Positions 1 to 64,000 of a DNA stretch of 64,000 bases are shown here, in pieces. Position 1 is the first letter of the stretch, and every line of letters starts with the position of its first letter. The notes beneath the pieces are model-generated. The model was not told the origin of the DNA and did no database searches. It was given only the letters and a program-made list of their open reading frames with translations. Origin of the DNA: Sessilibacter corallicola (GTDB lineage: Bacteria > Pseudomonadota > Gammaproteobacteria > Pseudomonadales > Cellvibrionaceae); NCBI RefSeq assembly GCF_021290925.1, contig NZ_JAJSLX010000001.1, positions 1,550,001 through 1,614,000 of the forward strand. The letters are read 5' to 3'. Both the position numbers and the translations under genes were made by a program.

Positions 1-393
1 TAAATCTTTTTTTTGCGCATAGGTGAGCCAGTTTAAAGCTCGTTCGGGCAAAAAGGTTTCTCTTGTGGATAAGTCTTGATAGAACTGCCGGGAAAATTCG
101 CGCAGCGACGTGTTGTGGAATTGCTGCCAGTTACGACAGAGAAAGTGGTCGATGAATAAATCCAACAAGATAGGTGCCACACGGCGATGTTGCTCACCAA
201 ATTCGGCGGCACATTCGCGCATACCCTCGTGTTGATTGCTCCAAGCGTCTAATTGTCGGTGGTGCCATATACCTTGCTCGATGTGCAAAGGTCGTTCAGT
301 GGAAAGGGGACCTTTGACAAAGTCCCCTAAGAAAGCTCCGATCTGGTGGTCGGGGTTCGAACCAACCACCAAAATATGCGCTAAATAATTGAT
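1..393 (-). CDS. acpH: ACP phosphodiesterase-like protein (partial, runs off window)
   Basis: AcpH removes the 4'-phosphopantetheine arm from acyl carrier protein. The minus-strand frame stays open from about position 396 to the window edge and gives 131 residues of a family that is about 190 aa long. It begins NYLAHIL and continues with GAFLGDFVKG and RRVAPILLDLFIDHF, close to the E. coli AcpH pattern (NFLAH, GNLLADFVRG, RRVAPITLDV..DHF). The in-frame stop TAG at 397-399 lies just before ATT ATC AAT TAT, so no ATG, GTG or TTG precedes the conserved N-terminus. Family alignment places the start at ATC (391-393) or ATT (394-396). A TTG at 370-372 would delete the conserved NYLAH. The gene follows gshA by about 20 bp on the same strand, so coupled transcription is likely. 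The 3' end is outside the window. Identity is fairly sure; the start is not. Confidence 0.8.
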   Translation of the reverse strand, partial: MNYLAHILVVGSNPDHQIGAFLGDFVKGPLSTERPLHIEQGIWHHRQLDAWSNQHEGMRECAAEFGEQHRRVAPILLDLFIDHFLCRNWQQFHNTSLREFSRQFYQDLSTRETFLPERALNWLTYAQKKDL

Positions 394-415
394 AATCTAT
401 CTCTAGAACATTGCA

Positions 416-2008
416 TTAAGCGCGAGCACAGAAGTCGTACTGCGCGTAATAATCTTGCAAGTAGTCTTCAAAACTCAGCTTATCTTTCACTTCAATTTTT
501 GCCTGCTCAAGCAAAGAATCCTCAGCCATATCCTGCAATCGCTTATAGGAGGATTCATCAATGCCCACAGTTTTGAAGTACTTAGAATGGGATTGCGCTA
601 AAGACATAACATGCTCAAAGAAGCTTTGATTGTTGTCTTTCATCGCCTGGAGAATTTTTGCCGATGGCGTCAATTCTGGGTTTTCAATCAGAGCACACTG
701 GCTTTCAAGGGCAGCCATGTAACCTTGATTACCACAGGAAATATCCAACAGCTCCGCCACTGGGTGCATCGATTCGAGCAATTGCTGCCCCCATTGGCGC
801 AGCGGCTTTTCACTGCCATTGGCAATGAGTTTTAAATTCGGATCGCGTCCTTCGTACACGGTGCGTTTTTGATTCTCCTGAATCGCGCGGAACTCTTTTT
901 CAAAGGTTTGCGGGCTCGGCTCCAATAAGCAATACAGTAAGAACGTATCCAAAAACAGCATCTGGTTACGGGAAATCCCGAGCGGCTCATACGGGTTCAA
1001 GTCCACACAACGCACTTCAATGTATTCAACACCACGATAAAACAGAGCCGTTAACGCCGTTTCACCGGTACGTGCCGTACGCTTAGGACGAATGGCACTG
1101 TAGAACTCGTTTTCAATTTGCAAAAGTGAGGCGTTTAATTGCTGATAATCACCGGCACCATTCTGAACACCTAGATCGGTGTAGTCCTTGTAAGGTGTGT
1201 TGATTGCACGACACAAAGTACGCAGATACGAGCCGAGATCGTTGTAGTCGACCAATAAGCTGGATTGCGCGTCACTCTGATACCCCAAATCACCCATTCG
1301 CAGCGAAGTTGCATACGGGCGATAAAAGGTCTCGCCTTTTTGATCCCACTTATCGAGGTTGTGATCTTTCCCTTCCACAAAACAGCCGCACACAGCCGGA
1401 GAAGCACCGAACAAATACAATAGAATCCAATAGTAGCGGCGGAAGTTGCGAATTAGATCGAAGTAACGTTCAGTTCTGAATTGTTGAAGATCTAAACTGG
1501 TTTTTTCTCGCCCATGCAAATAAGCCCAAAACGGACTCGGCAAAGAAAAGTTATAGTGAATGCCCGATATCGTCTGCATCTTACGGCCGTAGCGATGCCC
1601 TAAACCCTGCCGATAAATAGTCTTCATGCGACCAACGTTCGAATTGCCGTACAAGGCAACCGGAATATCTTCGTCTTTGTCCAACAGGCACGGCATACTC
1701 GCAGGCCACAGATGCTCACCGTTTAGCGCACCGTGGGTGAACTGGTGTGTCGCCATGAGGTTTTCAATCACAGAGCCCACCTGATGCGATGGCGGCGTAA
1801 TGAATTCGAGCAGGGATTCGCTAAAATCTGTTGTAATCTGTGAATGAGTCAACGCTGACCCAAGCTCTTTCGGATGGCGTGTTTTGGCAATGCCACCGCC
1901 GGTATCGACACGCAGGCTCTCTTTCTCTAAACCGCGCAAAATACCGTACAAAAGCGGCGAATTCTCTGGCTGTTTCAGGTCCTCAATGAGGGAATTTATA
2001 TCTGCCAA
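416..2008 (-). CDS. gshA: Glutamate-cysteine ligase (glutathione synthesis, step 1)
   Basis: Cytosolic ATP-dependent ligase joining L-glutamate to L-cysteine to form gamma-glutamylcysteine, the committed step of glutathione synthesis. The 530-aa product matches the proteobacterial type 1 GshA length (E. coli 518 aa). Family blocks visible are GLEKESLRV near residue 27, the TTDFSESLLEFITPP block near 59-73, GIHYNFS near 148, and EYIEVRCVDLNP near 330, which forms part of the nucleotide/metal site. The start is TTG at 2006-2008, preceded by GAGGAGG four to five bases upstream; no ATG gives a comparable N-terminus. It lies between a hypothetical gene upstream (2088-2510, same strand) and acpH downstream. 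Nothing is truncated. The TTG start may lower translation. Confidence 0.97.
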   Translation of the reverse strand: MADINSLIEDLKQPENSPLLYGILRGLEKESLRVDTGGGIAKTRHPKELGSALTHSQITTDFSESLLEFITPPSHQVGSVIENLMATHQFTHGALNGEHLWPASMPCLLDKDEDIPVALYGNSNVGRMKTIYRQGLGHRYGRKMQTISGIHYNFSLPSPFWAYLHGREKTSLDLQQFRTERYFDLIRNFRRYYWILLYLFGASPAVCGCFVEGKDHNLDKWDQKGETFYRPYATSLRMGDLGYQSDAQSSLLVDYNDLGSYLRTLCRAINTPYKDYTDLGVQNGAGDYQQLNASLLQIENEFYSAIRPKRTARTGETALTALFYRGVEYIEVRCVDLNPYEPLGISRNQMLFLDTFLLYCLLEPSPQTFEKEFRAIQENQKRTVYEGRDPNLKLIANGSEKPLRQWGQQLLESMHPVAELLDISCGNQGYMAALESQCALIENPELTPSAKILQAMKDNNQSFFEHVMSLAQSHSKYFKTVGIDESSYKRLQDMAEDSLLEQAKIEVKDKLSFEDYLQDYYAQYDFCARA

Positions 2009-2087
2009 GGGGCCTCCTCAGGGCGTTATCAGCAATCAATGGTAGAGCTGTTGCTCAATACTTCATCACCACTTAACTGAAGCGTGA

Positions 2088-2510
2088 TTAAGCGCCTTCT
2101 TTTTCTATTGTGTCAAGCTCAGCACCGTCAGATTGAGACGGCTCAAAACCAGGTAACGTCAAAGCTAATTCGTCATCGGTGGCTTTTGACGCTTCTGTGT
2201 TGTCAGATTCAGCGACGGGTTCTGCTGATACAGCGTCGCTTTCTGGGTCGGGCTCTTCGCCGTGGGTTGGCTCTGGCAACTCTGAAATCCAGGAGGGATC
2301 AATGATGGGAACACCTTTTTCGGTCGCCTCAGTTTCGACGACCGTAATGCGCTGGTCAAAGTCACGAGCACTGATCTCAAAGATTTCATTGATTGCTTCG
2401 TCTTTATTTACTACCCGATACAAACCTGCCGGTTCTTTTCCGCTCACCCATAACCCCTGGCGGCTGAAGAAAAACTTGTTTTGGTTTTGTAGTAGATAAA
2501 CTGTGCTCAT
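2088..2510 (-). CDS. Hypothetical acidic protein upstream of gshA
   Basis: A 140-aa protein that I do not recognise. Residues 1-75 look folded (MSTVYLLQNQNKFFFSRQG, then a mixed helix/strand pattern ending IIDPSWISELPEP). Residues about 80-140 are acidic, rich in E, D, P, S and A, and probably disordered. There is no signal peptide or membrane segment, so it is likely cytosolic. The ATG at 2510 has GGAG six bases upstream, which supports the start. It lies 79 bp upstream of gshA on the same strand and may be co-transcribed. No function is proposed. Confidence 0.7.
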   Translation of the reverse strand: MSTVYLLQNQNKFFFSRQGLWVSGKEPAGLYRVVNKDEAINEIFEISARDFDQRITVVETEATEKGVPIIDPSWISELPEPTHGEEPDPESDAVSAEPVAESDNTEASKATDDELALTLPGFEPSQSDGAELDTIEKEGA

Positions 2511-3053
2511 TAATTACTCCAACGTGCGCACTATTCAATCTGGAATTGTCAAAGCGCTAGTCAATGACCTGTATATACCGCAGACGTGATAAAAAGTTTA
2601 TCCGAATGTGCGGTTAATCCAGAAAAATACAAGTCAAAGGAAAACTTAATGCCACCTTTCGAGAATTATGACGCCAAACCGTCATATTTCTGTAGCATTA
2701 TTCGCGCTCCGAATGTAAAGCGGATTGTTTTTTGAATTTAGGTTTAGTTGTGACATTTTAACGATTAGTAAAAATCTGTCATGAACTTTACGTCAATGCC
2801 GAATAAAATTTAGTCGAGTACATCAGGAATCTTAAAGCTATTTTATCCACTGATGCTTCTCATCTAAACTTAAACTAAATACTCAAAAATCAATTCTAAA
2901 CACCGGATTTGCAAGGAAGGCAGTGGCAGTTAGTACTGTATAAAAGGTATGATTGGCCGCTTTGGTGATTTCGTCACCTTTAATTAAGAACCAATTTGAA
3001 TTTACAACATCTGACTAAAAGACTGACGTTAGGGAAAAACAGACTTATCTCTC
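2511..3053. other. Intergenic region between divergent units
   Basis: A 543-bp AT-rich stretch between the minus-strand gshA group and the plus-strand gspC operon. It must carry both promoters. No convincing ORF is present. A short hairpin (GGTGA, loop TTTCG, TCACC; 2964-2978) lies about 75 bp before gspC and is followed by TTTAATT; it could belong to the gspC leader. No confident -35/-10 pair can be picked by eye. Confidence 0.5.
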
Positions 3054-4085
3054 ATGAGCCAAGCAATAAGCCAATTACCAATGATGGTAAAACAAAACCT
3101 GGGTAAACCAGGCACCGTTATTTTAGCCCGCAACCTTCTTGTTGTAGTGCTTTTGGTGTGGGCGTGTTTCAACTTGGCCACATTATTCTGGGCACTGTTT
3201 CCAGCCCCGCAAATTCCAGAGCCATCAAGCGCAACACCACGCAATGCCGTCGTCGAAGCAAAGACCGGCTCATCGGCAAGTCAATCTGGAATCGATATCG
3301 ACGCTTTATTGGCCGCAGAACTGTTCGGTTCTGTCGATCCCGAAGAGGAAGTTGCCGAAGTTGCCCCAGTGGCGAGCGAGTTAATTCGCGATGTTGAAGA
3401 AACCGATCTCAACTTAACCTTAAAAGGCGTCATTTTAAGTTCCATCGCAGACAATTCAGAAGCCGTTATCGGCCACGGTCGCGAAGAAAAATTTTATCAA
3501 GTCGGGGCAAAATTACCCGGCGGAAATAATGTCAGATTGGTACAGGTACAAACTGACCAAGTGATTTTGGAAAACAACGGTCGCAACGAAGCACTCAGAC
3601 TCTTTGAACCCAGCGACAGCGTCAGCAGCGCACCGGCACCGGTTAGATCGAGAAATTTATCACTCGGCAGCTTAGGCAGAAATCCACGCGAAATTTTTGA
3701 TGAAGAGTTAGCCAGAGCGGGCGTTGATCCCGATAACATTGAAGAAGACGAGGACGAAGAGCCAACACCGCAGAATCGACGCCGTGTCGTGTCTCAAGCA
3801 CCAAAATCCTTAGCCGAAGTTATTAAATTTAGCGTCCATCGAGACCAAGGCGAAATTGTAGGTTACAAGATTCGTCCCGGACGCAACCGCGAATTTTTTA
3901 CGCAGCTTGGCCTGCAACCTAACGATATTGTGACCGAAATTAACGGAATTGCGCTCAACAATTCCGGTAGCGTCTCTCAGGTATACCGCGAGATGCGAGA
4001 AGCAACCAGCGCGAGCATTACTTTGGTTCGCGACGGCCAAACTGAGTCATTAAATATTACGCTTGAAGACTATTCCGAGGAGTGA
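3054..4085 (+). CDS. gspC: Type II secretion protein GspC
   Basis: Inner-membrane clamp protein that links the GspE/L/M platform to the GspD secretin and takes part in substrate recognition. In its 343 aa I see a short cytosolic N-terminus, one membrane segment at about residues 25-45, a Pro/Ser linker, the homology region at about 110-180 (DLNLTLKGVILSS, then AVIGHG and FYQVGAKLPGG), an acidic linker at about 225-245, and a C-terminal PDZ domain at about 255-335 (GYKIRPGRN, LGLQPNDIVTEING). The start is ATG 3054; the Shine-Dalgarno is weak (AGGGAAA about 20 bases upstream), and ATG 3081 is an alternative. It is the first gene of gspC-N, and its stop lies next to the gspD start. Confidence 0.96.
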   Translation: MSQAISQLPMMVKQNLGKPGTVILARNLLVVVLLVWACFNLATLFWALFPAPQIPEPSSATPRNAVVEAKTGSSASQSGIDIDALLAAELFGSVDPEEEVAEVAPVASELIRDVEETDLNLTLKGVILSSIADNSEAVIGHGREEKFYQVGAKLPGGNNVRLVQVQTDQVILENNGRNEALRLFEPSDSVSSAPAPVRSRNLSLGSLGRNPREIFDEELARAGVDPDNIEEDEDEEPTPQNRRRVVSQAPKSLAEVIKFSVHRDQGEIVGYKIRPGRNREFFTQLGLQPNDIVTEINGIALNNSGSVSQVYREMREATSASITLVRDGQTESLNITLEDYSEE

Positions 4086-4093
4086 GGATTAAC

Positions 4094-6079
4094 GTGCGCC
4101 GATTTTTGTTAGCAGCGCTCCTACTTTGCGCGAGTTATGGAAACGCCCAAAGTACCGAGCCTGAGAAGCTGACTCTCAGCTTTAACGACGCAGACATTGT
4201 GGAAGTCATCCGTTTTGTTGCTGAACAGACCGATAAAACCGTGATCATCGATCCGCGGGTAAAAGGTAAGGTTCAGGTATTTACCAACGGTGAAGTTACT
4301 CGTGATCAAGCCTACGCGTTGTTGTTATCGATCTTAGAATTGCACGGTTTTACCGCCTATGAAAATGGCGATGTAGTCCGCGTTGTTCCCAACAAAGAAG
4401 TCCGTTCATCACCCATTCCGGTAATGAAAGACGTGCCATCTCAAGCCGGTGATGAATACATCACCGAAGTGGTAACGTTAAAGAATGTTTCGGCTGCGAA
4501 AATTTTGCCTGTGTTGCGCCCATTGGTTGCACAACACGCGCATATGGCGGCCTATGATCCCAGCAACTCCATCGTAATTTCTGATACCTATGCCAACATC
4601 ACGCGTGTTAAGCAAGTTATCTCGCAAATTGATGGCGCTGCTGTCGCACAAACTGAAATCATTCAATTAGAGTTTGCACCGGTTACCGAAGCCATTCGCA
4701 TGCTGCAGCAACTGCTCAGTGGTGACGCAGCCAATGACACCGGCACCTTAAAAATGATTGCCGATGTCCGAACCAACTCTATGTTATTGAGCGGCGACCA
4801 ACTTCAACGCACACGCGTTAAAGATCTTGTCGCCCGCATCGATCGTCCACAGGCACAAACCGGTAACGTGCGTGTTATTTATCTTGAATACGCCAACGCC
4901 ACAGAAGTTGCTCAAACCTTGCAACAACTTCTGCAAAACCTGCAACAAGGTGGCGGTGGCGGCGCTGAAGGCGGCTCCAATCCTACCAGCAGTGTTCGTC
5001 CTTCCGTCGAAGCTGACGAATCCACGAATGCGCTGTTGATTACCGCAGAAGGCGACACTCTTGATTCATTACTCCAAGTTGTTGAGCGTCTGGATATTCG
5101 CCGAGCCCAAGTGTTGGTTGAAGCGGTTATTGCAGAGCTTGAAGATGTTGACGGTAAAGATTTAGGTATTCAGTGGTTATTCGCCTCTGAAGACGGCGGC
5201 TTTGGCGCCAATTCCCTTGGCGACGGTGTTCTCGCAGGCGCAGGTTCCATCGCGCTTTCTGACGATGACGACGTTATCGAAGACTTAGCTGGCGCAATCG
5301 GAACCATCACAGGTACCACTTTTGGTATCGGTGATTTCGATGGTGACAAAGGTTTCCTCGCACTAGTGAACGCACTGAACGAGAAGACCAACTCCAACAT
5401 CCTTTCTACGCCGAGCGTACTGACAACCGACAACCACGAAGCCGAAATTTCAGTCGGTCAGGAAGTACCTTTCGTTACCGGTAGCTTCACCAGTACAGAA
5501 GGCAACGTGAACAACCCGTTCCAGACCATCGAGCGTCAAAACGTTGGTATTACCTTACGCGTCACACCTCAGATCAACGAAGGCGATAAAATCGTTCTCG
5601 ATATCGAACAAGAAGTATCAAGCTTGACCGGTGAAACCAGCGCTTCTGACGTAATCACCAACGAGCGCTCAATCACCACCCAAGTTCTCGCCAGCGACGG
5701 CCAAATCGTTGTTCTCGGCGGCTTGATGCGTGACAACGTTCAGACCTTCCAGTCTCGCGTTCCAGTACTTGGCAGCATCCCACTGGTGGGCCGATTGTTC
5801 CGCTCAAACAGCGATCGTGTGACCAAAACCAACTTGTTGGTATTCATTCGCGCGACGGTCATTCGCGACGACGAAACACTCACCGGCACAACCGCCGAGA
5901 AGTACCGATTCATTCGCGAACAACAGCTTAAAGCACGTCGCCAAAAAGGCTTGTCGCTTAAGAAAGATTTACTGCCTGTGGTTCCTGAGTGGCCAATCGC
6001 TGCAGATCAAGATCTTTCAGGCTACGAGACAATCGCCGACCAACTTGAAGCAGAACGCTTGAAGAAAGAAAAGAAATAA
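4094..6079 (+). CDS. gspD: Type II secretion secretin GspD
   Basis: Outer-membrane secretin forming the exit channel for folded exoproteins. The product is 661 aa from the chosen start. A signal peptide (RRFLLAALLLCASYGNA) is followed by N0 (LTLSFNDADIVEVIRFVAEQT), N1-N3 KH-like domains to about residue 320, with a Gly-rich loop near 285-295, and the secretin domain at about 330-590 with LSTPSVLTTDN, VGQEVPFVTG and VPVLGSIPLVGRLF. A short charged C-terminal tail could bind a pilotin. GTG 4082 overlaps the gspC stop but has no room for a ribosome site; GTG 4094 has GAGG six bases upstream and is preferred. Second gene of the operon. Confidence 0.96.
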   Translation: MRRFLLAALLLCASYGNAQSTEPEKLTLSFNDADIVEVIRFVAEQTDKTVIIDPRVKGKVQVFTNGEVTRDQAYALLLSILELHGFTAYENGDVVRVVPNKEVRSSPIPVMKDVPSQAGDEYITEVVTLKNVSAAKILPVLRPLVAQHAHMAAYDPSNSIVISDTYANITRVKQVISQIDGAAVAQTEIIQLEFAPVTEAIRMLQQLLSGDAANDTGTLKMIADVRTNSMLLSGDQLQRTRVKDLVARIDRPQAQTGNVRVIYLEYANATEVAQTLQQLLQNLQQGGGGGAEGGSNPTSSVRPSVEADESTNALLITAEGDTLDSLLQVVERLDIRRAQVLVEAVIAELEDVDGKDLGIQWLFASEDGGFGANSLGDGVLAGAGSIALSDDDDVIEDLAGAIGTITGTTFGIGDFDGDKGFLALVNALNEKTNSNILSTPSVLTTDNHEAEISVGQEVPFVTGSFTSTEGNVNNPFQTIERQNVGITLRVTPQINEGDKIVLDIEQEVSSLTGETSASDVITNERSITTQVLASDGQIVVLGGLMRDNVQTFQSRVPVLGSIPLVGRLFRSNSDRVTKTNLLVFIRATVIRDDETLTGTTAEKYRFIREQQLKARRQKGLSLKKDLLPVVPEWPIAADQDLSGYETIADQLEAERLKKEKK

Positions 6080-6096
6080 AGCTCCAGGACGCAGCT

Positions 6097-7644
6097 ATGG
6101 CAGAACAAGCCCTCGACAATGATGAGCAGGACCTCATAGACAACCAAGAGGCCCTTGACCAGGAAGCCGTGGACGACGAAGAGTCCACGCGCGCCTTACC
6201 GTTCCATTACGCCAGTAATCACGGTGTCATTTTAAAAGACGGTCAGATCTTTCATCGAGGCCGCTTGAGTCTGCCGCTCATACTGGAATTGCAGCGTCAT
6301 TTAGGAAGCGGCTTTATCACCGTACCGATCAATGACGATGAGTTTCAAAAACAGTTAAAAGAGATGTACCACGGCTCCAGCGGCTCCGCCCAACAGGCGG
6401 CCGATGAAGTTGTTGACGATCTCGGCAGCGACATTGATCTCGGCTCCCTTGCCGACGAGCTGAGCGACGACCAAGAACTGCTTTCAGGCAACGATGATGC
6501 CCCCGTTATTCGTTTGATTAACGCGGTATTGTCCCAAGCGGTTCGCGAAAAAGCCTCGGATATTCACATTGAGCCCTACGAAGACCGAGTTGCGGTTCGC
6601 TTCCGTGTCGACGGTGTCCTCAATGAAATGCTGTCACCGAAAGCGGTTCTTGCGCCACTTTTGGTGTCGCGTTTGAAAGTAATGGCCAAGCTCGATATCG
6701 CCGAGAAACGTCTGCCGCAAGATGGTCGTATTACTGTGAAGCTTGCCGGTCACGGTCTCGATATTCGTTTATCAACCATACCGTCCGCGCACGGCGAACG
6801 TGTGGTACTGCGTCTGCTCGACACCACGGCCGGTCAGCTGTCGCTCAAGCAAATCAACATGCCCGCTCAGGTTCATAACGGCTTTTCCCAAGCCTTACAC
6901 AAACCTCACGGCATCATTCTGGTTACCGGTCCAACCGGTTCCGGTAAAACCACAACGCTTTACGCCGGTCTTTCCCACATCAATGATCGCAGTCGTAACA
7001 TTTTAACGATTGAAGATCCGGTGGAATACGTTCTGCCCGGCATCGGTCAGACTCAGGTTAACAGCAAAATCGATATGACCTTTGCCCGCGGCCTGCGCGC
7101 AATTCTTCGACAAGACCCGGATGTGGTAATGATCGGTGAGATTCGTGACCGTGAGACTGCTTCAATCGCAATCGAGGCGAGTTTGACTGGTCACTTGGTA
7201 ATGTCGACGCTGCACACCAATACCGCCATTGGTGCGGTAACTCGTTTGCAAGATATGGGCATTGAGCCATTTTTGCTCTCATCCAGTATTACTGCGGTGA
7301 TGTCACAACGTTTGGTGCGCTTACTGTGTAACCACTGTAAGACCCCGGATCAACCAACACCTGCCGAACAAGCCCATTTGAATCTGAAAGAATCTGACGT
7401 TGTCTATCGAGCCAACGGTTGTGAGCACTGCCACAACCAGGGTTATCGCGGACGAAGTGCGATTTACGAGTGGATTGAAATTGACCAAAAAATGCGCCAG
7501 CTCATTCACGAAGACGCAGGCGAGCAGGTCATGGAAGCCCAGGCCAGAAGCCAAGCAGATTCCATTACCGAACACGGTCGCAAACGCGTTCTTGCCGGCG
7601 ACACCAGCATTGAAGAAGTCATGCGCGTAACGACAGCAATTTAA
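6097..7644 (+). CDS. gspE: Type II secretion ATPase GspE
   Basis: Cytosolic hexameric ATPase that powers pseudopilus assembly through GspL and GspF. The 515-aa protein has an acidic N-terminal extension (about 1-35), an N1E/N2E domain, and the ATPase core with Walker A GPTGSGKTT near residues 278-286. Asp box (TIEDPVEY), Walker B (DPDVVMIGEIRD) and His box (TGHLVMSTLHTN) follow in order. The zinc module CNHC ... CEHC at about 410-447 is intact. ATG 6097 has AGGAC upstream. It lies 17 bp after gspD and 2 bp before gspF. Confidence 0.97.
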   Translation: MAEQALDNDEQDLIDNQEALDQEAVDDEESTRALPFHYASNHGVILKDGQIFHRGRLSLPLILELQRHLGSGFITVPINDDEFQKQLKEMYHGSSGSAQQAADEVVDDLGSDIDLGSLADELSDDQELLSGNDDAPVIRLINAVLSQAVREKASDIHIEPYEDRVAVRFRVDGVLNEMLSPKAVLAPLLVSRLKVMAKLDIAEKRLPQDGRITVKLAGHGLDIRLSTIPSAHGERVVLRLLDTTAGQLSLKQINMPAQVHNGFSQALHKPHGIILVTGPTGSGKTTTLYAGLSHINDRSRNILTIEDPVEYVLPGIGQTQVNSKIDMTFARGLRAILRQDPDVVMIGEIRDRETASIAIEASLTGHLVMSTLHTNTAIGAVTRLQDMGIEPFLLSSSITAVMSQRLVRLLCNHCKTPDQPTPAEQAHLNLKESDVVYRANGCEHCHNQGYRGRSAIYEWIEIDQKMRQLIHEDAGEQVMEAQARSQADSITEHGRKRVLAGDTSIEEVMRVTTAI

Positions 7645-7646
7645 TC

Positions 7647-8891
7647 ATGGCCGCATTTACTTACACAGCATTAAACAATACCGGTAAAACGGTAAAAGGC
7701 ATTATTGAAGGCGACAGCGAACGCCAGGTTCGCTCGCAACTGCGCAGCCAACAACTCAAGCCATTATCAGTAACAGCTGCTGGCGATAAAAAAGTAAAAG
7801 CCACCAACGGCAAAAATAAATCCTCATCAACTTCAGCTTTCGGTGGTCTTTTTGCGCCCAAATTAAGCACAAAAGAACGAGCACTCGTAACTCGTCAACT
7901 GGCATCGTTATTAATGTCGGGACTGCCGCTAGATGAATCTTTAAACACCGCCGCCAAACAGGCCACCAAAGAATCCACGCAGTCCATTTTGCTGAGCATT
8001 CGTGGCCGAGTTCTCGAAGGCCATTCACTGGCGCAAGCGTTCAGCGAACACCCAAAAAGCTTCGACAATATGTACCGCTCCATGGTGAAAGCGGGGGAAT
8101 CCTCCGGTTATTTGGGCCAGGTACTTGAGCAATTAGCGGAATACATCGAGCGCAGCCAATACACAGCTAGCAAGCTAAAAATGGCCATGATTTACCCAAT
8201 GGTATTGCTCGCGGTCAGTATTTCGGTTGTGGCAATTTTGATGGTCTTTGTCGTACCCGATCTGGTCGGCATGTTCCAGCGCAGCGAACGAGAATTACCT
8301 TTTATCACCAACCTGTTAATTGGCACGAGTAACGTACTAAGCAGCTACGGCCATTTTATTTTGATCGGCTTAGTAGCTTTGGTAGTGGGCTTTAAATACC
8401 TGCTGAAAAACGAAGATCGATTGCGCGCGTGGCACCGGTTTTTACTGCGTGTGCCCCTGATTAAAGACGTGATCTTACTGGCCGAAAGTTCTCGATTTGC
8501 CGGAACACTGAGTCTGTTATCAGAAAGTGGGGTTCCTTTACTGCAAGGGCTTCGCATTGCCACCCAAGTGTTGGGCAATACCGAATTACGCCACGCCTGT
8601 AGCGACGTTACTCGCTCAGTGCAAGAAGGTGGCGCTCTCAACAAAGCGTTGAAACAAGCCGGTTGGTTTCCACCTTTGCTGGTACAAATGACCGCCAGTG
8701 GTGAAGCCAACGGCACCTTGGATAAACAGTTAAAACACTGTGCGTCCAACCAAGAGCGCGAGCTGGAAATGACCTTGACGACGGTACTGGGTATTTTTGA
8801 GCCTGCCATCGTTGTCATTATGGGTGGCTCAATCGCATTTATTATGATGGCAATTTTGCTGCCAATCTTTGAACTCAATCAGCTGGTGTAG
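7647..8891 (+). CDS. gspF: Type II secretion inner-membrane platform protein GspF
   Basis: Polytopic inner-membrane protein at the base of the pseudopilus that transmits GspE movement. The 414-aa product has an N-terminal cytosolic part (FTYTALNNTGKTVKGIIEGD), two T2SSF helical bundles (about 75-195 and 275-395), and membrane segments near 180-205, 230-250 and 380-405. Typical blocks are LASLLMSGLPLDESL and SLLSESGVPLLQGL, the repeated core of the two bundles. It begins 2 bp after gspE, which suggests translational coupling. Length and architecture are normal. Confidence 0.96.
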   Translation: MAAFTYTALNNTGKTVKGIIEGDSERQVRSQLRSQQLKPLSVTAAGDKKVKATNGKNKSSSTSAFGGLFAPKLSTKERALVTRQLASLLMSGLPLDESLNTAAKQATKESTQSILLSIRGRVLEGHSLAQAFSEHPKSFDNMYRSMVKAGESSGYLGQVLEQLAEYIERSQYTASKLKMAMIYPMVLLAVSISVVAILMVFVVPDLVGMFQRSERELPFITNLLIGTSNVLSSYGHFILIGLVALVVGFKYLLKNEDRLRAWHRFLLRVPLIKDVILLAESSRFAGTLSLLSESGVPLLQGLRIATQVLGNTELRHACSDVTRSVQEGGALNKALKQAGWFPPLLVQMTASGEANGTLDKQLKHCASNQERELEMTLTTVLGIFEPAIVVIMGGSIAFIMMAILLPIFELNQLV

Positions 8892-8951
8892 CTCTTAGAA
8901 ATTACCGATTTACTTCAATTTTTAACGACTTAAGCAAGATGGAATAACCTT

Positions 8952-9389
8952 ATGGACAGACGATCAAAACACTCGGGCTTCTCGCTCATCGAAATTATGG
9001 TGGTGTTGGTCATTATGGGGCTACTCGTAGGTATCGTTGCGCCAAATGTTTTGAAAAACGTCGATGATGCTAATGTTAAAACTGTCTACGCAGATTTTCG
9101 CAGTATCGAGACATCACTAAAGCTGTACCGCCTAGATAACTTTGTTTACCCATCTACCGAACAAGGTTTGTCAGCGCTAGTTGAAAAAACCGCTCTAGAG
9201 CCAGTACCGCGCAAATTCCCGCAAAGCGGCTACTTGGACGATTTACCAACCGATCCTTGGCAGCGTGAATACGTATACATCAGCCCAGGAGAAAGTCACG
9301 ACTACGACCTAATCTCTTACGGCGCCGATGGCGTTCCAGGTGGTGAAGGTCAAAACGCCGACTTAAACGTTTGGAACAAGCCTGAATAA
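8952..9389 (+). CDS. gspG: Major pseudopilin GspG
   Basis: Main subunit of the type II secretion pseudopilus. The 145-aa precursor has a short positive leader ending HSG, then the type III signal FSLIEIMVVLVIMGLL with Glu at +5 for prepilin peptidase processing. The mature globular domain carries the usual YRLDN, YPSTEQGL and LPTDPWQ blocks and a C-terminal YDLISYGADGVPGGEG loop of the calcium-binding type. Prepilin peptidase is not encoded in this window. The 60-bp gap after gspF is larger than at most other junctions here. Confidence 0.97.
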   Translation: MDRRSKHSGFSLIEIMVVLVIMGLLVGIVAPNVLKNVDDANVKTVYADFRSIETSLKLYRLDNFVYPSTEQGLSALVEKTALEPVPRKFPQSGYLDDLPTDPWQREYVYISPGESHDYDLISYGADGVPGGEGQNADLNVWNKPE

Positions 9390-9391
9390 AC

Positions 9392-10006
9392 GTGAATGCG
9401 ATATCAACAAATCAACATCGACAACACCAGCGAGGATTCACCTTAATTGAAATCCTCGCGGTGATGTTTGTTATTGCCGTATTTGCTGGTATCGCCGCCG
9501 TTAATATCGTCGACTATGATCCCGCTGGAGAATTGCAGGATTACAGCGAAGATTTCTTCGCACAGCTCTCTTTTGGTGCCGATGAAGCCTTATTTACCGG
9601 CGAGCACGTCGGGTTAGTCCCGCAACTGAAAGAGCGGACCAACACCAGCCAGCTCAAAGATTTATGGGAATTGGCTTGGTATCGTTGGCGCGACGACGAG
9701 TGGCAAGAAATCACTGATATCGAACCGCTTTCACCACCCGATGTGATTCAGTTTGTTATTGAACTGGACGAAGAACCACTGGATTTGTGGGAATGGTTAG
9801 AATTTGAAGAACCAACCCCTGCGCTGATTTTTTACGGCGGTGGCGAAGCCTTAGAAGCCACCATTATTTTAGAAATTGATCCCGCCCGCGCCGACGGCAT
9901 TGATTTTGAGTCTCGTACTCAGCACATGGACATTAACGGTTTAGGCCAAGTTATTTGGCGTGAACGCAAAGAAAGAGAAGATCGCGAAGCGGAATTTGGG
10001 AGATAA
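9392..10006 (+). CDS. gspH: Minor pseudopilin GspH
   Basis: Minor pseudopilin of the type II secretion pseudopilus. The prepilin motif RGFTLIEILAVMFVIAVFAG starts near residue 15, with the conserved Glu at +5. The globular domain is acidic (LELDEEPLDLWEWLEFEEP). GTG at 9392, 2 bp after the gspG stop, gives the best N-terminus; the absence of a clear ribosome site suggests translation coupled to gspG. At 204 aa it is close to the family's usual length. A charged C-terminal tail (ERKEREDREAEF) precedes gspI. Confidence 0.9.
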   Translation: MNAISTNQHRQHQRGFTLIEILAVMFVIAVFAGIAAVNIVDYDPAGELQDYSEDFFAQLSFGADEALFTGEHVGLVPQLKERTNTSQLKDLWELAWYRWRDDEWQEITDIEPLSPPDVIQFVIELDEEPLDLWEWLEFEEPTPALIFYGGGEALEATIILEIDPARADGIDFESRTQHMDINGLGQVIWRERKEREDREAEFGR

Positions 10007-10010
10007 TGCC

Positions 10011-10448
10011 ATGGCTCACTCTATCTCTAAACACCGCAATCCAACACGCACTTTTCAGGGCGCCAAAATAGGCACAAAGCAGTCTGGCTTTACCATTATT
10101 GAAGTCATTATTGCGTTAACCATTGTCGCTGTTGCTTTGCCAGCTCTGCTCAATTTGGTGTTAATCCAAACCGATAACACGCATCATCTCAGAGAGCGAA
10201 CCCTGGCCGAATACGTCGCCAGAAATCAGCTCAACACCCAACGCATTAACTACCAACTGACCGAGCGAATTCTAAACGGACGCCAAACCGGCACCGAAGA
10301 ATTCAGCGGAATAGAGTGGCACTGGATTGCAGAGTCGGAAGAGACCGCAATCGACGAAATGCGCCGCATCAATATTTCCGTAGCGAGAACCCCACAAGAC
10401 GCCAGAGACAACCCGAGCGCCCATTTATCAGGGTTTATCTATGAATAA
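10011..10448 (+). CDS. gspI: Minor pseudopilin GspI
   Basis: Minor pseudopilin that nucleates the pseudopilus tip with GspJ and GspK. The prepilin motif QSGFTIIEVIIALTIVAVAL is present, followed by the typical RTLAEYVARNQL helix and a small globular domain with EFSGIEWHW. The frame is open back to GTG 9960 inside gspH, but ATG 10011 has GGGAG eight bases upstream and gives a leader of reasonable length, so 145 aa is preferred. Its end overlaps the gspJ start by 8 bp. Confidence 0.93.
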   Translation: MAHSISKHRNPTRTFQGAKIGTKQSGFTIIEVIIALTIVAVALPALLNLVLIQTDNTHHLRERTLAEYVARNQLNTQRINYQLTERILNGRQTGTEEFSGIEWHWIAESEETAIDEMRRINISVARTPQDARDNPSAHLSGFIYE

Positions 10449-11175
10449 ACCAGCTCGTCATCTCTCGGTAGGTCAAACACCTCAAGCGCAAGGCTTCTCA
10501 TTGATAGAAGTGTTGGTTGCGCTCGCTATTACGGCAACGATTCTGACGCTCGCTTATCAATCGCTGACCTCGGCCATTGACGGTTCTGAAAAAACTCAAG
10601 CGGCGATGGATGAAATAGATACCTTCGCACGGGCAATGCACATTTTAGAATCTGACTTTAAACACGTGGTTGCTCGCGACAGCGTCTTATTTAACGTCGA
10701 AAGCCCCAACGGTTTTGGGACCGACATCGACAACGAATACCTATTGAAATTTAACCGCGCGGGCCGACCCAATCCGGCCATGTTAAAACGCAGCGCGTTA
10801 TTGCGAGTCGGCTATCGCTGGAGCGATAACATTCTCTACCGCGACACTTGGCCCGAGGCAGAAGAAGCAGTTATCGATGACGCACGCACGCTGGAACTTT
10901 TGCGCGATGTAACAGATTTTGAAATCCTCTACTTACCCTCTGACGCCGACGACAGAGACGGCCCTTGGGTGGACAGCTGGCCGGATCGCGGCACCTCAGG
11001 CATGCCCGTCGCCGTTGAAGTAACGCTCGAAACCGAAGAATTCGGTCGCATGAAACGATTATTTTTACTGAGCACCGAAGCCAATATTACCCGCCGTTCG
11101 AGTGACGACGATGACGGCAATGGTGATGGAAACAACGGTAATGGTAATAACGGAGGCAACGGCAATGGCGGCTAA
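10441..11175 (+). CDS. gspJ: Minor pseudopilin GspJ with Asn/Gly/Asp-rich tail
   Basis: Pseudopilus tip component in complex with GspI and GspK. The prepilin motif QGFSLIEVLVALAITATILT is near residue 18, followed by FARAMHILESDFKHVVARD and the family's beta-rich globular domain to about residue 215. The C-terminal 25 residues are low-complexity Asp/Asn/Gly (11102-11172), which is not part of the normal fold. That DNA also carries the ribosome binding site of gspK. ATG 10441 overlaps gspI. At 244 aa it is slightly long because of the tail. Confidence 0.94.
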   Translation: MNKPARHLSVGQTPQAQGFSLIEVLVALAITATILTLAYQSLTSAIDGSEKTQAAMDEIDTFARAMHILESDFKHVVARDSVLFNVESPNGFGTDIDNEYLLKFNRAGRPNPAMLKRSALLRVGYRWSDNILYRDTWPEAEEAVIDDARTLELLRDVTDFEILYLPSDADDRDGPWVDSWPDRGTSGMPVAVEVTLETEEFGRMKRLFLLSTEANITRRSSDDDDGNGDGNNGNGNNGGNGNGG

Positions 11176-12199
11176 GATCTCCACACATCGTCGCCAACAA
11201 TCGGGCGTTGCACTCATTACTACACTGATTATTGTCGGCCTAGTGACTGCGCTGTCGATCGGTATTGCTGTATCCCACGAACGTACATTACTCAAAGCCG
11301 AGAGCCGATTTCACGGAAACCAAGCCTTGGAGTATCTTTTGGGCGCAGAAGAACTTGCCCGCTTTGTGCTTGATGAAGATTACAAGGAAGACCAGGAAGA
11401 CCAAGAAGAAATAGACTCACTCGATGAAGCGTGGAATCAAGAGCAACAATTCCCGCTAGATGAAGGATCGCTGCTCGGCCAAATTTCCGACGCGCAAGCA
11501 AAATTTGATATCAACCGTCTGGCACGACAAGTTGCCACAGAAGATTCTGACAGAACCAGTCCGCAAGCGTATACCGCCGACCAGCGCCGCTTCATTCGAC
11601 TGCTGCAAATTCTCGATGAAGAAGAGCCTATGTCGCTGACGGATGCACAAAGTGTGTTGGCACCCATCATTGATTGGCTGGATGAAGACGACACACCGTT
11701 TGGATTTGAAGGCGCGGAATCCCTCGATTATCAGCGCGAGGAACCGCCGGTGCGACCAACTAACGGGCCGATCAAAAGCATTACCGAGTTGCGGCTAGTA
11801 AAATCGATTACTCCAGAGCTCTACGATTTATTGGAGCCACACATTACCGCGCTGCCCGGTGGCGGTACCGGAATGAATTTAAATACCGCAAGCACAACGT
11901 TACTGCGGACTATTAATATAGAAAATGATTTTAGACCACTGTCGAAAGCGGACGCAGAACAAATACAATTAGATCGGGGAAGTGGCTACACCGTGTTTTC
12001 AGATTTTCTCGACGGTTCTGTGCCCACCACACTCAGACCTCAAGGCGACATCTCCGATGAAGGGCTGACTGTGTCCTCTGAATATTTTATTTTGTCCGCA
12101 AAAGTAGAGGTCGGTCGACAAAGGCGAGCCCAAACCAGTTTACTGTTTAGGAACGGCGAAGACACCGAAGTGATTCAACGCAGTGATTTTGGCTTGTAA
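11165..12199 (+). CDS. gspK: Minor pseudopilin GspK
   Basis: Largest minor pseudopilin, capping the pseudopilus tip. The product is 344 aa with the leader QSGVALITTLIIVGLVTALS, lacking Glu at +5 as is usual for GspK. ERTLLKAESRFHGNQALEYLLGAEELA follows, then the helical insertion typical of the family, including FDINRLA and LAPIIDWLDEDDTP, and MNLNTAS near residue 236. ATG 11165 has a strong GGAGG eight bases upstream, inside the gspJ tail; in-frame codons farther upstream would precede the leader. It overlaps gspJ by 11 bp and is followed by a 162-bp gap. Confidence 0.94.
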   Translation: MAAKISTHRRQQSGVALITTLIIVGLVTALSIGIAVSHERTLLKAESRFHGNQALEYLLGAEELARFVLDEDYKEDQEDQEEIDSLDEAWNQEQQFPLDEGSLLGQISDAQAKFDINRLARQVATEDSDRTSPQAYTADQRRFIRLLQILDEEEPMSLTDAQSVLAPIIDWLDEDDTPFGFEGAESLDYQREEPPVRPTNGPIKSITELRLVKSITPELYDLLEPHITALPGGGTGMNLNTASTTLLRTINIENDFRPLSKADAEQIQLDRGSGYTVFSDFLDGSVPTTLRPQGDISDEGLTVSSEYFILSAKVEVGRQRRAQTSLLFRNGEDTEVIQRSDFGL

Positions 12200-12225
12200 A
12201 TTAAGTTGCAAAATTATTGTGTTAA

Positions 12226-12294
12226 CCAGAGCTTGGCAACGCAGTTATGTTTATCTTAAGTCTCAATGGCATGGCAGATAACACCAAACTCTGG
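12226..12294. repeat. Inverted repeat in the gspK-gspL gap
   Basis: Arms CCAGAGCTTGG (12226-12236) and CCAAACTCTGG (12284-12294) pair over 11 positions, with one G-U in RNA, around a 47-base loop. The gap (12200-12361) is much larger than any other junction in the gsp operon and has no ORF. It could hold an internal promoter or an RNA element that sets the ratio of gspC-K to gspL-N. The function is inference only. Confidence 0.35.
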
Positions 12295-12361
12295 ATAAAG
12301 AAGTGAAATTAAGAACAAAGGCCTGTATGAAACGTCGGAAATTATCCGCGCACGGAAGTAT

Positions 12362-13606
12362 ATGAACAGATTAATCGTAATTTACGACAGCTTCTTACCC
12401 GACCAAAACCCGTTGGAACCAACGCTGACCTGGCGTTTGGCCCAAGACGGCGACTGGATGGGGCCTGAAACTCGCGGCACCGTCGAGCAACTTGCCGACG
12501 CCCAAGTCGAAGCGGGTGCAGAAATTTGGCTCACTCTGACCACACCGGAGGTGGTCATGGTAAACCAAGAGTTCTCCGCAAAAGAAAAGCGCCATCTCAC
12601 CAATTTGATGCCTTACGAACTGGAAGACCAGTTGTTAGGCAACGTTGAAGATTTTCATTTTGCCTACGGCCACATCGTAGAAGATCAGGTGACCGTCGCT
12701 TACACCCCCATCGATTGGCTCACCATACTGATCGATTCCATCGAAAAAGCGGGCGTAGAAATCACTACCTGTTTGCCGCTGTTTTTGCTTCTACCTTGGG
12801 AAGCGAATCAATGGTCGATCCGCTGGTTGGGTGACGACAACCTGGCCGAAATTCACTACGGAAAAGACCTGGGCTTCTTAATCGAATTAGATCTGCTCAA
12901 AGACGCCCTGGAATCACTCAGCGCCACACTCGAAGAAAAGCATCGCCCGAAAGAAATTAAATTATTCGGGCAAACCTTCGAAGACTTGCAAGTGCTGCAA
13001 AATCACCTTCCAGAAAGCTTGCAAGAAATGGCGACCAGCCAGCAGTGGGATCAGTGGTTAAGCCTCAGCCTCGAAACCCTGCCACCGTTTAACCTGCGCC
13101 AGCAATCGCTGGGTCGTTCGCTGCCGGTCAATCGCTGGTGGGCGCAATGGCGACCTGCTGCTATTGCGGCGGGAATTGCAGCGGCGCTGTACTTAGGCGG
13201 CAACTGGATGCAAACCCATCAGTTAAAGCAAGAGCAACAAGCGCTGATCGCAGAAACCGAACGCACCTACCGCACAGTAATGCCACGTGGTGCATTGGCT
13301 GATCCCGAGTTGCAGTTGCGCAATCAGTTGTCGAAATTCAAATCCAATTCTTCCGGTTCTGGCCCGAGCGTAGTTGGTATGCTCGCGCAGATCACGCCGA
13401 TGATCACTCAAGCGGACGAAATCTCGGTTAGAAACATGAACTTTATTGAAGGCGACATGCGCCTGAACATCGAGTCGCCGAGCTTCCAACAAATTGATCG
13501 CTTACGCGCCCAACTCGAAGATCAAAAATTGGCGGCCGAGCTTCTGGGAACCTCGTCTGTTCCCAACGGAGTTCAGGCGCGTTTAAGAATTAGGAGTAAC
13601 CCATGA
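12362..13606 (+). CDS. gspL: Type II secretion protein GspL
   Basis: Bitopic inner-membrane protein whose cytosolic actin-like part binds GspE and whose periplasmic part binds GspM. In 414 aa the cytosolic domain spans about 1-255 (LTLTTPEVVMVNQEFSAKEK, LMPYELEDQLL, and PLFLLLPWE near 140). A membrane segment (AAIAAGIAAALYLGGNWM) lies near 263-282 and a ferredoxin-like periplasmic domain near 320-410. ATG 12362 has GGAAG just upstream. It overlaps gspM by 4 bp. Confidence 0.93.
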   Translation: MNRLIVIYDSFLPDQNPLEPTLTWRLAQDGDWMGPETRGTVEQLADAQVEAGAEIWLTLTTPEVVMVNQEFSAKEKRHLTNLMPYELEDQLLGNVEDFHFAYGHIVEDQVTVAYTPIDWLTILIDSIEKAGVEITTCLPLFLLLPWEANQWSIRWLGDDNLAEIHYGKDLGFLIELDLLKDALESLSATLEEKHRPKEIKLFGQTFEDLQVLQNHLPESLQEMATSQQWDQWLSLSLETLPPFNLRQQSLGRSLPVNRWWAQWRPAAIAAGIAAALYLGGNWMQTHQLKQEQQALIAETERTYRTVMPRGALADPELQLRNQLSKFKSNSSGSGPSVVGMLAQITPMITQADEISVRNMNFIEGDMRLNIESPSFQQIDRLRAQLEDQKLAAELLGTSSVPNGVQARLRIRSNP

Positions 13607-14079
13607 GCGCCATCGAACAATATTGGATGACGTTAACTCGCCGCGACCAAATCGCGCTGTTGATTTGCGGTTGTGCTGTGTCATTGGCCGCTATTTGGTG
13701 GTTGATCCTAGAACCGTCTGCAAAAGCGCTGGACAACCAAGTACTGTCTACACAATCGAGCGCAGAAAGACTAACTCGTGTACGCGACATGGCACTGGAA
13801 CTTCAGCAGTATCGCTCAGGGGATACCACTCAAGTTTCCGGCGCACCTTTGAGCGAACTGATCGATCGCAGCCTTCGTGGTCGCGGTTTGCAAATGAGCA
13901 GCTTTCAGCCGGTGCGCGAAGGCGAGGTGAGACTGCGTTTAGAAGAAGCGGAATACACTAAGGTCGTGGGTTGGTTGCATCAAATGGAAAGCGAAGAAGG
14001 CCTGACCGCAAAAGAGCTTACCGTGACCCCAACCCGAACCAGTGGCCGAGTTTCGGTAAGTGTGCGCCTGGCGCGCTAA
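13603..14079 (+). CDS. gspM: Type II secretion protein GspM
   Basis: Small inner-membrane partner of GspL. The 158-aa product has a cytosolic start (IEQYWMTLTRRDQIALL), a membrane segment at about 18-38 (LLICGCAVSLAAIWWLI), then a coiled stretch (QSSAERLTRVRDMALELQQY) and a ferredoxin-like periplasmic fold (SELIDRSLRGRGLQMSSFQP, TAKELTVTPT). Its ATG overlaps the gspL stop by 4 bp, a sign of coupled translation. Length and topology are typical. Confidence 0.92.
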   Translation: MSAIEQYWMTLTRRDQIALLICGCAVSLAAIWWLILEPSAKALDNQVLSTQSSAERLTRVRDMALELQQYRSGDTTQVSGAPLSELIDRSLRGRGLQMSSFQPVREGEVRLRLEEAEYTKVVGWLHQMESEEGLTAKELTVTPTRTSGRVSVSVRLAR

Positions 14080-14108
14080 ATTCATCGTTATTACTGAATG
14101 ATTGCAAC

Positions 14109-14900
14109 ATGAGTCAATACAATATTCTCACCAAAAAACGCCTGTGGGCGATTCTGCTGATTTTACTGCTCGTATTGCTGGTGATGAGAACCCCGGCACA
14201 ATGGGCAGCTTACGGTTTCACACAAGCGGTGCCGGGTCTTCGCATGGCGGAAATCAGCGGCAGCCTCTGGGACGGTCGCTCTGGCTCAACGCAAATATCC
14301 ATCGACAGCGAACTCTACAGTCTGGGTGAATTCCACTGGGAAATCAGTCCGTTAAGCTTAGTCACCTTCTCGCCGTGTGCCGATGTCGACTTTTCGTTTC
14401 AAAAGCAAAATGCCAGCGGTTACGCCTGCGGCAGCGGCAACGTCATCAGCCTTTCTGACTTCGAACTCAATTTACCCGCAGAACTTGCGTCGTTGTTCGC
14501 ACCAACACAACTAGCGGGTGATTTCTCACTGGTGGTTATTGAAGGCGAATTTGCCGGTAACCAGGTGGAAAAATTAAACGGCAATTTAGCCTGGCGCGAC
14601 GGCGCTTTCCACGATGGCGAAAAATGGATCAAAGTTGGCAGTTTCGGCGCTTTGTTATCTGAAGACGGCCAGAAGGGCATTAATATCGATCTCGAAGATC
14701 TCGGCGGCCCAGTGATTGCCGATCTAGACGCCAACTTCAATCGAATCGTACGCCCGAACGACGACGTCGGCGTAGAATTTAAAGGCGAAGTAGGTGTTCG
14801 CGAATCGGCCCATCCCGATTTACAAACCATCCTTCCCACCATGGCCGGAGCAATCGGCGAACCATCTGAAAGAGGCTTTACGGTCGAATGGAGTCTTTAA
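14109..14900 (+). CDS. gspN: Type II secretion protein GspN
   Basis: Accessory inner-membrane protein of the type II system, present in only some species. The product is 263 aa with a membrane segment at about 12-30 (LWAILLILLLVLLVMRTPA), then WAAYGFTQAVPGLRMAEISGSLWDGRSGS, the family signature around the GSLWDG turn. A periplasmic beta-rich region follows to the end. ATG 14109 is chosen because in-frame sequence upstream lies inside gspM and carries no signal. It ends within the first codons of apbE (13-bp overlap), so the next gene may be read from the same transcript. Confidence 0.88.
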   Translation: MSQYNILTKKRLWAILLILLLVLLVMRTPAQWAAYGFTQAVPGLRMAEISGSLWDGRSGSTQISIDSELYSLGEFHWEISPLSLVTFSPCADVDFSFQKQNASGYACGSGNVISLSDFELNLPAELASLFAPTQLAGDFSLVVIEGEFAGNQVEKLNGNLAWRDGAFHDGEKWIKVGSFGALLSEDGQKGINIDLEDLGGPVIADLDANFNRIVRPNDDVGVEFKGEVGVRESAHPDLQTILPTMAGAIGEPSERGFTVEWSL

Positions 14901-15985
14901 CCAAGACCCCCATTTTTCGATCTAAATCTAAACAACCGGCAATGTGGACTTTATTGCTGGTTGTTTTATTTAGCAGTCAATTTTCCCAAGCCGAATGGTT
15001 TCATAAAACCTGGCCCATCATGGGCACCGAAACCGGCGCGCGTTTTTGGCTCGACGATCCCAATTTCTCAGACCCCACTCAACAAAGCGAAGCACTGAAG
15101 GCTCAACAACAGAAAGCACAAGAGCTGCTTGAGTTGGTCCGTCAAGAAATGCACCGCATCGATGTTATTTACAGCCCCTATATCGACACCAGCGCATTAT
15201 CGAAAATCAATGCAGCGGCGGCTTCGACCCCACAATTGCTGTCACAAGAATTCGCAGCACTGGTCGACAAAGCGCTGTGGGTCAGCCAAGCCAGTGGCGG
15301 CGCATTTGATATCACCTACGCTTCCGTCGGCCACTTGTACGACTATCGCAACAAGATCGCACCGGGCGACGAAGACATCAGCAAAACCTTACCGGCCATT
15401 GGCAGCGACCGTTTACTGTGGGACCGCAAAAATCGAACCCTAGCGTTTACCCATCCTTTGGTAAAAATTGATTTAGGCGGGCTTGCCAAAGGTTACGCCG
15501 TTGATCGCGGCGCAGAAATTCTAAGACATCACGGCATTAAACACGGCAGCGTGAATGCCGGTGGCGATACCGCTCTAATCGGCGACAATCGCGGTCGACC
15601 CTGGTTTGTCGGCGTTAAAAACCCACGCTTAACGGGCGAAGAAAAAAACTGGCAAGAACAGCAAGTTCTCAAACTACCTCTAATCAACGAAGCTATCTCC
15701 ACATCCGGTGATTACGAGCGTTTCTTTATTGACGAGCAAGACGGCAAGCGCGTTCATCACATCATTAACCCAAGAACCGGTAAATCCAGCAATGGCTTAA
15801 TCAGTGTCAGCGTCTTCGGGCCGCAAGGAATTAATACCGATCCTCTGTCTACTGCGATTTTCGTCATGGGTGTTGAAAAAGGGTTAAACTTAATCAACTC
15901 GATTCAGTCATACGAAGCGGTGCTGATAACAGATACAGGTAAAGTCTTGTATTCAGATGGATTAGTCGATCCAAATGCCAATTGA
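14888..15985 (+). CDS. apbE: FAD:protein FMN transferase, ApbE family
   Basis: ApbE enzymes covalently attach FMN from FAD to Thr/Ser of periplasmic or membrane flavoproteins. The 365-aa protein has an N-terminal export signal (MWTLLLVVLFSSQFSQA, about residues 19-35) without a lipobox. Family motifs follow: WPIMGTETGARF, EMHRIDVIYSPY, SGGAFDITYASVGHLYDY, DLGGLAKGYAVDRGAEIL, GSVNAGGDTA and STSGDYERFF, then HHIINPRTGKSSNGL, with Asp/Thr of the FAD/Mg site in the last block (GINTDPLSTAIFVMG). No flavinylation target such as an NqrB/C or RnfD/G subunit is recognised in the window. ATG 14888 overlaps gspN; ATG 14942 is an alternative. It is followed by about 260 bp without a gene. Confidence 0.92.
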   Translation: MESLTKTPIFRSKSKQPAMWTLLLVVLFSSQFSQAEWFHKTWPIMGTETGARFWLDDPNFSDPTQQSEALKAQQQKAQELLELVRQEMHRIDVIYSPYIDTSALSKINAAAASTPQLLSQEFAALVDKALWVSQASGGAFDITYASVGHLYDYRNKIAPGDEDISKTLPAIGSDRLLWDRKNRTLAFTHPLVKIDLGGLAKGYAVDRGAEILRHHGIKHGSVNAGGDTALIGDNRGRPWFVGVKNPRLTGEEKNWQEQQVLKLPLINEAISTSGDYERFFIDEQDGKRVHHIINPRTGKSSNGLISVSVFGPQGINTDPLSTAIFVMGVEKGLNLINSIQSYEAVLITDTGKVLYSDGLVDPNAN

Positions 15986-16242
15986 TCGATATATATGGAA
16001 ATCTTGTTGACTGAATTCACAATACTAAAGTTTTAGGTACGAATTTCGTCATTAATACCCGTTAATGTGCTCTTTTTGGCACTTCATATGTTTTTGCCTC
16101 GCGTATACTGTTTAAGTAAAAGAGAATTATCGGATTCTTTTTCCCTGACAACGCGCAGGCTCGGAATACAAAAAGGAGCAGGGTTGCCCACTTCAAAACC
16201 GGTCAGCCATTGCAAAGATTTAAATCAGGAGAACGCAGTTCC
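15986..16242 (+). promoter_or_regulatory. Probable promoter region of the TPR/ExbBD cluster
   Basis: A 257-bp non-coding leader between apbE and the first cluster gene. The best -10-like box is TATACT at 16104-16109; no -35 with ideal spacing is evident (TTGGCA at 16076-16081 is 22 bp away). AGGAG at 16227-16231 is the ribosome site of the next gene. The assignment rests on gap size and the -10 resemblance. Confidence 0.25.
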
Positions 16243-16812
16243 ATGTCTGCAGCTTCAGTTTCGGTGATCAACCGAAGTCGTCAATTCGCATCGGCGATTC
16301 TTTTAGGTGCGAGCTTACTGCTCGGCACATCCTCAGCAACATTTGCCCAAGACAGCGAAAATTCGCAATCGGTCAGTGATCAAATCGAAGATCTAAAAAA
16401 GCAGGTTCTGAGTTTAAATCGCGACCTTCTGATTCTCGAAGAAGAATTGCTCTATCCAGCCAACAGCCAAGTAGCGGTTTATTTATCGATGGATGTGGGC
16501 GAGTTTTTCGAGCTCGATGCAGTAAAAGTACACATTGACGACAAACTGGTTGCCAGTGAACTCTACACCGAACACCAAGTTGACGCCCTGTTTCGCGGCG
16601 GTGTTCAGCGTTTGTATTTAGGAAATTTAAAAACCGGCGATCATCGCTTAACCGCATTTTTCACCGGCATCGGTCCGCAGGGGCGCGAGTACAAACGTGC
16701 CGCTGAGGTCAGCATTAACAAAGAAACAGAAGGTAAGGTTTACGAGCTTAAAATTGTAGACTCAACCGTTAAGTTGCAACCGGTGTTTGAAATTAAAGAA
16801 TGGCAACTGTAG
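16243..16812 (+). CDS. Exported coiled-coil/beta protein, first gene of the TPR-ExbBD cluster
   Basis: Product of 189 aa from ATG 16243 (AGGAG 11 bases upstream). A signal peptide of about 37 residues ends LLGTSSATFAQ. A short coiled coil follows (QIEDLKKQVLSLNRDLLILEEELL), then a beta-rich region with YLSMDVGEFFELDAVKVHID and RLTAFFTGIGPQGREYKRAA, reminiscent of PEGA/Ig-like periplasmic domains. I do not recognise a named family. It overlaps the next TPR gene by 13 bp. The context (TPR proteins, ExbB/ExbD, TonB-like protein) suggests a periplasmic part of one envelope complex; homologues of such short proteins are easily mislabelled as regulators, but no DNA-binding motif is visible. Confidence 0.8.
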   Translation: MSAASVSVINRSRQFASAILLGASLLLGTSSATFAQDSENSQSVSDQIEDLKKQVLSLNRDLLILEEELLYPANSQVAVYLSMDVGEFFELDAVKVHIDDKLVASELYTEHQVDALFRGGVQRLYLGNLKTGDHRLTAFFTGIGPQGREYKRAAEVSINKETEGKVYELKIVDSTVKLQPVFEIKEWQL

Positions 16813-18845
16813 CGGCAAAAACCCTGCGCTTAAGCCTAGCCGCAGCAACACTCAGTGTTTGCTCGCTGGCCGCGGAAGCTGCAAAAAAAGAAGCACTCTC
16901 GTCCGTAGCAGATTTGAGCTACGGGGTTACCTTATACCACTATTTTCAAAACGATTACTTCAACGCGCTCAGTGAATTGTACGTCGCAAAAGAGCGCGGT
17001 GGCATCCAAGGTCACAGCGACAATCCGGCAATTATCGAAGGCGGTATCAGCTTAGCGTTTGGCATGCACAACACTGCCAGCGATTTATTCAATGAATTAC
17101 TCGCCGATGAAAGCAAACCAACGTCGGTAAAAAACGCCGCTTGGTTAAATCTGTCAAAACTCGCCTACCAACGCAGCCAGTGGTCTACCGCCGCACAATC
17201 CTTAGCCAATCTCGACGCTGAAAATGCCAGTCATTTGGTGAATATCGAACGCCTTGCGTTACAAACCAATATCCATATTCATCAAGATAATCTGCAAGCG
17301 GCTGAAGATTCTTTGAATCTACTGATCGAATCCAAGGGCAAAAAAGACCCAACCGCGTGGCCGTATTATCTTCACCACAATCTCGCCAGCGCCTATGGTC
17401 GCAACGGCAATTTCAGCCAAGCGATTTCTCATTATCAATCGGTGTACGCGGCGGATTTAACCGAATACAGTTTGGAACCCGACCTACAGCTAGCACTGCG
17501 CGACAAAGCTCACACGGCTGCGGGTTTCAGTCACCTCGCACTCAATGAATACGAAGCCGCACAAGCCGAATTCAATCAGGTACGCTTGGTCGATGGCTTA
17601 TCCAACCAGGCACTACTCGGCTCAGGTTGGGCCGCTTACGGTCAAGAAGTTTACGGCGATGCCATTCGCCCCTGGCAGGAATTGTTGCGACGCAGCTTGT
17701 TTGAACCCGAAGTGCAAGAAGCCAGCCTTGCCTTGCCTTTTGCCTACGAAAAAATGGGCGCTCAGGGCGAAGCGTTGCTCGCCTATCTCGACGCAGAAAA
17801 TACCTACGAATCAGAACTCGACCGAATTGATACAGCCACCCGGGCGCTGTCCGATATCGCGCTGCTGCCGCTTTTGAATATCGAGGTTGATCGCAACAGC
17901 AATTGGCTCAACACACCTGAATTGGTTGAAGCGCCGATAATTAACTATCTGCAACGGCTCGTAACTCGCAACCAATTCCAAGCTCGCGTCCAAGAATTAC
18001 GCGATATGCAGGCATTGATTGAAGAACTCACCGTTTGGGAACAAAAGCTCACTGATTACCAAGATTTGAATCAGGCCCGAACCGAGCAACGTGCGCAACA
18101 AGATCTCGAAATCCAAAACCGAGATTACGACACCTTAATTCAAACATTGGCCGAGCAAAAAGCCACTGTCGATACCGAAATCAGCCGTATTCGATCAGAA
18201 GAAGACTATTTTGCGCTCGCCACCGACCCAGACACACTGGATTTGATTAAACGCGCCAAGCGCTCGAAAGCACTGGCAGAAAAAGCCGGTGATTTAGTCA
18301 GCCCGCGCAAACAAGCCCAAGCCAAATTGTATTGGGGCATTCTCTACTGGCAGCAATCGCAAAATTTCCACGACAATTTGTGGACCTTGGAGCAACAGCG
18401 GGATTCTTTAGCGCGCGAAATAAGCACGGTTAAAGATTCATTCGATCGAGTCATGGACGCCAGCCACAACGCGCCCGACATCATTCCAATGCAACAGCGA
18501 CTCGACCAAGCAGAGGCAGATATTGCTCAAAAACAAGACAATTTAACGCAACTGTTGGCCACCATCGAAAACGAACTGCGAACCGAATTATTGGCCGAGC
18601 TGGAACAGCAAAAGCTGCGCGTGCGTTTTTATCTGGCAGAAACCAAGCTCTCCATCGCCAGACTTTACGATACTCGCCCAATCGACGGCGACCTTCTGAT
18701 CGATACTAACGAGCAAGAAACACATTCATTACCCGAAGTTTCTCCTGGCAGCGGCAACTCAGATATCAACGGTAATTCGATCATCGACGACGATACCTCC
18801 GCGCTAGACTCTGCACCGCAAGAGGAGGGCAGTGATGATGCGTAA
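16800..18845 (+). CDS. Large periplasmic TPR/coiled-coil protein
   Basis: A 681-aa exported protein. Residues 1-28 form a signal-like segment (LRLSLAAATLSVCSLAAEAA). TPR-like helical pairs run from about 35 to 340 (GVTLYHYFQNDYFNALSEL, AWLNLSKLAYQRSQWSTAAQSL, NLASAYGRNGNFSQAISHYQ). A long coiled coil covers about 400-620 (QELRDMQALIEELTVWEQKL, QQRLDQAEADIAQKQDNL). The tail is acidic and rich in Ser/Asp. ATG 16800 overlaps the previous gene by 13 bp, and the end overlaps the next gene by about 11 bp. No enzyme motif is seen; a scaffold role in an ExbB/D-energised complex is inferred from context. Confidence 0.85.
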   Translation: MATVAAKTLRLSLAAATLSVCSLAAEAAKKEALSSVADLSYGVTLYHYFQNDYFNALSELYVAKERGGIQGHSDNPAIIEGGISLAFGMHNTASDLFNELLADESKPTSVKNAAWLNLSKLAYQRSQWSTAAQSLANLDAENASHLVNIERLALQTNIHIHQDNLQAAEDSLNLLIESKGKKDPTAWPYYLHHNLASAYGRNGNFSQAISHYQSVYAADLTEYSLEPDLQLALRDKAHTAAGFSHLALNEYEAAQAEFNQVRLVDGLSNQALLGSGWAAYGQEVYGDAIRPWQELLRRSLFEPEVQEASLALPFAYEKMGAQGEALLAYLDAENTYESELDRIDTATRALSDIALLPLLNIEVDRNSNWLNTPELVEAPIINYLQRLVTRNQFQARVQELRDMQALIEELTVWEQKLTDYQDLNQARTEQRAQQDLEIQNRDYDTLIQTLAEQKATVDTEISRIRSEEDYFALATDPDTLDLIKRAKRSKALAEKAGDLVSPRKQAQAKLYWGILYWQQSQNFHDNLWTLEQQRDSLAREISTVKDSFDRVMDASHNAPDIIPMQQRLDQAEADIAQKQDNLTQLLATIENELRTELLAELEQQKLRVRFYLAETKLSIARLYDTRPIDGDLLIDTNEQETHSLPEVSPGSGNSDINGNSIIDDDTSALDSAPQEEGSDDA

Positions 18846-21729
18846 GCCATTGCCTTTTACTCTGCGTCGACTGACCCTGGCCGTAACATTGGCAAGCTTA
18901 GCTGCGTGTTCGCGCGTCGATGTTGTCGAACCCGGCCCAACGTTAGAAAACCTTGAGCCAGCCCAGCTTCCCAATCCAACGTTACCGGTGCCAAGCATTT
19001 CTTTGGATGAAATCGAGCGCAGTTACCGCGAAGCCTTGGCAGTCGCAGACGATCCAGATACCCGTCGTAAAATTCTCATTCGCTTAGCCGGCCTCGAAAT
19101 GGCACGCAGCGAAGAAGCTCTGGTGAACTCAACCGCACCAGGCCGATTCTTTGATAACTCCATTGCCCTGTACAAAGAGCTTATCGAGTTACAACGCAAT
19201 CAACCGGCAACCGTGGCCACGCGCATAGACGAGTTGTTGTATCAACTGTCGAAAGCCTACGCATTGGACGGTCGCAGCAAAGAAGCCGACGAAGCACTGA
19301 GCCAATTGGCGGCGGAATACCCGGATTCGCCCTTTTTGGCAGAAGCCTATTTCCGGCGCGCAGAACGCAGTTTCAGCAGTCAAGATTACCGAATTTCATC
19401 GGATCGATACCAAGCGGTGGTCGACGCAGGGCCGAACACGGCGTTTTTCGAAAACTCCCTGTACATGCTTGGCTGGAGCCAATTTAAGCGCGAAATCTAC
19501 GAAGATGCGATTGAGTCCTTCACTCAATTGCTGGACGTTTATTTGGTCGATGGCAGTGAATTCGAAATCTTAGAAGGCACGGAAAAAACCCTTGCCGAAG
19601 ATACGCTGCGCGTAATGAGTTTGTCGTTCTCTTACCTTGAAGGTCCGGCGACCATTTCTGAAACCTACGAGCGCCTCGGCGAGCGACAATACGAGTATTT
19701 ACTCTACCAAAGCTTGGCAAATCACTACTTAGGCAAAGAGCGCTACAACGACAGTGCTCTAACCTATCAAGCCTTTGTTGATCGCTACCCGTTGAGTGAT
19801 CGCGCGCCAAGCTTCAGTGCGGAAAAAATTAACGTTTACGAACTCGGCGGCTTCCCCGATAAGTTGGTTCCGAACAAAGAGCAGTACGTTAATCTGTACG
19901 GAATTAACAGCGAATACTGGTCGGTAAAACCCGAATCAGTACTAGAAACGCTAAAACCCACACTGCACCAATTTCTAATCGAGTTAGCCAAATACCGCCA
20001 CGCGCGCGCGCAAGCTTGGCAAAAAGCACTCGCCGAAAAACCCGATCAGAAATTCTTAGTTGAAGATCGAGAGATCGACGATACTTCTGTCATCGAAGAA
20101 TTTATTTTGGCTGCACGCTGGTACAGCGAATTCGTGCAAACCTTTCCGGACGATCCAGAACGCGGCGAGATCAATTACCTATTGGCCGAAGCCCTTTACG
20201 ATTCAGGCCAGCTTGAAGCGGCTTATCTGGAATACGAACGTGTCGCTTATGAGTTAGGCGAAGACCAACGTTCGGCAGAACTCGCAGCAGAAGCCGGTTA
20301 CACCACCGTTTTGCTCGCACAACAGCTGTTGGATCGCGCCGAAGCCGAAAACGAACAGCTGCTTTGGAAAGACCAAGTCATCGCCAGCGGTGTTCGCTTT
20401 GCCGATAATTTTCCAAGTGACGATCGAGCCGTCGCGGTGTTAACGCAATCGGCCCAGGGCTATTTAGACGTTGGCAAACTGCCAGAAGCCATCGAAGCAG
20501 CACTGCGAGTGACGCAATGGCAACCACAAGCAGAGCCTGAGATTCTCAAAACCGCTTGGTTGATCGCCGCCCAAGGCCAGTTTGATACCGAGCAATTCGT
20601 CGCGTCCGAATTCAGTTATCAACAAGTGTTAGGCTTGCTCAGCACCGACGATCCACAACGCGATGGCATTATCGTGCGAATCGCTGCGAGTATTTATCAA
20701 CAAGCCCAAGTGCTTATCGCGCAAGATAATCTGTCCGAAGCCGTTGACCAATTGCTGCGTGTTCGCACACAAGCGCCCAATACCGACATTGCTCGCACGT
20801 CTCATTACGACGCAGCCAACTATTTGATTGATCTTGAGCGTTGGTCACAAGCGCGCGATGAGCTGATCGAATTTCGCATTACCTATCCCAACCATTCTCT
20901 AACCCCAACCATTGGCCCAAAACTGGTGGTTGTTTATCAGGCACTGGAAAACTGGGCACAAGCGGCCGAAGAATTGTTGATTGTAATGGAGCAAGACAAA
21001 GATCCTGAGGTTCAACGGGAGTCTTTGTTGCTGGTCGCGGAATTGTTCGAGCGCGATGGCAACCTCGAAAAAGCCATTGATAATTATCGCCGTTACGCCC
21101 ACACCTACCCAGATCCGTTTATTACCAACATGGAAGCTCAATTTAAAATGAGTGAGCTTTATGTCCAAACGGGCAGTGTCGATAAGCGTAATTTCTGGTT
21201 GCGCAAAATGGTGACCACACACGATCGTGCGGGCGAGAAAAAAACCGGGCGCAGTATGTTCTTGGCCGCCTGGTCGTCAAACGAACTGGCTGACCAACAA
21301 TTTAAAATTTTCTCGGCCATCGAGCTGAAACTGCCGCTGCGCTCCAGCCTTAATAAAAAGCGATCGGCATTGGAAAAAACCTTAAAAGCGTACGAAAAAG
21401 CACTAAGTTACGACATCTTAGAAGTTTCTACACAAGCCAATTTCCAGGTCGGTGAAATCTATCGCCTGCTCAGTAAAGCCTTATTAGAGTCCGAGCGCCC
21501 CAACGGTTTATCAGACCTAGAACTCGAACAGTACGAAATTCTGCTCGAAGAGCAGGCTTATCCATTTGAAGATCAAGCGATCGCCGTTCATACCTCCAAC
21601 ACCGAACGGGCGTGGAACGGCGTTTACGACAAATGGGTGCAAGCCAGCTTCTCAGTGTTAGGGGGTCTTCTTCCCGGACGTTTCGACAAACCCGAACAAA
21701 GCCTAGAGGTCAGCGATGAAATTTTTTAA
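18835..21729 (+). CDS. Large TPR lipoprotein of the ExbBD cluster
   Basis: A 964-aa lipoprotein with signal sequence and lipobox LAAC near residues 22-25. TPR/Sel1-like helical repeats cover nearly all of the chain (LYQLSKAYALDGRSKEADEA, AEAYFRRAERSFSSQDYRIS, YMLGWSQFKREIYEDAIESF, RWYSEFVQTFPDDPERGEIN), with a YfiO/BamD-like flavour. Three possible starts stand in a row (GTG 18832, ATG 18835, ATG 18838); GGAGG at 18824-18828 favours ATG 18835. The architecture (outer-membrane TPR lipoprotein beside ExbB/ExbD) resembles GltE/AglT-type proteins of the Myxococcus gliding machine, but identity is inferred from context rather than a diagnostic motif. Confidence 0.85.
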   Translation: MMRKPLPFTLRRLTLAVTLASLAACSRVDVVEPGPTLENLEPAQLPNPTLPVPSISLDEIERSYREALAVADDPDTRRKILIRLAGLEMARSEEALVNSTAPGRFFDNSIALYKELIELQRNQPATVATRIDELLYQLSKAYALDGRSKEADEALSQLAAEYPDSPFLAEAYFRRAERSFSSQDYRISSDRYQAVVDAGPNTAFFENSLYMLGWSQFKREIYEDAIESFTQLLDVYLVDGSEFEILEGTEKTLAEDTLRVMSLSFSYLEGPATISETYERLGERQYEYLLYQSLANHYLGKERYNDSALTYQAFVDRYPLSDRAPSFSAEKINVYELGGFPDKLVPNKEQYVNLYGINSEYWSVKPESVLETLKPTLHQFLIELAKYRHARAQAWQKALAEKPDQKFLVEDREIDDTSVIEEFILAARWYSEFVQTFPDDPERGEINYLLAEALYDSGQLEAAYLEYERVAYELGEDQRSAELAAEAGYTTVLLAQQLLDRAEAENEQLLWKDQVIASGVRFADNFPSDDRAVAVLTQSAQGYLDVGKLPEAIEAALRVTQWQPQAEPEILKTAWLIAAQGQFDTEQFVASEFSYQQVLGLLSTDDPQRDGIIVRIAASIYQQAQVLIAQDNLSEAVDQLLRVRTQAPNTDIARTSHYDAANYLIDLERWSQARDELIEFRITYPNHSLTPTIGPKLVVVYQALENWAQAAEELLIVMEQDKDPEVQRESLLLVAELFERDGNLEKAIDNYRRYAHTYPDPFITNMEAQFKMSELYVQTGSVDKRNFWLRKMVTTHDRAGEKKTGRSMFLAAWSSNELADQQFKIFSAIELKLPLRSSLNKKRSALEKTLKAYEKALSYDILEVSTQANFQVGEIYRLLSKALLESERPNGLSDLELEQYEILLEEQAYPFEDQAIAVHTSNTERAWNGVYDKWVQASFSVLGGLLPGRFDKPEQSLEVSDEIF

Positions 21730-22480
21730 GCCGGTTTTCGTCGCCATTATTCTGCCGTTAGTCGCTCTTGGCGGCTGTAGTTCACAGTTTCCAATCAATA
21801 TTGGTAAAGCAAGCGGCACAACCAGCGAAAATGCACAACAATCTGAAACACAAGCCAAAACTGATCAAACTAATCAGGAAGGTACACAAGAACTTGTTTC
21901 TGGTGAAAACGCCGACGGCGAACTCGCAGCATTAGAGCCTTTGCCGCCGCAAAATCCGTATTTGGCAAATCCTAAATCGGTACCAGAAAACATCGCCTTG
22001 TTGTTTGAGCAAGCCAAACAATTGCACATCGCCAAAGATTGGCCTGCGGCAGAATTGGCGTGGCAGGAAATTACCGTAAGCGCCCCGGAATTATCCGGCC
22101 CACACCTAAATTTAGGATTGGTGTATGAAGCAACGGATCGATTCGAACTCGCCGAAACCGCATACAGTGCGGCAATCAGCGCGAATTCGTTAAATCTCGA
22201 TGCCTACAATCAACTGGCAATTTTGAAACGCAAGCAAGGCGAATTTGAGCAGGCAGAAACTCAGTATTTAAACGCGCTGTCGATTTGGCCTGATCACGCC
22301 AAGAGCCATCTCAACATCGCCATTTTGTACGATTTGTACATGGGAAGACTGGAGCCGGCGCTGGCCCACTATGAACAGTACCAAGCGCTCGCCGAAGCCC
22401 CAGAAAAACGCGTCGTCGGCTGGATCAGTGACTTGCGTCGACGCATCGACAGTTTGGCACAAAGCAGTGCCGGCAACTAA
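21716..22480 (+). CDS. Small TPR lipoprotein of the ExbBD cluster
   Basis: A 254-aa lipoprotein with lipobox LGGC at about residues 18-21, then a Gln/Thr/Glu-rich linker to about 85, then three to four TPRs at 95-240 (LLFEQAKQLHIAKDWPAAEL, GPHLNLGLVYEATDRFELAE, AYNQLAILKRKQGEFEQAET, SHLNIAILYDLYMGRLEPAL). ATG 21716 lies 14 bp inside the previous gene, with AGAGG six bases upstream. It probably works with the larger TPR lipoprotein at the outer membrane. Confidence 0.88.
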   Translation: MKFFKPVFVAIILPLVALGGCSSQFPINIGKASGTTSENAQQSETQAKTDQTNQEGTQELVSGENADGELAALEPLPPQNPYLANPKSVPENIALLFEQAKQLHIAKDWPAAELAWQEITVSAPELSGPHLNLGLVYEATDRFELAETAYSAAISANSLNLDAYNQLAILKRKQGEFEQAETQYLNALSIWPDHAKSHLNIAILYDLYMGRLEPALAHYEQYQALAEAPEKRVVGWISDLRRRIDSLAQSSAGN

Positions 22481-22502
22481 ACCTGAATTCGAGATGTAGC
22501 AG

Positions 22503-22808
22503 ATGAAGATAAACCGCCCAATACTGCTTACGATCGCGCCGCTTGCTTTGGTCGCGGGGTTTTGCTCACAAATTGCTTACGCTCAGGGTTCTCTGTCGAT
22601 CGAAGAGACCATCACCGGTAACCAGGAACAACCCAAAGTTTTGTACATCGTGCCGTGGAAAACCGCTGCCGATAACGAAATCTTCGAGCAAACCATCAGT
22701 TCCCAGCTGCTCGGCTCGGTGTTCGAACACGTCGAACGCGCGGAGTTACGCCGGGAAGTTCTCTATCTTGAGAAGCTCGCGAAGGATCAAGAATCAACAT
22801 CTGAATAG
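22503..22808 (+). CDS. Small exported protein between TPR and ExbB genes
   Basis: A 101-aa protein with a clear signal peptide (ILLTIAPLALVAGFCSQIAYAQ). The mature part is about 73 aa with PKVLYIVPWKTAADNEIFEQ and a helical, charged C-terminus (RAELRREVLYLEKLAKDQES). I do not recognise the family. Its position between the TPR lipoprotein and the ExbB gene on the same strand argues that it is a small periplasmic component of the same complex. About 100 bp separate it from the ExbB gene. Confidence 0.78.
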   Translation: MKINRPILLTIAPLALVAGFCSQIAYAQGSLSIEETITGNQEQPKVLYIVPWKTAADNEIFEQTISSQLLGSVFEHVERAELRREVLYLEKLAKDQESTSE

Positions 22809-22910
22809 CGGTATTTAACAGTTTCGACGGTAAATTCCCTTTACTATTTTTACTAACTCTCACGCAGCGATTTGCGTGATAACTTTTTTGTGAATGTCAG
22901 GTAACAAGTT

Positions 22911-23585
22911 ATGGACTTTATTAACAACGTGCTTCGCTTCTTCCAGGACGGTGGCTCTTTCATGTACCCAATTGCTCTGGTGTTGGTGATCGGATTAATC
23001 GTGACTGTTGAGCGTTGGATTTACCTAACCTACGCGAAGCAATCCAACCGTCGCGCTTTCAACCAAATCCTTCCGCTGTTGAAAAAGAAAGATTACTCAT
23101 CGATTGTCAAAATGGGACAAACCGGTGGCGCACCAGTGAGCCGCATGGTTGCTGCTGGCGTGATTCGCATGAGCGAAAGCCCGCGTCGTGACGACATCGA
23201 ATTGGCAATGGAAGAAGGCGTTTTAGAAACCATGCCGCGTCTTGAAAAACGCACCAACTACTTAGCAACATTGGCGAACATCGCAACGCTTTTGGGTCTT
23301 TTGGGTACCATTATCGGTCTTATCGCGGCATTTACCGCTGTTGCTAACGCTGATCCTACCGAAAAAGCAACGCTACTTTCACAGAGTATTTCGGTTGCGA
23401 TGAACACCACGGCATTCGGTCTTATTGCGGCAATCCCACTGTTGTTAGCACACGCACTTCTGCAAACCAAAACCACAGAGATTATCGATAGCCTAGAGAT
23501 GGCTGGCGTTAAATGCTTGAACGTATTAGCCGGTGGCGGCAGCGCAAAAACTCGAACCAATGACGCTGGCGCTACCGTACGCTAA
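22911..23585 (+). CDS. MotA/TolQ/ExbB-type proton-channel protein
   Basis: Inner-membrane stator subunit that makes the proton channel with ExbD-like partners. In 224 aa, TM1 lies at about 17-35 (SFMYPIALVLVIGLIVTVE). A cytosolic domain follows (APVSRMVAAGVIRMSESPRRDD, MEEGVLETMPRLEKRTNYLATLANIA), then TM2 (LLGLLGTIIGLIAAFTAVA, about 128-148) and TM3 (SVAMNTTAFGLIAAIPLLLAHALL, about 166-190). The TM2 Gly-rich and TM3 Thr/Ala features are those of the family. Context with two ExbD genes and an AgmX-like gene separates it from a housekeeping tolQ. Confidence 0.94.
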   Translation: MDFINNVLRFFQDGGSFMYPIALVLVIGLIVTVERWIYLTYAKQSNRRAFNQILPLLKKKDYSSIVKMGQTGGAPVSRMVAAGVIRMSESPRRDDIELAMEEGVLETMPRLEKRTNYLATLANIATLLGLLGTIIGLIAAFTAVANADPTEKATLLSQSISVAMNTTAFGLIAAIPLLLAHALLQTKTTEIIDSLEMAGVKCLNVLAGGGSAKTRTNDAGATVR

Positions 23586-23611
23586 ATTCTGACCAACTGC
23601 CGGATGTAGCA

Positions 23612-24178
23612 ATGTTTAAGCACAGGCGAAAACTGAATCAAGAAGCGGAACTCGACATTACGTCGTTTATGAACCTGATGATCATTCTGGTTCCCGTGTT
23701 ACTGATGACGATGGTGTTTTCCCGAATTACGGTAATAGACCTGACATTACCGGAAGCCGGGGCAGGAGACGCCAGCGACACAGACAAACCCAAAGTTCTC
23801 GAAGTTGTTATTTTCGAGGATTTTATCGATGTAAATTACCCTGCAGGCACACGCCTTAAGCGTATTGAAAAGGTTGAAATTCCAAGTGAAGAGCCTGGGC
23901 AACCTGCCACTGTCGATTACAACTACCCATTACTGTCCCTGACGCTTCAAGAAATTAAGCGACAACTGAAAGAACAAGGTACCGAGAAGCGAGACGTATT
24001 GCTGTTGTCTCAGCCAGACACCAGTTATCAGACCTTAATTACCGCGATGGATACCGTGCGGTCATTTAAAACAGTTCTGATCACCGATGTCGTTGATGCC
24101 GAGTTGTTTCCACAGATTTCTCTGGGTGATGCGCCGACCAATGTGGTTGAGACAGCCGCAGCAGGAGGTGCTCAATGA
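23612..24178 (+). CDS. ExbD/TolR-like protein 1 (conserved TM Asp replaced by Asn)
   Basis: A 188-aa inner-membrane protein with the ExbD/TolR layout: short charged N-terminus, one membrane segment (SFMNLMIILVPVLLMTMVF, about 18-37), and a periplasmic domain with ERDVLLLSQPD-like and YQTLITAMDTVR motifs near the end. The position occupied in ExbD by the proton-relay Asp (E. coli PFIDVML, D25) is Asn21 here (SFMNLMI). Its stop overlaps the start of the second ExbD-like gene by 4 bp (ATGA). It may form a mixed dimer with that protein. Confidence 0.9.
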   Translation: MFKHRRKLNQEAELDITSFMNLMIILVPVLLMTMVFSRITVIDLTLPEAGAGDASDTDKPKVLEVVIFEDFIDVNYPAGTRLKRIEKVEIPSEEPGQPATVDYNYPLLSLTLQEIKRQLKEQGTEKRDVLLLSQPDTSYQTLITAMDTVRSFKTVLITDVVDAELFPQISLGDAPTNVVETAAAGGAQ

Positions 24179-24735
24179 AGCAATCCCTGCGCGCCAAACG
24201 CATGGCAAAACACCACAAGCGAACCGGCGGACAATCTAAGCTGAACCTGGTTTCGTTGATGGACATCTTCACCATCTTGGTGTTCTTCCTACTCATCAAC
24301 TCTGATGACGTGGAAGTGCTGCAAAATAACGATGCCATCGAGCTGCCAGAATCCGTCTCAGAGCAAAAGCCAGACACCACCTTGGTGATCATGGCCAGTA
24401 ACGAAGACCTTCTGGTCAACGGCCGCAGCCTCGCCAAAGTCGAAGACATTCTCGCCAGCGACGACCTTGAAATCCAAGTGCTTGCCGACGAGCTGATCTA
24501 TCTGGCGGAACGTGCTGGACCGTTAACCGAACTCGAAGAAGATAAGGGCCGCGCCGTTACCATTATGGGCGATTCGGCCATTCCCTACGCTCTGCTTAAG
24601 CGCATCATGAGCACGTGTGCGGCGAACGAGTACCGCGATATTTCCATGGCCGTGTCGCAAGTCGCTGCCAATGACCCAATCGCACAAGATGGCACCGATT
24701 TAGGTACCACAGCGAATGGACAAGGGGAGGGCTAG
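24175..24735 (+). CDS. ExbD/TolR-like protein 2 (conserved Asp retained)
   Basis: A 186-aa ExbD/TolR-like protein. The single membrane segment (SLMDIFTILVFFLLI, about 27-41) keeps the family Asp at position 30. The periplasmic part has DTTLVIMASNEDLLVNGRSL and GRAVTIMGDSAIPYALLKRI, typical of TolR/ExbD folds. ATG 24175 overlaps the first ExbD gene. The next gene starts 1 bp after this stop, with its GGGGAGGG ribosome site inside this coding end, so the pair and the AgmX-like gene are translationally linked. Confidence 0.92.
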   Translation: MKQSLRAKRMAKHHKRTGGQSKLNLVSLMDIFTILVFFLLINSDDVEVLQNNDAIELPESVSEQKPDTTLVIMASNEDLLVNGRSLAKVEDILASDDLEIQVLADELIYLAERAGPLTELEEDKGRAVTIMGDSAIPYALLKRIMSTCAANEYRDISMAVSQVAANDPIAQDGTDLGTTANGQGEG

Positions 24736-24736
24736 C

Positions 24737-25672
24737 ATGGCTTTAAACACTGCAATGCTAAACCTCAATTTGCCCTGGCAAACGATTGAGGATGAAAATA
24801 AACGGATCAAAAAGCTTTCCATTATTGGCTTGCTGATATTTTTGGTCCTCGCCATCGCGGTTCCGCTGATTCCTGTGCCCGAACTCACGCGCGAAGAAAA
24901 GGAGGCGCTACCTCCCGAACTGGCCCGAGTGATTTTAGAAAAGCAGGAATTGCCTGAACCAAAACCGGAACCCAAGCCAGAACCGGAGCCTGAACCCGAA
25001 CCGGAACCTGAGCCAGAAGAACCGGAAATCGTCGAAAAGAAACCGCCACCACCGAAAATAGATCCGCGTGAAAAAGCGAAAAACAGCGGTTTAGTACAGT
25101 TTGCCGACGACCTTGCGCAGATGCGTGATGCTTTCGATGCCAACTCACTAAGTAATCGCTCACTTACTCGCGGTGAAGCACAGGCCGATCAGATTTCACG
25201 CTCAGTGATTGCCAACAAAGCAAAAACTACCAGCGGTGGAATCGACGTTGCGGCGACCAGTGTTGATACCGGCGGTGTCGCGCTTTCAGGCAAAGAAAAC
25301 ACGGTGGTTTCCAGCTCACTGGCTGACGCAGAAGGGAAAAATCCCGTTGCCGCGCCACGGCCTGGAACCGAGCGTAAGAAAGGCTTGAGAAGTAGTGAAG
25401 ATGTACGTCTTACCATGGACCAAAATAACGGCCCAATCCAAGCGATTTATTTCCGTGAATTGCGCCGTGATCCAAGCCTAGAAGGTACCGTGAAAATTAA
25501 GATGATCATCGAACCGAATGGGGAAGTGTCAGATGTGATTCTGGTATCCAGCGAGTTGAATAACCCGGCTCTGGAGAGAAAAATTCTGGCTCGAATACGC
25601 TTAATTAACTTCGGTCCGAAAAATGTCTTACAGACGCCAGTCAATTACACGCTCAATCTTTTCCCGGCGTAA
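24737..25672 (+). CDS. AgmX/PglI C-terminal domain, TonB-like protein
   Basis: A 311-aa protein. A short cytosolic N-terminus precedes one membrane segment (KLSIIGLLIFLVLAIAVPLI, about 25-45), then a Pro/Glu-Lys/Pro linker typical of TonB-type proteins (about 70-105). The middle part is Ser/Thr/Ala-rich. A C-terminal domain at about 225-311 (YFRELRRDPSLEGTVKIKMI, IEPNGEVSDVILVSSELNNP, ALERKILARIRLINF) has the AgmX/PglI tail signature found in Myxococcus gliding (GltJ-like) and related proteins. ATG 24737 is chosen because GGGGAGGG lies five bases upstream. It is last in the cluster, before a terminator, and likely transduces ExbB/D energy to the periplasm or outer membrane. Confidence 0.9.
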   Translation: MALNTAMLNLNLPWQTIEDENKRIKKLSIIGLLIFLVLAIAVPLIPVPELTREEKEALPPELARVILEKQELPEPKPEPKPEPEPEPEPEPEPEEPEIVEKKPPPPKIDPREKAKNSGLVQFADDLAQMRDAFDANSLSNRSLTRGEAQADQISRSVIANKAKTTSGGIDVAATSVDTGGVALSGKENTVVSSSLADAEGKNPVAAPRPGTERKKGLRSSEDVRLTMDQNNGPIQAIYFRELRRDPSLEGTVKIKMIIEPNGEVSDVILVSSELNNPALERKILARIRLINFGPKNVLQTPVNYTLNLFPA

Positions 25673-25701
25673 ATTGATAACCTCTGATTCCAGACAAAAG
25701 A

Positions 25702-25726
25702 AACGCGGCTATTTAGCCGCGTTTTT
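25702..25726 (+). terminator. Rho-independent terminator after the AgmX-like gene
   Basis: Nine-bp perfect stem AACGCGGCT / AGCCGCGTT around loop ATTT, followed by TTT. It sits 30 bp after the stop at 25672. It could also end transcripts from the convergent minus-strand gene (stop 25911), since A residues flank the other side. Confidence 0.9.
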
Positions 25727-25910
25727 AAATCAAGCCTTCTAACGATTTCAAATTAACTATCTACTAACCTATCAACTAAAGTACTAACTTCTCGGTTACT
25801 GCGTCATATCTTCCCGAAAAACGGGAAACAACACTCAAATTCCTTCTTACTGCACCTATATGCTTCCATCAGCCAGTTAGCATTGCTGAGTTTTCATTGG
25901 CTTAAATTCA

Positions 25911-27374
25911 TTAGTACGCATTCTTCGACAACAGAGTAAAGGGCGTCATCACAAGGATTTTCAAATCCAGCAGAGGCGTCCAGGAGTTGATGTACTCAAG
26001 ATCGCTCTTAACACGCGCTTCCATTTCTTCTATGTTCGCCGTCTCGCCACGAAAACCGCGAATCTGCGCCAAACCAGTCATTCCAGGCTTAACACGACCA
26101 CGGGCCATGTACTGACGGATCTTGTCGCTGTAATACTGGTTGTGGGAAATTGCGTGGGGTCGTGGACCCACCAACGACATGCTGCCAAACAAAACATTAA
26201 ACAGTTGTGGCAGTTCATCGAGGCTGGTTTTCCTCAAAAAATTGCCGATTGGCGTAATTCTGCTGTCACCGCGCGTAGCCTGTTGTACAAAGCCGTTTTC
26301 CTGGTGCTCGTACATACTGCGAAACTTATAAACATTAAACTTACTGCCGTCCCAACCGTCACGTTGTTGCTTAAAGATGATCGCACCAGAAGAGGTGTAT
26401 TTCACCGCAGCGGCAATCACCAGCAATACCGGGCTCAAAGCAATGATCAGCAATCCGGCAAGAACACGATCAAACATACCTTTCACAAAGGATTTAAATC
26501 CGCTGTAGTGCGGTGTTTCGTTGAGTGTGATCAACGGCAAACCGCCAATCTCACGCACACAGTGATTTAACAGATCCAACTCATAAATATCAGGCACCCA
26601 AATAACATCGATTTGCTTGTGTTGAAGCGCTTGATAATACTGAGCAATTTCCGGCGTCTTAGCCAAGCTCAAGGTAATATAAACTCGGTTAATTTCCCGA
26701 TTTTCAATTTTCTTTTCGATCTCTTTTAAATTTGCGATTAAATTTACCGAATCTGACAATTCTGGATTATTGAACTTGCCAGACAAATCGCAGATACCGA
26801 CAATTTTTTCATCCAACCAAATGTTGTTTACCATCTTCGAAGCAAGTAATTCCACCGCGCTGCCGGAACCAATAATTACAGACGCCGTTCGCTTCGATGA
26901 ACGATTGACTAAAAATAAGCGCAATCGAAAGCAAAAACCCGACACCAGTATTTGCGCGGCCAAGCTAGACACCAACCAGCCAAATAAAATACCGGGATCT
27001 AGCGCTTCTAATGTTGAAGTGAATACCGCAACGGAAATAATAATGGCAACGACCAACGCCCACGCGCGACTTAAACGAGACAACCCCGCTAAACCGACCA
27101 GTGATTTTCGACCGATACCTAATTTTGGATAAACTAATAACACCGAAAATGCAGTAATGGCACATAAAAATCGGCAGCCCGAATCAAAGGGGTGACCGGA
27201 TAAATACAACTGCAAATACAATGGAAAAACTGCGGCAATTAAATATAAACAATATTCGATGTAGCGAAATAACCCATCGTGGGTCTGTAAAAGTCGTTTG
27301 TGGAAACGACCGGGTCTGATGTCTTCCTCCGCCTGCGATGAAACAAATGCAGGCAAATCCTGGGTTGAGTTCAT
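25911..27374 (-). CDS. Undecaprenyl-phosphate glucose-phosphate transferase (WcaJ-like)
   Basis: Inner-membrane priming enzyme that moves a hexose-1-phosphate from UDP-hexose to undecaprenyl phosphate to start exopolysaccharide or colanic-acid-like polymer synthesis. The 487-aa protein has four to five membrane segments in the N-terminal half (to about 175), a nucleotide-binding-like domain at about 180-290, and a C-terminal bacterial sugar transferase domain from about 297 ([82 protein letters not shown]). ATG 27374 has AAGGA seven bases upstream. No other polysaccharide genes are nearby, so it may act as a lone initiating enzyme. The exact sugar is not readable from sequence. Confidence 0.93.
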
Positions 27375-27774
27375 GTGTAATTCCTTTTCCTTGGAGCTAT
27401 TGAGCAGGGTTCACCTCTTCCTGAACAAAAGGTCAAATATTATCATTAGTTATTATTAATGTGCGTTTCATCACATTTTTTTTGTAGCTGTAAGCATAAT
27501 TAAGCGCGTAAATTCACACAAGTGGCGCGTAAAAACGTTTTTATTCTTAAAATCGTTATTTTTATTTCATATCGAGGTATTCACGGGTTTTGGCCGGTTT
27601 TTAATTAGCAGCCGCTTGTGTACCCGTGTAAATCTGTACAAAAAATTTTGCAATCGTAAAAATAAGACGCCGTGTAATTTACAAAACAGCCGCGCCTTAA
27701 ATACGAAAAAAATAAATCAGAAAAAATTAATTTATGCTTTTCTTAAAATAAAAAATATAATTTAAGAAGAATAA
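27375..27774. other. AT-rich intergenic region
   Basis: About 400 bp between the WcaJ-like gene and the GNAT gene, both on the minus strand. It is very AT-rich, with several runs of T or A. It should hold the WcaJ-like promoter. No ORF, repeat or clear hairpin was seen. Confidence 0.5.
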
Positions 27775-28257
27775 TTATTCATTCGCAAACTTTTCTAAAT
27801 CGTCACCAGCCAATCGATAAATAATCCATTCGCTTTGCGGTTTCGCACCAATGGACTGATAAAATTGAATTGCCGGTTCGTTCCAGTCCAAAACCGCCCA
27901 CTCAAAACGTCCACAACCTTCTGAATAAGCAAGTTTAGCAAGGTATTTAATTAACGCCTTACCCGCACCCAAATTTCTATAATTAGGAGACACAAATAAA
28001 TCTTCTAGATAAATACCTTTTTTGCCGAGCCAAGTTGAGTAATTGTAAAAATAAACTGCAAAACCGATCGGTTCATTATTGTATTCACATATTAACGCTT
28101 TCGTATTTGAGTCTTCGGAAAAAACCGTCGACTCAATACTTTCTTGCGTTGCTTGTACTTGGTCGAGTGCTTTTTCGTAAATCGCCAACTCTTTTATAAA
28201 TTGAATAATTGTAGCGCTATCTTCAATGTTTGCTTTTCGAATACGTATTTCAGTCAC
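27775..28257 (-). CDS. GNAT-family N-acetyltransferase
   Basis: Acyl-CoA-dependent N-acetyltransferase of 160 aa. The GNAT core is complete: IRKANIEDSATIIQFIKEL at the start, then PIGFAVYFYNYSTWLGKKGI, YLEDLFVSPNYRNLGAGKAL (the R/Q-x-x-G-x-G/A acetyl-CoA loop) and WAVLDWNEPAIQFYQSIGAK. The pattern resembles the spermidine/diamine acetyltransferase-like and YhhY-like groups, but the substrate cannot be told. The start is GTG 28257 with AAGGA about nine bases upstream. It stands alone, downstream of pyk and its terminator. Confidence 0.9.
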   Translation of the reverse strand: MTEIRIRKANIEDSATIIQFIKELAIYEKALDQVQATQESIESTVFSEDSNTKALICEYNNEPIGFAVYFYNYSTWLGKKGIYLEDLFVSPNYRNLGAGKALIKYLAKLAYSEGCGRFEWAVLDWNEPAIQFYQSIGAKPQSEWIIYRLAGDDLEKFANE

Positions 28258-28321
28258 GAATATTTTTCCTTTTTACAGTTCGTACTGTGTTTGTTCTATG
28301 TTTTTTCAATGTAAAAACAAT

Positions 28322-28360
28322 AAAAAATGGCCAATCAATTTTTTATCGATTGGCCATTTT
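28322..28360 (-). terminator. Rho-independent terminator of pyk
   Basis: Thirteen-bp perfect stem AAAATGGCCAATC (28324-28336) / GATTGGCCATTTT (28348-28360) with an 11-base loop. On the minus strand it is followed by a run of T. It lies 25 bp after the pyk stop. Confidence 0.9.
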
Positions 28361-28384
28361 ATAGAATCATTAATACTGAGAATA

Positions 28385-29842
28385 TTAGAGTTCTTCTTCC
28401 GAACCTCGCCACTGTAAAATTTTAACGAGATTGGTTTGGCCACCGCTTCCAGAAATATCACCACAGGTAATCACAACGCGTTGACCACTGACCAGTTGCC
28501 CTGCGGCAGCGACAGTTTCAAGCGCCGAACGATAAACGTCATGGCCGTGTTCAGTTACATCATAAAAAATCGATTTCACGCCGCGATACAACGCCATTTT
28601 TCGGCACGTCACACGGTGGCGAGACAACGCATAAATGGGCAAGTGCGATTCTAAACGCGACATCAATAACGCCGTGCTACCCGACTCGGTCAAACAGATA
28701 ATCGCACCGATGTTGTACAAATGATTGGCCGCATAAATGGCCGACATCGCAATGCACGTATCGATACCATAAAAAGTTTCTTCTACTGCGCGCTTGGTAA
28801 TTTTTACATCCGGGTGCTGCTCCGCCCCCAAACACGTCGCCGCCATGGCGCGCACCACTTGAGCGGGAAAATTACCGGTGGCGGTTTCAGCTGATAACAT
28901 CACCGCGTCGGTGCCATCCAGCACCGCATTGGCTACATCAAACACCTCAGCCCGTGTTGGCACCGGAGAACTGATCATCGATTCCATCATTTGCGTGGCC
29001 GTGATGACTGGTTTGTTAGCCAAACGAGCAAAACGAATAATTTTCTTTTGCACGCCAATTAATTGCGGGTCACCAATCTCAACGCCCAAATCACCACGTG
29101 CAACCATCACGCCATCGGAAGCTTCAATCAACGCTCGCAAGGTATCTTCCGACGCAACCGCTTCTGCGCGTTCAATCTTCGAGACAATACCGGTTTTAAT
29201 GTTGGCTTGATTGAGTGCATCGCGCACCGGTTTTAAATCCGCAGCGCAACTGGGAAAAGAAACCGCTAAGTAATCGAGCTCTAACTCAATGGCGAGTTTT
29301 AAATCCTCTTCGTCTTTTGCCGTAATGGTCGGTGCCGACAAACCACCACCGAGACGATTTAAACCTTTGCGCGGCTTCAACGTACCGCCGGAAATAACTT
29401 TGCAGGTGACATCGGACTCATCCACCTGCATGACTTCCAATCGCATTAAGCCATCGTCGAGCAACAAGACATCACCTTTGGTCACAAATTTTGGCAATGC
29501 CTTGTAGCCAACGCTAATGCAGGTTTCGCTGTTGGGCTTATTGTCGTCGATAGTCAGTATAATTTCGGAGTCGTTGATCAATTCAACGGTATCTTTAACA
29601 AGATCACCGATGCGAATTTTGGGGCCCTGCAAATCCCCCAAAATGGCCGCGTTGCGATTTTTATTTTTGGCAACAGATCGAATGATTTCAGTTTGCTTTC
29701 GATGAGACTCGGCGCTGCCGTGGGAAAAATTCAACCGAAATACATTGACGCCTTCGTCCAACAAATTGGCAATCATTTCTGGGCTGGAAGAGGCGGGACC
29801 GACAGTCGCAACGATTTTTGTTCGTCGATGATAATGAGACAT
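28385..29842 (-). CDS. pykA: Pyruvate kinase (PykA type)
   Basis: Cytosolic glycolytic enzyme converting phosphoenolpyruvate and ADP to pyruvate and ATP. The 485-aa chain matches the PykA/type II isozyme length. It has RRTKIVATVGPASS at the start, NFSHGSAESHRKQTE, ILGDLQGPKIRIGD, SKIERAEAV, VMVARGDLGVEIG, TATQMMESMI, PTRAEVFDVANAVLDGTDAV and LSAETATGNFP. The C-terminal allosteric domain contains CLTESGSTALLMSRLESHLP. ATG 29842 has GGGA seven bases upstream and is preferred over TTG 29854. The gene is monocistronic between its own terminator and an upstream non-coding stretch. Confidence 0.97.
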   Translation of the reverse strand: MSHYHRRTKIVATVGPASSSPEMIANLLDEGVNVFRLNFSHGSAESHRKQTEIIRSVAKNKNRNAAILGDLQGPKIRIGDLVKDTVELINDSEIILTIDDNKPNSETCISVGYKALPKFVTKGDVLLLDDGLMRLEVMQVDESDVTCKVISGGTLKPRKGLNRLGGGLSAPTITAKDEEDLKLAIELELDYLAVSFPSCAADLKPVRDALNQANIKTGIVSKIERAEAVASEDTLRALIEASDGVMVARGDLGVEIGDPQLIGVQKKIIRFARLANKPVITATQMMESMISSPVPTRAEVFDVANAVLDGTDAVMLSAETATGNFPAQVVRAMAATCLGAEQHPDVKITKRAVEETFYGIDTCIAMSAIYAANHLYNIGAIICLTESGSTALLMSRLESHLPIYALSRHRVTCRKMALYRGVKSIFYDVTEHGHDVYRSALETVAAAGQLVSGQRVVITCGDISGSGGQTNLVKILQWRGSEEEL

Positions 29843-30067
29843 GATGTTTCCCAAGTTAGCGATTTACTGTAAACGTAATTTGAAACTCTGGTGAATCATC
29901 GCAGATTCGCGATCGTCTAAAAATAGAAACCGCACACTCGGTGCCTATGTTTCCAGAGTGCATTAATCAGAAACTCCTAAATCAGTATAATGGGATTTTA
30001 GGAATTCACCGAGATTGTGAATTAGCGATTTTCAGACAATAAAATCGCTGACAGAAAGGCAGGAAAG

Positions 30068-30099
30068 CGCCGGAGCGATCTCACGGCATCGCTCCGGCG
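30068..30099 (-). terminator. Terminator of the oxoprolinase-NRAMP-regulator operon
   Basis: Twelve-bp perfect GC-rich stem CGCCGGAGCGAT (30068-30079) / ATCGCTCCGGCG (30088-30099) with an 8-base loop, 34 bp after the regulator stop. The T-tract on the minus strand is short (CTTTCC). On the plus side TTTAAAAA follows. Confidence 0.75.
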
Positions 30100-30132
30100 T
30101 TTAAAAACACATTTAAAGCAGAATGCGCAGCG

Positions 30133-30648
30133 CTAAGACATAGACGCCGCAGCGCGAGCGGCTTGATCGTACAAGCCCGACAAGCCTCGCATGGTGGCGG
30201 CAATGTTCGACAGTTCTTCGGTATTTTTATCCAATCCGTTCAAGCTCGACAGCAAACATTGTCGACGCACTTCTCGGTATTCCTCACACAAATCGTGACC
30301 GGCTTTAGTAGTTGCGTAGAACACCTCTTTGCCGCGCTTGGTACCTTCTACCAACCCTAATTTAATCAGCTTTTTCAGCGAATAATTTACCGTGTGAGGA
30401 TCTTCGATATTCAACATAAAGCTGATATCAATGCGGCGTTGCTCATTGTCGCGATGATGAATATTGTGCAGAGTTAATACATCCACCACGCTCAATTCGG
30501 CTTGACCGGCAGCGGCAGAGCAACGAACGATCCACTTGCTGAACGCGTTGTAGAGAATCGTCATGGCGAACTCCACTTCCGACAATGGCCACTCGCTGTC
30601 TTCGGCGAGGTGTTTAGAAGAAACGATTTTTCGGTTGTCTTGACTCAT
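30133..30648 (-). CDS. Winged-helix (MarR-like) transcription regulator
   Basis: A 171-aa winged-helix DNA-binding protein. A helical N-terminal part (PLSEVEFAMTILYNAFSKWI) leads to the wHTH (ELSVVDVLTLHNIHHRDNEQ, HTVNYSLKKLIKLGLVEGTK, and the wing RGKEVFYATTKAGHDLCEEY). The frame is open farther upstream into the transporter gene, but ATG 30648 avoids that overlap and begins a normal-length family member. It is the last gene of the oxoprolinase operon, 89 bp after the transporter stop, so it probably controls the operon and perhaps the divergent TonB-dependent receptor. The ligand is unknown. Confidence 0.85.
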   Translation of the reverse strand: MSQDNRKIVSSKHLAEDSEWPLSEVEFAMTILYNAFSKWIVRCSAAAGQAELSVVDVLTLHNIHHRDNEQRRIDISFMLNIEDPHTVNYSLKKLIKLGLVEGTKRGKEVFYATTKAGHDLCEEYREVRRQCLLSSLNGLDKNTEELSNIAATMRGLSGLYDQAARAAASMS

Positions 30649-30737
30649 GACCAGAACGGTTCCATTGCGACAAAGACTTTGGACATTAGCTTTTGTGGAC
30701 AAAATATCAAGAACTTTTTCACCACTGGTTCGATCCT

Positions 30738-31955
30738 TTAAATCGCGCCAAGCGATCGCGCAATGAGTCGCAACCCCAAACCGGCAGTCAGTACCAACAC
30801 GCAACACCCGGCCAAATTTGCCGCCCACCCGTTAGTGTATTTGCCCAAAAGCTGGCGTTGGTTCAGTGCGTAAATCAAGAAACCGGCCATTACCGGCAAC
30901 AGCAAGCCATTGGCGAACTGAGCGAGAATAATCAGCTGAATCGGTTTAATGCCCGTCAACGACAACACCGCACCAATAACCAGAATACTCAAACTAATGA
31001 TGCGCGAGACCAACACTCGGCGTTGATCAGAGATATTTAAAATTTCCGACAGCGCATAGCTAGTCGCCAAAGGCGCGGTGATGGTACTGCTCAAACCTGC
31101 GGCAAACAGGCCCACCCCCAACAAATACTTAGAAAAACTGCCAAATAACGGCTCAAACTGAACCGCCATATCTGCCGCATTGGTGACACTTAAGCCTTGA
31201 GCAAAAATACTCGCTGCAGCCGTGGAGGCCACCAAAATTGCAATAATGCCGCCGAGACCAATGGACAAAACCGTGTCGGCACGGGCGGAGGCCAAATCGC
31301 GTTCGCCTTGCCAGCGATTTTTAGCCGCCGAGGCGTGAAGAAATAAATTGTAGGGCACAACAGTGGTACCAATAAGCGCGATAACGGTCAGCAAACTGCC
31401 GTCGGGAATTTTCGGAACGAAAAGCCCAGACAACATGGGTGATAACGCAGGCTTTACCGCAAAGAAAGTCAGTACAAATGCCAAGCCCATGATCAACACC
31501 AAACCAATCAAAAATTTTTCGATTTGGCGATAACTCCCAGCAAACAAAATGATGGCAGCAAACACAGACAACACCAAAACCGACGCTTTAAAAATCATCG
31601 TATTGTGCGAGGTAATCGCTTCAATACCGAGCGCCGCACCGGCTAGATTGCCCGCTTCGTAGGCGGCGTTACCGCCGAACAGTGCCAAGATGATCAGCAC
31701 TGTTAGCGGCCATCGCCAAGGCGAGGTTTCCAGGCTTTGGTGCAAAACCGCACCCAGTCCTTTACCCGAAATCGTGCCTAAGCGGGCCGACATTTCTTGG
31801 AGCACAATGGTCGCGATGGTTGCAAACAATAGTGCCCACAACAGCGCAAAACCGTAATTGGCGCCAGCGAGAGTACACGCGGTGACCGTTCCAGGACCGA
31901 TAAATGCGGCCGTCACCAATACACCTGGGCCAATATTCGTTAAACGCTTGATCAT
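30738..31955 (-). CDS. NRAMP-fold transporter with non-canonical substrate site
   Basis: An inner-membrane protein of 405 aa with about 11 membrane segments and the NRAMP (LeuT-fold) pattern: IGPGVLVTAAFIGPGTVTAC in TM1, TIVLQEMSARLG in TM2, GTTVVPYNLFLHAS in TM6. Classical NRAMP metal carriers have DPGN in TM1 and MPHN in TM6; here these read GPGT and VPYN, so the metal-binding Asp, Asn and Met are absent. ATG 31955 has GGGA eight bases upstream (GTG 32000 is an alternative). It lies between a 5-oxoprolinase/hydantoinase gene (85-bp gap) and a regulator. In Bacillus subtilis the NRAMP-family protein YcsG is encoded with PxpABC 5-oxoprolinase, so an organic substrate such as 5-oxoproline is a reasonable inference, not proven. 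Confidence 0.88.
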   Translation of the reverse strand: MIKRLTNIGPGVLVTAAFIGPGTVTACTLAGANYGFALLWALLFATIATIVLQEMSARLGTISGKGLGAVLHQSLETSPWRWPLTVLIILALFGGNAAYEAGNLAGAALGIEAITSHNTMIFKASVLVLSVFAAIILFAGSYRQIEKFLIGLVLIMGLAFVLTFFAVKPALSPMLSGLFVPKIPDGSLLTVIALIGTTVVPYNLFLHASAAKNRWQGERDLASARADTVLSIGLGGIIAILVASTAAASIFAQGLSVTNAADMAVQFEPLFGSFSKYLLGVGLFAAGLSSTITAPLATSYALSEILNISDQRRVLVSRIISLSILVIGAVLSLTGIKPIQLIILAQFANGLLLPVMAGFLIYALNQRQLLGKYTNGWAANLAGCCVLVLTAGLGLRLIARSLGAI

Positions 31956-32039
31956 TGTTGCTTCCCTATCCGAAATTACACTGTCTGCCTTTAGCGACAC
32001 CTATACCTTTACCTTTTATACCTTTATCTAGGGCAAAGC

Positions 32040-35000
32040 TTATTCCTCTTTGCCAAAACCGCCGCCGGTTGGCGTAACCACATTGATCGAATCCCCCGGT
32101 TCCACCGATTCGTGAGCGCAACCTCCGAGCGGAATTTCATGCCCGTCGGCTCGCTCAATCCAGTTTTTGCCAATTTCCCCGTCTTGGCCGCCGTGCAAAC
32201 CGTAGGGTGGAATTTTGCGGTGATCGGATAAGATCGAGCATTGCATGGATTCTAAAAACCGGATGCGTCGATAAATTCCGTCGCCGGCATTCCATTTGCC
32301 GCACCCACCGGAACCGCGACGAATCGAAAACTCATCCAGCATGACGGGATACCGCGCTTCCATAATTTCTGGGTCGGTCAAACGGGTGTTGGTCATGTGC
32401 GTATGCACTGCCGCCGTACCATTGAAGCCTGGACCGGCAGGACTGCCCGAACAAATGGTTTCGTAGTATTGGTAGCGCGCATTGCCAAAGGTGAGATTGT
32501 TCATCGTGCCCTGGCTTGAGCCGAGCACACCCAAGGCCGCAAACAACGCATTGGTCACCGCTTGGCTAGTTTCTACGTTTCCGGCAACTACCGCTGCGGG
32601 ATAGGTCGGGTTTAACATTGAACCGTCGGGAACCCGAATATCAATGGGTTTCATGCATCCGGCATTGAGCGGAATATCGTCGTTTACCAAGCACCGAAAC
32701 ACGTACAAAACCGCCGCCTGAGTAATCGCTTTGGGGGCGTTGAAATTGGTGTCTAACTGAGCGCTGGTACCAGTGAAATCCACCGCCGCCGAACGCGTGG
32801 TTTTATCGACCGTAATCTGAACCTGAACTTGAGCACCGGAATCTAGGCGATGGGTGAATTGACCATCGTCGAGTTTCATGATCGCCGCGCGAACCGATTC
32901 CTCGGCACTGGCCTGAATGTGGCCCATGTAGGCGTGAACCACATCGAGCGAATATTGCTTAACGAGCTTACGAAGCTCATTGGCACCGGTGTTGTTCGCC
33001 GCAATCTGAGCCATCAAATCGGCAATATTTTGATCGATATTCCTGGCCGGGTAGGGTGCTTTGCCAAGCTCTGCCCGGATTACCTCAGTTTGGAATTCGC
33101 CTTGATCCACCAACTTAACGCAATCGAGAATCACGCCTTCCTCGGTGATGTTCTTTCCTTTTGGTGACATCGAGCCCGGCGCAATGCCTCCGACATCTTC
33201 GTGGTGAGCACGACTGGCAAGATAAAAGATAATCTTCTGATTATCTTCGTCGTAAACGGGGGTTACGACGGTAATATCGGGAAGATGCGAGCCGCCGTTA
33301 TAGGGATCGTTTTGCACAAACACATCGCCGGGGCGAATATTGTCAGCGCGATCAATAATCACCTTAACGCTGGAATCCATCGAGCCAAGATGCACCGGTA
33401 CATGCGGCGCGTTCGCCACCAAATTGCCGTTGTTATCAAACACCGCACAGGAGAAATCTAAGCGCTCTTTCACGTTCACCGACTGCGACGTGTTACGCAA
33501 GACAATGCCCATTTGTTCGGCAACCGACATAAACAGGTTGTTAAAAATCTCTAAAGTGACGGGATCGTAAGCGCTGGTGACACTAGATGAAGCCTTAACG
33601 GGAGATGTCTCAGAACTAACGTTTTCAGAGACCTGAACGCGATCTAAGACAATGTGTTGATACTCAGTCACGCGGGCGCGCCAGTTGACCTCAACAACAA
33701 TGGTGCCGGTGGCTTCGATGATAATGGCCGGGCCAACAATTTCGTGGCCAAAGGCAAGATCATCAATGTTGTAAACAGGCGTTTCGTGCCAGCAGCCTGC
33801 GGAATGCATCGGCCTGGTGATCACGGCTTCAGGTTTATTGATCGCAGCTTGTGTGGCGCGAATTTCCGGTGGCGATTCGCCGCCGCCAAAAGACGCTAAA
33901 CCGACGGTTTCAACGACGATGGCTTTATCTTTAGCAACAAAGCCAAACTGACGCTTGTGGTGATTTTCGAAATCAGCCTGCATTTCAGCAATAGAAGCGC
34001 AAGCAACCTGAATACTGGTATCGGTGCCTTGGTAGCGTAACAACGCCCAAGGTTTGTGATTTATCTGAGACTGATCCAAGCCTTGTTCGGCTAAATCCTG
34101 GCAATTAATCTCGGTCAGCTTGCGGATACTTTGCGTAATTTGTTGGAGTATTTGCTCACTGAGAATTTCTTCGATCACTTCCTGGCGCTCGGTACTGACA
34201 TCGGCCAAGCCCATACCGTAGGCCGACAACACACCCGACAGCGGATGCAAAAATATCGTGGTCATACCAAGGCGATCAGCCACCAAGCACGCGTGTTGAC
34301 CACCGGCACCGCCAAAACAATTGAGCACGTAATTCTTAACGTCGTAACCGCGGGAAACAGAAATTTTCTTAATCGCCTGGGCCATGTGCTCAATGGCAAC
34401 TTCGAGAAAACCCTCCGCAACCGCTTCTGGCGTGCGGCCGTCACCCATTTGCGCGCCGATATCGGCAAACGCTTGCAGAGCCGCCTGGCGGTCCAACGGT
34501 TGATTTTGATTGGGACCGAAAATGTGCGGGAAATAATCTGGCTGAATTTTCCCCAAACAGACGTTGATGTCGGTCACTGCTAATTGCCCGCCTCGGCGAT
34601 AACACACCGGTCCGGGATTGGCACCGGCGGATTCTGGACCAACGCGAAACCGACTGCCGTCGTAAGAAAGCAGAGAACCGCCACCGGCAGCGACCGTATG
34701 AATGTACATCATCGGCACACGCATACGAACGCCCGCAACTTCGGTTTCATACACCTTTTCGTAATCACCGGCAAAATGAGAAACGTCGGTGGAGGTGCCC
34801 CCCATATCGAAACCGATGATTTTATCGAAACCGGCCAGCTTAGCCGTGTGTGTGGCGCCGACAATACCGCCAGCGGGGCCCGACAAAATGGCGTCGCGAC
34901 CGCGGAATTTACTCGCGTCGGTAAGGCCACCGGACGATTGCATAAACAGCAATTTACCCGGTTGGTTTTGTTGGCCAACGGCTTCGGCAATACGATCGAC

Positions 35001-35690
35001 GTAACGGCGCAAAATTGGCGTCAGATAGGCGTCAACAACGGTGGTTTCGCCACGCGGTACAATCTTGGTGAGCGGGCTGACTTCTTGGCTCGATGAAATT
35101 TGAGTAAAGCCAACTTCTTTCGCCAGCTCCGCTAATTTTTGTTCATGTTGAGGAAATCGATAGGCGTGCATTAACACGATGGCGACGGTGCGAAAGCCCT
35201 GATCGTAAGCGTCTTGCAAAGCGGCCAATGCGTGCTCGGTATCCAACGGTTTTAATACGTCGCCGTCGTGGTTGATTCGCTCTTTCACCTCAACAACCGT
35301 TTCGTACAAAAGCGTTGGCTTTTTGATGTTCAGGGCAAACGTTTCTGGCCGCGCTTGGTGGCCAATCTCCAAAATATCACCCAAACCTTCTGAAACCATC
35401 AACAGGGTGCGCTCGCCTTGGCGCTCAAGCAGCGCGTTGGTGGCGACCGTGGTGCCCATTTTTATCGCGCTAAAACTCTCAGCTGGAATGGCTTGTTCTG
35501 AGGTTAGCCCCAAGAATTCACGAATGCCTTGCAGTGCCGCGTCTTTGTATGCCTCGGGGTTTTCCGACAATAACTTCTTGGTGTGCAACTGACCTTCGGG
35601 ATCTTTGGCCACGATGTCGGTAAAGGTACCGCCACGATCTATCCAGAATTGCCATTGATCTTTACTTCGGTATTGGAGCGAATTTTCCAT
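32040..35690 (-). CDS. Fused ATP-dependent 5-oxoprolinase/hydantoinase (HyuA-HyuB)
   Basis: A single 1,216-aa chain joining HyuA (about 1-690) and HyuB (about 705-1216), the layout of eukaryotic OPLAH and bacterial fused oxoprolinases. HyuA motifs: [60 protein letters not shown] and [20 protein letters not shown]. HyuB motifs: [59 protein letters not shown] and [12 protein letters not shown] near the C-terminus. The likely reaction is ATP-driven ring opening of 5-oxo-L-proline to glutamate; hydantoins are the alternative. Cytosolic. First gene of a minus-strand operon with the NRAMP-fold transporter and the winged-helix regulator; a TonB-dependent receptor is divergent. Confidence 0.93.
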
Positions 35691-35763
35691 GGGTCAAATA
35701 TACCTATTGTCGAATATATCTATGGAGTTATTAATCAGAATGGATAGTTATTATTCATAATAC

Positions 35764-35791
35764 GTTGACAATTTACCAACGTAAAGTCAAC
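35764..35791. promoter_or_regulatory. Inverted repeat in the oxoprolinase / TonB-receptor divergent promoter
   Basis: Arms GTTGAC (35764-35769) and GTCAAC (35786-35791) flank a 16-base spacer in the 246-bp gap between the divergent genes. The left arm continues into a perfect -35 sequence TTGACA (35765-35770) on the plus strand; the -10 is not obvious. It is a candidate operator for the operon's winged-helix regulator. Confidence 0.35.
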
Positions 35792-35936
35792 ATAACCTAC
35801 AAATCAGAATAAAAAACGTACATAAAATGGATTTTCTTGTCGGGTCAACTCGGCAGGTTTCCGAATAAAAGCCATTCATGAGAGCCGTATATCCAATTAC
35901 TTGCTAGACACCTAAATAAGGGGAGAAAGAGTTGAT

Positions 35937-38531
35937 ATGAAGGGTTCGTTTACCAAATCTGCAATCGCGTGGTCTGTCGCCACCGCTGCATTAACCACCA
36001 GCAATGCCTTGCATTCACAAGAATCTGCCCGACAAACTCAGGCAGTGGAAGAAGTAGTCGTTACCGGCACCTACATCAAGCGCAAAAGCCAACTCGATAC
36101 ATCAACACCGCTGAGAACCTACGGACAGGATGAATTTTCAGCAGCAGGCATTAAAGACGCGCGCGATCTTATTCAGTCACTGACGATCAATGCCGGCTCT
36201 CAAAACAACGCCGATAACCTGACCCAAAACTTTACCGCCGGAACCTCAAACATTAACTTGCGCGGTTTAGGTGTCTCCCAAACTCTGGTGCTTCTCAACG
36301 GTAAACGTCAGGTGGTTTCTTCGGTGGTGACAGACCAAGGCTCAAGCTTTGTCGATACGGCTTCTCTGTTGCCTAACCTTGCCATTGAACGCGTCGAAAT
36401 TTTAAAGGACGGCGCCTCGGCCATTTATGGATCAGATGCCGTCGCTGGGGTTGCCAACTTTATTACCCGAGACACCCTCGATGGCACCGAACTGCAAATC
36501 GAACGTCGCAGTCGTTCGGGCAACGGCTCTCAAGACGATACCAACATTGATTTTGCCTACGGTGGCGACCTCGGCGAAACCGGCCACGTACTTTTTGCCG
36601 CCAGTTACCTCGATCGCACCAGTTTATTGTTGGGCGAAGTGGATTTCTTGCGCCCAGCCACCAGCGGCTTCGGCAATCCGGGCAGTTACACCTTATCGTC
36701 CACCGGAGAAACCGTGCCGGACCCCAATTGTGTTGAAAACGGAGGCATCGACGGCGGCGCGTTTTGTCGGTTTGATTTTGGCCCGCAAGTCACTGCCGTG
36801 CCTGAAGAAGAGCGCTTACAAGCCTTTGCTCGCAGCACTTGGGATTGGGATGAAACCACGCAGGTTTGGGCAGAATTTGGTTACGCTCGCAACAAGGTCA
36901 CACGAGAAGTATCACCCAGTTTTCCCGCTTTAAGCACGCCAACGGTATTGGCCTCCCACCCAGACAACCCGTTCGGCGAAGATGTTACGTTTTTGGGCCG
37001 CCCTTACGGTGTTGGTCAACCGACCGAACTGAATTTCTACGAACACACCACCACGCGTTTTGCCGTCGGTGCAGAAGGTGAAGTCAGCGATTCTGTGTCA
37101 TGGAATTTCTCGTTTGTACGTGCCGCCAACGACGCAATCCTAAATCCAAGAGACGTGATTGCCTCAAATTTCCAAGCGGCATTAAACGGTTTTGGCGGCA
37201 TCAATTGTGATCCCACCACAACGGCGGCGGGGGAAGGGGAGTGCTTGTACTTCAATCCGTTCAGCATTGACGATCCCGATAACGACGCCCTGCGCGATTT
37301 TATTATCGGCGATTACCTCGGCGATACCGAATCCGAGCTAGACGCGATTGAGTTTATTGTCTCTGGCAATGATTTGTTCGAATTACCCGGCGGTTCCGCA
37401 GGCTTTGCCATTGGTGCTCAGTACCGCGACGAATCGGTGTCTGCGGTTTACGATTCCATCACCCAACAAGACGGGTTTTCGTTCTTAATTGGCAACCAGA
37501 ATTTCTCGGGCAGCCGTGATGTTTACGGTATTTTTGGTGAATTGCTGCTGCCGGTGAGCGACACCGTAGAAATCAGTGCCGCACTTCGCTACGAAGATTA
37601 CGGCGGCAGCGTTGGCGACACGACCAATCCGAAATTATCGGTTCTTTGGGCGGCAACCGATTCTCTGTCTTTTAGATTCTCAGGCAGCAGTTCATTTCGA
37701 GCACCGTCGGTTCATCAGCTCCAAGGCGCGCAAACCAATTTCGCCAATATTTCTGACCCCAACAACAATGGCGAAAGCACGTTTGGTGGCAACCGAACCC
37801 TCGGCAATCCCGATTTAGCGCCGGAAGAATCCAACGCCTTTAACCTCGGTGCGTCTTATCAATTGGGCGCGTGGGATATTGATCTCGATTACTGGGATTT
37901 TTCGTTTGAAGATGTTCTGACCCGCGAGAGCTTAGTGGATGTGGTCAACGCCGATCCGAATGATCCAGAGCGTGTGGTCAGAACCTCTGCCGGAACCATT
38001 GCCATTGTCAATACGCAGTTTATTAACGCCGAATCCATCGATACATCGGGTATTGATCTCGCCTTAAAAGCCACCTACGACACCAACCTAGGCACCTTTT
38101 CGCCAATTTTCGATGCCACCTATGTATTGGATTACGAATTTACTTCCGGCGGTGTCACACGCGATGGCGCAGGCGCTCTCAACTTTAATACCGTGGGTAA
38201 TCCAACGCCGGAATTACGCGCAAACCTGGGATTAAGTTGGTCTCGCGGTATTCATAACGCCAATGTTTTCGTTCGCCATGTTTCCAGTTACGACGACAAC
38301 CGCGACCCAGAAAACATTGAGTCTATTGATTCGTTTAATACTCTTGATCTGCAATACAGCGTTGATTTGGGGGAGTTAATAAGAAGCGATTCTTCAACAG
38401 CACTTACGTTTGGCGTGATTAATGCGACCGGTGAAAACCCGCCATTTGTTGACGTTGCTGGGAGTTACGATTCTCGCACAGGCGATCCACGTGGGAGAAG
38501 AATTTATGTGAAAGCAGCGTTTTCTTTTTAA
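35937..38531 (+). CDS. TonB-dependent outer-membrane receptor
   Basis: An 864-aa outer-membrane transporter. Signal peptide (residues about 1-30), then a TonB-box-like AVEEVVVTGTYIKRK. The plug domain covers about 45-170 (NINLRGLGVSQTLVLLNGKR, ERVEILKDGASAIYGSDAVA, GVANFITRD). The beta-barrel ends with KAAFSF and its terminal Phe. It has the long-loop style of receptors for peptides, sugars or other organic compounds rather than a compact siderophore type. ATG 35937 has GGGGAG upstream. Divergent orientation to the oxoprolinase operon suggests co-regulated uptake of its substrate or of a peptide that yields it. Confidence 0.94.
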   Translation: MKGSFTKSAIAWSVATAALTTSNALHSQESARQTQAVEEVVVTGTYIKRKSQLDTSTPLRTYGQDEFSAAGIKDARDLIQSLTINAGSQNNADNLTQNFTAGTSNINLRGLGVSQTLVLLNGKRQVVSSVVTDQGSSFVDTASLLPNLAIERVEILKDGASAIYGSDAVAGVANFITRDTLDGTELQIERRSRSGNGSQDDTNIDFAYGGDLGETGHVLFAASYLDRTSLLLGEVDFLRPATSGFGNPGSYTLSSTGETVPDPNCVENGGIDGGAFCRFDFGPQVTAVPEEERLQAFARSTWDWDETTQVWAEFGYARNKVTREVSPSFPALSTPTVLASHPDNPFGEDVTFLGRPYGVGQPTELNFYEHTTTRFAVGAEGEVSDSVSWNFSFVRAANDAILNPRDVIASNFQAALNGFGGINCDPTTTAAGEGECLYFNPFSIDDPDNDALRDFIIGDYLGDTESELDAIEFIVSGNDLFELPGGSAGFAIGAQYRDESVSAVYDSITQQDGFSFLIGNQNFSGSRDVYGIFGELLLPVSDTVEISAALRYEDYGGSVGDTTNPKLSVLWAATDSLSFRFSGSSSFRAPSVHQLQGAQTNFANISDPNNNGESTFGGNRTLGNPDLAPEESNAFNLGASYQLGAWDIDLDYWDFSFEDVLTRESLVDVVNADPNDPERVVRTSAGTIAIVNTQFINAESIDTSGIDLALKATYDTNLGTFSPIFDATYVLDYEFTSGGVTRDGAGALNFNTVGNPTPELRANLGLSWSRGIHNANVFVRHVSSYDDNRDPENIESIDSFNTLDLQYSVDLGELIRSDSSTALTFGVINATGENPPFVDVAGSYDSRTGDPRGRRIYVKAAFSF

Positions 38532-38595
38532 CAGTGAAAACGGTTAAGACATGCATGTGATGAAGTTTTAGGTTGGTAACTCCAAAAACCTTTTG

Positions 38596-38640
38596 GCCAG
38601 CAGATAAGGACCACGAATTCTCTGCTGGCACTTTTTCTTT
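38596..38640 (+). terminator. Rho-independent terminator of the TonB-dependent receptor
   Basis: Nine-bp perfect stem GCCAGCAGA (38596-38604) / TCTGCTGGC (38621-38629) with a 16-base loop, followed by ACTTTTTCTTTT. It lies 65 bp after the receptor stop. Confidence 0.8.
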
Positions 38641-38781
38641 TATCAGTACTTTCTTCTTACTGTACGTTCTTAGCAATCCTTAGCAATCACTGACACAAAA
38701 GCGAACGCAGGAATTATTCGCCGTTAGCGTATAATCCCCGCGCACTGTGCTCTTTTATAAATACCTTGTTACTGCAATTTC

Positions 38782-38830
38782 GTTACAGCCATCTAGTTAC
38801 AACCATCTAGTTACAACCATCTAGTTACAG
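38782..38830. repeat. 14-bp tandem repeat (3.5 copies) over the pepF stop codon
   Basis: Unit GTTACAACCATCTA occurs at 38782-38795 (one G variant), 38796-38809 and 38810-38823, then a partial GTTACAG at 38824-38830. The pepF stop codon (38825-38827) lies in the partial copy. Copy-number change would alter only DNA downstream of the gene. Confidence 0.85.
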
Positions 38831-40723
38831 CAAGGCCTCAATACGATTCATAATATCTTCCATACGACGCGCCGTAGCTCGGTACGGATCTGGTGTCGCC
38901 ATATCTAAACCGGCTTTTTTGAGAATTTTATAAGCGTCGTCTGAACCACCGGCTTTTAACACATCAATAAATGCATCGCGGGTTTGTTCGTCACCGGCCA
39001 ATAATTTTTCAGCAAACCACGCTGCACCAGACATCGATGTAGCGTATTGGAAGACGTAAAAGTTGTAGTAAAAGTGCGGAATGTAAGCCCATTCACTGGC
39101 ATAAACATCATCGATTAATAACACGCCTTCATCGTGGCCGTGGTATTTTTTCAGAAGATCGCCATAAATTTCATTCAGGTTTGCACCAGTTAAAGGCTCA
39201 CCAGCCTCAGCAGTTTCATGAATTTTTAATTCAAATTCAGCGAACATGGTTTGACGGAAAAAGGTACCGCGCACCGATTCTAACGCTTGCCCCAAATAAA
39301 AGAGTTTTTCTTCTTTGGTTTCAGCGCGTTCAATCAAATATTCTTCTAATAGAATCTCATTAATGATCGACGCGATTTCTGCGGTAAAAGTCGAGTAACT
39401 CGCTTTTAAATACGGCTGATTTTCGTTAGCCAACTGAGAATGAACCGCGTGACCAAATTCGTGAGCGTAGGTTGAAAGGCTGTTGTAATCGTCGTTGTGA
39501 TTTAACAATACGTAAGGATGAACGTCATAGACACTGCCATTCATATAAGCACCCGAACGCTTACCCGGTTGTGGATAAACGTGGGACCAATCAGAATTTA
39601 CAGCGGTTTTTAAATGCTCGTAATACTCTTCACCCAAAGGCTTGAGCACTTCTAGAGTGATAGCTTTGGATTCTTCGACACCGAATTTATCGTTTAGGGT
39701 AACCAACGGTGGGTAGATATCGTAGTAACGCATTTGCTCGATACCCAGAATTTCACCGCGTAATTTAAAGTAACGGTGCAATACCGGAAGCGCGTTATTC
39801 ACCTCAGAAACCAGGGTTCGATACACTTCTTCAGGAAGGTTTTCTTGTTCTAACTCACGTTGTAATACCGAATCGTATTTACGCGCTTTGGTGGTAAAGA
39901 TATTCGACTGAACTTCAGTGGATAAAATTTTACCGATGCTGTCGCGGTAGTCGTACCAGGTTTGCCAAAACGTATCGAACACCAATTTGCGATCTTCTCG
40001 GTTTGGCGCACTGCGGTAACGAGCGTAACCGGCTTGGTTTAGTGTGACTTTATCGCCAGAAGATAACTCGACTTCGGGCCATTTAACATCGGCGTTGACT
40101 AACAATTCGTAGATTTCGTTAGGGCTGCCTAGAACAGCGCTCGCAGAAGCCAGCAGAGTTTCGCCGTCCTCATCCAATAAATGGTCTGCGCTTTTTACGG
40201 TGGAGCGCAAATAATAATCGTAAGGCTTTAATCGAGGTTCTTTTTTGATGAAGCGTTCTACTTTTTTACCGCCAATTGCGAGTATTTCTGGGGAAATCCA
40301 CGACGTTGCCTCGCCAAACTTGGTAAATATGGTGTTGGCTTTAGCAAACATGGCTTGGTTGGCTTCGTCGCGTTGATCGGTGTCGTGTTTCAAACTGGTA
40401 TAAACGTAAACTCGAACCGCTTCTTTTTGTACGCTGGCAATTTTCTCCATTGCTGTTGCCATGGATTTAGCACTTTTCTTGAGGGTGCCGCGCAAATTTT
40501 CTAGGTCAGCTATTTCTTTCTGAACTGCTTCGTACGCTTTTTCCCACTGTTGATCGCTCGCGTAGATTTCAGTCAAATCCCAAGTGATTTGTGTTGGTTC
40601 GGCCGGTGTTGCTTCCTGAGCAAAAACCGATGCAGACATGCCAAAACTGGTGACAGCTGCTAACACAAGGGGCAGAAGTTTTTTTCTGTAGTTTTTATTC
40701 TTGGACGAGTCAGTCAAAGCCAT
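38825..40723 (-). CDS. pepF: Exported oligoendopeptidase F (M3 metallopeptidase)
   Basis: Zinc metallopeptidase that cuts medium-size peptides. The 632-aa product has the M3B core with HEFGHAVHSQ at residues 421-430 (HExxH) and the third-ligand region FTAEIASIINEILLEEYLIE shortly after. NVYDVHPYVLLNHN-like sequence (GSVYDVHPYVLLNHNDDY) precedes the active site. Residues about 11-36 (NYRKKLLPLVLAAVTSFGMS, ASVFAQ) form a signal peptide with a likely cut after AQ or FA, so the enzyme is probably periplasmic; most PepF proteins are cytosolic. It stands alone, and its stop overlaps a short tandem repeat. Confidence 0.94.
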   Translation of the reverse strand: MALTDSSKNKNYRKKLLPLVLAAVTSFGMSASVFAQEATPAEPTQITWDLTEIYASDQQWEKAYEAVQKEIADLENLRGTLKKSAKSMATAMEKIASVQKEAVRVYVYTSLKHDTDQRDEANQAMFAKANTIFTKFGEATSWISPEILAIGGKKVERFIKKEPRLKPYDYYLRSTVKSADHLLDEDGETLLASASAVLGSPNEIYELLVNADVKWPEVELSSGDKVTLNQAGYARYRSAPNREDRKLVFDTFWQTWYDYRDSIGKILSTEVQSNIFTTKARKYDSVLQRELEQENLPEEVYRTLVSEVNNALPVLHRYFKLRGEILGIEQMRYYDIYPPLVTLNDKFGVEESKAITLEVLKPLGEEYYEHLKTAVNSDWSHVYPQPGKRSGAYMNGSVYDVHPYVLLNHNDDYNSLSTYAHEFGHAVHSQLANENQPYLKASYSTFTAEIASIINEILLEEYLIERAETKEEKLFYLGQALESVRGTFFRQTMFAEFELKIHETAEAGEPLTGANLNEIYGDLLKKYHGHDEGVLLIDDVYASEWAYIPHFYYNFYVFQYATSMSGAAWFAEKLLAGDEQTRDAFIDVLKAGGSDDAYKILKKAGLDMATPDPYRATARRMEDIMNRIEALL

Positions 40724-40853
40724 AACTGTTCCTGATGTTTTTCAATTAAGTGATTAAGTTACCGAATTTTCAATTCATAAAAACCTGACGAGATTGCGTC
40801 TAAACACCGCATGAGTTTAAGCCTTGATAACACCGACCAACCATCACCGGAAT

Positions 40854-41561
40854 TTACGACGCAGAAAAATACGCAGTTCGAATACGGTCACAATAGCGAA
40901 CAAGATTGGCGTATTCGCGTGCCTTTTTATTGAGTGGGCCGTCGATTTCCACCTCAATCAGTTCCGCTAAATGGGCGTAGGCAATGGCATCAAAACTGGA
41001 GACGGTGTTGTTAAAAAAGAAATCGTTGTCGCCCAGTAAAACCGACAACTGATCGAGCGTGTCCGCCGCCATTGCCAAAACTTCGTCGGCGTTGTGACGG
41101 CTGATGCCTTGCTTGTTTAACGAACTTTTTACCATTCTTCTGGCCACCAACGGCGCGACCCAGCGCACTGGAATGGGAAAAGCTTTAAAGAATCTCGCTT
41201 TCACCACGCTCCAACCGTCATCGGCAAACCAACGGCTGTATACCGTCAGCCAATAAAAATACTCATCCAAAGACTTTGTGTATAAGTGGCTTTGCGCACG
41301 TTGCTCAGCACTCAAATGACCGTCTAAATCAACGCCGTAGTTTTGGTTGATGTGATCGATAATCATCGAAGAATCGGCAACGGTGGTATTACCATCAACG
41401 ATAAACGGTAACTTGCCCTTTGGCGCTTTATTGACGTATTTCATGCCCGCTTTAATTTGATACTCAATACCGGCCATTTTCAGGTAGGTATACACCTTTA
41501 ATACAAAAGGGCTCGCATCGGGCACACCGATTTGTTTACCGAATCCATACACGGTGATCAT
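40854..41561 (-). CDS. Glutathione S-transferase-like protein (Fax/metaxin type)
   Basis: A 235-aa GST-fold protein. The N-terminal thioredoxin-like half is GVPDASPFVLKVYTYLKMAG, KGKLPFIVDGNTTVADSSMI (beta3-PF-V and the SS/M-I motif) and IDHINQNYGVDLDGHL. The C-terminal helical half has LSVLLGDNDFFFNNTVSSFD, AIAYAHLAELIEVEID, typical of Fax-like GSTs. These often act on hydrophobic substrates or have no known activity, so no substrate is given. ATG 41561. It is followed by pepF (same strand) and preceded by a LysR gene. Confidence 0.88.
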   Translation of the reverse strand: MITVYGFGKQIGVPDASPFVLKVYTYLKMAGIEYQIKAGMKYVNKAPKGKLPFIVDGNTTVADSSMIIDHINQNYGVDLDGHLSAEQRAQSHLYTKSLDEYFYWLTVYSRWFADDGWSVVKARFFKAFPIPVRWVAPLVARRMVKSSLNKQGISRHNADEVLAMAADTLDQLSVLLGDNDFFFNNTVSSFDAIAYAHLAELIEVEIDGPLNKKAREYANLVRYCDRIRTAYFSAS

Positions 41562-41666
41562 TGTCGTTGTCCTCGATTAATTGACAAAACGTGAGGCGCA
41601 ATGAATGCATTTGACGCCCACAATTCTAAAAAGGTTTAAAAAGTTAAGCCTGGCTCTGTTACAGAA

Positions 41667-42524
41667 TTACACTTTCAGAGAACTGGCGACGAATTCATGC
41701 AGCAAACCAACAGCTTCGCTGGTGTCGGGCTTTGGTGATAGCAGACTGATGCCAACGTGACCGAGATTGGGTAGCAGCGACACTGGCGCCAAAACCTTAA
41801 GACTACTGGGCACCGTGCTGCGGGCAAGGGCGGTCACACCTAAACCTTCTTCAATCGCAGTGGTAATGCCGGTCAAATCTGGGTTGGTGTACACCAAACG
41901 AAACTTACTGCGTGCGGCGGTTAAACGCTGAATGACCCGCTGGCGATAAACACACCCTTGCGGCGCGACAATTAAGGGAATGGGATTGTCGGCATCAAAA
42001 TCTTCGCGGCCGTTCCCCACCCACACCAATTCCTCTTCTTTAACCAAACAATCACCGGCATCTTTGGTATGCAAATGCAGCGCTAAAATAAGATCGAATT
42101 CGTCTTTGTAGGGTTCTTGGAGCAGCTCTTTGGTCAACGCACTGGTGACTTCCAGCGTGACATTGGGGTAGGCGCGAACAAATCGGCCGACAATTTTGGG
42201 CAACAAGGTGGTGGCAAATTCGCTCGGAATGCCGAAATGGATTTTTCCATTGACCGAGGTTGAATGAAACTGAGCCAAGGCTTCGTCGTTGAGCGCCAAG
42301 ATTTGCTTGGCGTAGCGATACATCAACTTGCCTTTGCTGTTGAGTTCAATTTGCAGCCCGTTGCGAGACAGCAGCTTTTGTCCGGTCAGATCTTGTAGGC
42401 GTTTTAATTGCAGGCTAATCGCCGGTTGAGAGCGTCCCAACACTTCAGCGGCAGCGGTAAAACCGCCCACTTCGACGATAGTCACGAACGTTCGTAGCAG
42501 ATCGGTAGGGATATTGCGAAACAT
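41667..42524 (-). CDS. LysR-family transcription regulator
   Basis: A 285-aa LysR-type regulator. The N-terminal helix-turn-helix is DLLRTFVTIVEVGGFTAAAE, VLGRSQPAISLQLKRLQDLT. A linker helix and a periplasmic-binding-like effector domain follow (IHFGIPSEFATTLLPKIVGR, TGITTAIEEGLGVTALARST). It is divergent from gcvT with a 126-bp gap, which makes gcvTP a probable target, but the usual E. coli GcvA is not implied by sequence. The effector is unknown. ATG 42524. Confidence 0.9.
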   Translation of the reverse strand: MFRNIPTDLLRTFVTIVEVGGFTAAAEVLGRSQPAISLQLKRLQDLTGQKLLSRNGLQIELNSKGKLMYRYAKQILALNDEALAQFHSTSVNGKIHFGIPSEFATTLLPKIVGRFVRAYPNVTLEVTSALTKELLQEPYKDEFDLILALHLHTKDAGDCLVKEEELVWVGNGREDFDADNPIPLIVAPQGCVYRQRVIQRLTAARSKFRLVYTNPDLTGITTAIEEGLGVTALARSTVPSSLKVLAPVSLLPNLGHVGISLLSPKPDTSEAVGLLHEFVASSLKV

Positions 42525-42550
42525 ACGCTAATCCATATTTTATTTGCAGA

Positions 42551-42577
42551 ATTAATACCTGCATTTCGACTATTAAT
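42551..42577. promoter_or_regulatory. Possible LysR operator between lysR and gcvT
   Basis: A 7-bp perfect inverted repeat ATTAATA (42551-42557) / TATTAAT (42571-42577) with 13 bp between lies in the divergent promoter gap, 74 bp before the gcvT start. Symmetry and place fit a LysR-type binding site. No glycine-riboswitch-like sequence was seen in this 126-bp gap. Confidence 0.4.
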
Positions 42578-42650
42578 TAAAATTATTGTAAATGTCCAGT
42601 TACACTTATAAAACGTTTATCTCTCACTTTTTGTCGACAACGAGCGTTCT

Positions 42651-43772
42651 ATGTCAAACGATCAACAAGCCCTGTTAAACACACCGTTAGCGCCACTGCA
42701 CGGAGAATTGGGAGCGAAAATGGTTCCTTTTGCGGGCTACTCGATGCCCGTGCAATACAGCGGCGTTAAACCGGAACATTTGCACACCCGAGAAAAAGCC
42801 GGCCTGTTTGATGTGTCACACATGGGCCAAGTGATCGTGAAAGGCGAGCACGCCTGCGCCGAGCTTGAGCGTTTAATTCCTGTCGATTTACAAGCGCTGG
42901 CCATTGGTCACCAAAGCTACGGTGTGCTTACCAATGAAAACGGCGGCATTATCGATGACCTTATCATTGCCCGCTGGCAAGAAGACGAATTCTTTATTGT
43001 TATCAACGCTGCATGTAAGCACAAAGACATAGAACACTTCAAAAAACATCTTATCCACAGCGAATTAGTAGAAATCAACGACCGCGCCCTAATTGCTCTG
43101 CAAGGCCCAAGTGCCGCAACAGTCATGGAATCCCTCTGCCCACAAGCAACAAAGCTTACGTTTATGCAGTGCGCAAAATTCGAAATTTCGGGCGAACTCT
43201 GTTTTATCAGCCGATCAGGATATACCGGTGAAGACGGTTTCGAAATATCCATTCCAGAAAACGCCGCCATCAACATTGCCGAGCAGATTCTCGCCTTTGA
43301 CGATGTCAAACCCATTGGCCTTGGCGCCCGCGATTCGCTGCGTCTTGAGTCGGGTCTGTGCCTGTACGGCCAGGATTTACAAGACGACATTTCCGTTGTC
43401 GAGTCTTCGCTGGGATGGGCAATTTCTAAATCCCGTCGCCGCCAGGGCGAGCGCAGCGGCGATTTCCTCGGCGCAGAATTAATCTTTAAGCAGCAGCAAG
43501 ACGGCGTTGGCAAAAAACGCGTCGGTTTTGCGGTAGACGCCAAAACTCCGGTTCGCGCCGGTAGCGACATCGTCGACAGCGACGGCAATGTAGTTGGCAC
43601 CATCACCAGTGGTACCTTCAGCCCAAGCTTATCCCGCCCCATCGCCATGGGTTACGTCAACACCGACGTCAGTGCTGTTGGCACCTCGCTACACGCGTTA
43701 GTCAGAAACAAACCGGTGCCCATTTCAGTCGCCAAAATGCCGTTTGTTCCCCAAAACTATTTCCGCGGTTAA
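42651..43772 (+). CDS. gcvT: Glycine cleavage system T protein (aminomethyltransferase)
   Basis: Folate-dependent aminomethyltransferase of the glycine cleavage system; it passes the aminomethyl carbon from lipoyl-GcvH to tetrahydrofolate. The 373-aa sequence has LHGELGAKMVPFAGYSMPVQ, EKAGLFDVSHMGQ, SGYTGEDGFEIS, PIGLGARDSLRLESGLCLYG and TSGTFSPSLSRPIAMGYVN. ATG 42651. The next gene is gcvP, 66 bp on; gcvH is not between them. A LysR gene is divergent. Confidence 0.97.
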   Translation: MSNDQQALLNTPLAPLHGELGAKMVPFAGYSMPVQYSGVKPEHLHTREKAGLFDVSHMGQVIVKGEHACAELERLIPVDLQALAIGHQSYGVLTNENGGIIDDLIIARWQEDEFFIVINAACKHKDIEHFKKHLIHSELVEINDRALIALQGPSAATVMESLCPQATKLTFMQCAKFEISGELCFISRSGYTGEDGFEISIPENAAINIAEQILAFDDVKPIGLGARDSLRLESGLCLYGQDLQDDISVVESSLGWAISKSRRRQGERSGDFLGAELIFKQQQDGVGKKRVGFAVDAKTPVRAGSDIVDSDGNVVGTITSGTFSPSLSRPIAMGYVNTDVSAVGTSLHALVRNKPVPISVAKMPFVPQNYFRG

Positions 43773-43838
43773 CCGTTCCCGTCTTCTATTATTGTTAGTT
43801 AAACCTCCTGCCCTTGGGGCAGGCAAAGCCAGAGAGTA

Positions 43839-46733
43839 TTGTTGAGCATGAGCTTGTTGCCTAATTCTTCCCAATCGCAATTGTTTTCGAAACGACATAT
43901 CGGCCCAGAATCCGCCGACAAAAACACCATGCTGGACGCATTGGGCTTCAAGACCATGGAAGATTTTATCAACACGGTCGTGCCCGAAAGTATTCGCTCG
44001 CAACAACCGATGGATCTGCCGGCTGCGCAATCTGAAACCCAGGCACTGGCCACCTTAAAAGCCGCCGCCGAAGAGAATCGCGTGTGTAAATCGTTTATTG
44101 GCCAGGGCTACTACGGCACGCACACGCCAGCGGTAATTTTGCGCAATATTCTTGAAAACCCCGCTTGGTATACCGCCTACACGCCTTACCAACCTGAGAT
44201 TTCCCAAGGTCGTTTGGAAGCTTTATTGAATTTCCAAACCATGATTACCGAGCTTACCGAACTCGATATCGCCAGCGCCTCACTGTTGGACGAAGCCACT
44301 GCCGCCGCCGAAGCCATGGCATTGTGTAAACGTGTGGGTAAGAACAAAGGCAATACGTTTTTTATCGATGCCAACTGTTTTGCTCAAACCATCGCAGTGG
44401 TTGAAACTCGCGCAGAGCCAATGGGCATTGAGATTAAAATCGGTAATCCTGAAACCGACATCACCGACGATTGTTTTGGCGCTTTGCTGCAAAATCCCGG
44501 CAGTAACGGCGAAGTTCGTGACTTTTCTGACGTTATCGAACAAGCGCACAGCCATAAAACCCTGGTCGCAGTGGCTGTGGATATGTTGAGCTTGGTGGTA
44601 TTGAAAACCCCAGGCGCCATGAATGCCGACATCGCCATTGGCAGCTCTCAACGTTTTGGCGTGCCCATGGGCTTTGGCGGTCCACACGCCGGCTTTATGG
44701 CAACACGAGAGAATTTCAAACGCTCGCTGCCGGGCCGACTTGTGGGTGTTTCGCTCGATTCCAACGGCAATACTGCGCTGCGTTTAGCATTGCAAACCCG
44801 CGAACAGCACATTCGCCGTGAAAAGGCGACCTCCAACATTTGTACGGCCCAAGTTTTATTGGCCGTTATTGCCAGCATGTACGCGGTGTACCACGGCCCA
44901 GAAGGTTTATCCACAATTGCCAAAACCGTACACGCAAAAGCGGTTGCGACCGTTAAACTGCTTGAAACCCTTGGATTTAAAGCCACATCGAGTGAATTTT
45001 TCGATACTGTCACCATAAAAACCCCAGGGCTGGCACAAGAAATCCACAAAACTACACACAGTGCAGATATTAACTTACACGTTGTGGATAACGACCACGT
45101 GGGAATATCTGTGGATGAAACAACAGAAGCCGCTGACCTTACCACCTTAGTGAATTGTTTTGCTCAAGTTTCAAAAAATACCGACAACACAATTACCGAA
45201 AGCAATGTTATCGATGCGCTAAATGCAGCGAATTGGTCGGTAAGTAACGATAAACTTCGCCAAACGGCACCGTTAAGCCATCCGGTATTCAATCGCTACC
45301 ACAGTGAAACCGAAATGCTGCGCTATTTGCGCAAACTCGCCGACAAAGACATCGCCCTTGATCGCGCTATGATTCCACTGGGCTCATGTACCATGAAGCT
45401 CAACGCGACCAGCGAAATGATTCCCGTCACTTGGCCCGAGTTTTCCGACATTCACCCCCACGCGCCAAAAGATCAGTCTTTGGGTTATCAACAGATGATT
45501 ACCGAGTTGGAACAGTGGTTGTGTGAAATCACCGGTTACGACGCCGTCTCGCTGCAACCCAATGCTGGATCACAAGGCGAATACGCCGGGCTGCTGGCAA
45601 TTCGCGCGTATCATCGCAGTCGCGGTGAGCAAAAGCGCAACATCTGCTTGATTCCAAGTTCGGCTCACGGCACCAATCCGGCATCCGCGCAAATGTGTGG
45701 CATGAAAGTAGTTGTGGTTGCTTGTGACAATGACGGCAACATCAACATCGACGACCTGCGCGAGAAAGCCGAAAAGCACAGCGAAGACCTCTCCGCCATT
45801 ATGATCACCTATCCGTCGACCCACGGCGTGTTCGAAGATTCGGTGAAAGAAGTCTGCGCGATCGTCCACGATCATGGTGGCCAAGTGTATATCGATGGCG
45901 CCAACCTCAACGCCATGGTGGGCTTGTGCCAGCCGGGCAAATTTGGCGGCGATGTGTCTCACCTAAACTTGCACAAAACCTTCTGTATTCCCCACGGCGG
46001 CGGCGGCCCAGGCGTTGGTCCGGTGGCTGTGAAATCCCATTTGGCGGAATTTTTGCCCAATCACAAAGGTTTTGAAACTGTGGATAACGGCGTAGGACCA
46101 GTATCGGCAGCGCAATTTGGCAGCGCCAGTATTTTACCGATCACTTGGATGTACATTCAGATGATGGGCACCGACGGCCTTACCGATGCTACCGAGTCCG
46201 CCATCCTCAATGCCAACTACATTGCCAAACGTCTAGAAGGCGCCTATCCCGTGTTGTACACCGGTGACAATGGCTTGGTCGCCCACGAGTGCATCATCGA
46301 CATGCGCCCAATCAAAGACGAAACGGGTGTCAGCGTTGATGACATTGCCAAACGCTTAATCGACTTCGGTTTCCACGCGCCAACCATGTCATTCCCCGTG
46401 GCAGGCACACTAATGATTGAGCCGACCGAGAGTGAATCCAAGCAAGAACTGGATCGATTTATCGACGCCATGCTCGCCATTAGGCAAGAAATCGACGCGG
46501 TAAAATCGGGAATCATCACCTACGAAAACTCACCACTGCACCATGCGCCGCACACCGCAGAATCACTGCTTTCCGACGAATGGACAAAACCCTACAGCCG
46601 CGAACAAGCCGCCTACCCAACCAAAACACTGCGCGACAACAAATACTGGCCACCAGTAGGGCGTGTGGATAACGTGCACGGGGATAAAAACCTAATTTGC
46701 GCGTGTTTGCCGCTTGAGGTTTATGAGGATTGA
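43839..46733 (+). CDS. gcvP: Glycine dehydrogenase (decarboxylating), GcvP
   Basis: PLP-dependent P protein of the glycine cleavage system, decarboxylating glycine and loading the aminomethyl group on GcvH. The 964-aa single chain is the proteobacterial homodimeric form. The N-terminal half has [20 protein letters not shown] and [20 protein letters not shown]. The C-terminal half has [51 protein letters not shown] and the PLP-lysine block [21 protein letters not shown] 43839 follows gcvT by 66 bp. A hairpin follows the stop. Confidence 0.97.
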
Positions 46734-46750
46734 TTGAAAATCGAAAGTCG

Positions 46751-46780
46751 ATTCAACAGAGAGAAAACGCTCTGTTGAAT
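46751..46780 (+). terminator. Hairpin after gcvP
   Basis: Eleven-bp stem ATTCAACAGAG (46751-46761) / CTCTGTTGAAT (46770-46780), loop of 8 bases, then TAAGTATCTTTT. It starts 18 bp after the gcvP stop; the T-run is imperfect. Confidence 0.65.
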
Positions 46781-46916
46781 TAAGTATCTTTTAAAATTAA
46801 CCTCTTTGTCAGAAACGCAAGCGGTTATGCCTTAGTTAGATAAATTCTTTTATTAAATTAACAAAAAAATAAAACCGGAAAAGCAGAAGAAAAAGAGAGA
46901 ATTAATGAGATAAAAT

Positions 46917-46940
46917 CGGCAGAGATAAATTTCTCTGCCG
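46917..46940 (-). terminator. Terminator of the PoNi-like gene
   Basis: Nine-bp perfect stem CGGCAGAGA (46917-46925) / TCTCTGCCG (46932-46940), loop TAAATT. On the minus strand it is followed by ATTTTATC. It lies 50 bp after the PoNi-like stop and ends the lipase-PoNi minus-strand group. Confidence 0.75.
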
Positions 46941-46990
46941 TAAATGATTAAGGTTGAAAATATTTCACCCTATCGTTCTGGTGAATCCTC

Positions 46991-47845
46991 TTAAGAAAAA
47001 TGCACAAGATCGTAAGGATAGAATTCATTGTCTTTAAATGAGTTGTCATCGATATTAAAAAATTTAACCACCAATGCAGCTTCCCAAGCCCAAAAGCCCT
47101 GATAATCATCTCCGATTGCAGCAACTAAAGAAGCGTAATCCCTGACACGATAAGTATTCTCAATACCTATCGAACTAAGACCTCCCAAATGACCCATAAA
47201 TTTGGGCCAATCCTCTAGGTAAGTTTCTATTAGTTGTGGACGTTCGCTGGGTGGAGCATCAATTACTTTATCGAGCAAACCGAAGGTTTCTGGATTCATG
47301 CAAGTTTTAGCAACAACTCTATCGGGCTGAAAACTCTTTAAAACAGTATCGATTAAACGATCTTTTCCCGCCTTACATAAAAAGGGGGCAATCTCGGCAA
47401 TTTTTGCCGGATCAGAACCAAAGCAAATAAACCAACATAACCAAGTGTACACAGAGTGGTAGGTTGACTCAGGACCATCGGGACGAATACCGGCTGTAGC
47501 CTCACTCTGATCACCTAAAGAAAAAATTTCTTCTGCACCATGTCGTTTCATTTCTTGACACAAAAACAAATAACGATCAGTGATTGGCAAAATAGCGCCG
47601 TTTTTTATTTCCGTTAAATCGTCACCTCTGGAATACATTCTTGGTACAACCTCGAGAGGCTCCTGTGTATAACCATTCCGTAATGGTCCTATTTTTTGGA
47701 CCGGATGGGATTCTCGGTCACATGCTTTATTATAAAGTTCTACGCAGTTTCTACGAGATGCGAATTTAATAATTAAGTTAATACTCTTATCAAAAAACTC
47801 ACGAGGCTTTCTATCATCTCGCATTGCGAAATACTCTCCATCCAT
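46991..47845 (-). CDS. PoNi-like immunity protein (DUF1911 type)
   Basis: A 284-aa cytosolic protein. The C-terminal part (FWAWEAALVVKFFNIDDNSF, then KDNEFYPYDLVHF at the end) closely follows the DUF1911/PoNi pattern, and YSRGDDLTEIKN near residue 90 matches the family's YSRGD block. PoNi proteins neutralise PoNe DNase toxins delivered by type VI secretion or related routes. No PoNe toxin is visible nearby, so this may be an orphan immunity gene or may protect against an outside toxin. ATG 47845 (AGG eight bases upstream) is preferred over TTG 47851. It is last of a minus-strand series with the lipase and DUF6795-like genes, and ends in a terminator. Confidence 0.8.
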   Translation of the reverse strand: MDGEYFAMRDDRKPREFFDKSINLIIKFASRRNCVELYNKACDRESHPVQKIGPLRNGYTQEPLEVVPRMYSRGDDLTEIKNGAILPITDRYLFLCQEMKRHGAEEIFSLGDQSEATAGIRPDGPESTYHSVYTWLCWFICFGSDPAKIAEIAPFLCKAGKDRLIDTVLKSFQPDRVVAKTCMNPETFGLLDKVIDAPPSERPQLIETYLEDWPKFMGHLGGLSSIGIENTYRVRDYASLVAAIGDDYQGFWAWEAALVVKFFNIDDNSFKDNEFYPYDLVHFS

Positions 47846-47965
47846 AACCAAGACCTATTTTTCAGTCACTTTCATACCCACTATTTTCTAGTGGCACGAG
47901 GTGAGTAAATATCTCTATTAGAGGGCTCAAAACAGCTTTATGGCTGGCAATTTGCAAACTGACGA

Positions 47966-48157
47966 TCAAGAAAACCACAAATAATAAAAACCAAGCACTG
48001 AACCAAAGCAGCAAATAAAACCTGCCATGTATTCTGCAATGGGACGATTTTTGGGATTGTGGGTTTTGGGATTCGCTTTGAATATCCCGGCGACAAACAG
48101 GGAAAACAGGAAGAAGGAAAGGATGACTTTAACAATAACGATAAATACGGCAAGCAT
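47966..48157 (-). CDS. Small two-helix membrane protein
   Basis: A 63-aa hydrophobic protein: helix 1 (VFIVIVKVILSFFLFSLFVA), a charged loop (KANPKTHNPKNRP), helix 2 (AGFICCFGSVLGFYYLWF). Not recognised by family. It sits between the lipase and PoNi-like genes and its start codon lies in the arm of a large hairpin. An overlapping frame (47938-48153) is less plausible because it has scattered Pro/Ser/Cys. It could be the membrane immunity partner of the lipase, as is common for lipase effectors; that is inference. Confidence 0.6.
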   Translation of the reverse strand: MLAVFIVIVKVILSFFLFSLFVAGIFKANPKTHNPKNRPIAEYMAGFICCFGSVLGFYYLWFS

Positions 48158-48221
48158 CTCTGGAGTTTGGTCGTTGGTGAGTTTCGCTTAGTATAAACTC
48201 ACCAAGATTCCAGAGATACTT
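48152..48221. promoter_or_regulatory. Nested hairpin covering the small membrane protein start
   Basis: Outer arms ATCTCTGGA (48156-48164) / TCCAGAGAT (48209-48217) and inner arms GGTGAGTTT (48176-48184) / AAACTCACC (48195-48203) pair perfectly around a 10-base loop, with an internal loop of 11 and 5 bases. In minus-strand RNA the start codon (48155-48157) and its AGAG ribosome-site-like sequence fall in the outer arm. No T-tract follows, so it is not a classic terminator. Confidence 0.6.
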
Positions 48222-48238
48222 ACGATCTTCAATGGCGC

Positions 48239-49411
48239 TTAAGAGATGGCCTGAATCGCTTTTTTCGCGGTTTTGGTTGCCAGCTCGGTCAATTGAATCA
48301 AGATGCGGCGAATAAAACTTTTGGTGATGTCTTCGCGCTTATGCTTTACCTTAATGCCAATGGCTGCGGCCATTTTGCGAATCAACAATTCCACCCAAAT
48401 ACTGATGTTTTCGGCCAAGTTGATGCCTTTTGCGAGAATATAAGCCAATTTATCAGCTAAGGTGAAGCCGGTAATAAACGCACTTTGCAGACCAACCAAT
48501 GCGGTTACTGCGACTTTTTTCAGTACGTAGATTAACGCTGAATCCAACCAACGCCAGAACGCAGAGCTTTGCGGGTTCACCATAGATTTTGACTTCAGCC
48601 AGTTTTCAATGGCGATTTCTACGGAGTAGGGCTCTCTTACGATGGATTTTAGCTGTTCCCAAGATTTGCCTTTCACAGACTCAACGTAGTTACTCATTTT
48701 GTGGGCTTCGCCACTGGCCAACGGCTGATTGGAAGGCAGGAAGAAACCGTTGTCTTTGTGCGGTGCGTGTACGTAAGGGTAGAGCGGCACCATCGGTACG
48801 GGATCAGTTCGGTGGTAGGAACGGTAGATGTTCTCTAGACCAATCTTGTTGGTGGTGCTGCGCGAGAAGATGGTGGTTCCCACACGCGGCTGACCGAAGG
48901 TGTACAAGCTTACCTTGTTGTTGGTGTTTCTCGCTGCCCAGTCTGCCGCGAGGGTAGCTACCGCGCCGCCTAAGCTGTGGCCAACGCAGTGGATGTTCTG
49001 GATGGATTTGCTGTGCTCGCCCAGAAAACGTTTGATGTCTGGCAGCATGCTTTTAAACGAATGATTAAACCCACTGTGAACCGGAATGCCTGAGTCCGAC
49101 AACGAAATACCGATACGGGCATCGGTCAGCCAATCGGCGCGGTTATTGGCGGTGGTGGTGCCTCGGAACAACAAAAACAGATCGTTCGGGTGCTTATCGC
49201 CACCGAGGGCACAAGCACCGAAGTTGTCTTTGGTGTTGAGAATAATCCGGCCACCCACTTCTGATTTCAGGGTTTTGTTCACTTGAACGCCCTTGTCAGA
49301 AGATTGGCGAAAAACCGGATTGCTGAACAATAAATTGCTCATCTGTGGGTTTTGAATTAAGTAAATATCTCTTGCGAGTACTGCCGCTGCTTTCGGTGAA
49401 AGTGTGCTCAT
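48239..49411 (-). CDS. Class 3 lipase, possible secreted antibacterial effector
   Basis: A 390-aa alpha/beta hydrolase of the lipase class 3 family. Catalytic parts: VGHSLGGAVATLAADWAARN with Ser146, RTDPVPMVP with Asp203 and GEAHKMSNYV with His237; FLLFRGTTT near 79-87 forms the oxyanion side. Residues about 270-390 are helical and amphipathic to hydrophobic (ALIYVLKKVAVTALVGLQSA, LIRKMAAAIGIKVKH). No signal peptide is present, as in type VI lipase effectors. ATG 49411 overlaps the upstream DUF6795-like gene by 4 bp with AAGGA upstream. No VgrG, Hcp or PAAR is nearby, so the effector role is inferred. Confidence 0.85.
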   Translation of the reverse strand: MSTLSPKAAAVLARDIYLIQNPQMSNLLFSNPVFRQSSDKGVQVNKTLKSEVGGRIILNTKDNFGACALGGDKHPNDLFLLFRGTTTANNRADWLTDARIGISLSDSGIPVHSGFNHSFKSMLPDIKRFLGEHSKSIQNIHCVGHSLGGAVATLAADWAARNTNNKVSLYTFGQPRVGTTIFSRSTTNKIGLENIYRSYHRTDPVPMVPLYPYVHAPHKDNGFFLPSNQPLASGEAHKMSNYVESVKGKSWEQLKSIVREPYSVEIAIENWLKSKSMVNPQSSAFWRWLDSALIYVLKKVAVTALVGLQSAFITGFTLADKLAYILAKGINLAENISIWVELLIRKMAAAIGIKVKHKREDITKSFIRRILIQLTELATKTAKKAIQAIS

Positions 49412-49863
49412 TCGTCGTCTTCCTTAAGTTCCGATATACCATCCCATACGCAGCTCGTTTCCATTACCACGCTATCGAACCGATAAGGGGTGAGGTCATC
49501 TGTGATTTCGCATTGAATTGCAGACGGTTTGCTACCGCCGAATTCGTCGAACATGTTTGCGGTGAATTTTCCTAAATTCCAGATAACGTATTCGTTACCT
49601 TCGTATACTGCGGTAATTCTTTGAGACACAACCAATTGCGCCAAAGGGTTCGAGCTGTAATCGTCCATTTCGACTGGGATTTGATAATTGCCAGCGTCGT
49701 CTGTGGTTACTGTTGTTGTCTCACCTTCTTCGTTTTTCCATTGTGTCCAGATTTTAATTTCAGTGTTTTTAGCCGGCTTACCATTAAAAAGTAGCTGGCC
49801 TTCCATTCCACTAAAAATGACAATTTGTTCTTTTTTATTATCATTAGAACTAAAAAATGACAT
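49408..49863 (-). CDS. DUF6795-like beta-sandwich protein coupled to the lipase
   Basis: A 151-aa protein with a carboxypeptidase-regulatory/Ig-like fold pattern: FSGMEGQLLFNGKPAKNTEI, TTVTTDDAGNYQIPVEM, VSQRITAVYEGNEYVIWNLG, IQCEITDDLTPYRFDSVVM. This resembles DUF6795 proteins. ATG 49863 has GGGAG five bases upstream and is preferred; an upstream in-frame ATG (49935) adds a signal-like peptide but has no ribosome site. The stop overlaps the lipase start by 4 bp, so both are made together; an adaptor or chaperone role for the lipase is possible. Confidence 0.7.
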   Translation of the reverse strand: MSFFSSNDNKKEQIVIFSGMEGQLLFNGKPAKNTEIKIWTQWKNEEGETTTVTTDDAGNYQIPVEMDDYSSNPLAQLVVSQRITAVYEGNEYVIWNLGKFTANMFDEFGGSKPSAIQCEITDDLTPYRFDSVVMETSCVWDGISELKEDDE

Positions 49864-50344
49864 TGATACTCCCTTAACCGAAAATGAGAATAAAATAACG
49901 AGTAAGAATAGCCTAACGCTTTGGGTGGTTATCATTATATATTCTGTATTCTATTTAAAATCTTGGACATCATCCGATGGCTTTTGATGGCTTTTGATGG
50001 CTTTGCAGACGCATCGTTGATTTTGTATGGCCTTACAAATCTTTAAAAGCATTTTTACAGACATTAACAAGCTCTGCCACTCTCAATAATTACTATATTG
50101 ATGCTCATACAATTCTTTACCCAGATTTTTGCGCTGGTTCCTAATTAAAAAGCGAGCGACTGCAGAGAAAAGAGAGGAAGGGAAGGGAAGATTTTTACAA
50201 TACAGATTGAGAGGTTATCACATTGAATTCAGCGGCCCACAGAGCAGGCCGCCATTCATTAGCGAATAAGTAATTAACCAACCAGTGATTAACGGGTAAG
50301 ATAACTTTTAAACACTTAAGAATAAATTAAACGCAATAAAAGCG
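49864..50344. other. Intergenic region with short tandem repeat
   Basis: About 480 bp between the 310-aa gene and the DUF6795-like gene (both minus). The promoter of the lipase group should lie at 49870-50100. A 10-bp unit GATGGCTTTT is repeated three times at 49976-50005. Otherwise AT-rich with no ORF. Confidence 0.5.
49976..50005. repeat. 10-bp tandem repeat, three copies
   Basis: GATGGCTTTT at 49976-49985 and 49986-49995, then GATGGCTTTG at 49996-50005, about 115-140 bp upstream of the DUF6795-like start. Copy-number change here could alter promoter spacing. Confidence 0.85.
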
Positions 50345-51277
50345 TTAATAAGCCACACCCGCCAAGGCGTTTTCATCATCAAATATGTATTTTGCGATAT
50401 TCTTGATAATTGCGTCTTTGTTGCGATCCTGAAAACCCAACTCATGCAATCCTTTTAAATAATTCTTAAATGTCGGTGCTTGCTGCGGCGCTTTTTGATT
50501 GTATTTAAAGCCGAGTTCTATGTGAGAAAATATCGGCTCGTAGCCAAATAACTGCAAGCCTACGAGTTCGCGCGCAAACACGCGTGGATTTCCGTTTTCC
50601 CACAAAAGGCGCGGCACTTCTTGAAAAAGTTTGAGCCACGTTTCTTTCACATTCAGCTCTTTATAAGGGATATGTTCCGATTTTACGCCGCCGAATTTTT
50701 CCGTGTGTTTGGCAACAATGCCTGCGGGAATCTCTGAGCGGTTTGCGGGATTAGGGTTTGCTCGACGAGCCACAGGACGAGTTGTCAATCGATGCCAAAC
50801 CTTTTGCTCGTCTTCATTAAGCGCGAAGTGAAAGCCTTGGTATTTGCGAATGCCGCCAAGGACAAACGCATCGTTAAGCGCAGGACTCCATCGTTTTGCA
50901 CTTAAAATACTGCCCGGTCCCATCATTTTTACGGGCGGAGCTAAATAATGCAGACTCGAGGCAATTTTTCTACGCTCAAGCATCAGCTTTGAGACAAGAA
51001 CTTTATCTTTGTCTTCTTGTGGTGACTTAGCGTTGGATGATAATCCGAAATTCATTAGCAAGCTGGGATCGGAACGAATCTTGGTATCGCCCAGTAATAT
51101 TAGTTGCAACTGGTTGGGTGAAACGTTCTCATAGATTTTCCAGGCTGCGAGAATAAAATCTTCCCAAGTACCTTGGCTCCACGATTGACCGCCACTTTGA
51201 AAACCAAACCACTGATTATCTTTGTCGTATGTGTTTGAACACTCAGCAAGCTGGCGATAAAACTCCTGTTTATTCAT
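50345..51277 (-). CDS. Unrecognised 310-aa protein
   Basis: A 310-aa protein without signal peptide or membrane segment, mixed helical, with many Trp and Tyr early (NQWFGFQSGGQSWSQGTWED) and a Lys/Arg-Pro-Asn-rich middle (TRPVARRANPNPANRSEIPA). I do not recognise the family. ATG 51277 has GAGAG eight bases upstream. It is transcribed alone, upstream of the lipase group on the same strand, with large gaps on both sides. The codon use is AT-rich like its accessory neighbours. It could be a further effector or a phage-derived protein; nothing in the sequence decides this. Confidence 0.75.
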   Translation of the reverse strand: MNKQEFYRQLAECSNTYDKDNQWFGFQSGGQSWSQGTWEDFILAAWKIYENVSPNQLQLILLGDTKIRSDPSLLMNFGLSSNAKSPQEDKDKVLVSKLMLERRKIASSLHYLAPPVKMMGPGSILSAKRWSPALNDAFVLGGIRKYQGFHFALNEDEQKVWHRLTTRPVARRANPNPANRSEIPAGIVAKHTEKFGGVKSEHIPYKELNVKETWLKLFQEVPRLLWENGNPRVFARELVGLQLFGYEPIFSHIELGFKYNQKAPQQAPTFKNYLKGLHELGFQDRNKDAIIKNIAKYIFDDENALAGVAY

Positions 51278-51724
51278 AGTTCATACTCTCTTTAACGTGG
51301 TTTATTAAATGGATACATTACTGAGGGTTGCTAAGCTGCAACCAAGATTTACAGCGATTTAGTCTTTTTAGAAATTACCCATTGCAAGATTTTTATTTTG
51401 CGAGCAACTTGCCACTGTGCAAAAAATAAATTGATCAAACATTCCAATGAGCGACCTTTAAAATTCTAATTAAAAACGAATCAATGAATAAAAATAACAA
51501 GCTATTTTTGTTGATTAACGCTAATTACTGTTAATACGGTTTTTATTATCAGGAGGTTCTAAAGTTTCTGTATAAAAAAACTTGCGGCGCTGTTTGATTG
51601 TTTAGTGTAGAGAATCGAATTTAAATCGCAGATGAATGTGATCCCACTTTTCATATTTTTACCGGCATAAAAAAACCGGGCATCGCTCTCGCAATGCCCG
51701 GTTTTTAAAAAAGTGAAATACTTT
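51278..51724. other. Intergenic region between the 310-aa gene and the cohesin gene
   Basis: About 450 bp, AT-rich, no ORF. It holds the promoter of the 310-aa gene (near 51280-51400) and the terminator of the cohesin/dockerin operon at 51671-51706. Confidence 0.5.
51671..51706 (-). terminator. Rho-independent terminator of the dockerin-cohesin operon
   Basis: Thirteen-bp perfect stem AAAAACCGGGCAT (51671-51683) / ATGCCCGGTTTTT (51694-51706), loop of 10 bases. It has T-runs on both strands, and lies 18 bp after the cohesin gene stop. Confidence 0.92.
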
Positions 51725-52207
51725 TTATTGGACGGTTAAGGTCGCACTGAATCCGGCGGTGGTCGGGAATCGAGTGAGGTTAGGATCAGCACTGTCTCGC
51801 ACATTCGATTGAATCTGAGTGGTTTGACCTGCGGTACCTAACGCTTGGAAAACCAAGTTAACCAAAGGCACCGAACCTTGCGGTTCGGTAAGCGAGGTTG
51901 AATTCACGACAACAATGGCGAAGTTACCTGGGTTGTTTTCATGAAAGCTGAAAACACCGGTAAAGTCGTCGCCTGTTGGGCTGGTCACATCAACCAGCTC
52001 AACAACAGCAGCGTCGAAAGTCACTTCGAACTCAACACCCGCGAAGACATTCGGGCCGGAGAAGAACAGGGTAGGTACGGTTACCTGATCCCCGCTCAGC
52101 ACGGTTATGTCGGTGCTATCAAAAAATACATCACCTTCAAATTGCGCCGTCGCTTGTTGCCAAGAGAGGAGCAGTGTCATTACCAAAAGTAGTCGACTTA
52201 ATTTCAT
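51725..52207 (-). CDS. Secreted cohesin-domain protein
   Basis: A 160-aa exported protein: signal peptide 1-21 (LSRLLLVMTLLLSWQQATA), then one cohesin-type domain at about 30-160. Cohesin features: VLSGDQVTVPTLFFSGPNVF, GVEFEVTFDAAVVELVDVTS, GNFAIVVVNSTSL and VPLVNLVFQALGTAGQTTQI. ATG 52207 has GAGGAG seven bases upstream; TTG 52222 would overlap the neighbour. It starts 4 bp after the stop of the giant dockerin lipoprotein gene, so the two are co-transcribed and probably coupled. Cohesins bind dockerins, which makes a direct partnership likely, though not proven. It has no lipobox or membrane anchor. Confidence 0.87.
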   Translation of the reverse strand: MKLSRLLLVMTLLLSWQQATAQFEGDVFFDSTDITVLSGDQVTVPTLFFSGPNVFAGVEFEVTFDAAVVELVDVTSPTGDDFTGVFSFHENNPGNFAIVVVNSTSLTEPQGSVPLVNLVFQALGTAGQTTQIQSNVRDSADPNLTRFPTTAGFSATLTVQ

Positions 52208-52211
52208 GTTT

Positions 52212-55200
52212 TTACTCCTCAACCTCGATAGTTAGATCAATCCCTTCGCCGATCGCGACACCGTTATCAAAGGCTTGCACGCCACCGTTAAAGGTGTCAC
52301 GCAACTGCGCAATCGGATCATCGTTATTTAGCGTTACACGTCTTGCCAACTCAACGTCTCTCTCCGCTGCACTCAAACCGGCAGGGAAGAAGTTGTTGAT
52401 GAAGATCAGAGGTGATCCGCCGTTGCCGTTCTCACCGCGAGTAATCACGAACAAGTCGTTTGGTCCTCTCGGTAAATTGAGCGTGACATCTAATGTTGGG
52501 TTTTCTGGCACGGTAGTGGTCGCTACAGACTCACCGTTCACTTGCAGTTCGAATACGTCAGAAGCATCGACAGCACCGGTACTGTTGAAGAACGCACCTT
52601 GGTCACCGAAGGTCAAACTGATCGATACAATCGCACAGGCAATGTCGATGGTTTTGTTCTGCTCGGCTCCACGAACCTGAGCTTGAGCGCTGATGGCGGC
52701 AAATTGCTGGAACTGCATATCATCAGGATCAAAACACGCGAAGTTAGCCAGATCGCTGGAAACAAGGCTTAGGGTGCCACCGGTTGCCGCGTCTGGACCA
52801 AACACTTGGGTTGCATCCAATGGCAGCGGTTGATCGATGAACATCATTAAGAAGTTCATTCCGAAGCTTGATACAACACCGGCGATTTCACTGCCAGTCA
52901 GCATGCGGCCAGAAGTCTGCTCAATGTCGTCGGACAAACGGGCCAACAAGTCTTGATCGAGTAAATCCAACAGATCAACCAACGCACTTGAGGAAGTTCT
53001 TCCAGACAGTAGGTTGCGAATAATCTGATCTTCTAGGATTTGCAGCAACTGCTGATCACCCGTGTTATCCAACGCTTGGGCATCAACCACGTTTCTTAAG
53101 TTGTTGGCACCGCTGATTTCTAGCGTAGAGGTGATGTCAGAGGTCACGCCTACTGGCAATTCATCAGGAGAAGCGTCCAGCTCTAGCGCGAATTGGATGT
53201 CACCGAACAAGCTAGAAACCGTTGATGCAAAGGCCAGCTCTGAGGTCACAACCGGACACTGAGCAATCCAATCCTGGACTGCATCTGCAGGTAAGCTCTG
53301 AACCAACACCGATGACTCCAGTGCGTCACAGCTTAAGCCGATCAATGTGGTTGCTACTCGGCCGATATCCGCAGAATCTTGGATGTTACACAATTCCGGA
53401 ACAACGGATTCACAGACTTCCAACAAACCGCTTGGGTTAGGAATGACACCGGAAGTAATGGTGTTATCCAAAACGGTCAATCGATCTCTGAAACCTTCCA
53501 AGCCATTCGCATAAAGCGTCTGCTGAAGCACGGCGGCGATTTGGCTGTCAGGGTTGTCATTGAGGATACCTCGGAACACATCCAATGCCGTGGCTAGATT
53601 CATTCGACCGACGGTTAAGGAGGAGGTCAACACGTCCATCTCTTCAACGGTTGCCGTCGCATTCAACAACAAGTCATCGAGAGAAATCTGTTGCAGCTCG
53701 TAAGCGCGTTCGAATTCATCTAAGAACGAAAGAATGTCTCCAGTTGCGTCTGCTGGGAATACAGGCAGGGCACCCAGTTCAACGGAGAAGTTATCCACAC
53801 TTGGAACACCGCCACGGACAGACGTTACTTCTACATCAGCGGTCACACCGGATAACGCAGGGTCTGCCGGAATCGCGAAGTTAACGTAACCTTGCGCGAA
53901 CTGGCTGGTCGACTGCACGGGAATACCGTCGACAGTAATCGACAAGCTATCAATAGGCGCGATCAGGTTCGGTGAAATCACCAGCGATGAACCACCCGGT
54001 AAATTCGTTGGCGGCGAGATGAATCGAGCCACAAATTCGTCCGCAGCAACGATATTGGCGATTAACTCAACGTCGGTCTGATTGAACTGGCCGTTAACAT
54101 CAACGTCGGAGGCAACGATTTCAGTGCGATCCAACGGTTCACGCAAACCACCCAAACGCTGGGCCGCCAGTACGGCGTCGTCGAGGGTTATATCGCCGCT
54201 GTTGTTCACATCGCCCAACAGTGGGAAGTTAAAGTCTTCAGGGAATGGGTTACTTGGATCTGCAACGTTGATAATCACTTCGCTGCTGATCACTGGGTCC
54301 ATACCAACAAACACTTGCGCGGTTACCGTAAAGCGGCCAGGCGCGGCAAAGCTAAAGTTGGTCGATGCACCTTCAAACATTTGACCGTCGCTGGTGGTAA
54401 ACACAATGCGATCAAACACAGCGTTGGCCGGAGCTACGGTTGCAGTAAAGGGCAGTGATTGACCCGCAGTGGCAAGAGTCGTCGGAACATCGATGGCGAC
54501 AAATTCTGCCATCTGTTCAGTAACAACCACGGTAATTTCTGAGGTTGTGATGGTTTGAGTGCCCGAGAAAACCTGCGCGGTAATGGTGAATTCACCCAAG
54601 CTATCAAAGCTGATGGTAGCAGGCGAGCCGTTGATTCTTTGGCCGTCGCTCGAGATAAACAACACGTCATCAACCACAGCGTCTGCTGGCATAACGTTCG
54701 CCGTTAAGGTCAACTCTTCGCCAATCACGGCTTGCAGTTCAGAACTGGTTACTGTGGCCGTGATTGCTGAGGCAACCGACACATTCACAGGCGTTGAGGT
54801 AATCTCTTCATCGCCGACAAATACCGTAGCCGTTACCGTGAAATCACCAGCGTTTGCGAAGCTAATGTTCGCAGGCGAACCCATAATGGTTTGGCCATCG
54901 CTGGTGGTAATCTCGATACGATCAAACGGCGCACCGGCAGGTGTCGTGGTTGCTGTGAAGGTGATGGATTCACCGACAAGCACATCGGTATTGGTAGCCG
55001 TCAAGGCAACGGTTGGCGCAGTAACCGCGACAGGGAAACTGCCAGCGTTAATAACTTCGTTACCAATGAACACCTGACCGGTGACGGTAAAGTTACCCAC
55101 CTCTGGGAAAGTGACATCAACCGGTGAGCCTTCAAACTCTTGCACAACGCCGTCGCCATCGGTGTAGCTGAATAGAATGCGATCAGCGATGGTGCCTGCC

Positions 55201-58200
55201 GGTTGTAAATCCACCGAGAAGCTCACTGGCTCATTCACCAGAGCACTGCTCGCACCCGCCGTTGGATTGACCGTTGGTAGGCTTACAGTAATGGCAATAG
55301 GATCACTTGGGGTGGTTTCACCGTCGACCGTGACTTCACCGACAATGGTAAAGTTGCCGTCGTTAGGAATAGTCAGTGTGGCCGGAGAACCCGAAACACG
55401 AGCGACTTCGTTATCGCCACCGTCCAACAAAACAAACTCAATGGCGTCTGCCACGGTACCCGCAGGTTGAACTGTTGCCGTTAAGGCCAGATCGTCACCC
55501 ACGGTTGGTGTGGTCGAACTGCTGGTGATCGAAACCGACACAGGCTCTTCGATAGTCACGGTTGTGACTTCGCTGACAATCTCATCGCCCACCAATAATT
55601 CAGTAGTGACCGTGAAAGTGCCTGCTTCTGGGAACGAAATCTCCGCCGGACTGCCTTCGAAGGTTCTTGCAGGAGTTTCGTTGGTGACAAAGCGAATCAA
55701 ATCCACCGGAGCATCGGCTGGTGTCACATTAGCAGTGAAGGTGATCGGATCACCAATAACAGCTTCGGTTGCCGTGGTATTCACAACAATGGTCGGCGCT
55801 GAAATGGTTACCGGGAATGAACCGGCAGGAATCACTTCATCACCAATGAACACCTGGCCGGTCACGGTAAAGTCACCCGCTTCTGGGAAGGTAATGTCAG
55901 CCGGGGAACCTTCAACCTCTTGCACAACGCCGTCACCGTCGGTGTAGCTAAAGACGATGCGATCAGCAACCGTGCCTGCCGGTTGTAAATCTACCGAGAA
56001 CGTCACTGGCTCGTTAACCAGCGCCGTATTGGCACCGGCGGTTGGAGTTACCGTCGGTAAGGTTGAAGTAATCGCAATTGGATCACTTGAGGTAGTTTCG
56101 TCGCCAACGGTAACTTCACCGACAATCGTGAAGTTGCCATCGTTTGGAATCGTGAGAGTCGCTGGAGAACCCGAAACACGATCCACTTCGTTACCGCCGT
56201 CGTCCAACAAGACAAATTCAATCGCATCGGCAACGGTGCCAGCAGGCTGAACGTCAGCGGTTAAGGTTAAATCATCGCCAACGGTTGGTGCGGTCGAGTT
56301 ACTGGTGACCGAAACAGACACCGGCTCTTCGATAGTCACGGTAGTGACTTCGCTGACAATCTCATCGCCCACCAATAATTCGGTGGTAACCGTAAAGGTG
56401 CCTGCTTCTGGGAAAGAAATCTCTGCAGGGCTACCTTCGAAGGTTCTTGCAGGGGATTCATTAGTGACAAAGCGAATCAAATCCACCGGTGCGTTCGCAG
56501 GCGTCACGTTGGTGGTGAAGGTAATTGGCTCACCGATTAATGCTTCTGTTGCCGTGGTATCGACAACAATGGTTGGTGCATTAATGGTTACTGGGAAATC
56601 GCCCAACTCGATGACTTCTTCGCCGATAAAGACTTGACCGGTAACTGTAAAGTCACCCGCTTCTGGGAAGGTGATATCCACAGGCGAGCCATCAAACTCT
56701 TGCACAACGCCGTCACCGTCGATGTAACTGAAGACGATGCGATCGGCTTCTGTTCCTGCAGGCTGCAAGTCTACTGAGAAGGTCACAGGTTCGTTAACCA
56801 ACGCTTCGTTTGCACCAACAGTTGGAGTAACGGTAGGTAGAGTCGAGGTAAACGCGATAGGATCGCTGGAGGTCACTTCACCTTCAACAGTCACTTCAAC
56901 TACTGCCGTGAAATCACCTGCGTTCAACGCGTCATTAGTAACAACAAAGTTGCCGTCATCTGGGTTGAAGAATGTATCCGCAGGACCGGAAATACGCTCA
57001 ACTTCATTGCCGCCGTCGTCAAAGATAATAACTTCAATCAATTCGGCAACCGCACCTTCGGGCTGAACGTCAACCGTTAAGGTTACTTCATCGCCTACAG
57101 TTGGTGTGGTTGTGCTGCTCGTGATAACAAGCGAAACCGGCTCTTCAATAGTCACCGTGGTTTCTTCGCTGATAACTTCATCGCCAACCACCAATTCAGT
57201 AGTGACGGTGAATTCACCCGCTTCTGGGAAGCTGATCTCAGCAGGCGAACCTTCAATGGTTCGACCATCACTGGTCACAAAGCGAATGACATCAACCGGT
57301 GCATCAACCGGATCAACATTCGCGGTAAAGGTAATTGGTTCGTCAATGAGCGCTTCGCTCGCCGTGGTATCGACTGTAATCGTTGGCGCGTTAACGGTGA
57401 CCGGGAAGCTGCCGACTTCAATCACTTCGTCGCCAACAAATACTTGCGCGGTTACCGTAAAGTCACCCGATGAAGGGAAATTAATATCGGCTGGAGAACC
57501 TTCAAACTCTCGACCATCGCTGGTGGTAAATAAAATACGATCAGCAACCGTGCCTTCTGGTTGTAAATCAACCGTGAACGGCGAGGGTTCATTAACGAGA
57601 ATATCTCGCGCCGTTAAATCGGCAGCGATTTCAGGAAGAGCGACATCAAAATTAAAGGTGTCGCTTTCAGTGGTTTCTCCGTCTACCGTTACTCGAGCGG
57701 TAACTGAGAAACTGCCTTCATTGGGGAAAGAAATTTCTGCAGAAGGACCTGGAATAACTCTGCCATCACTGGTAACAAATTCTACCGAATCAGCCACGGT
57801 TCCTTCGGGTAATACAGTTGCGGTAAATGTCGTTGGGTTGCCAACAACACCTTCTGTTCCAGAGCTAACCAGATCAACCGTCACTGGCGTTTCAGCGGTT
57901 ACGCTAAATTCGTCTGTCGCAACAACTTCACCACCAGAAAATACTTGCGCGGTTACCGTAAAGTCGCCGTCGTTTGGAAAATTAAAAACGGCGGGTGAGC
58001 CTTCAACGGTACGACCGTCACTGGTTGTAAAAACAATGCGATCAACGTCGTCGGAACTTGGCAAAATGCTGGCGGTAAAAGTAATGTCTTCGCCAGTATT
58101 CACTTCTGGTCCAGGGCCAATAATATTAATAGAAATCGGCTCGTCTACAGTAATGACAGACTGTGACGTTGCGATAACATTATTGCCTGAGAAAACACGC

Positions 58201-58736
58201 GCGGTAACGGTAAAGTTACCGGCCTGTACAAAACTCAATTGCGCCGGAGAACCAACAACCGTTTGACCTTCGTTAGTACTGAATTCGATTCGATCAAATT
58301 GCACACTTGCCGGTGAAACGCTGGCGGAAAATGTAAATACATCGCCAACTGAACCGCTCGTTGCTGAACTGACGACGCTTACGTTTGCAGGCGCAGGTGG
58401 ATTTGTTGGATCACCATCGCCATCACCGGAACCGTCGTCGCCGTTACCGGTATCACCACCGGAATTATCGTCGCCGCCGGAATTATCGCCACCTGTGTCG
58501 CCGCCGGAATTATCGCCACCTGTGTCGCCGCCGGTATCACCACCAGTGTCACCACCGCCGGAGTTGTCGCCACCGGAATCTCCCCCGGAATTATTACCGC
58601 CGCCTGTGGTCGGAGTTCCACCACTTGAAGAACCGCCAGAATCTGACGAGTTGTCGCCGGAACCACCGCTGCCGCCACTTGAGCACGCAGCCAGTAGGCA
58701 TATTAAGCCCACCAGTAGGAAACGATTGATTTTCAT
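52212..58736 (-). CDS. Giant lipoprotein: 16 Ig-like repeats plus dockerin
   Basis: A 2,174-aa lipoprotein. Residues 1-18 hold the signal and lipobox LAAC (Cys18). Residues about 19-118 are a Gly/Asp/Ser/Asn linker. Residues about 119-1490 hold 16 Ig/PKD-like repeats of about 85 aa, each with FTVTAQVFVGDE-like strands. Residues about 1505-1565 are a dockerin with two calcium loops (DVNNSGDITLDD and DVDVNGQFNQTD). Residues about 1565-2174 are mixed alpha/beta, with a long helical part and a final beta domain, not recognised. ATG 58736 has AAGGA six bases upstream. It likely stands on the outer-membrane surface and binds the co-encoded cohesin protein. Repeat units fall in threes, a sign of recent duplication. 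Confidence 0.9.
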   Translation of the reverse strand: MKINRFLLVGLICLLAACSSGGSGGSGDNSSDSGGSSSGGTPTTGGGNNSGGDSGGDNSGGGDTGGDTGGDTGGDNSGGDTGGDNSGGDDNSGGDTGNGDDGSGDGDGDPTNPPAPANVSVVSSATSGSVGDVFTFSASVSPASVQFDRIEFSTNEGQTVVGSPAQLSFVQAGNFTVTARVFSGNNVIATSQSVITVDEPISINIIGPGPEVNTGEDITFTASILPSSDDVDRIVFTTSDGRTVEGSPAVFNFPNDGDFTVTAQVFSGGEVVATDEFSVTAETPVTVDLVSSGTEGVVGNPTTFTATVLPEGTVADSVEFVTSDGRVIPGPSAEISFPNEGSFSVTARVTVDGETTESDTFNFDVALPEIAADLTARDILVNEPSPFTVDLQPEGTVADRILFTTSDGREFEGSPADINFPSSGDFTVTAQVFVGDEVIEVGSFPVTVNAPTITVDTTASEALIDEPITFTANVDPVDAPVDVIRFVTSDGRTIEGSPAEISFPEAGEFTVTTELVVGDEVISEETTVTIEEPVSLVITSSTTTPTVGDEVTLTVDVQPEGAVAELIEVIIFDDGGNEVERISGPADTFFNPDDGNFVVTNDALNAGDFTAVVEVTVEGEVTSSDPIAFTSTLPTVTPTVGANEALVNEPVTFSVDLQPAGTEADRIVFSYIDGDGVVQEFDGSPVDITFPEAGDFTVTGQVFIGEEVIELGDFPVTINAPTIVVDTTATEALIGEPITFTTNVTPANAPVDLIRFVTNESPARTFEGSPAEISFPEAGTFTVTTELLVGDEIVSEVTTVTIEEPVSVSVTSNSTAPTVGDDLTLTADVQPAGTVADAIEFVLLDDGGNEVDRVSGSPATLTIPNDGNFTIVGEVTVGDETTSSDPIAITSTLPTVTPTAGANTALVNEPVTFSVDLQPAGTVADRIVFSYTDGDGVVQEVEGSPADITFPEAGDFTVTGQVFIGDEVIPAGSFPVTISAPTIVVNTTATEAVIGDPITFTANVTPADAPVDLIRFVTNETPARTFEGSPAEISFPEAGTFTVTTELLVGDEIVSEVTTVTIEEPVSVSITSSSTTPTVGDDLALTATVQPAGTVADAIEFVLLDGGDNEVARVSGSPATLTIPNDGNFTIVGEVTVDGETTPSDPIAITVSLPTVNPTAGASSALVNEPVSFSVDLQPAGTIADRILFSYTDGDGVVQEFEGSPVDVTFPEVGNFTVTGQVFIGNEVINAGSFPVAVTAPTVALTATNTDVLVGESITFTATTTPAGAPFDRIEITTSDGQTIMGSPANISFANAGDFTVTATVFVGDEEITSTPVNVSVASAITATVTSSELQAVIGEELTLTANVMPADAVVDDVLFISSDGQRINGSPATISFDSLGEFTITAQVFSGTQTITTSEITVVVTEQMAEFVAIDVPTTLATAGQSLPFTATVAPANAVFDRIVFTTSDGQMFEGASTNFSFAAPGRFTVTAQVFVGMDPVISSEVIINVADPSNPFPEDFNFPLLGDVNNSGDITLDDAVLAAQRLGGLREPLDRTEIVASDVDVNGQFNQTDVELIANIVAADEFVARFISPPTNLPGGSSLVISPNLIAPIDSLSITVDGIPVQSTSQFAQGYVNFAIPADPALSGVTADVEVTSVRGGVPSVDNFSVELGALPVFPADATGDILSFLDEFERAYELQQISLDDLLLNATATVEEMDVLTSSLTVGRMNLATALDVFRGILNDNPDSQIAAVLQQTLYANGLEGFRDRLTVLDNTITSGVIPNPSGLLEVCESVVPELCNIQDSADIGRVATTLIGLSCDALESSVLVQSLPADAVQDWIAQCPVVTSELAFASTVSSLFGDIQFALELDASPDELPVGVTSDITSTLEISGANNLRNVVDAQALDNTGDQQLLQILEDQIIRNLLSGRTSSSALVDLLDLLDQDLLARLSDDIEQTSGRMLTGSEIAGVVSSFGMNFLMMFIDQPLPLDATQVFGPDAATGGTLSLVSSDLANFACFDPDDMQFQQFAAISAQAQVRGAEQNKTIDIACAIVSISLTFGDQGAFFNSTGAVDASDVFELQVNGESVATTTVPENPTLDVTLNLPRGPNDLFVITRGENGNGGSPLIFINNFFPAGLSAAERDVELARRVTLNNDDPIAQLRDTFNGGVQAFDNGVAIGEGIDLTIEVEE
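54040..54216 (-). other. Dockerin-type segment in the giant lipoprotein
   Basis: Two F-hand loops about 25 residues apart: GDVNNSGDITLDDAVLAAQR and, after a short link, ASDVDVNGQFNQTDVELIAN. Asp/Asn positions 1, 3, 5 and 12 of each calcium loop are acidic or polar as expected. Confidence 0.85.
54275..58382 (-). repeat. Sixteen ~85-aa Ig-like repeat units with ~786-bp higher-order period
   Basis: Sixteen related coding units of about 250 bp. Units 7-9 and 10-12 match as a block, and unit 13 restarts the same order (ALVNEP in plus-strand positions near 55285, 56063 and 56848), giving a period near 786 bp (about 262 codons). Units 8 and 11 are nearly identical in protein. This points to recent duplication of three units at a time. 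Confidence 0.8.
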
Positions 58737-59214
58737 AAAATGTCCTTTTTAATAATCCCTAAACCATCACGATCGAAGAAAAGTGTCGCGTAATTTTTCA
58801 AGCGGGGCGAACTAGGGGGAAACCTGCAAGTAAATAGATCACACTTTTTACTTACTCGCTAAATTTTGAACAATAAAATTATATTTATTTTTATTTTTCT
58901 CATCAACGAAGACTATTGTCTCTTCTGTTTTTTATTTATACAAACAGATCAAATAAAAATCTACATGTTTTCAATAAATGTAAAACACCAACAAAAATCC
59001 TAAGAAAAAGTTATTAAAAATTAACAACTTAAAGTGAGAAAAAACGTAAAAAAAATTTACGTTGTGTGCTCATAAATATTTATTACACGTTATTACACCT
59101 GATAAAACTTCCAGGCAATTAAATATTATTTAAACGATAAGAATAATATTTAAACAAAAGACAACCTCGAAACCAATTAATGACGAGGTTGTTTGAAATT
59201 AATTATTGTTCAAC
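58737..59214. other. AT-rich intergenic region upstream of the giant lipoprotein
   Basis: About 480 bp, very AT-rich. It contains the promoter of the lipoprotein gene, a palindrome AACGTAAA / TTTACGTT (59043-59063, 5-base loop) and the terminator of the upstream deaminase gene. No ORF. Confidence 0.5.
59161..59192 (-). terminator. Terminator of the adenine deaminase-like gene
   Basis: Nine-bp stem ACAACCTCG (59161-59169) / CGAGGTTGT (59184-59192), followed on the minus strand by CTTTTGTTT. It starts 22 bp after the deaminase stop. Confidence 0.8.
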
Positions 59215-60201
59215 TTACGACATTTGGCTGATGTAAATCAACTTTTCTCTGTCTTCTAACCAACTCACCTCAAAGCTGTTGATCACTAGTTGATCAATTT
59301 CCTGTTTTGTAAAACCGCCTTCATCAATTAACGCAAAAAAGTTTTCATTTAGGTAGGCTCTAAAATAAGCAGGATCGTCCGAATTAATAGTGGCCTTTAA
59401 ACCGAGCGTTAACATCGTACGAATTTCATCGGTTGTATAGGTTTGACAGACAAACTGATTCGATACCGGACAAATCGTCAAACCTAAATTTTTAGCTTTG
59501 ACCGCTTTGGTTAATTCGGCTTGGTCCAAACAATTAATGCCGTGATCAATTCGGTCCACGTCTATTAATTCAATGCACTCGCGGATGTGGTCATGAATAT
59601 CTTTTTGATGAACATCGCAATGCATGGTTAATTTATAACCTTCTTGCCGTGCTCGGGCGAAAACCTCGGCGAATTTACTCGGCGGATTGTCTTTTTCGTC
59701 CGAATCTAAGCCCACACCAATAATCCAGTCTTTAAAGGGCAACGACATCTGCAAGTGTTCCATTGCCGATTCTGCCGACATGTCGCGCAAGAAACACAGA
59801 ATTAAATTGCTTTTAATGCCGAGTTTTTCTTCGGCGTCGATTTGGGCTCTGTGAATACCGGTGATCACGGTTTCAAAAGCAATACCACGCGTTGTGTGGC
59901 CTTGGGGATCAAAGAAGGGTTCAACGTAGACAATATTTTGCTGCTTAGCTTTTTCAAAATACCGCCAAGCCAACTCGTAAAAGTCTTGCTCGGTTTGCAA
60001 CACGTGCATTCCGGCGTAGTAGATTTTAAGAAAAGAGGGCAGGTCGTAAAAATCGTACGCGGCGATCAACTCATCAATCGATTGGTACTCAAGTTCAATG
60101 TGGTTGCGTTGTGCAAGTTCAAAAATGTGCTCGGGCTCCAGTGTGCCCTCTAGATGCACATGAAGCTCCGCTTTGGGAAGGTTTGCGATGTACTCTTTCA
60201 C
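59215..60201 (-). CDS. Adenine/adenosine deaminase-like amidohydrolase
   Basis: Amidohydrolase of the adenosine deaminase family, 328 aa; LEGTLEPEHIFELAQRN and the overall order match the bacterial adenine deaminase branch. Metal-site residues: HVH (14 and 16), His194 (HCDV), His220 (IDHGINC) and Asp275-Asp276 (INSDDPAYF). The usual HAGE, whose Glu is the proton donor, reads HCDV here. The GTG 60201 start has GGAGG six bases upstream; ATG 60219 has none. Cytosolic. The reaction, probably deamination of adenine or an N6-modified purine, is inferred. It is the last gene of a minus-strand group. Confidence 0.85.
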   Translation of the reverse strand: MKEYIANLPKAELHVHLEGTLEPEHIFELAQRNHIELEYQSIDELIAAYDFYDLPSFLKIYYAGMHVLQTEQDFYELAWRYFEKAKQQNIVYVEPFFDPQGHTTRGIAFETVITGIHRAQIDAEEKLGIKSNLILCFLRDMSAESAMEHLQMSLPFKDWIIGVGLDSDEKDNPPSKFAEVFARARQEGYKLTMHCDVHQKDIHDHIRECIELIDVDRIDHGINCLDQAELTKAVKAKNLGLTICPVSNQFVCQTYTTDEIRTMLTLGLKATINSDDPAYFRAYLNENFFALIDEGGFTKQEIDQLVINSFEVSWLEDREKLIYISQMS

Positions 60202-60279
60202 GATTGTCCTCCAAATCATTTATTTTTAGTCGTTGGAGCAATCGCTGAGCCATCGCAAAACAGGTTAACGGATTTTTAC

Positions 60280-61692
60280 TCAGTAAAACTGACCCGCTGG
60301 CCCCGGAAATACTACGGGCGTTTCCGATCCATCTTTGGCAACCGCACTGACGCCAAAAAAGTAATTATCGATAACGATGTTTTTAAGCTCGAATTCGCCG
60401 ACGTTGCCGACAAATCGCGAATGCGTCCACTCAGACTCTGTCGTCAGTCGCCAATGCACTTTGTAACCGGCTAAATTGCTGGCAACGGATGGCTCGGGCA
60501 GATTCCAACTGAGATTCGTTGAAGGTGATACGGCACCAGTGATATCGACACGGTGTGGCACTGGCGGAGCACTGGCAATACCCGCCAAGGTGATGGCATT
60601 TAACGCCGTTAATTTTGCCGCGTAATCGGCATCAACACCGTCGATGGTATCGCCGTAGACTCGGCCGTCTTCAGTACGCAAGTCTTGATGCTGGCGGTCG
60701 TAGTGCTCGTGGGTTTCCATAATGCGCACGCCTGGAAATCCAGCGTCGTTAAACGGCCGGTGATGACCACCGCGACGGAAACGATCCAAACGATACACCA
60801 TCATAACGTTTAAATTGGTCAGGTATTGGTCGCCTAACGTTTTTACATAGCGAGCCAAATTCCGCGACGGAGAATCCACCTCGCCACCGGTAAAGCGGCG
60901 CAAATTTGCTTCTTCCGGCGTTTCAACCGCACGCGTGCCTTCGGAAAATACTCGCACCGTGGTGTTGTCAATCACGCCATCGATGCCAGCGATATTTGAA
61001 ATCATGTCGTTGTTAAGAATTCCCACCACATCCCATCGCTGATCTTTGGCGTACTGCGCAACAATTTTGCCGCCGAACAAGCCTTGCTCTTCTCCGGCAA
61101 GGGCTGCGTAAATAATGGTTCCGGGAAATTGGTAATCGGTCAGCACCCGCGCGGCCTCAAGGGTTCCTGCGACACCGGAGGCGTTGTCATTTGCGCCGGG
61201 ACTTAAACTTTGAAAATTCATGGCGTCAGTAACACGGCTGTCGATATCGCCACTCATCATAATCACGCGATTAGGATCAACCGTGCCTTTTTGGATGGCG
61301 ATAACACTGACCACTTCGGTTTTATTGGGTATGCGTTTTTCGCCTTCGACAAAATCCGAAACGTATTTCACCTCCAAACAGCCACCGCATTGTTTTGAAA
61401 TAGCTTCGAATTCTTCAAAAATCCAACGTCGAGCGGCACCAATGCCTTGGCTTTTACTTTTAGTATCGGAAAGGGTGTGACGCGTACCAAAATTTACCAG
61501 CGTCTCGATATCGGAATAAATTCGCTCAGCACGGATATTTTCAGCGATGGTATAGAGCTTTGGAACTTCAGCCGGCGGCGCGACCCAATCGTTAGCCGCG
61601 TGCAATGCAATAGGAGCTGTAATCAACAAAGACGAGAAAGCAACAGCAGAATATCGAAAGTACTTCTTAAACCCAGCGAACACAAAACCCAT
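60280..61692 (-). CDS. Exported M28-family zinc aminopeptidase with FN3-like tail
   Basis: A 470-aa exported metallopeptidase. Signal peptide ends ITAPIALHA. The M28 core at about 55-375 has SGDIDSRVTD, PGANDNASGVAGTLEAARVL, IYAALAGEEQGLFGGKIVAQ, ILNNDMISN and METHEHYDRQHQD. The first zinc-ligand position, usually His in GHYDSR, is Asp149 here; Asp169, Glu201/202 and the later His-rich block are present. The C-terminal 95 aa (LSWNLPEPSVASNLAGYKVHW) look like one FN3 domain. ATG 61692 follows AAGGG by about 10 bases and gives a better signal peptide than ATG 61734. It lies between the lipoprotein and the deaminase genes. Confidence 0.88.
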   Translation of the reverse strand: MGFVFAGFKKYFRYSAVAFSSLLITAPIALHAANDWVAPPAEVPKLYTIAENIRAERIYSDIETLVNFGTRHTLSDTKSKSQGIGAARRWIFEEFEAISKQCGGCLEVKYVSDFVEGEKRIPNKTEVVSVIAIQKGTVDPNRVIMMSGDIDSRVTDAMNFQSLSPGANDNASGVAGTLEAARVLTDYQFPGTIIYAALAGEEQGLFGGKIVAQYAKDQRWDVVGILNNDMISNIAGIDGVIDNTTVRVFSEGTRAVETPEEANLRRFTGGEVDSPSRNLARYVKTLGDQYLTNLNVMMVYRLDRFRRGGHHRPFNDAGFPGVRIMETHEHYDRQHQDLRTEDGRVYGDTIDGVDADYAAKLTALNAITLAGIASAPPVPHRVDITGAVSPSTNLSWNLPEPSVASNLAGYKVHWRLTTESEWTHSRFVGNVGEFELKNIVIDNYFFGVSAVAKDGSETPVVFPGPAGQFY

Positions 61693-61785
61693 TACACAGC
61701 ACCCTTCTTCAATTGATTGGAAGTTTTTAGCCATCCAATGAAGAACGTGCCAGCCAGGCGAAACCTCACTATAGGAGGCTTTTGA

Positions 61786-62244
61786 CTAACGCTGGCAGGG
61801 CAGGGCTTTGAACTTGTCGGCTTGAATATCAACAGCGCAATGAATCATCGCTGAGCCGCCTTGGGGAAAATAAAAATCCAAGGTTACTTCTACTGCCGTT
61901 TTGGTGATCGACAGTGATTCAACAAACACACCTTGGGAATCGCTGAACGCAAAGGTTTCACCATTTACGGTTAAAGACGTAAGCGCTAGGTAATCCACCA
62001 CATCTAAACTCGGTGTGTTCAAACGTTCGATTTCAAGCTTGGGATTGATTTCCATATTGTGTTGAATAACGCGAACCAAACTTTTATTAACACGCTTAAG
62101 CTCAACGCCAGTAACACTGGTAGGAACCGAACTGCCACTGGCCGCGGCCAAAGGTTTAGGCTCGCTGGATACACAACCAGAAACCAATAAATAGCTGACA
62201 AACACCGTCGCTATTGAAAAAAACTGCGAATTTAAAAATCTCAT
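61786..62244 (-). CDS. Small lipoprotein downstream of the muramidase gene
   Basis: A 152-aa lipoprotein with lipobox VSGC (Cys24). The mature part is a small mixed fold (VTGVELKRVNKSLVRVIQHN, TLDFYFPQGGSAMIHCAVDI) with a second Cys near the end. I do not recognise the family. It starts 13 bp after the muramidase stop, so it is tightly linked to it. Periplasmic lipoproteins commonly serve as immunity proteins against cell-wall-cutting effectors, which is the most likely role from position; it could also be an unrelated outer-membrane lipoprotein. Confidence 0.75.
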   Translation of the reverse strand: MRFLNSQFFSIATVFVSYLLVSGCVSSEPKPLAAASGSSVPTSVTGVELKRVNKSLVRVIQHNMEINPKLEIERLNTPSLDVVDYLALTSLTVNGETFAFSDSQGVFVESLSITKTAVEVTLDFYFPQGGSAMIHCAVDIQADKFKALPCQR

Positions 62245-62257
62245 TTACAATGCACAA

Positions 62258-63139
62258 CTATTTAACGTTATTGATGAACTTAGAACGACGGCTAAATCGA
62301 TCCGCCGGGACTTGCTTCCAGCGAGTTTGATCTGAGATCAATTTTTTAAAGCTCTCCAGATCATTACTTGCGGCGGGCTCCTGAATAAAGCGACGAGCCG
62401 CTGGCGTGTAATCGCCACGGAATTTTAAATCCACCAAAATATCTTTGATACCGTAATGGGTTGTATCCCACTGCAATTCACCGTAAAGATTGATGACGTC
62501 CTTTTTCGATGATATACGGATAACCTCGGAGGATTCCAGTTCATAACTGATATTAAATAACGTTAATTGCGCCTGTGGCGTGACTTGAAAATCCAACAAG
62601 TCGTTATCGACAATAAACCGCTCGGCGCGACTGCCAGACAAACCCACAGCTTTCGCCAACACATCAATGTGAGCCTGCTCAAGCTTTGCCCGAGTTAAAT
62701 CCATTTTTACCTGCGCGGCACTTTTTAACTTAAGATCGTAACCACGACCCACCGTTAAACCCGAAGCAGAACTGGGAACGTGAAGTTTGCGGCTGTGGAA
62801 TCGACCGCCTTCAGTGCCCTCGGAATCCCAAGTCACTACACCGGAAGTTGGCGGTGTTACGGTCTCTTTGGCAAATACGGAATCCAAAACACGTTTCAGT
62901 GCTTTAAAGCTTTTGCCATTGGGATCAATACGACCGTCTGGATTGGCGGTTTGTAAATGATTGGATTGGAAATGAGTAATTGCCTCGTTAACCTTGGCGT
63001 TATTTTTGTCGGACATCGGCAACGGCTTTAAGCCATTCTTTCGGTGATAAACATTGATTAACGCAATAACCAAGTGAACATCGTTCACATTATTACGCCC
63101 GCCTTTACCAACGGAACTGGATAACCTTAACGCCGACAT
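62258..63139 (-). CDS. Pesticin-like muramidase with peptidoglycan-binding domain
   Basis: A 293-aa protein without signal peptide. Residues about 8-85 form a peptidoglycan-binding domain (SVGKGGRNNVNDVHLVIALI, NEAITHFQSNHL, PDGRIDPNGKSFKALKRV). Residues about 103-290 follow the pesticin/T4-lysozyme-like muramidase seen in effectors: TWDSEGTEGGRFHSRKLHVP with Glu107, SGLTVGRGYDLKLKS with Thr129 and Asp135, and AVGLSGSRAERFI. ATG 63139 has AAGGA seven bases upstream; an upstream in-frame ATG lacks one. It lies between the Moco/pentapeptide gene and a small lipoprotein. It would cleave peptidoglycan if delivered to the periplasm of a target cell. Confidence 0.83.
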   Translation of the reverse strand: MSALRLSSSVGKGGRNNVNDVHLVIALINVYHRKNGLKPLPMSDKNNAKVNEAITHFQSNHLQTANPDGRIDPNGKSFKALKRVLDSVFAKETVTPPTSGVVTWDSEGTEGGRFHSRKLHVPSSASGLTVGRGYDLKLKSAAQVKMDLTRAKLEQAHIDVLAKAVGLSGSRAERFIVDNDLLDFQVTPQAQLTLFNISYELESSEVIRISSKKDVINLYGELQWDTTHYGIKDILVDLKFRGDYTPAARRFIQEPAASNDLESFKKLISDQTRWKQVPADRFSRRSKFINNVK

Positions 63140-63192
63140 AAAAAATTCCTTTTCTAGAATTAAATCGAACAATTAGAAAAACAGTTGGGGGA

Positions 63193-64000
63193 TTAACTGT
63201 CAGTTGCGATAAATTCTAATTGTTTTGCCACCAAACCGTTTGTGACAGCGTTAGCAAACTCGGTATTTTTCACAATCGCAGACTCATAGCCATCACGTGT
63301 AAATTCGGTAGCGTTTAAATAGGTTTCTGATAAATTGGCGTTGGTTAAATTGGAGCCCATAAACAACACGCCATCTAAGTCAGCGCCGATTAAATTCGCA
63401 TTGGTTAAATTGCAGTTTAGCAGCGAAGAATTAGACAGGTTAGCTTTGTGCAAATTAGCATTAGAAAAATCACAATCATCCAAGTTACAATTTTTTAAAT
63501 TTACGCCCGATAAATCCATGCCGGAAAAATCAAGTCCGCTTAAATCCAACGACAGCAACACTTGATCTTTGTAGCGATTAAAGTTTTTTGCCTCTCGCAA
63601 ACGTTTTAATTCTTTATCCGTTAAATTTCCAGAAACGTATCGTTCCTCTTTATTAAAATCAGCATTATTGTGATAACCACCACGCTCCCAAAAACCGAGT
63701 GTGTCTTCCTCAATTAATCGAATTTCTTTCAGCCACTTTAAACTTTTGTAAAAATATTTTGTGGGCGCAAAGGTTCGAACCGGAAAACCGTGCTCTATTG
63801 CCAAAGGTTCATCGTTAATTGCGTGCACCAACATAACATCGTCATTTAAGCAAACATCAAGAGGCAAACTGGTGTCGTGATCACGATCCGAATACGCAAT
63901 AAACTGAACAAACTTTGCCGCTGGAACAATGCCAGATAACTCCAGCACATCGTTTAACATCACACCCGAAATCTTGTTACCCAATTTGCTCCAGCGAGTC
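63193..64000 (-). CDS. Molybdopterin-domain/pentapeptide-repeat fusion (5' end outside window)
   Basis: The frame is open at the window edge (TRWSKLGNK... at the end), so the true start lies outside. Visible residues about 1-115 match the end of a sulfite-oxidase-type molybdopterin domain: WSKLGNKISGVMLNDVLELS, KFVQFIAYSDRDHDTSLPLD, VMLVHAINDEPLAIEHGFPV, KWLKEIRLIEE, and LGFWERGGYHNNADFNKEER. The Moco cysteine is upstream of what can be seen. Residues about 150-235 hold about 17 pentapeptide repeats (LDLSGLDFSGMDLSGVNLKN, ANLSNSSLLNCNLTNANLIG). This fusion is not one I know. It lies 53 bp before the muramidase gene on the same strand. Confidence 0.8.
   Translation of the reverse strand, partial: TRWSKLGNKISGVMLNDVLELSGIVPAAKFVQFIAYSDRDHDTSLPLDVCLNDDVMLVHAINDEPLAIEHGFPVRTFAPTKYFYKSLKWLKEIRLIEEDTLGFWERGGYHNNADFNKEERYVSGNLTDKELKRLREAKNFNRYKDQVLLSLDLSGLDFSGMDLSGVNLKNCNLDDCDFSNANLHKANLSNSSLLNCNLTNANLIGADLDGVLFMGSNLTNANLSETYLNATEFTRDGYESAIVKNTEFANAVTNGLVAKQLEFIATDS

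Follow-up and report, generated by a model that had tools for sequence, protein, structure and literature searches.

A secreted single-cohesin protein encoded directly after a giant dockerin lipoprotein in Sessilibacter corallicola, outside a cellulosome

We analysed a stretch of 64,000 nucleotides from the genome of Sessilibacter corallicola (referred to as the window), in which two neighbouring genes encode a giant predicted lipoprotein containing a dockerin and a small secreted protein containing a cohesin (Table 1). Both genes are on the reverse strand and the cohesin gene follows the lipoprotein gene after a gap of 4 bp; the coordinates, lengths and 4-bp spacing given in the original prediction were all correct when checked against the sequence. 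The open reading frame listing also contains an alternative TTG start for the cohesin gene at 52222, but the ATG was preferred because the sister species (the sole other genome of the host genus) agrees with it. A likely ribosome-binding site for the cohesin gene, AGGAG, lies within the 3′ end of the lipoprotein gene. As an intrinsic terminator is found right after the cohesin gene, the two genes look like, and probably form, one two-gene transcript.

Table 1 Features of the locus, in window positions.
Feature	Position	Strand	Details
Type II secretion genes	3054..13606	+	gspC, D, E, F, G and L identified; possible exporter of both proteins
Intrinsic terminator past cohesin gene	51671..51706	-	16-pair stem, loop of 4, T run; -27.5 kcal/mol, z -5.9
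Cohesin gene	51725..52207	-	160 aa; ATG at 52207, stop 51727-51725
Cohesin domain	51803..52096	-	PF00963, aa 38-135
Giant lipoprotein gene	52212..58736	-	2,174 aa
C-terminal region of lipoprotein	52215..54050	-	~600 aa, six conserved cysteines; found in host genus only
Dockerin	54051..54218	-	aa ~1507-1561; two Ca-binding-type loops, DVNNSGDITLDD and DVDVNGQFNQTD
Ig/PKD-like repeats	54267..58385	-	~16 repeats of 83-88 aa each (Pfam, sequence); array of sister species not collinear
Low-complexity linker	58386..58682	-	~100 aa, Gly/Ser/Asp/Asn/Thr (sequence)
Lipoprotein signal peptide	58683..58736	-	lipobox LLAAC, Ser at +2 (sequence); same in sister species

The type II secretion system encoded in the same window could export both the lipoprotein and the cohesin, a link that we infer. 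Elsewhere in the window, at 46991-49935, the gene for a PoNi-type immunity protein (PF08929) is close to two genes that overlap by 4 bp and encode a class 3 lipase and a DUF6795 protein; together they are possibly an effector-immunity cluster. A protein of 304 aa at 62258-63172 has a single weak match, to Pesticin (lysozyme-like), which is under the cut-off.

The lipobox LLAAC-S is present in both species, and the lipoprotein may be located at the outer membrane and exposed at the cell surface. Its dockerin scored 27.2 bits against PF00404 (cut-off 22.9) as an isolated segment and 20.3 bits within the whole lipoprotein. The best sequence relatives of this dockerin in the PDB were dockerins; the top match was a chain named “serine protease” (8x39), in which the alignment shows a dockerin-like part. 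In its two duplicated loops, residues 1, 3, 5 and 12 were scored as acidic or amide calcium ligands; residue 5 is S in one loop and N in the other. The lipobox, the PF00404 match of the isolated segment and the PDB relatives together support the original description of a 2,174-aa lipoprotein with a two-loop dockerin. The loop type is conserved in the sister species (DLNGDGQIDLVD and NIDLDADFDLVD), where the dockerin scored 15.5 bits, under the PF00404 cut-off of 22.9, and the window's dockerin was missed by a profile built from the other dockerins of the host family without the host genus. On these two grounds we consider it to be a divergent dockerin.

The C-terminal region of the lipoprotein had no relatives among 144 host-family genomes beyond the two of the host genus, among 391 host-order genomes, in the contigs of GTDB r220 (searched with two short motifs), or by sequence in Pfam, PHROGs or the PDB (the dockerin part aside). 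An AlphaFold model of the dockerin and C-terminal region had a mean pLDDT of 39.8 and consisted of strands, helices and again strands, all at low confidence. Domain searches found no carbohydrate-active domain in the lipoprotein or in the cohesin protein, as had been proposed.

The cohesin protein consists of a signal peptide, which is likely cleaved between ATA and Q, and a single cohesin domain, with no anchor and no further module seen by Pfam or in the sequence. Against PF00963 (cut-off 24.1) the cohesin scored 32 bits in the window and 32.3 bits in the sister species. The AlphaFold model of the protein (mean pLDDT of 69, moderate confidence) has the jelly-roll beta-sandwich fold of the cohesin family. 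When this model was compared to the PDB in a fold search, the first 31 matches were all cohesins, the best being a cohesin from Clostridium perfringens (2vo8, Z 14.5 over 129 residues); a cohesin from Archaeoglobus fulgidus (2xdh) had a Z of 11.1. Integrins, pilins and the CLIPPER adhesin domain ranked under the cohesins and were rejected as kin, having the beta-sandwich alone in common with the model. With cohesins heading the fold matches, the domain is not closer to another family, and the above-cut-off PF00963 score and the predicted fold agree that the small secreted protein is a single cohesin.

We searched the 4.7-Mb, 8-contig genome for further cohesins and dockerins. One cohesin and one dockerin were found by Pfam profiles, both at this locus, and family-tuned profiles gave the same count. 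It should be noted that the genome search used a prefilter, which missed a true cohesin in genome G060 that reached 44 bits when scored directly; a six-frame scan without the prefilter, covering ~2.0 Mb (~42% of the genome), again found this pair alone. The weak further dockerin matches were to one EF-hand protein and one PilY1-like protein and so were rejected. No scaffoldin with several cohesins was found in the genome (~42% of it scanned without the prefilter), which has one detected cohesin, and no dockerin was found on a carbohydrate-active enzyme, the sole detected dockerin belonging to the lipoprotein, in which the domain searches gave no match of that kind. The locus is not a cellulosome, in line with the original prediction, which had a single cohesin and a single dockerin on proteins without carbohydrate-active domains.

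In the sister species both genes are present and in place, although the lipoprotein homologue is 1,905 aa long and the array of Ig/PKD-like repeats has diverged between the two. The dockerin and C-terminal region are 52% identical and the cohesins 57%. The two genes overlap by 1 bp in the sister species, and the same M28 peptidase gene lies beside the pair, with an adenosine deaminase gene in between in the window. The architecture of a lipoprotein-dockerin with a free cohesin is known from these two genomes, both belonging to one genus.

We also examined cohesin genes across the host family. Pfam cohesin matches were found in 22 of the 144 genomes, 19 of which were kept after inspection; the three dropped matches were in a peroxiredoxin-reductase-like gene (n = 2) and an Ig-like repeat protein (n = 1). 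A dockerin gene was found directly beside the cohesin gene and on the same strand in 17 of the 19 genomes with a Pfam-detected cohesin, and it was the first of the two genes in 16 of these 17 pairs. The two genomes without a dockerin neighbour, G022 and G030, both have their cohesin gene near a contig end: in G022 the gene itself is cut by it, and in G030 only 0.6 kb of contig is left downstream of the cohesin, and no dockerin was found on the upstream side. A simple model gives a chance expectation of ~0.002-0.005 adjacent cases, but the species are related and so not independent; for this reason five architectures in five genera is a better count than 17 of 19. Six further pairs, including one in a sixth genus, were found via the neighbours of dockerin genes, which is a biased sample. 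Dockerin genes without a cohesin neighbour exist in the family, whereas cohesins without a dockerin neighbour scarcely do. Because the whole unit is conserved in a second species and adjacency of cohesins and dockerins is family-wide, a chance origin of the pair is excluded.

The partners of the cohesins are of five types: ExeM-like nucleases (LTD and Exo_endo_phos domains), PD40/CarboxypepD_reg proteins, IgGFc_binding-domain proteins, a giant of 4,661 aa and the lipoprotein of the window. A C-terminal membrane anchor, either PEP-CTERM-like or transmembrane, is present on the cohesins of four types, and there the dockerin partner, often an ExeM-like nuclease, is the cargo. In the window type the cohesin is free, without such a tail, and it is the dockerin protein that bears the lipid anchor. 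A strong exosortase match was found in most genomes of the PEP-CTERM type, a weak one in G000 and none in G001 or G060. G075 and G079 also had no match, but these genomes are incomplete, and G092 has an exosortase, yet the tail of its cohesin is a plain transmembrane one.

Several of the other loci are worthy of description. Within one genus, an ExeM-like nuclease ending in a dockerin (L009:4623-7796; also L067-L075, L077 and L094-L097) is followed within ~60 bp by the gene for a cohesin with a PEP-CTERM-type tail (VPEPSS, or the variant VPLPA in L075), an arrangement that looks like a nuclease plug in a cohesin socket sorted by exosortase. Two species (L066:3116-6606 and L084:4029-7605) encode a PD40/CarboxypepD_reg/dockerin protein of 926-942 aa together with a cohesin that ends in an ordinary transmembrane helix. 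A cohesin-like domain may be present in the larger protein too; it was seen by eye and Pfam did not confirm it. At L078:2753-5267 (G023), and also in G161 and G158, an IgGFc_binding-domain protein has a C-terminal dockerin under the Pfam cut-off and the next gene is a cohesin with a VPLPGS-type tail. The weak exosortase match of G000 (9e-9) is to an open frame of 550 aa (contig C1:654577-655350); long weak matches of this kind occur in several genomes of the host family and may represent a separate family branch.

Cohesins and dockerins outside cellulosomes are already known and have been catalogued for years (Peer et al. 2009 and others, as cited in PMC9012536). The A. fulgidus pair ORF2375/ORF2376, which according to PMC9705933 binds strongly and specifically (Voronov-Goldman 2011, Haimovitz 2008) and is non-cellulosomal, resembles the window's pair in having its cohesin and dockerin on ORFs that are consecutively numbered there. 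In contrast to that archaeal pair, the dockerin of the window is inside a giant Ig-array lipoprotein and the cohesin has no other module. The closest solved folds to the cohesin are the C. perfringens GH33 and GH84C cohesin modules (2vo8, 2jh2 and 2w1n; Z 13.3-14.5), which are likewise non-cellulosomal but are found within large glycoside hydrolases, whereas the cohesin of the window stands alone. As in the cohesin-PEP-CTERM/dockerin-ExeM pairs of the host family, there are two adjacent genes with the dockerin first and one domain each; however, in those pairs the anchor is on the cohesin and the dockerin is on a nuclease, while in the window it is the dockerin protein that carries the predicted anchor. 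The clostridial cellulosome uses the same two domain families, but our searches of the window's genome found neither a multi-cohesin scaffoldin nor dockerin-bearing carbohydrate-active enzymes. The window's pair is a new architecture among the known non-cellulosomal cohesin-dockerin pairs.

We think it fairly probable that the lipoprotein and the cohesin are subunits of one surface complex, a rearranged form of the family module in which the cohesin clamps the dockerin junction. The lipid would anchor the lipoprotein, and the flexible linker and the stalk of Ig-like repeats would hold the rest of it outward, displayed at the cell surface. The dockerin, presumably dependent on calcium and loaded with it, would be at the junction of the stalk and the C-terminal head, where the co-translated, secreted cohesin would bind it as a permanent subunit. 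The bound cohesin may clamp or stabilise this junction, although this is a guess, the models of both regions being of low or moderate confidence. The actual function would be carried by the genus-specific head. Compared to the rest of the family, the anchor would have shifted from the cohesin protein to the dockerin protein, if the direction of the rearrangement is read correctly. One-to-one pairing is favoured because a single cohesin and a single dockerin were detected in the genome, the two-gene unit is conserved and such pairs recur in the family. These same observations fit the self-contained docking pair which was originally suggested, with the binding of the two domains to each other and the surface location of the lipoprotein being the presumed parts of it.

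Other explanations can be given for the pair. The cohesin may be a leftover, of little use since the dockerin protein gained a lipid anchor and the cohesin lost its tail. This would fit with the cohesin bearing the anchor in the other pair types and with its partner being lipidated here, and also with the absence of a canonical exosortase (none in G001 and only the weak 550-aa match in G000). However, the cohesin is as well conserved across the two species as the C-terminal region of the lipoprotein, and in both its signal peptide is intact and its gene tightly coupled to that of the lipoprotein, so we regard this as unlikely. A secreted cohesin without an anchor, beside an adhesin-like lipoprotein, could also be released to link cells via the dockerins of their neighbours or to join several lipoproteins together; this is rather improbable, as a small cohesin has one known dockerin-binding face and the protein has no second binding part.

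It is an established role of cohesins in cellulosomes to act as receptors, and the cohesin could in the style of a minimal cellulosome receive other dockerin proteins. This seems the hardest to accept, given that our searches found no second dockerin in the genome (the weak matches being the EF-hand and PilY1-like proteins) and that the cohesin protein has neither an anchor of its own nor added modules. The original idea that the cohesin is a bridge to other dockerin proteins is not supported, as no second dockerin was found and the cohesin protein has no further domain. Finally, the two domains may not pair at all, the dockerin being a Ca-stabilised linker and the cohesin a beta-sandwich binding protein that has nothing to do with it. 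Both domains are divergent and beta-sandwich folds are common, but five or more genera have cohesin and dockerin genes side by side, the partner proteins being unrelated to one another, which makes this explanation very improbable.

The roles of cohesins and dockerins outside cellulosomes are little understood, and a genome in which a single cohesin and a single dockerin were detected, in adjacent genes and in a family whose pairs have unrelated cargoes and varying anchors, is a clean and testable case for one-to-one tethers. We see about even chances that cohesin-dockerin cassettes are a general and so far undescribed means by which members of the host family tether big exported proteins to the envelope, with the window being an inverted form. 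The cohesin would then be a socket, anchored via exosortase or a TM segment, with the dockerin as its plug, while in the window the lipid anchor would be on the side of the plug and the socket would be a free subunit. The cargo would be nucleases, PD40 and IgGFc_binding-domain proteins and giant adhesins; in the open literature, where many journals are missing, we found no paper which joins PEP-CTERM, cohesin and dockerin. If true, this reading would join PEP-CTERM/exosortase sorting to cohesin-dockerin docking.
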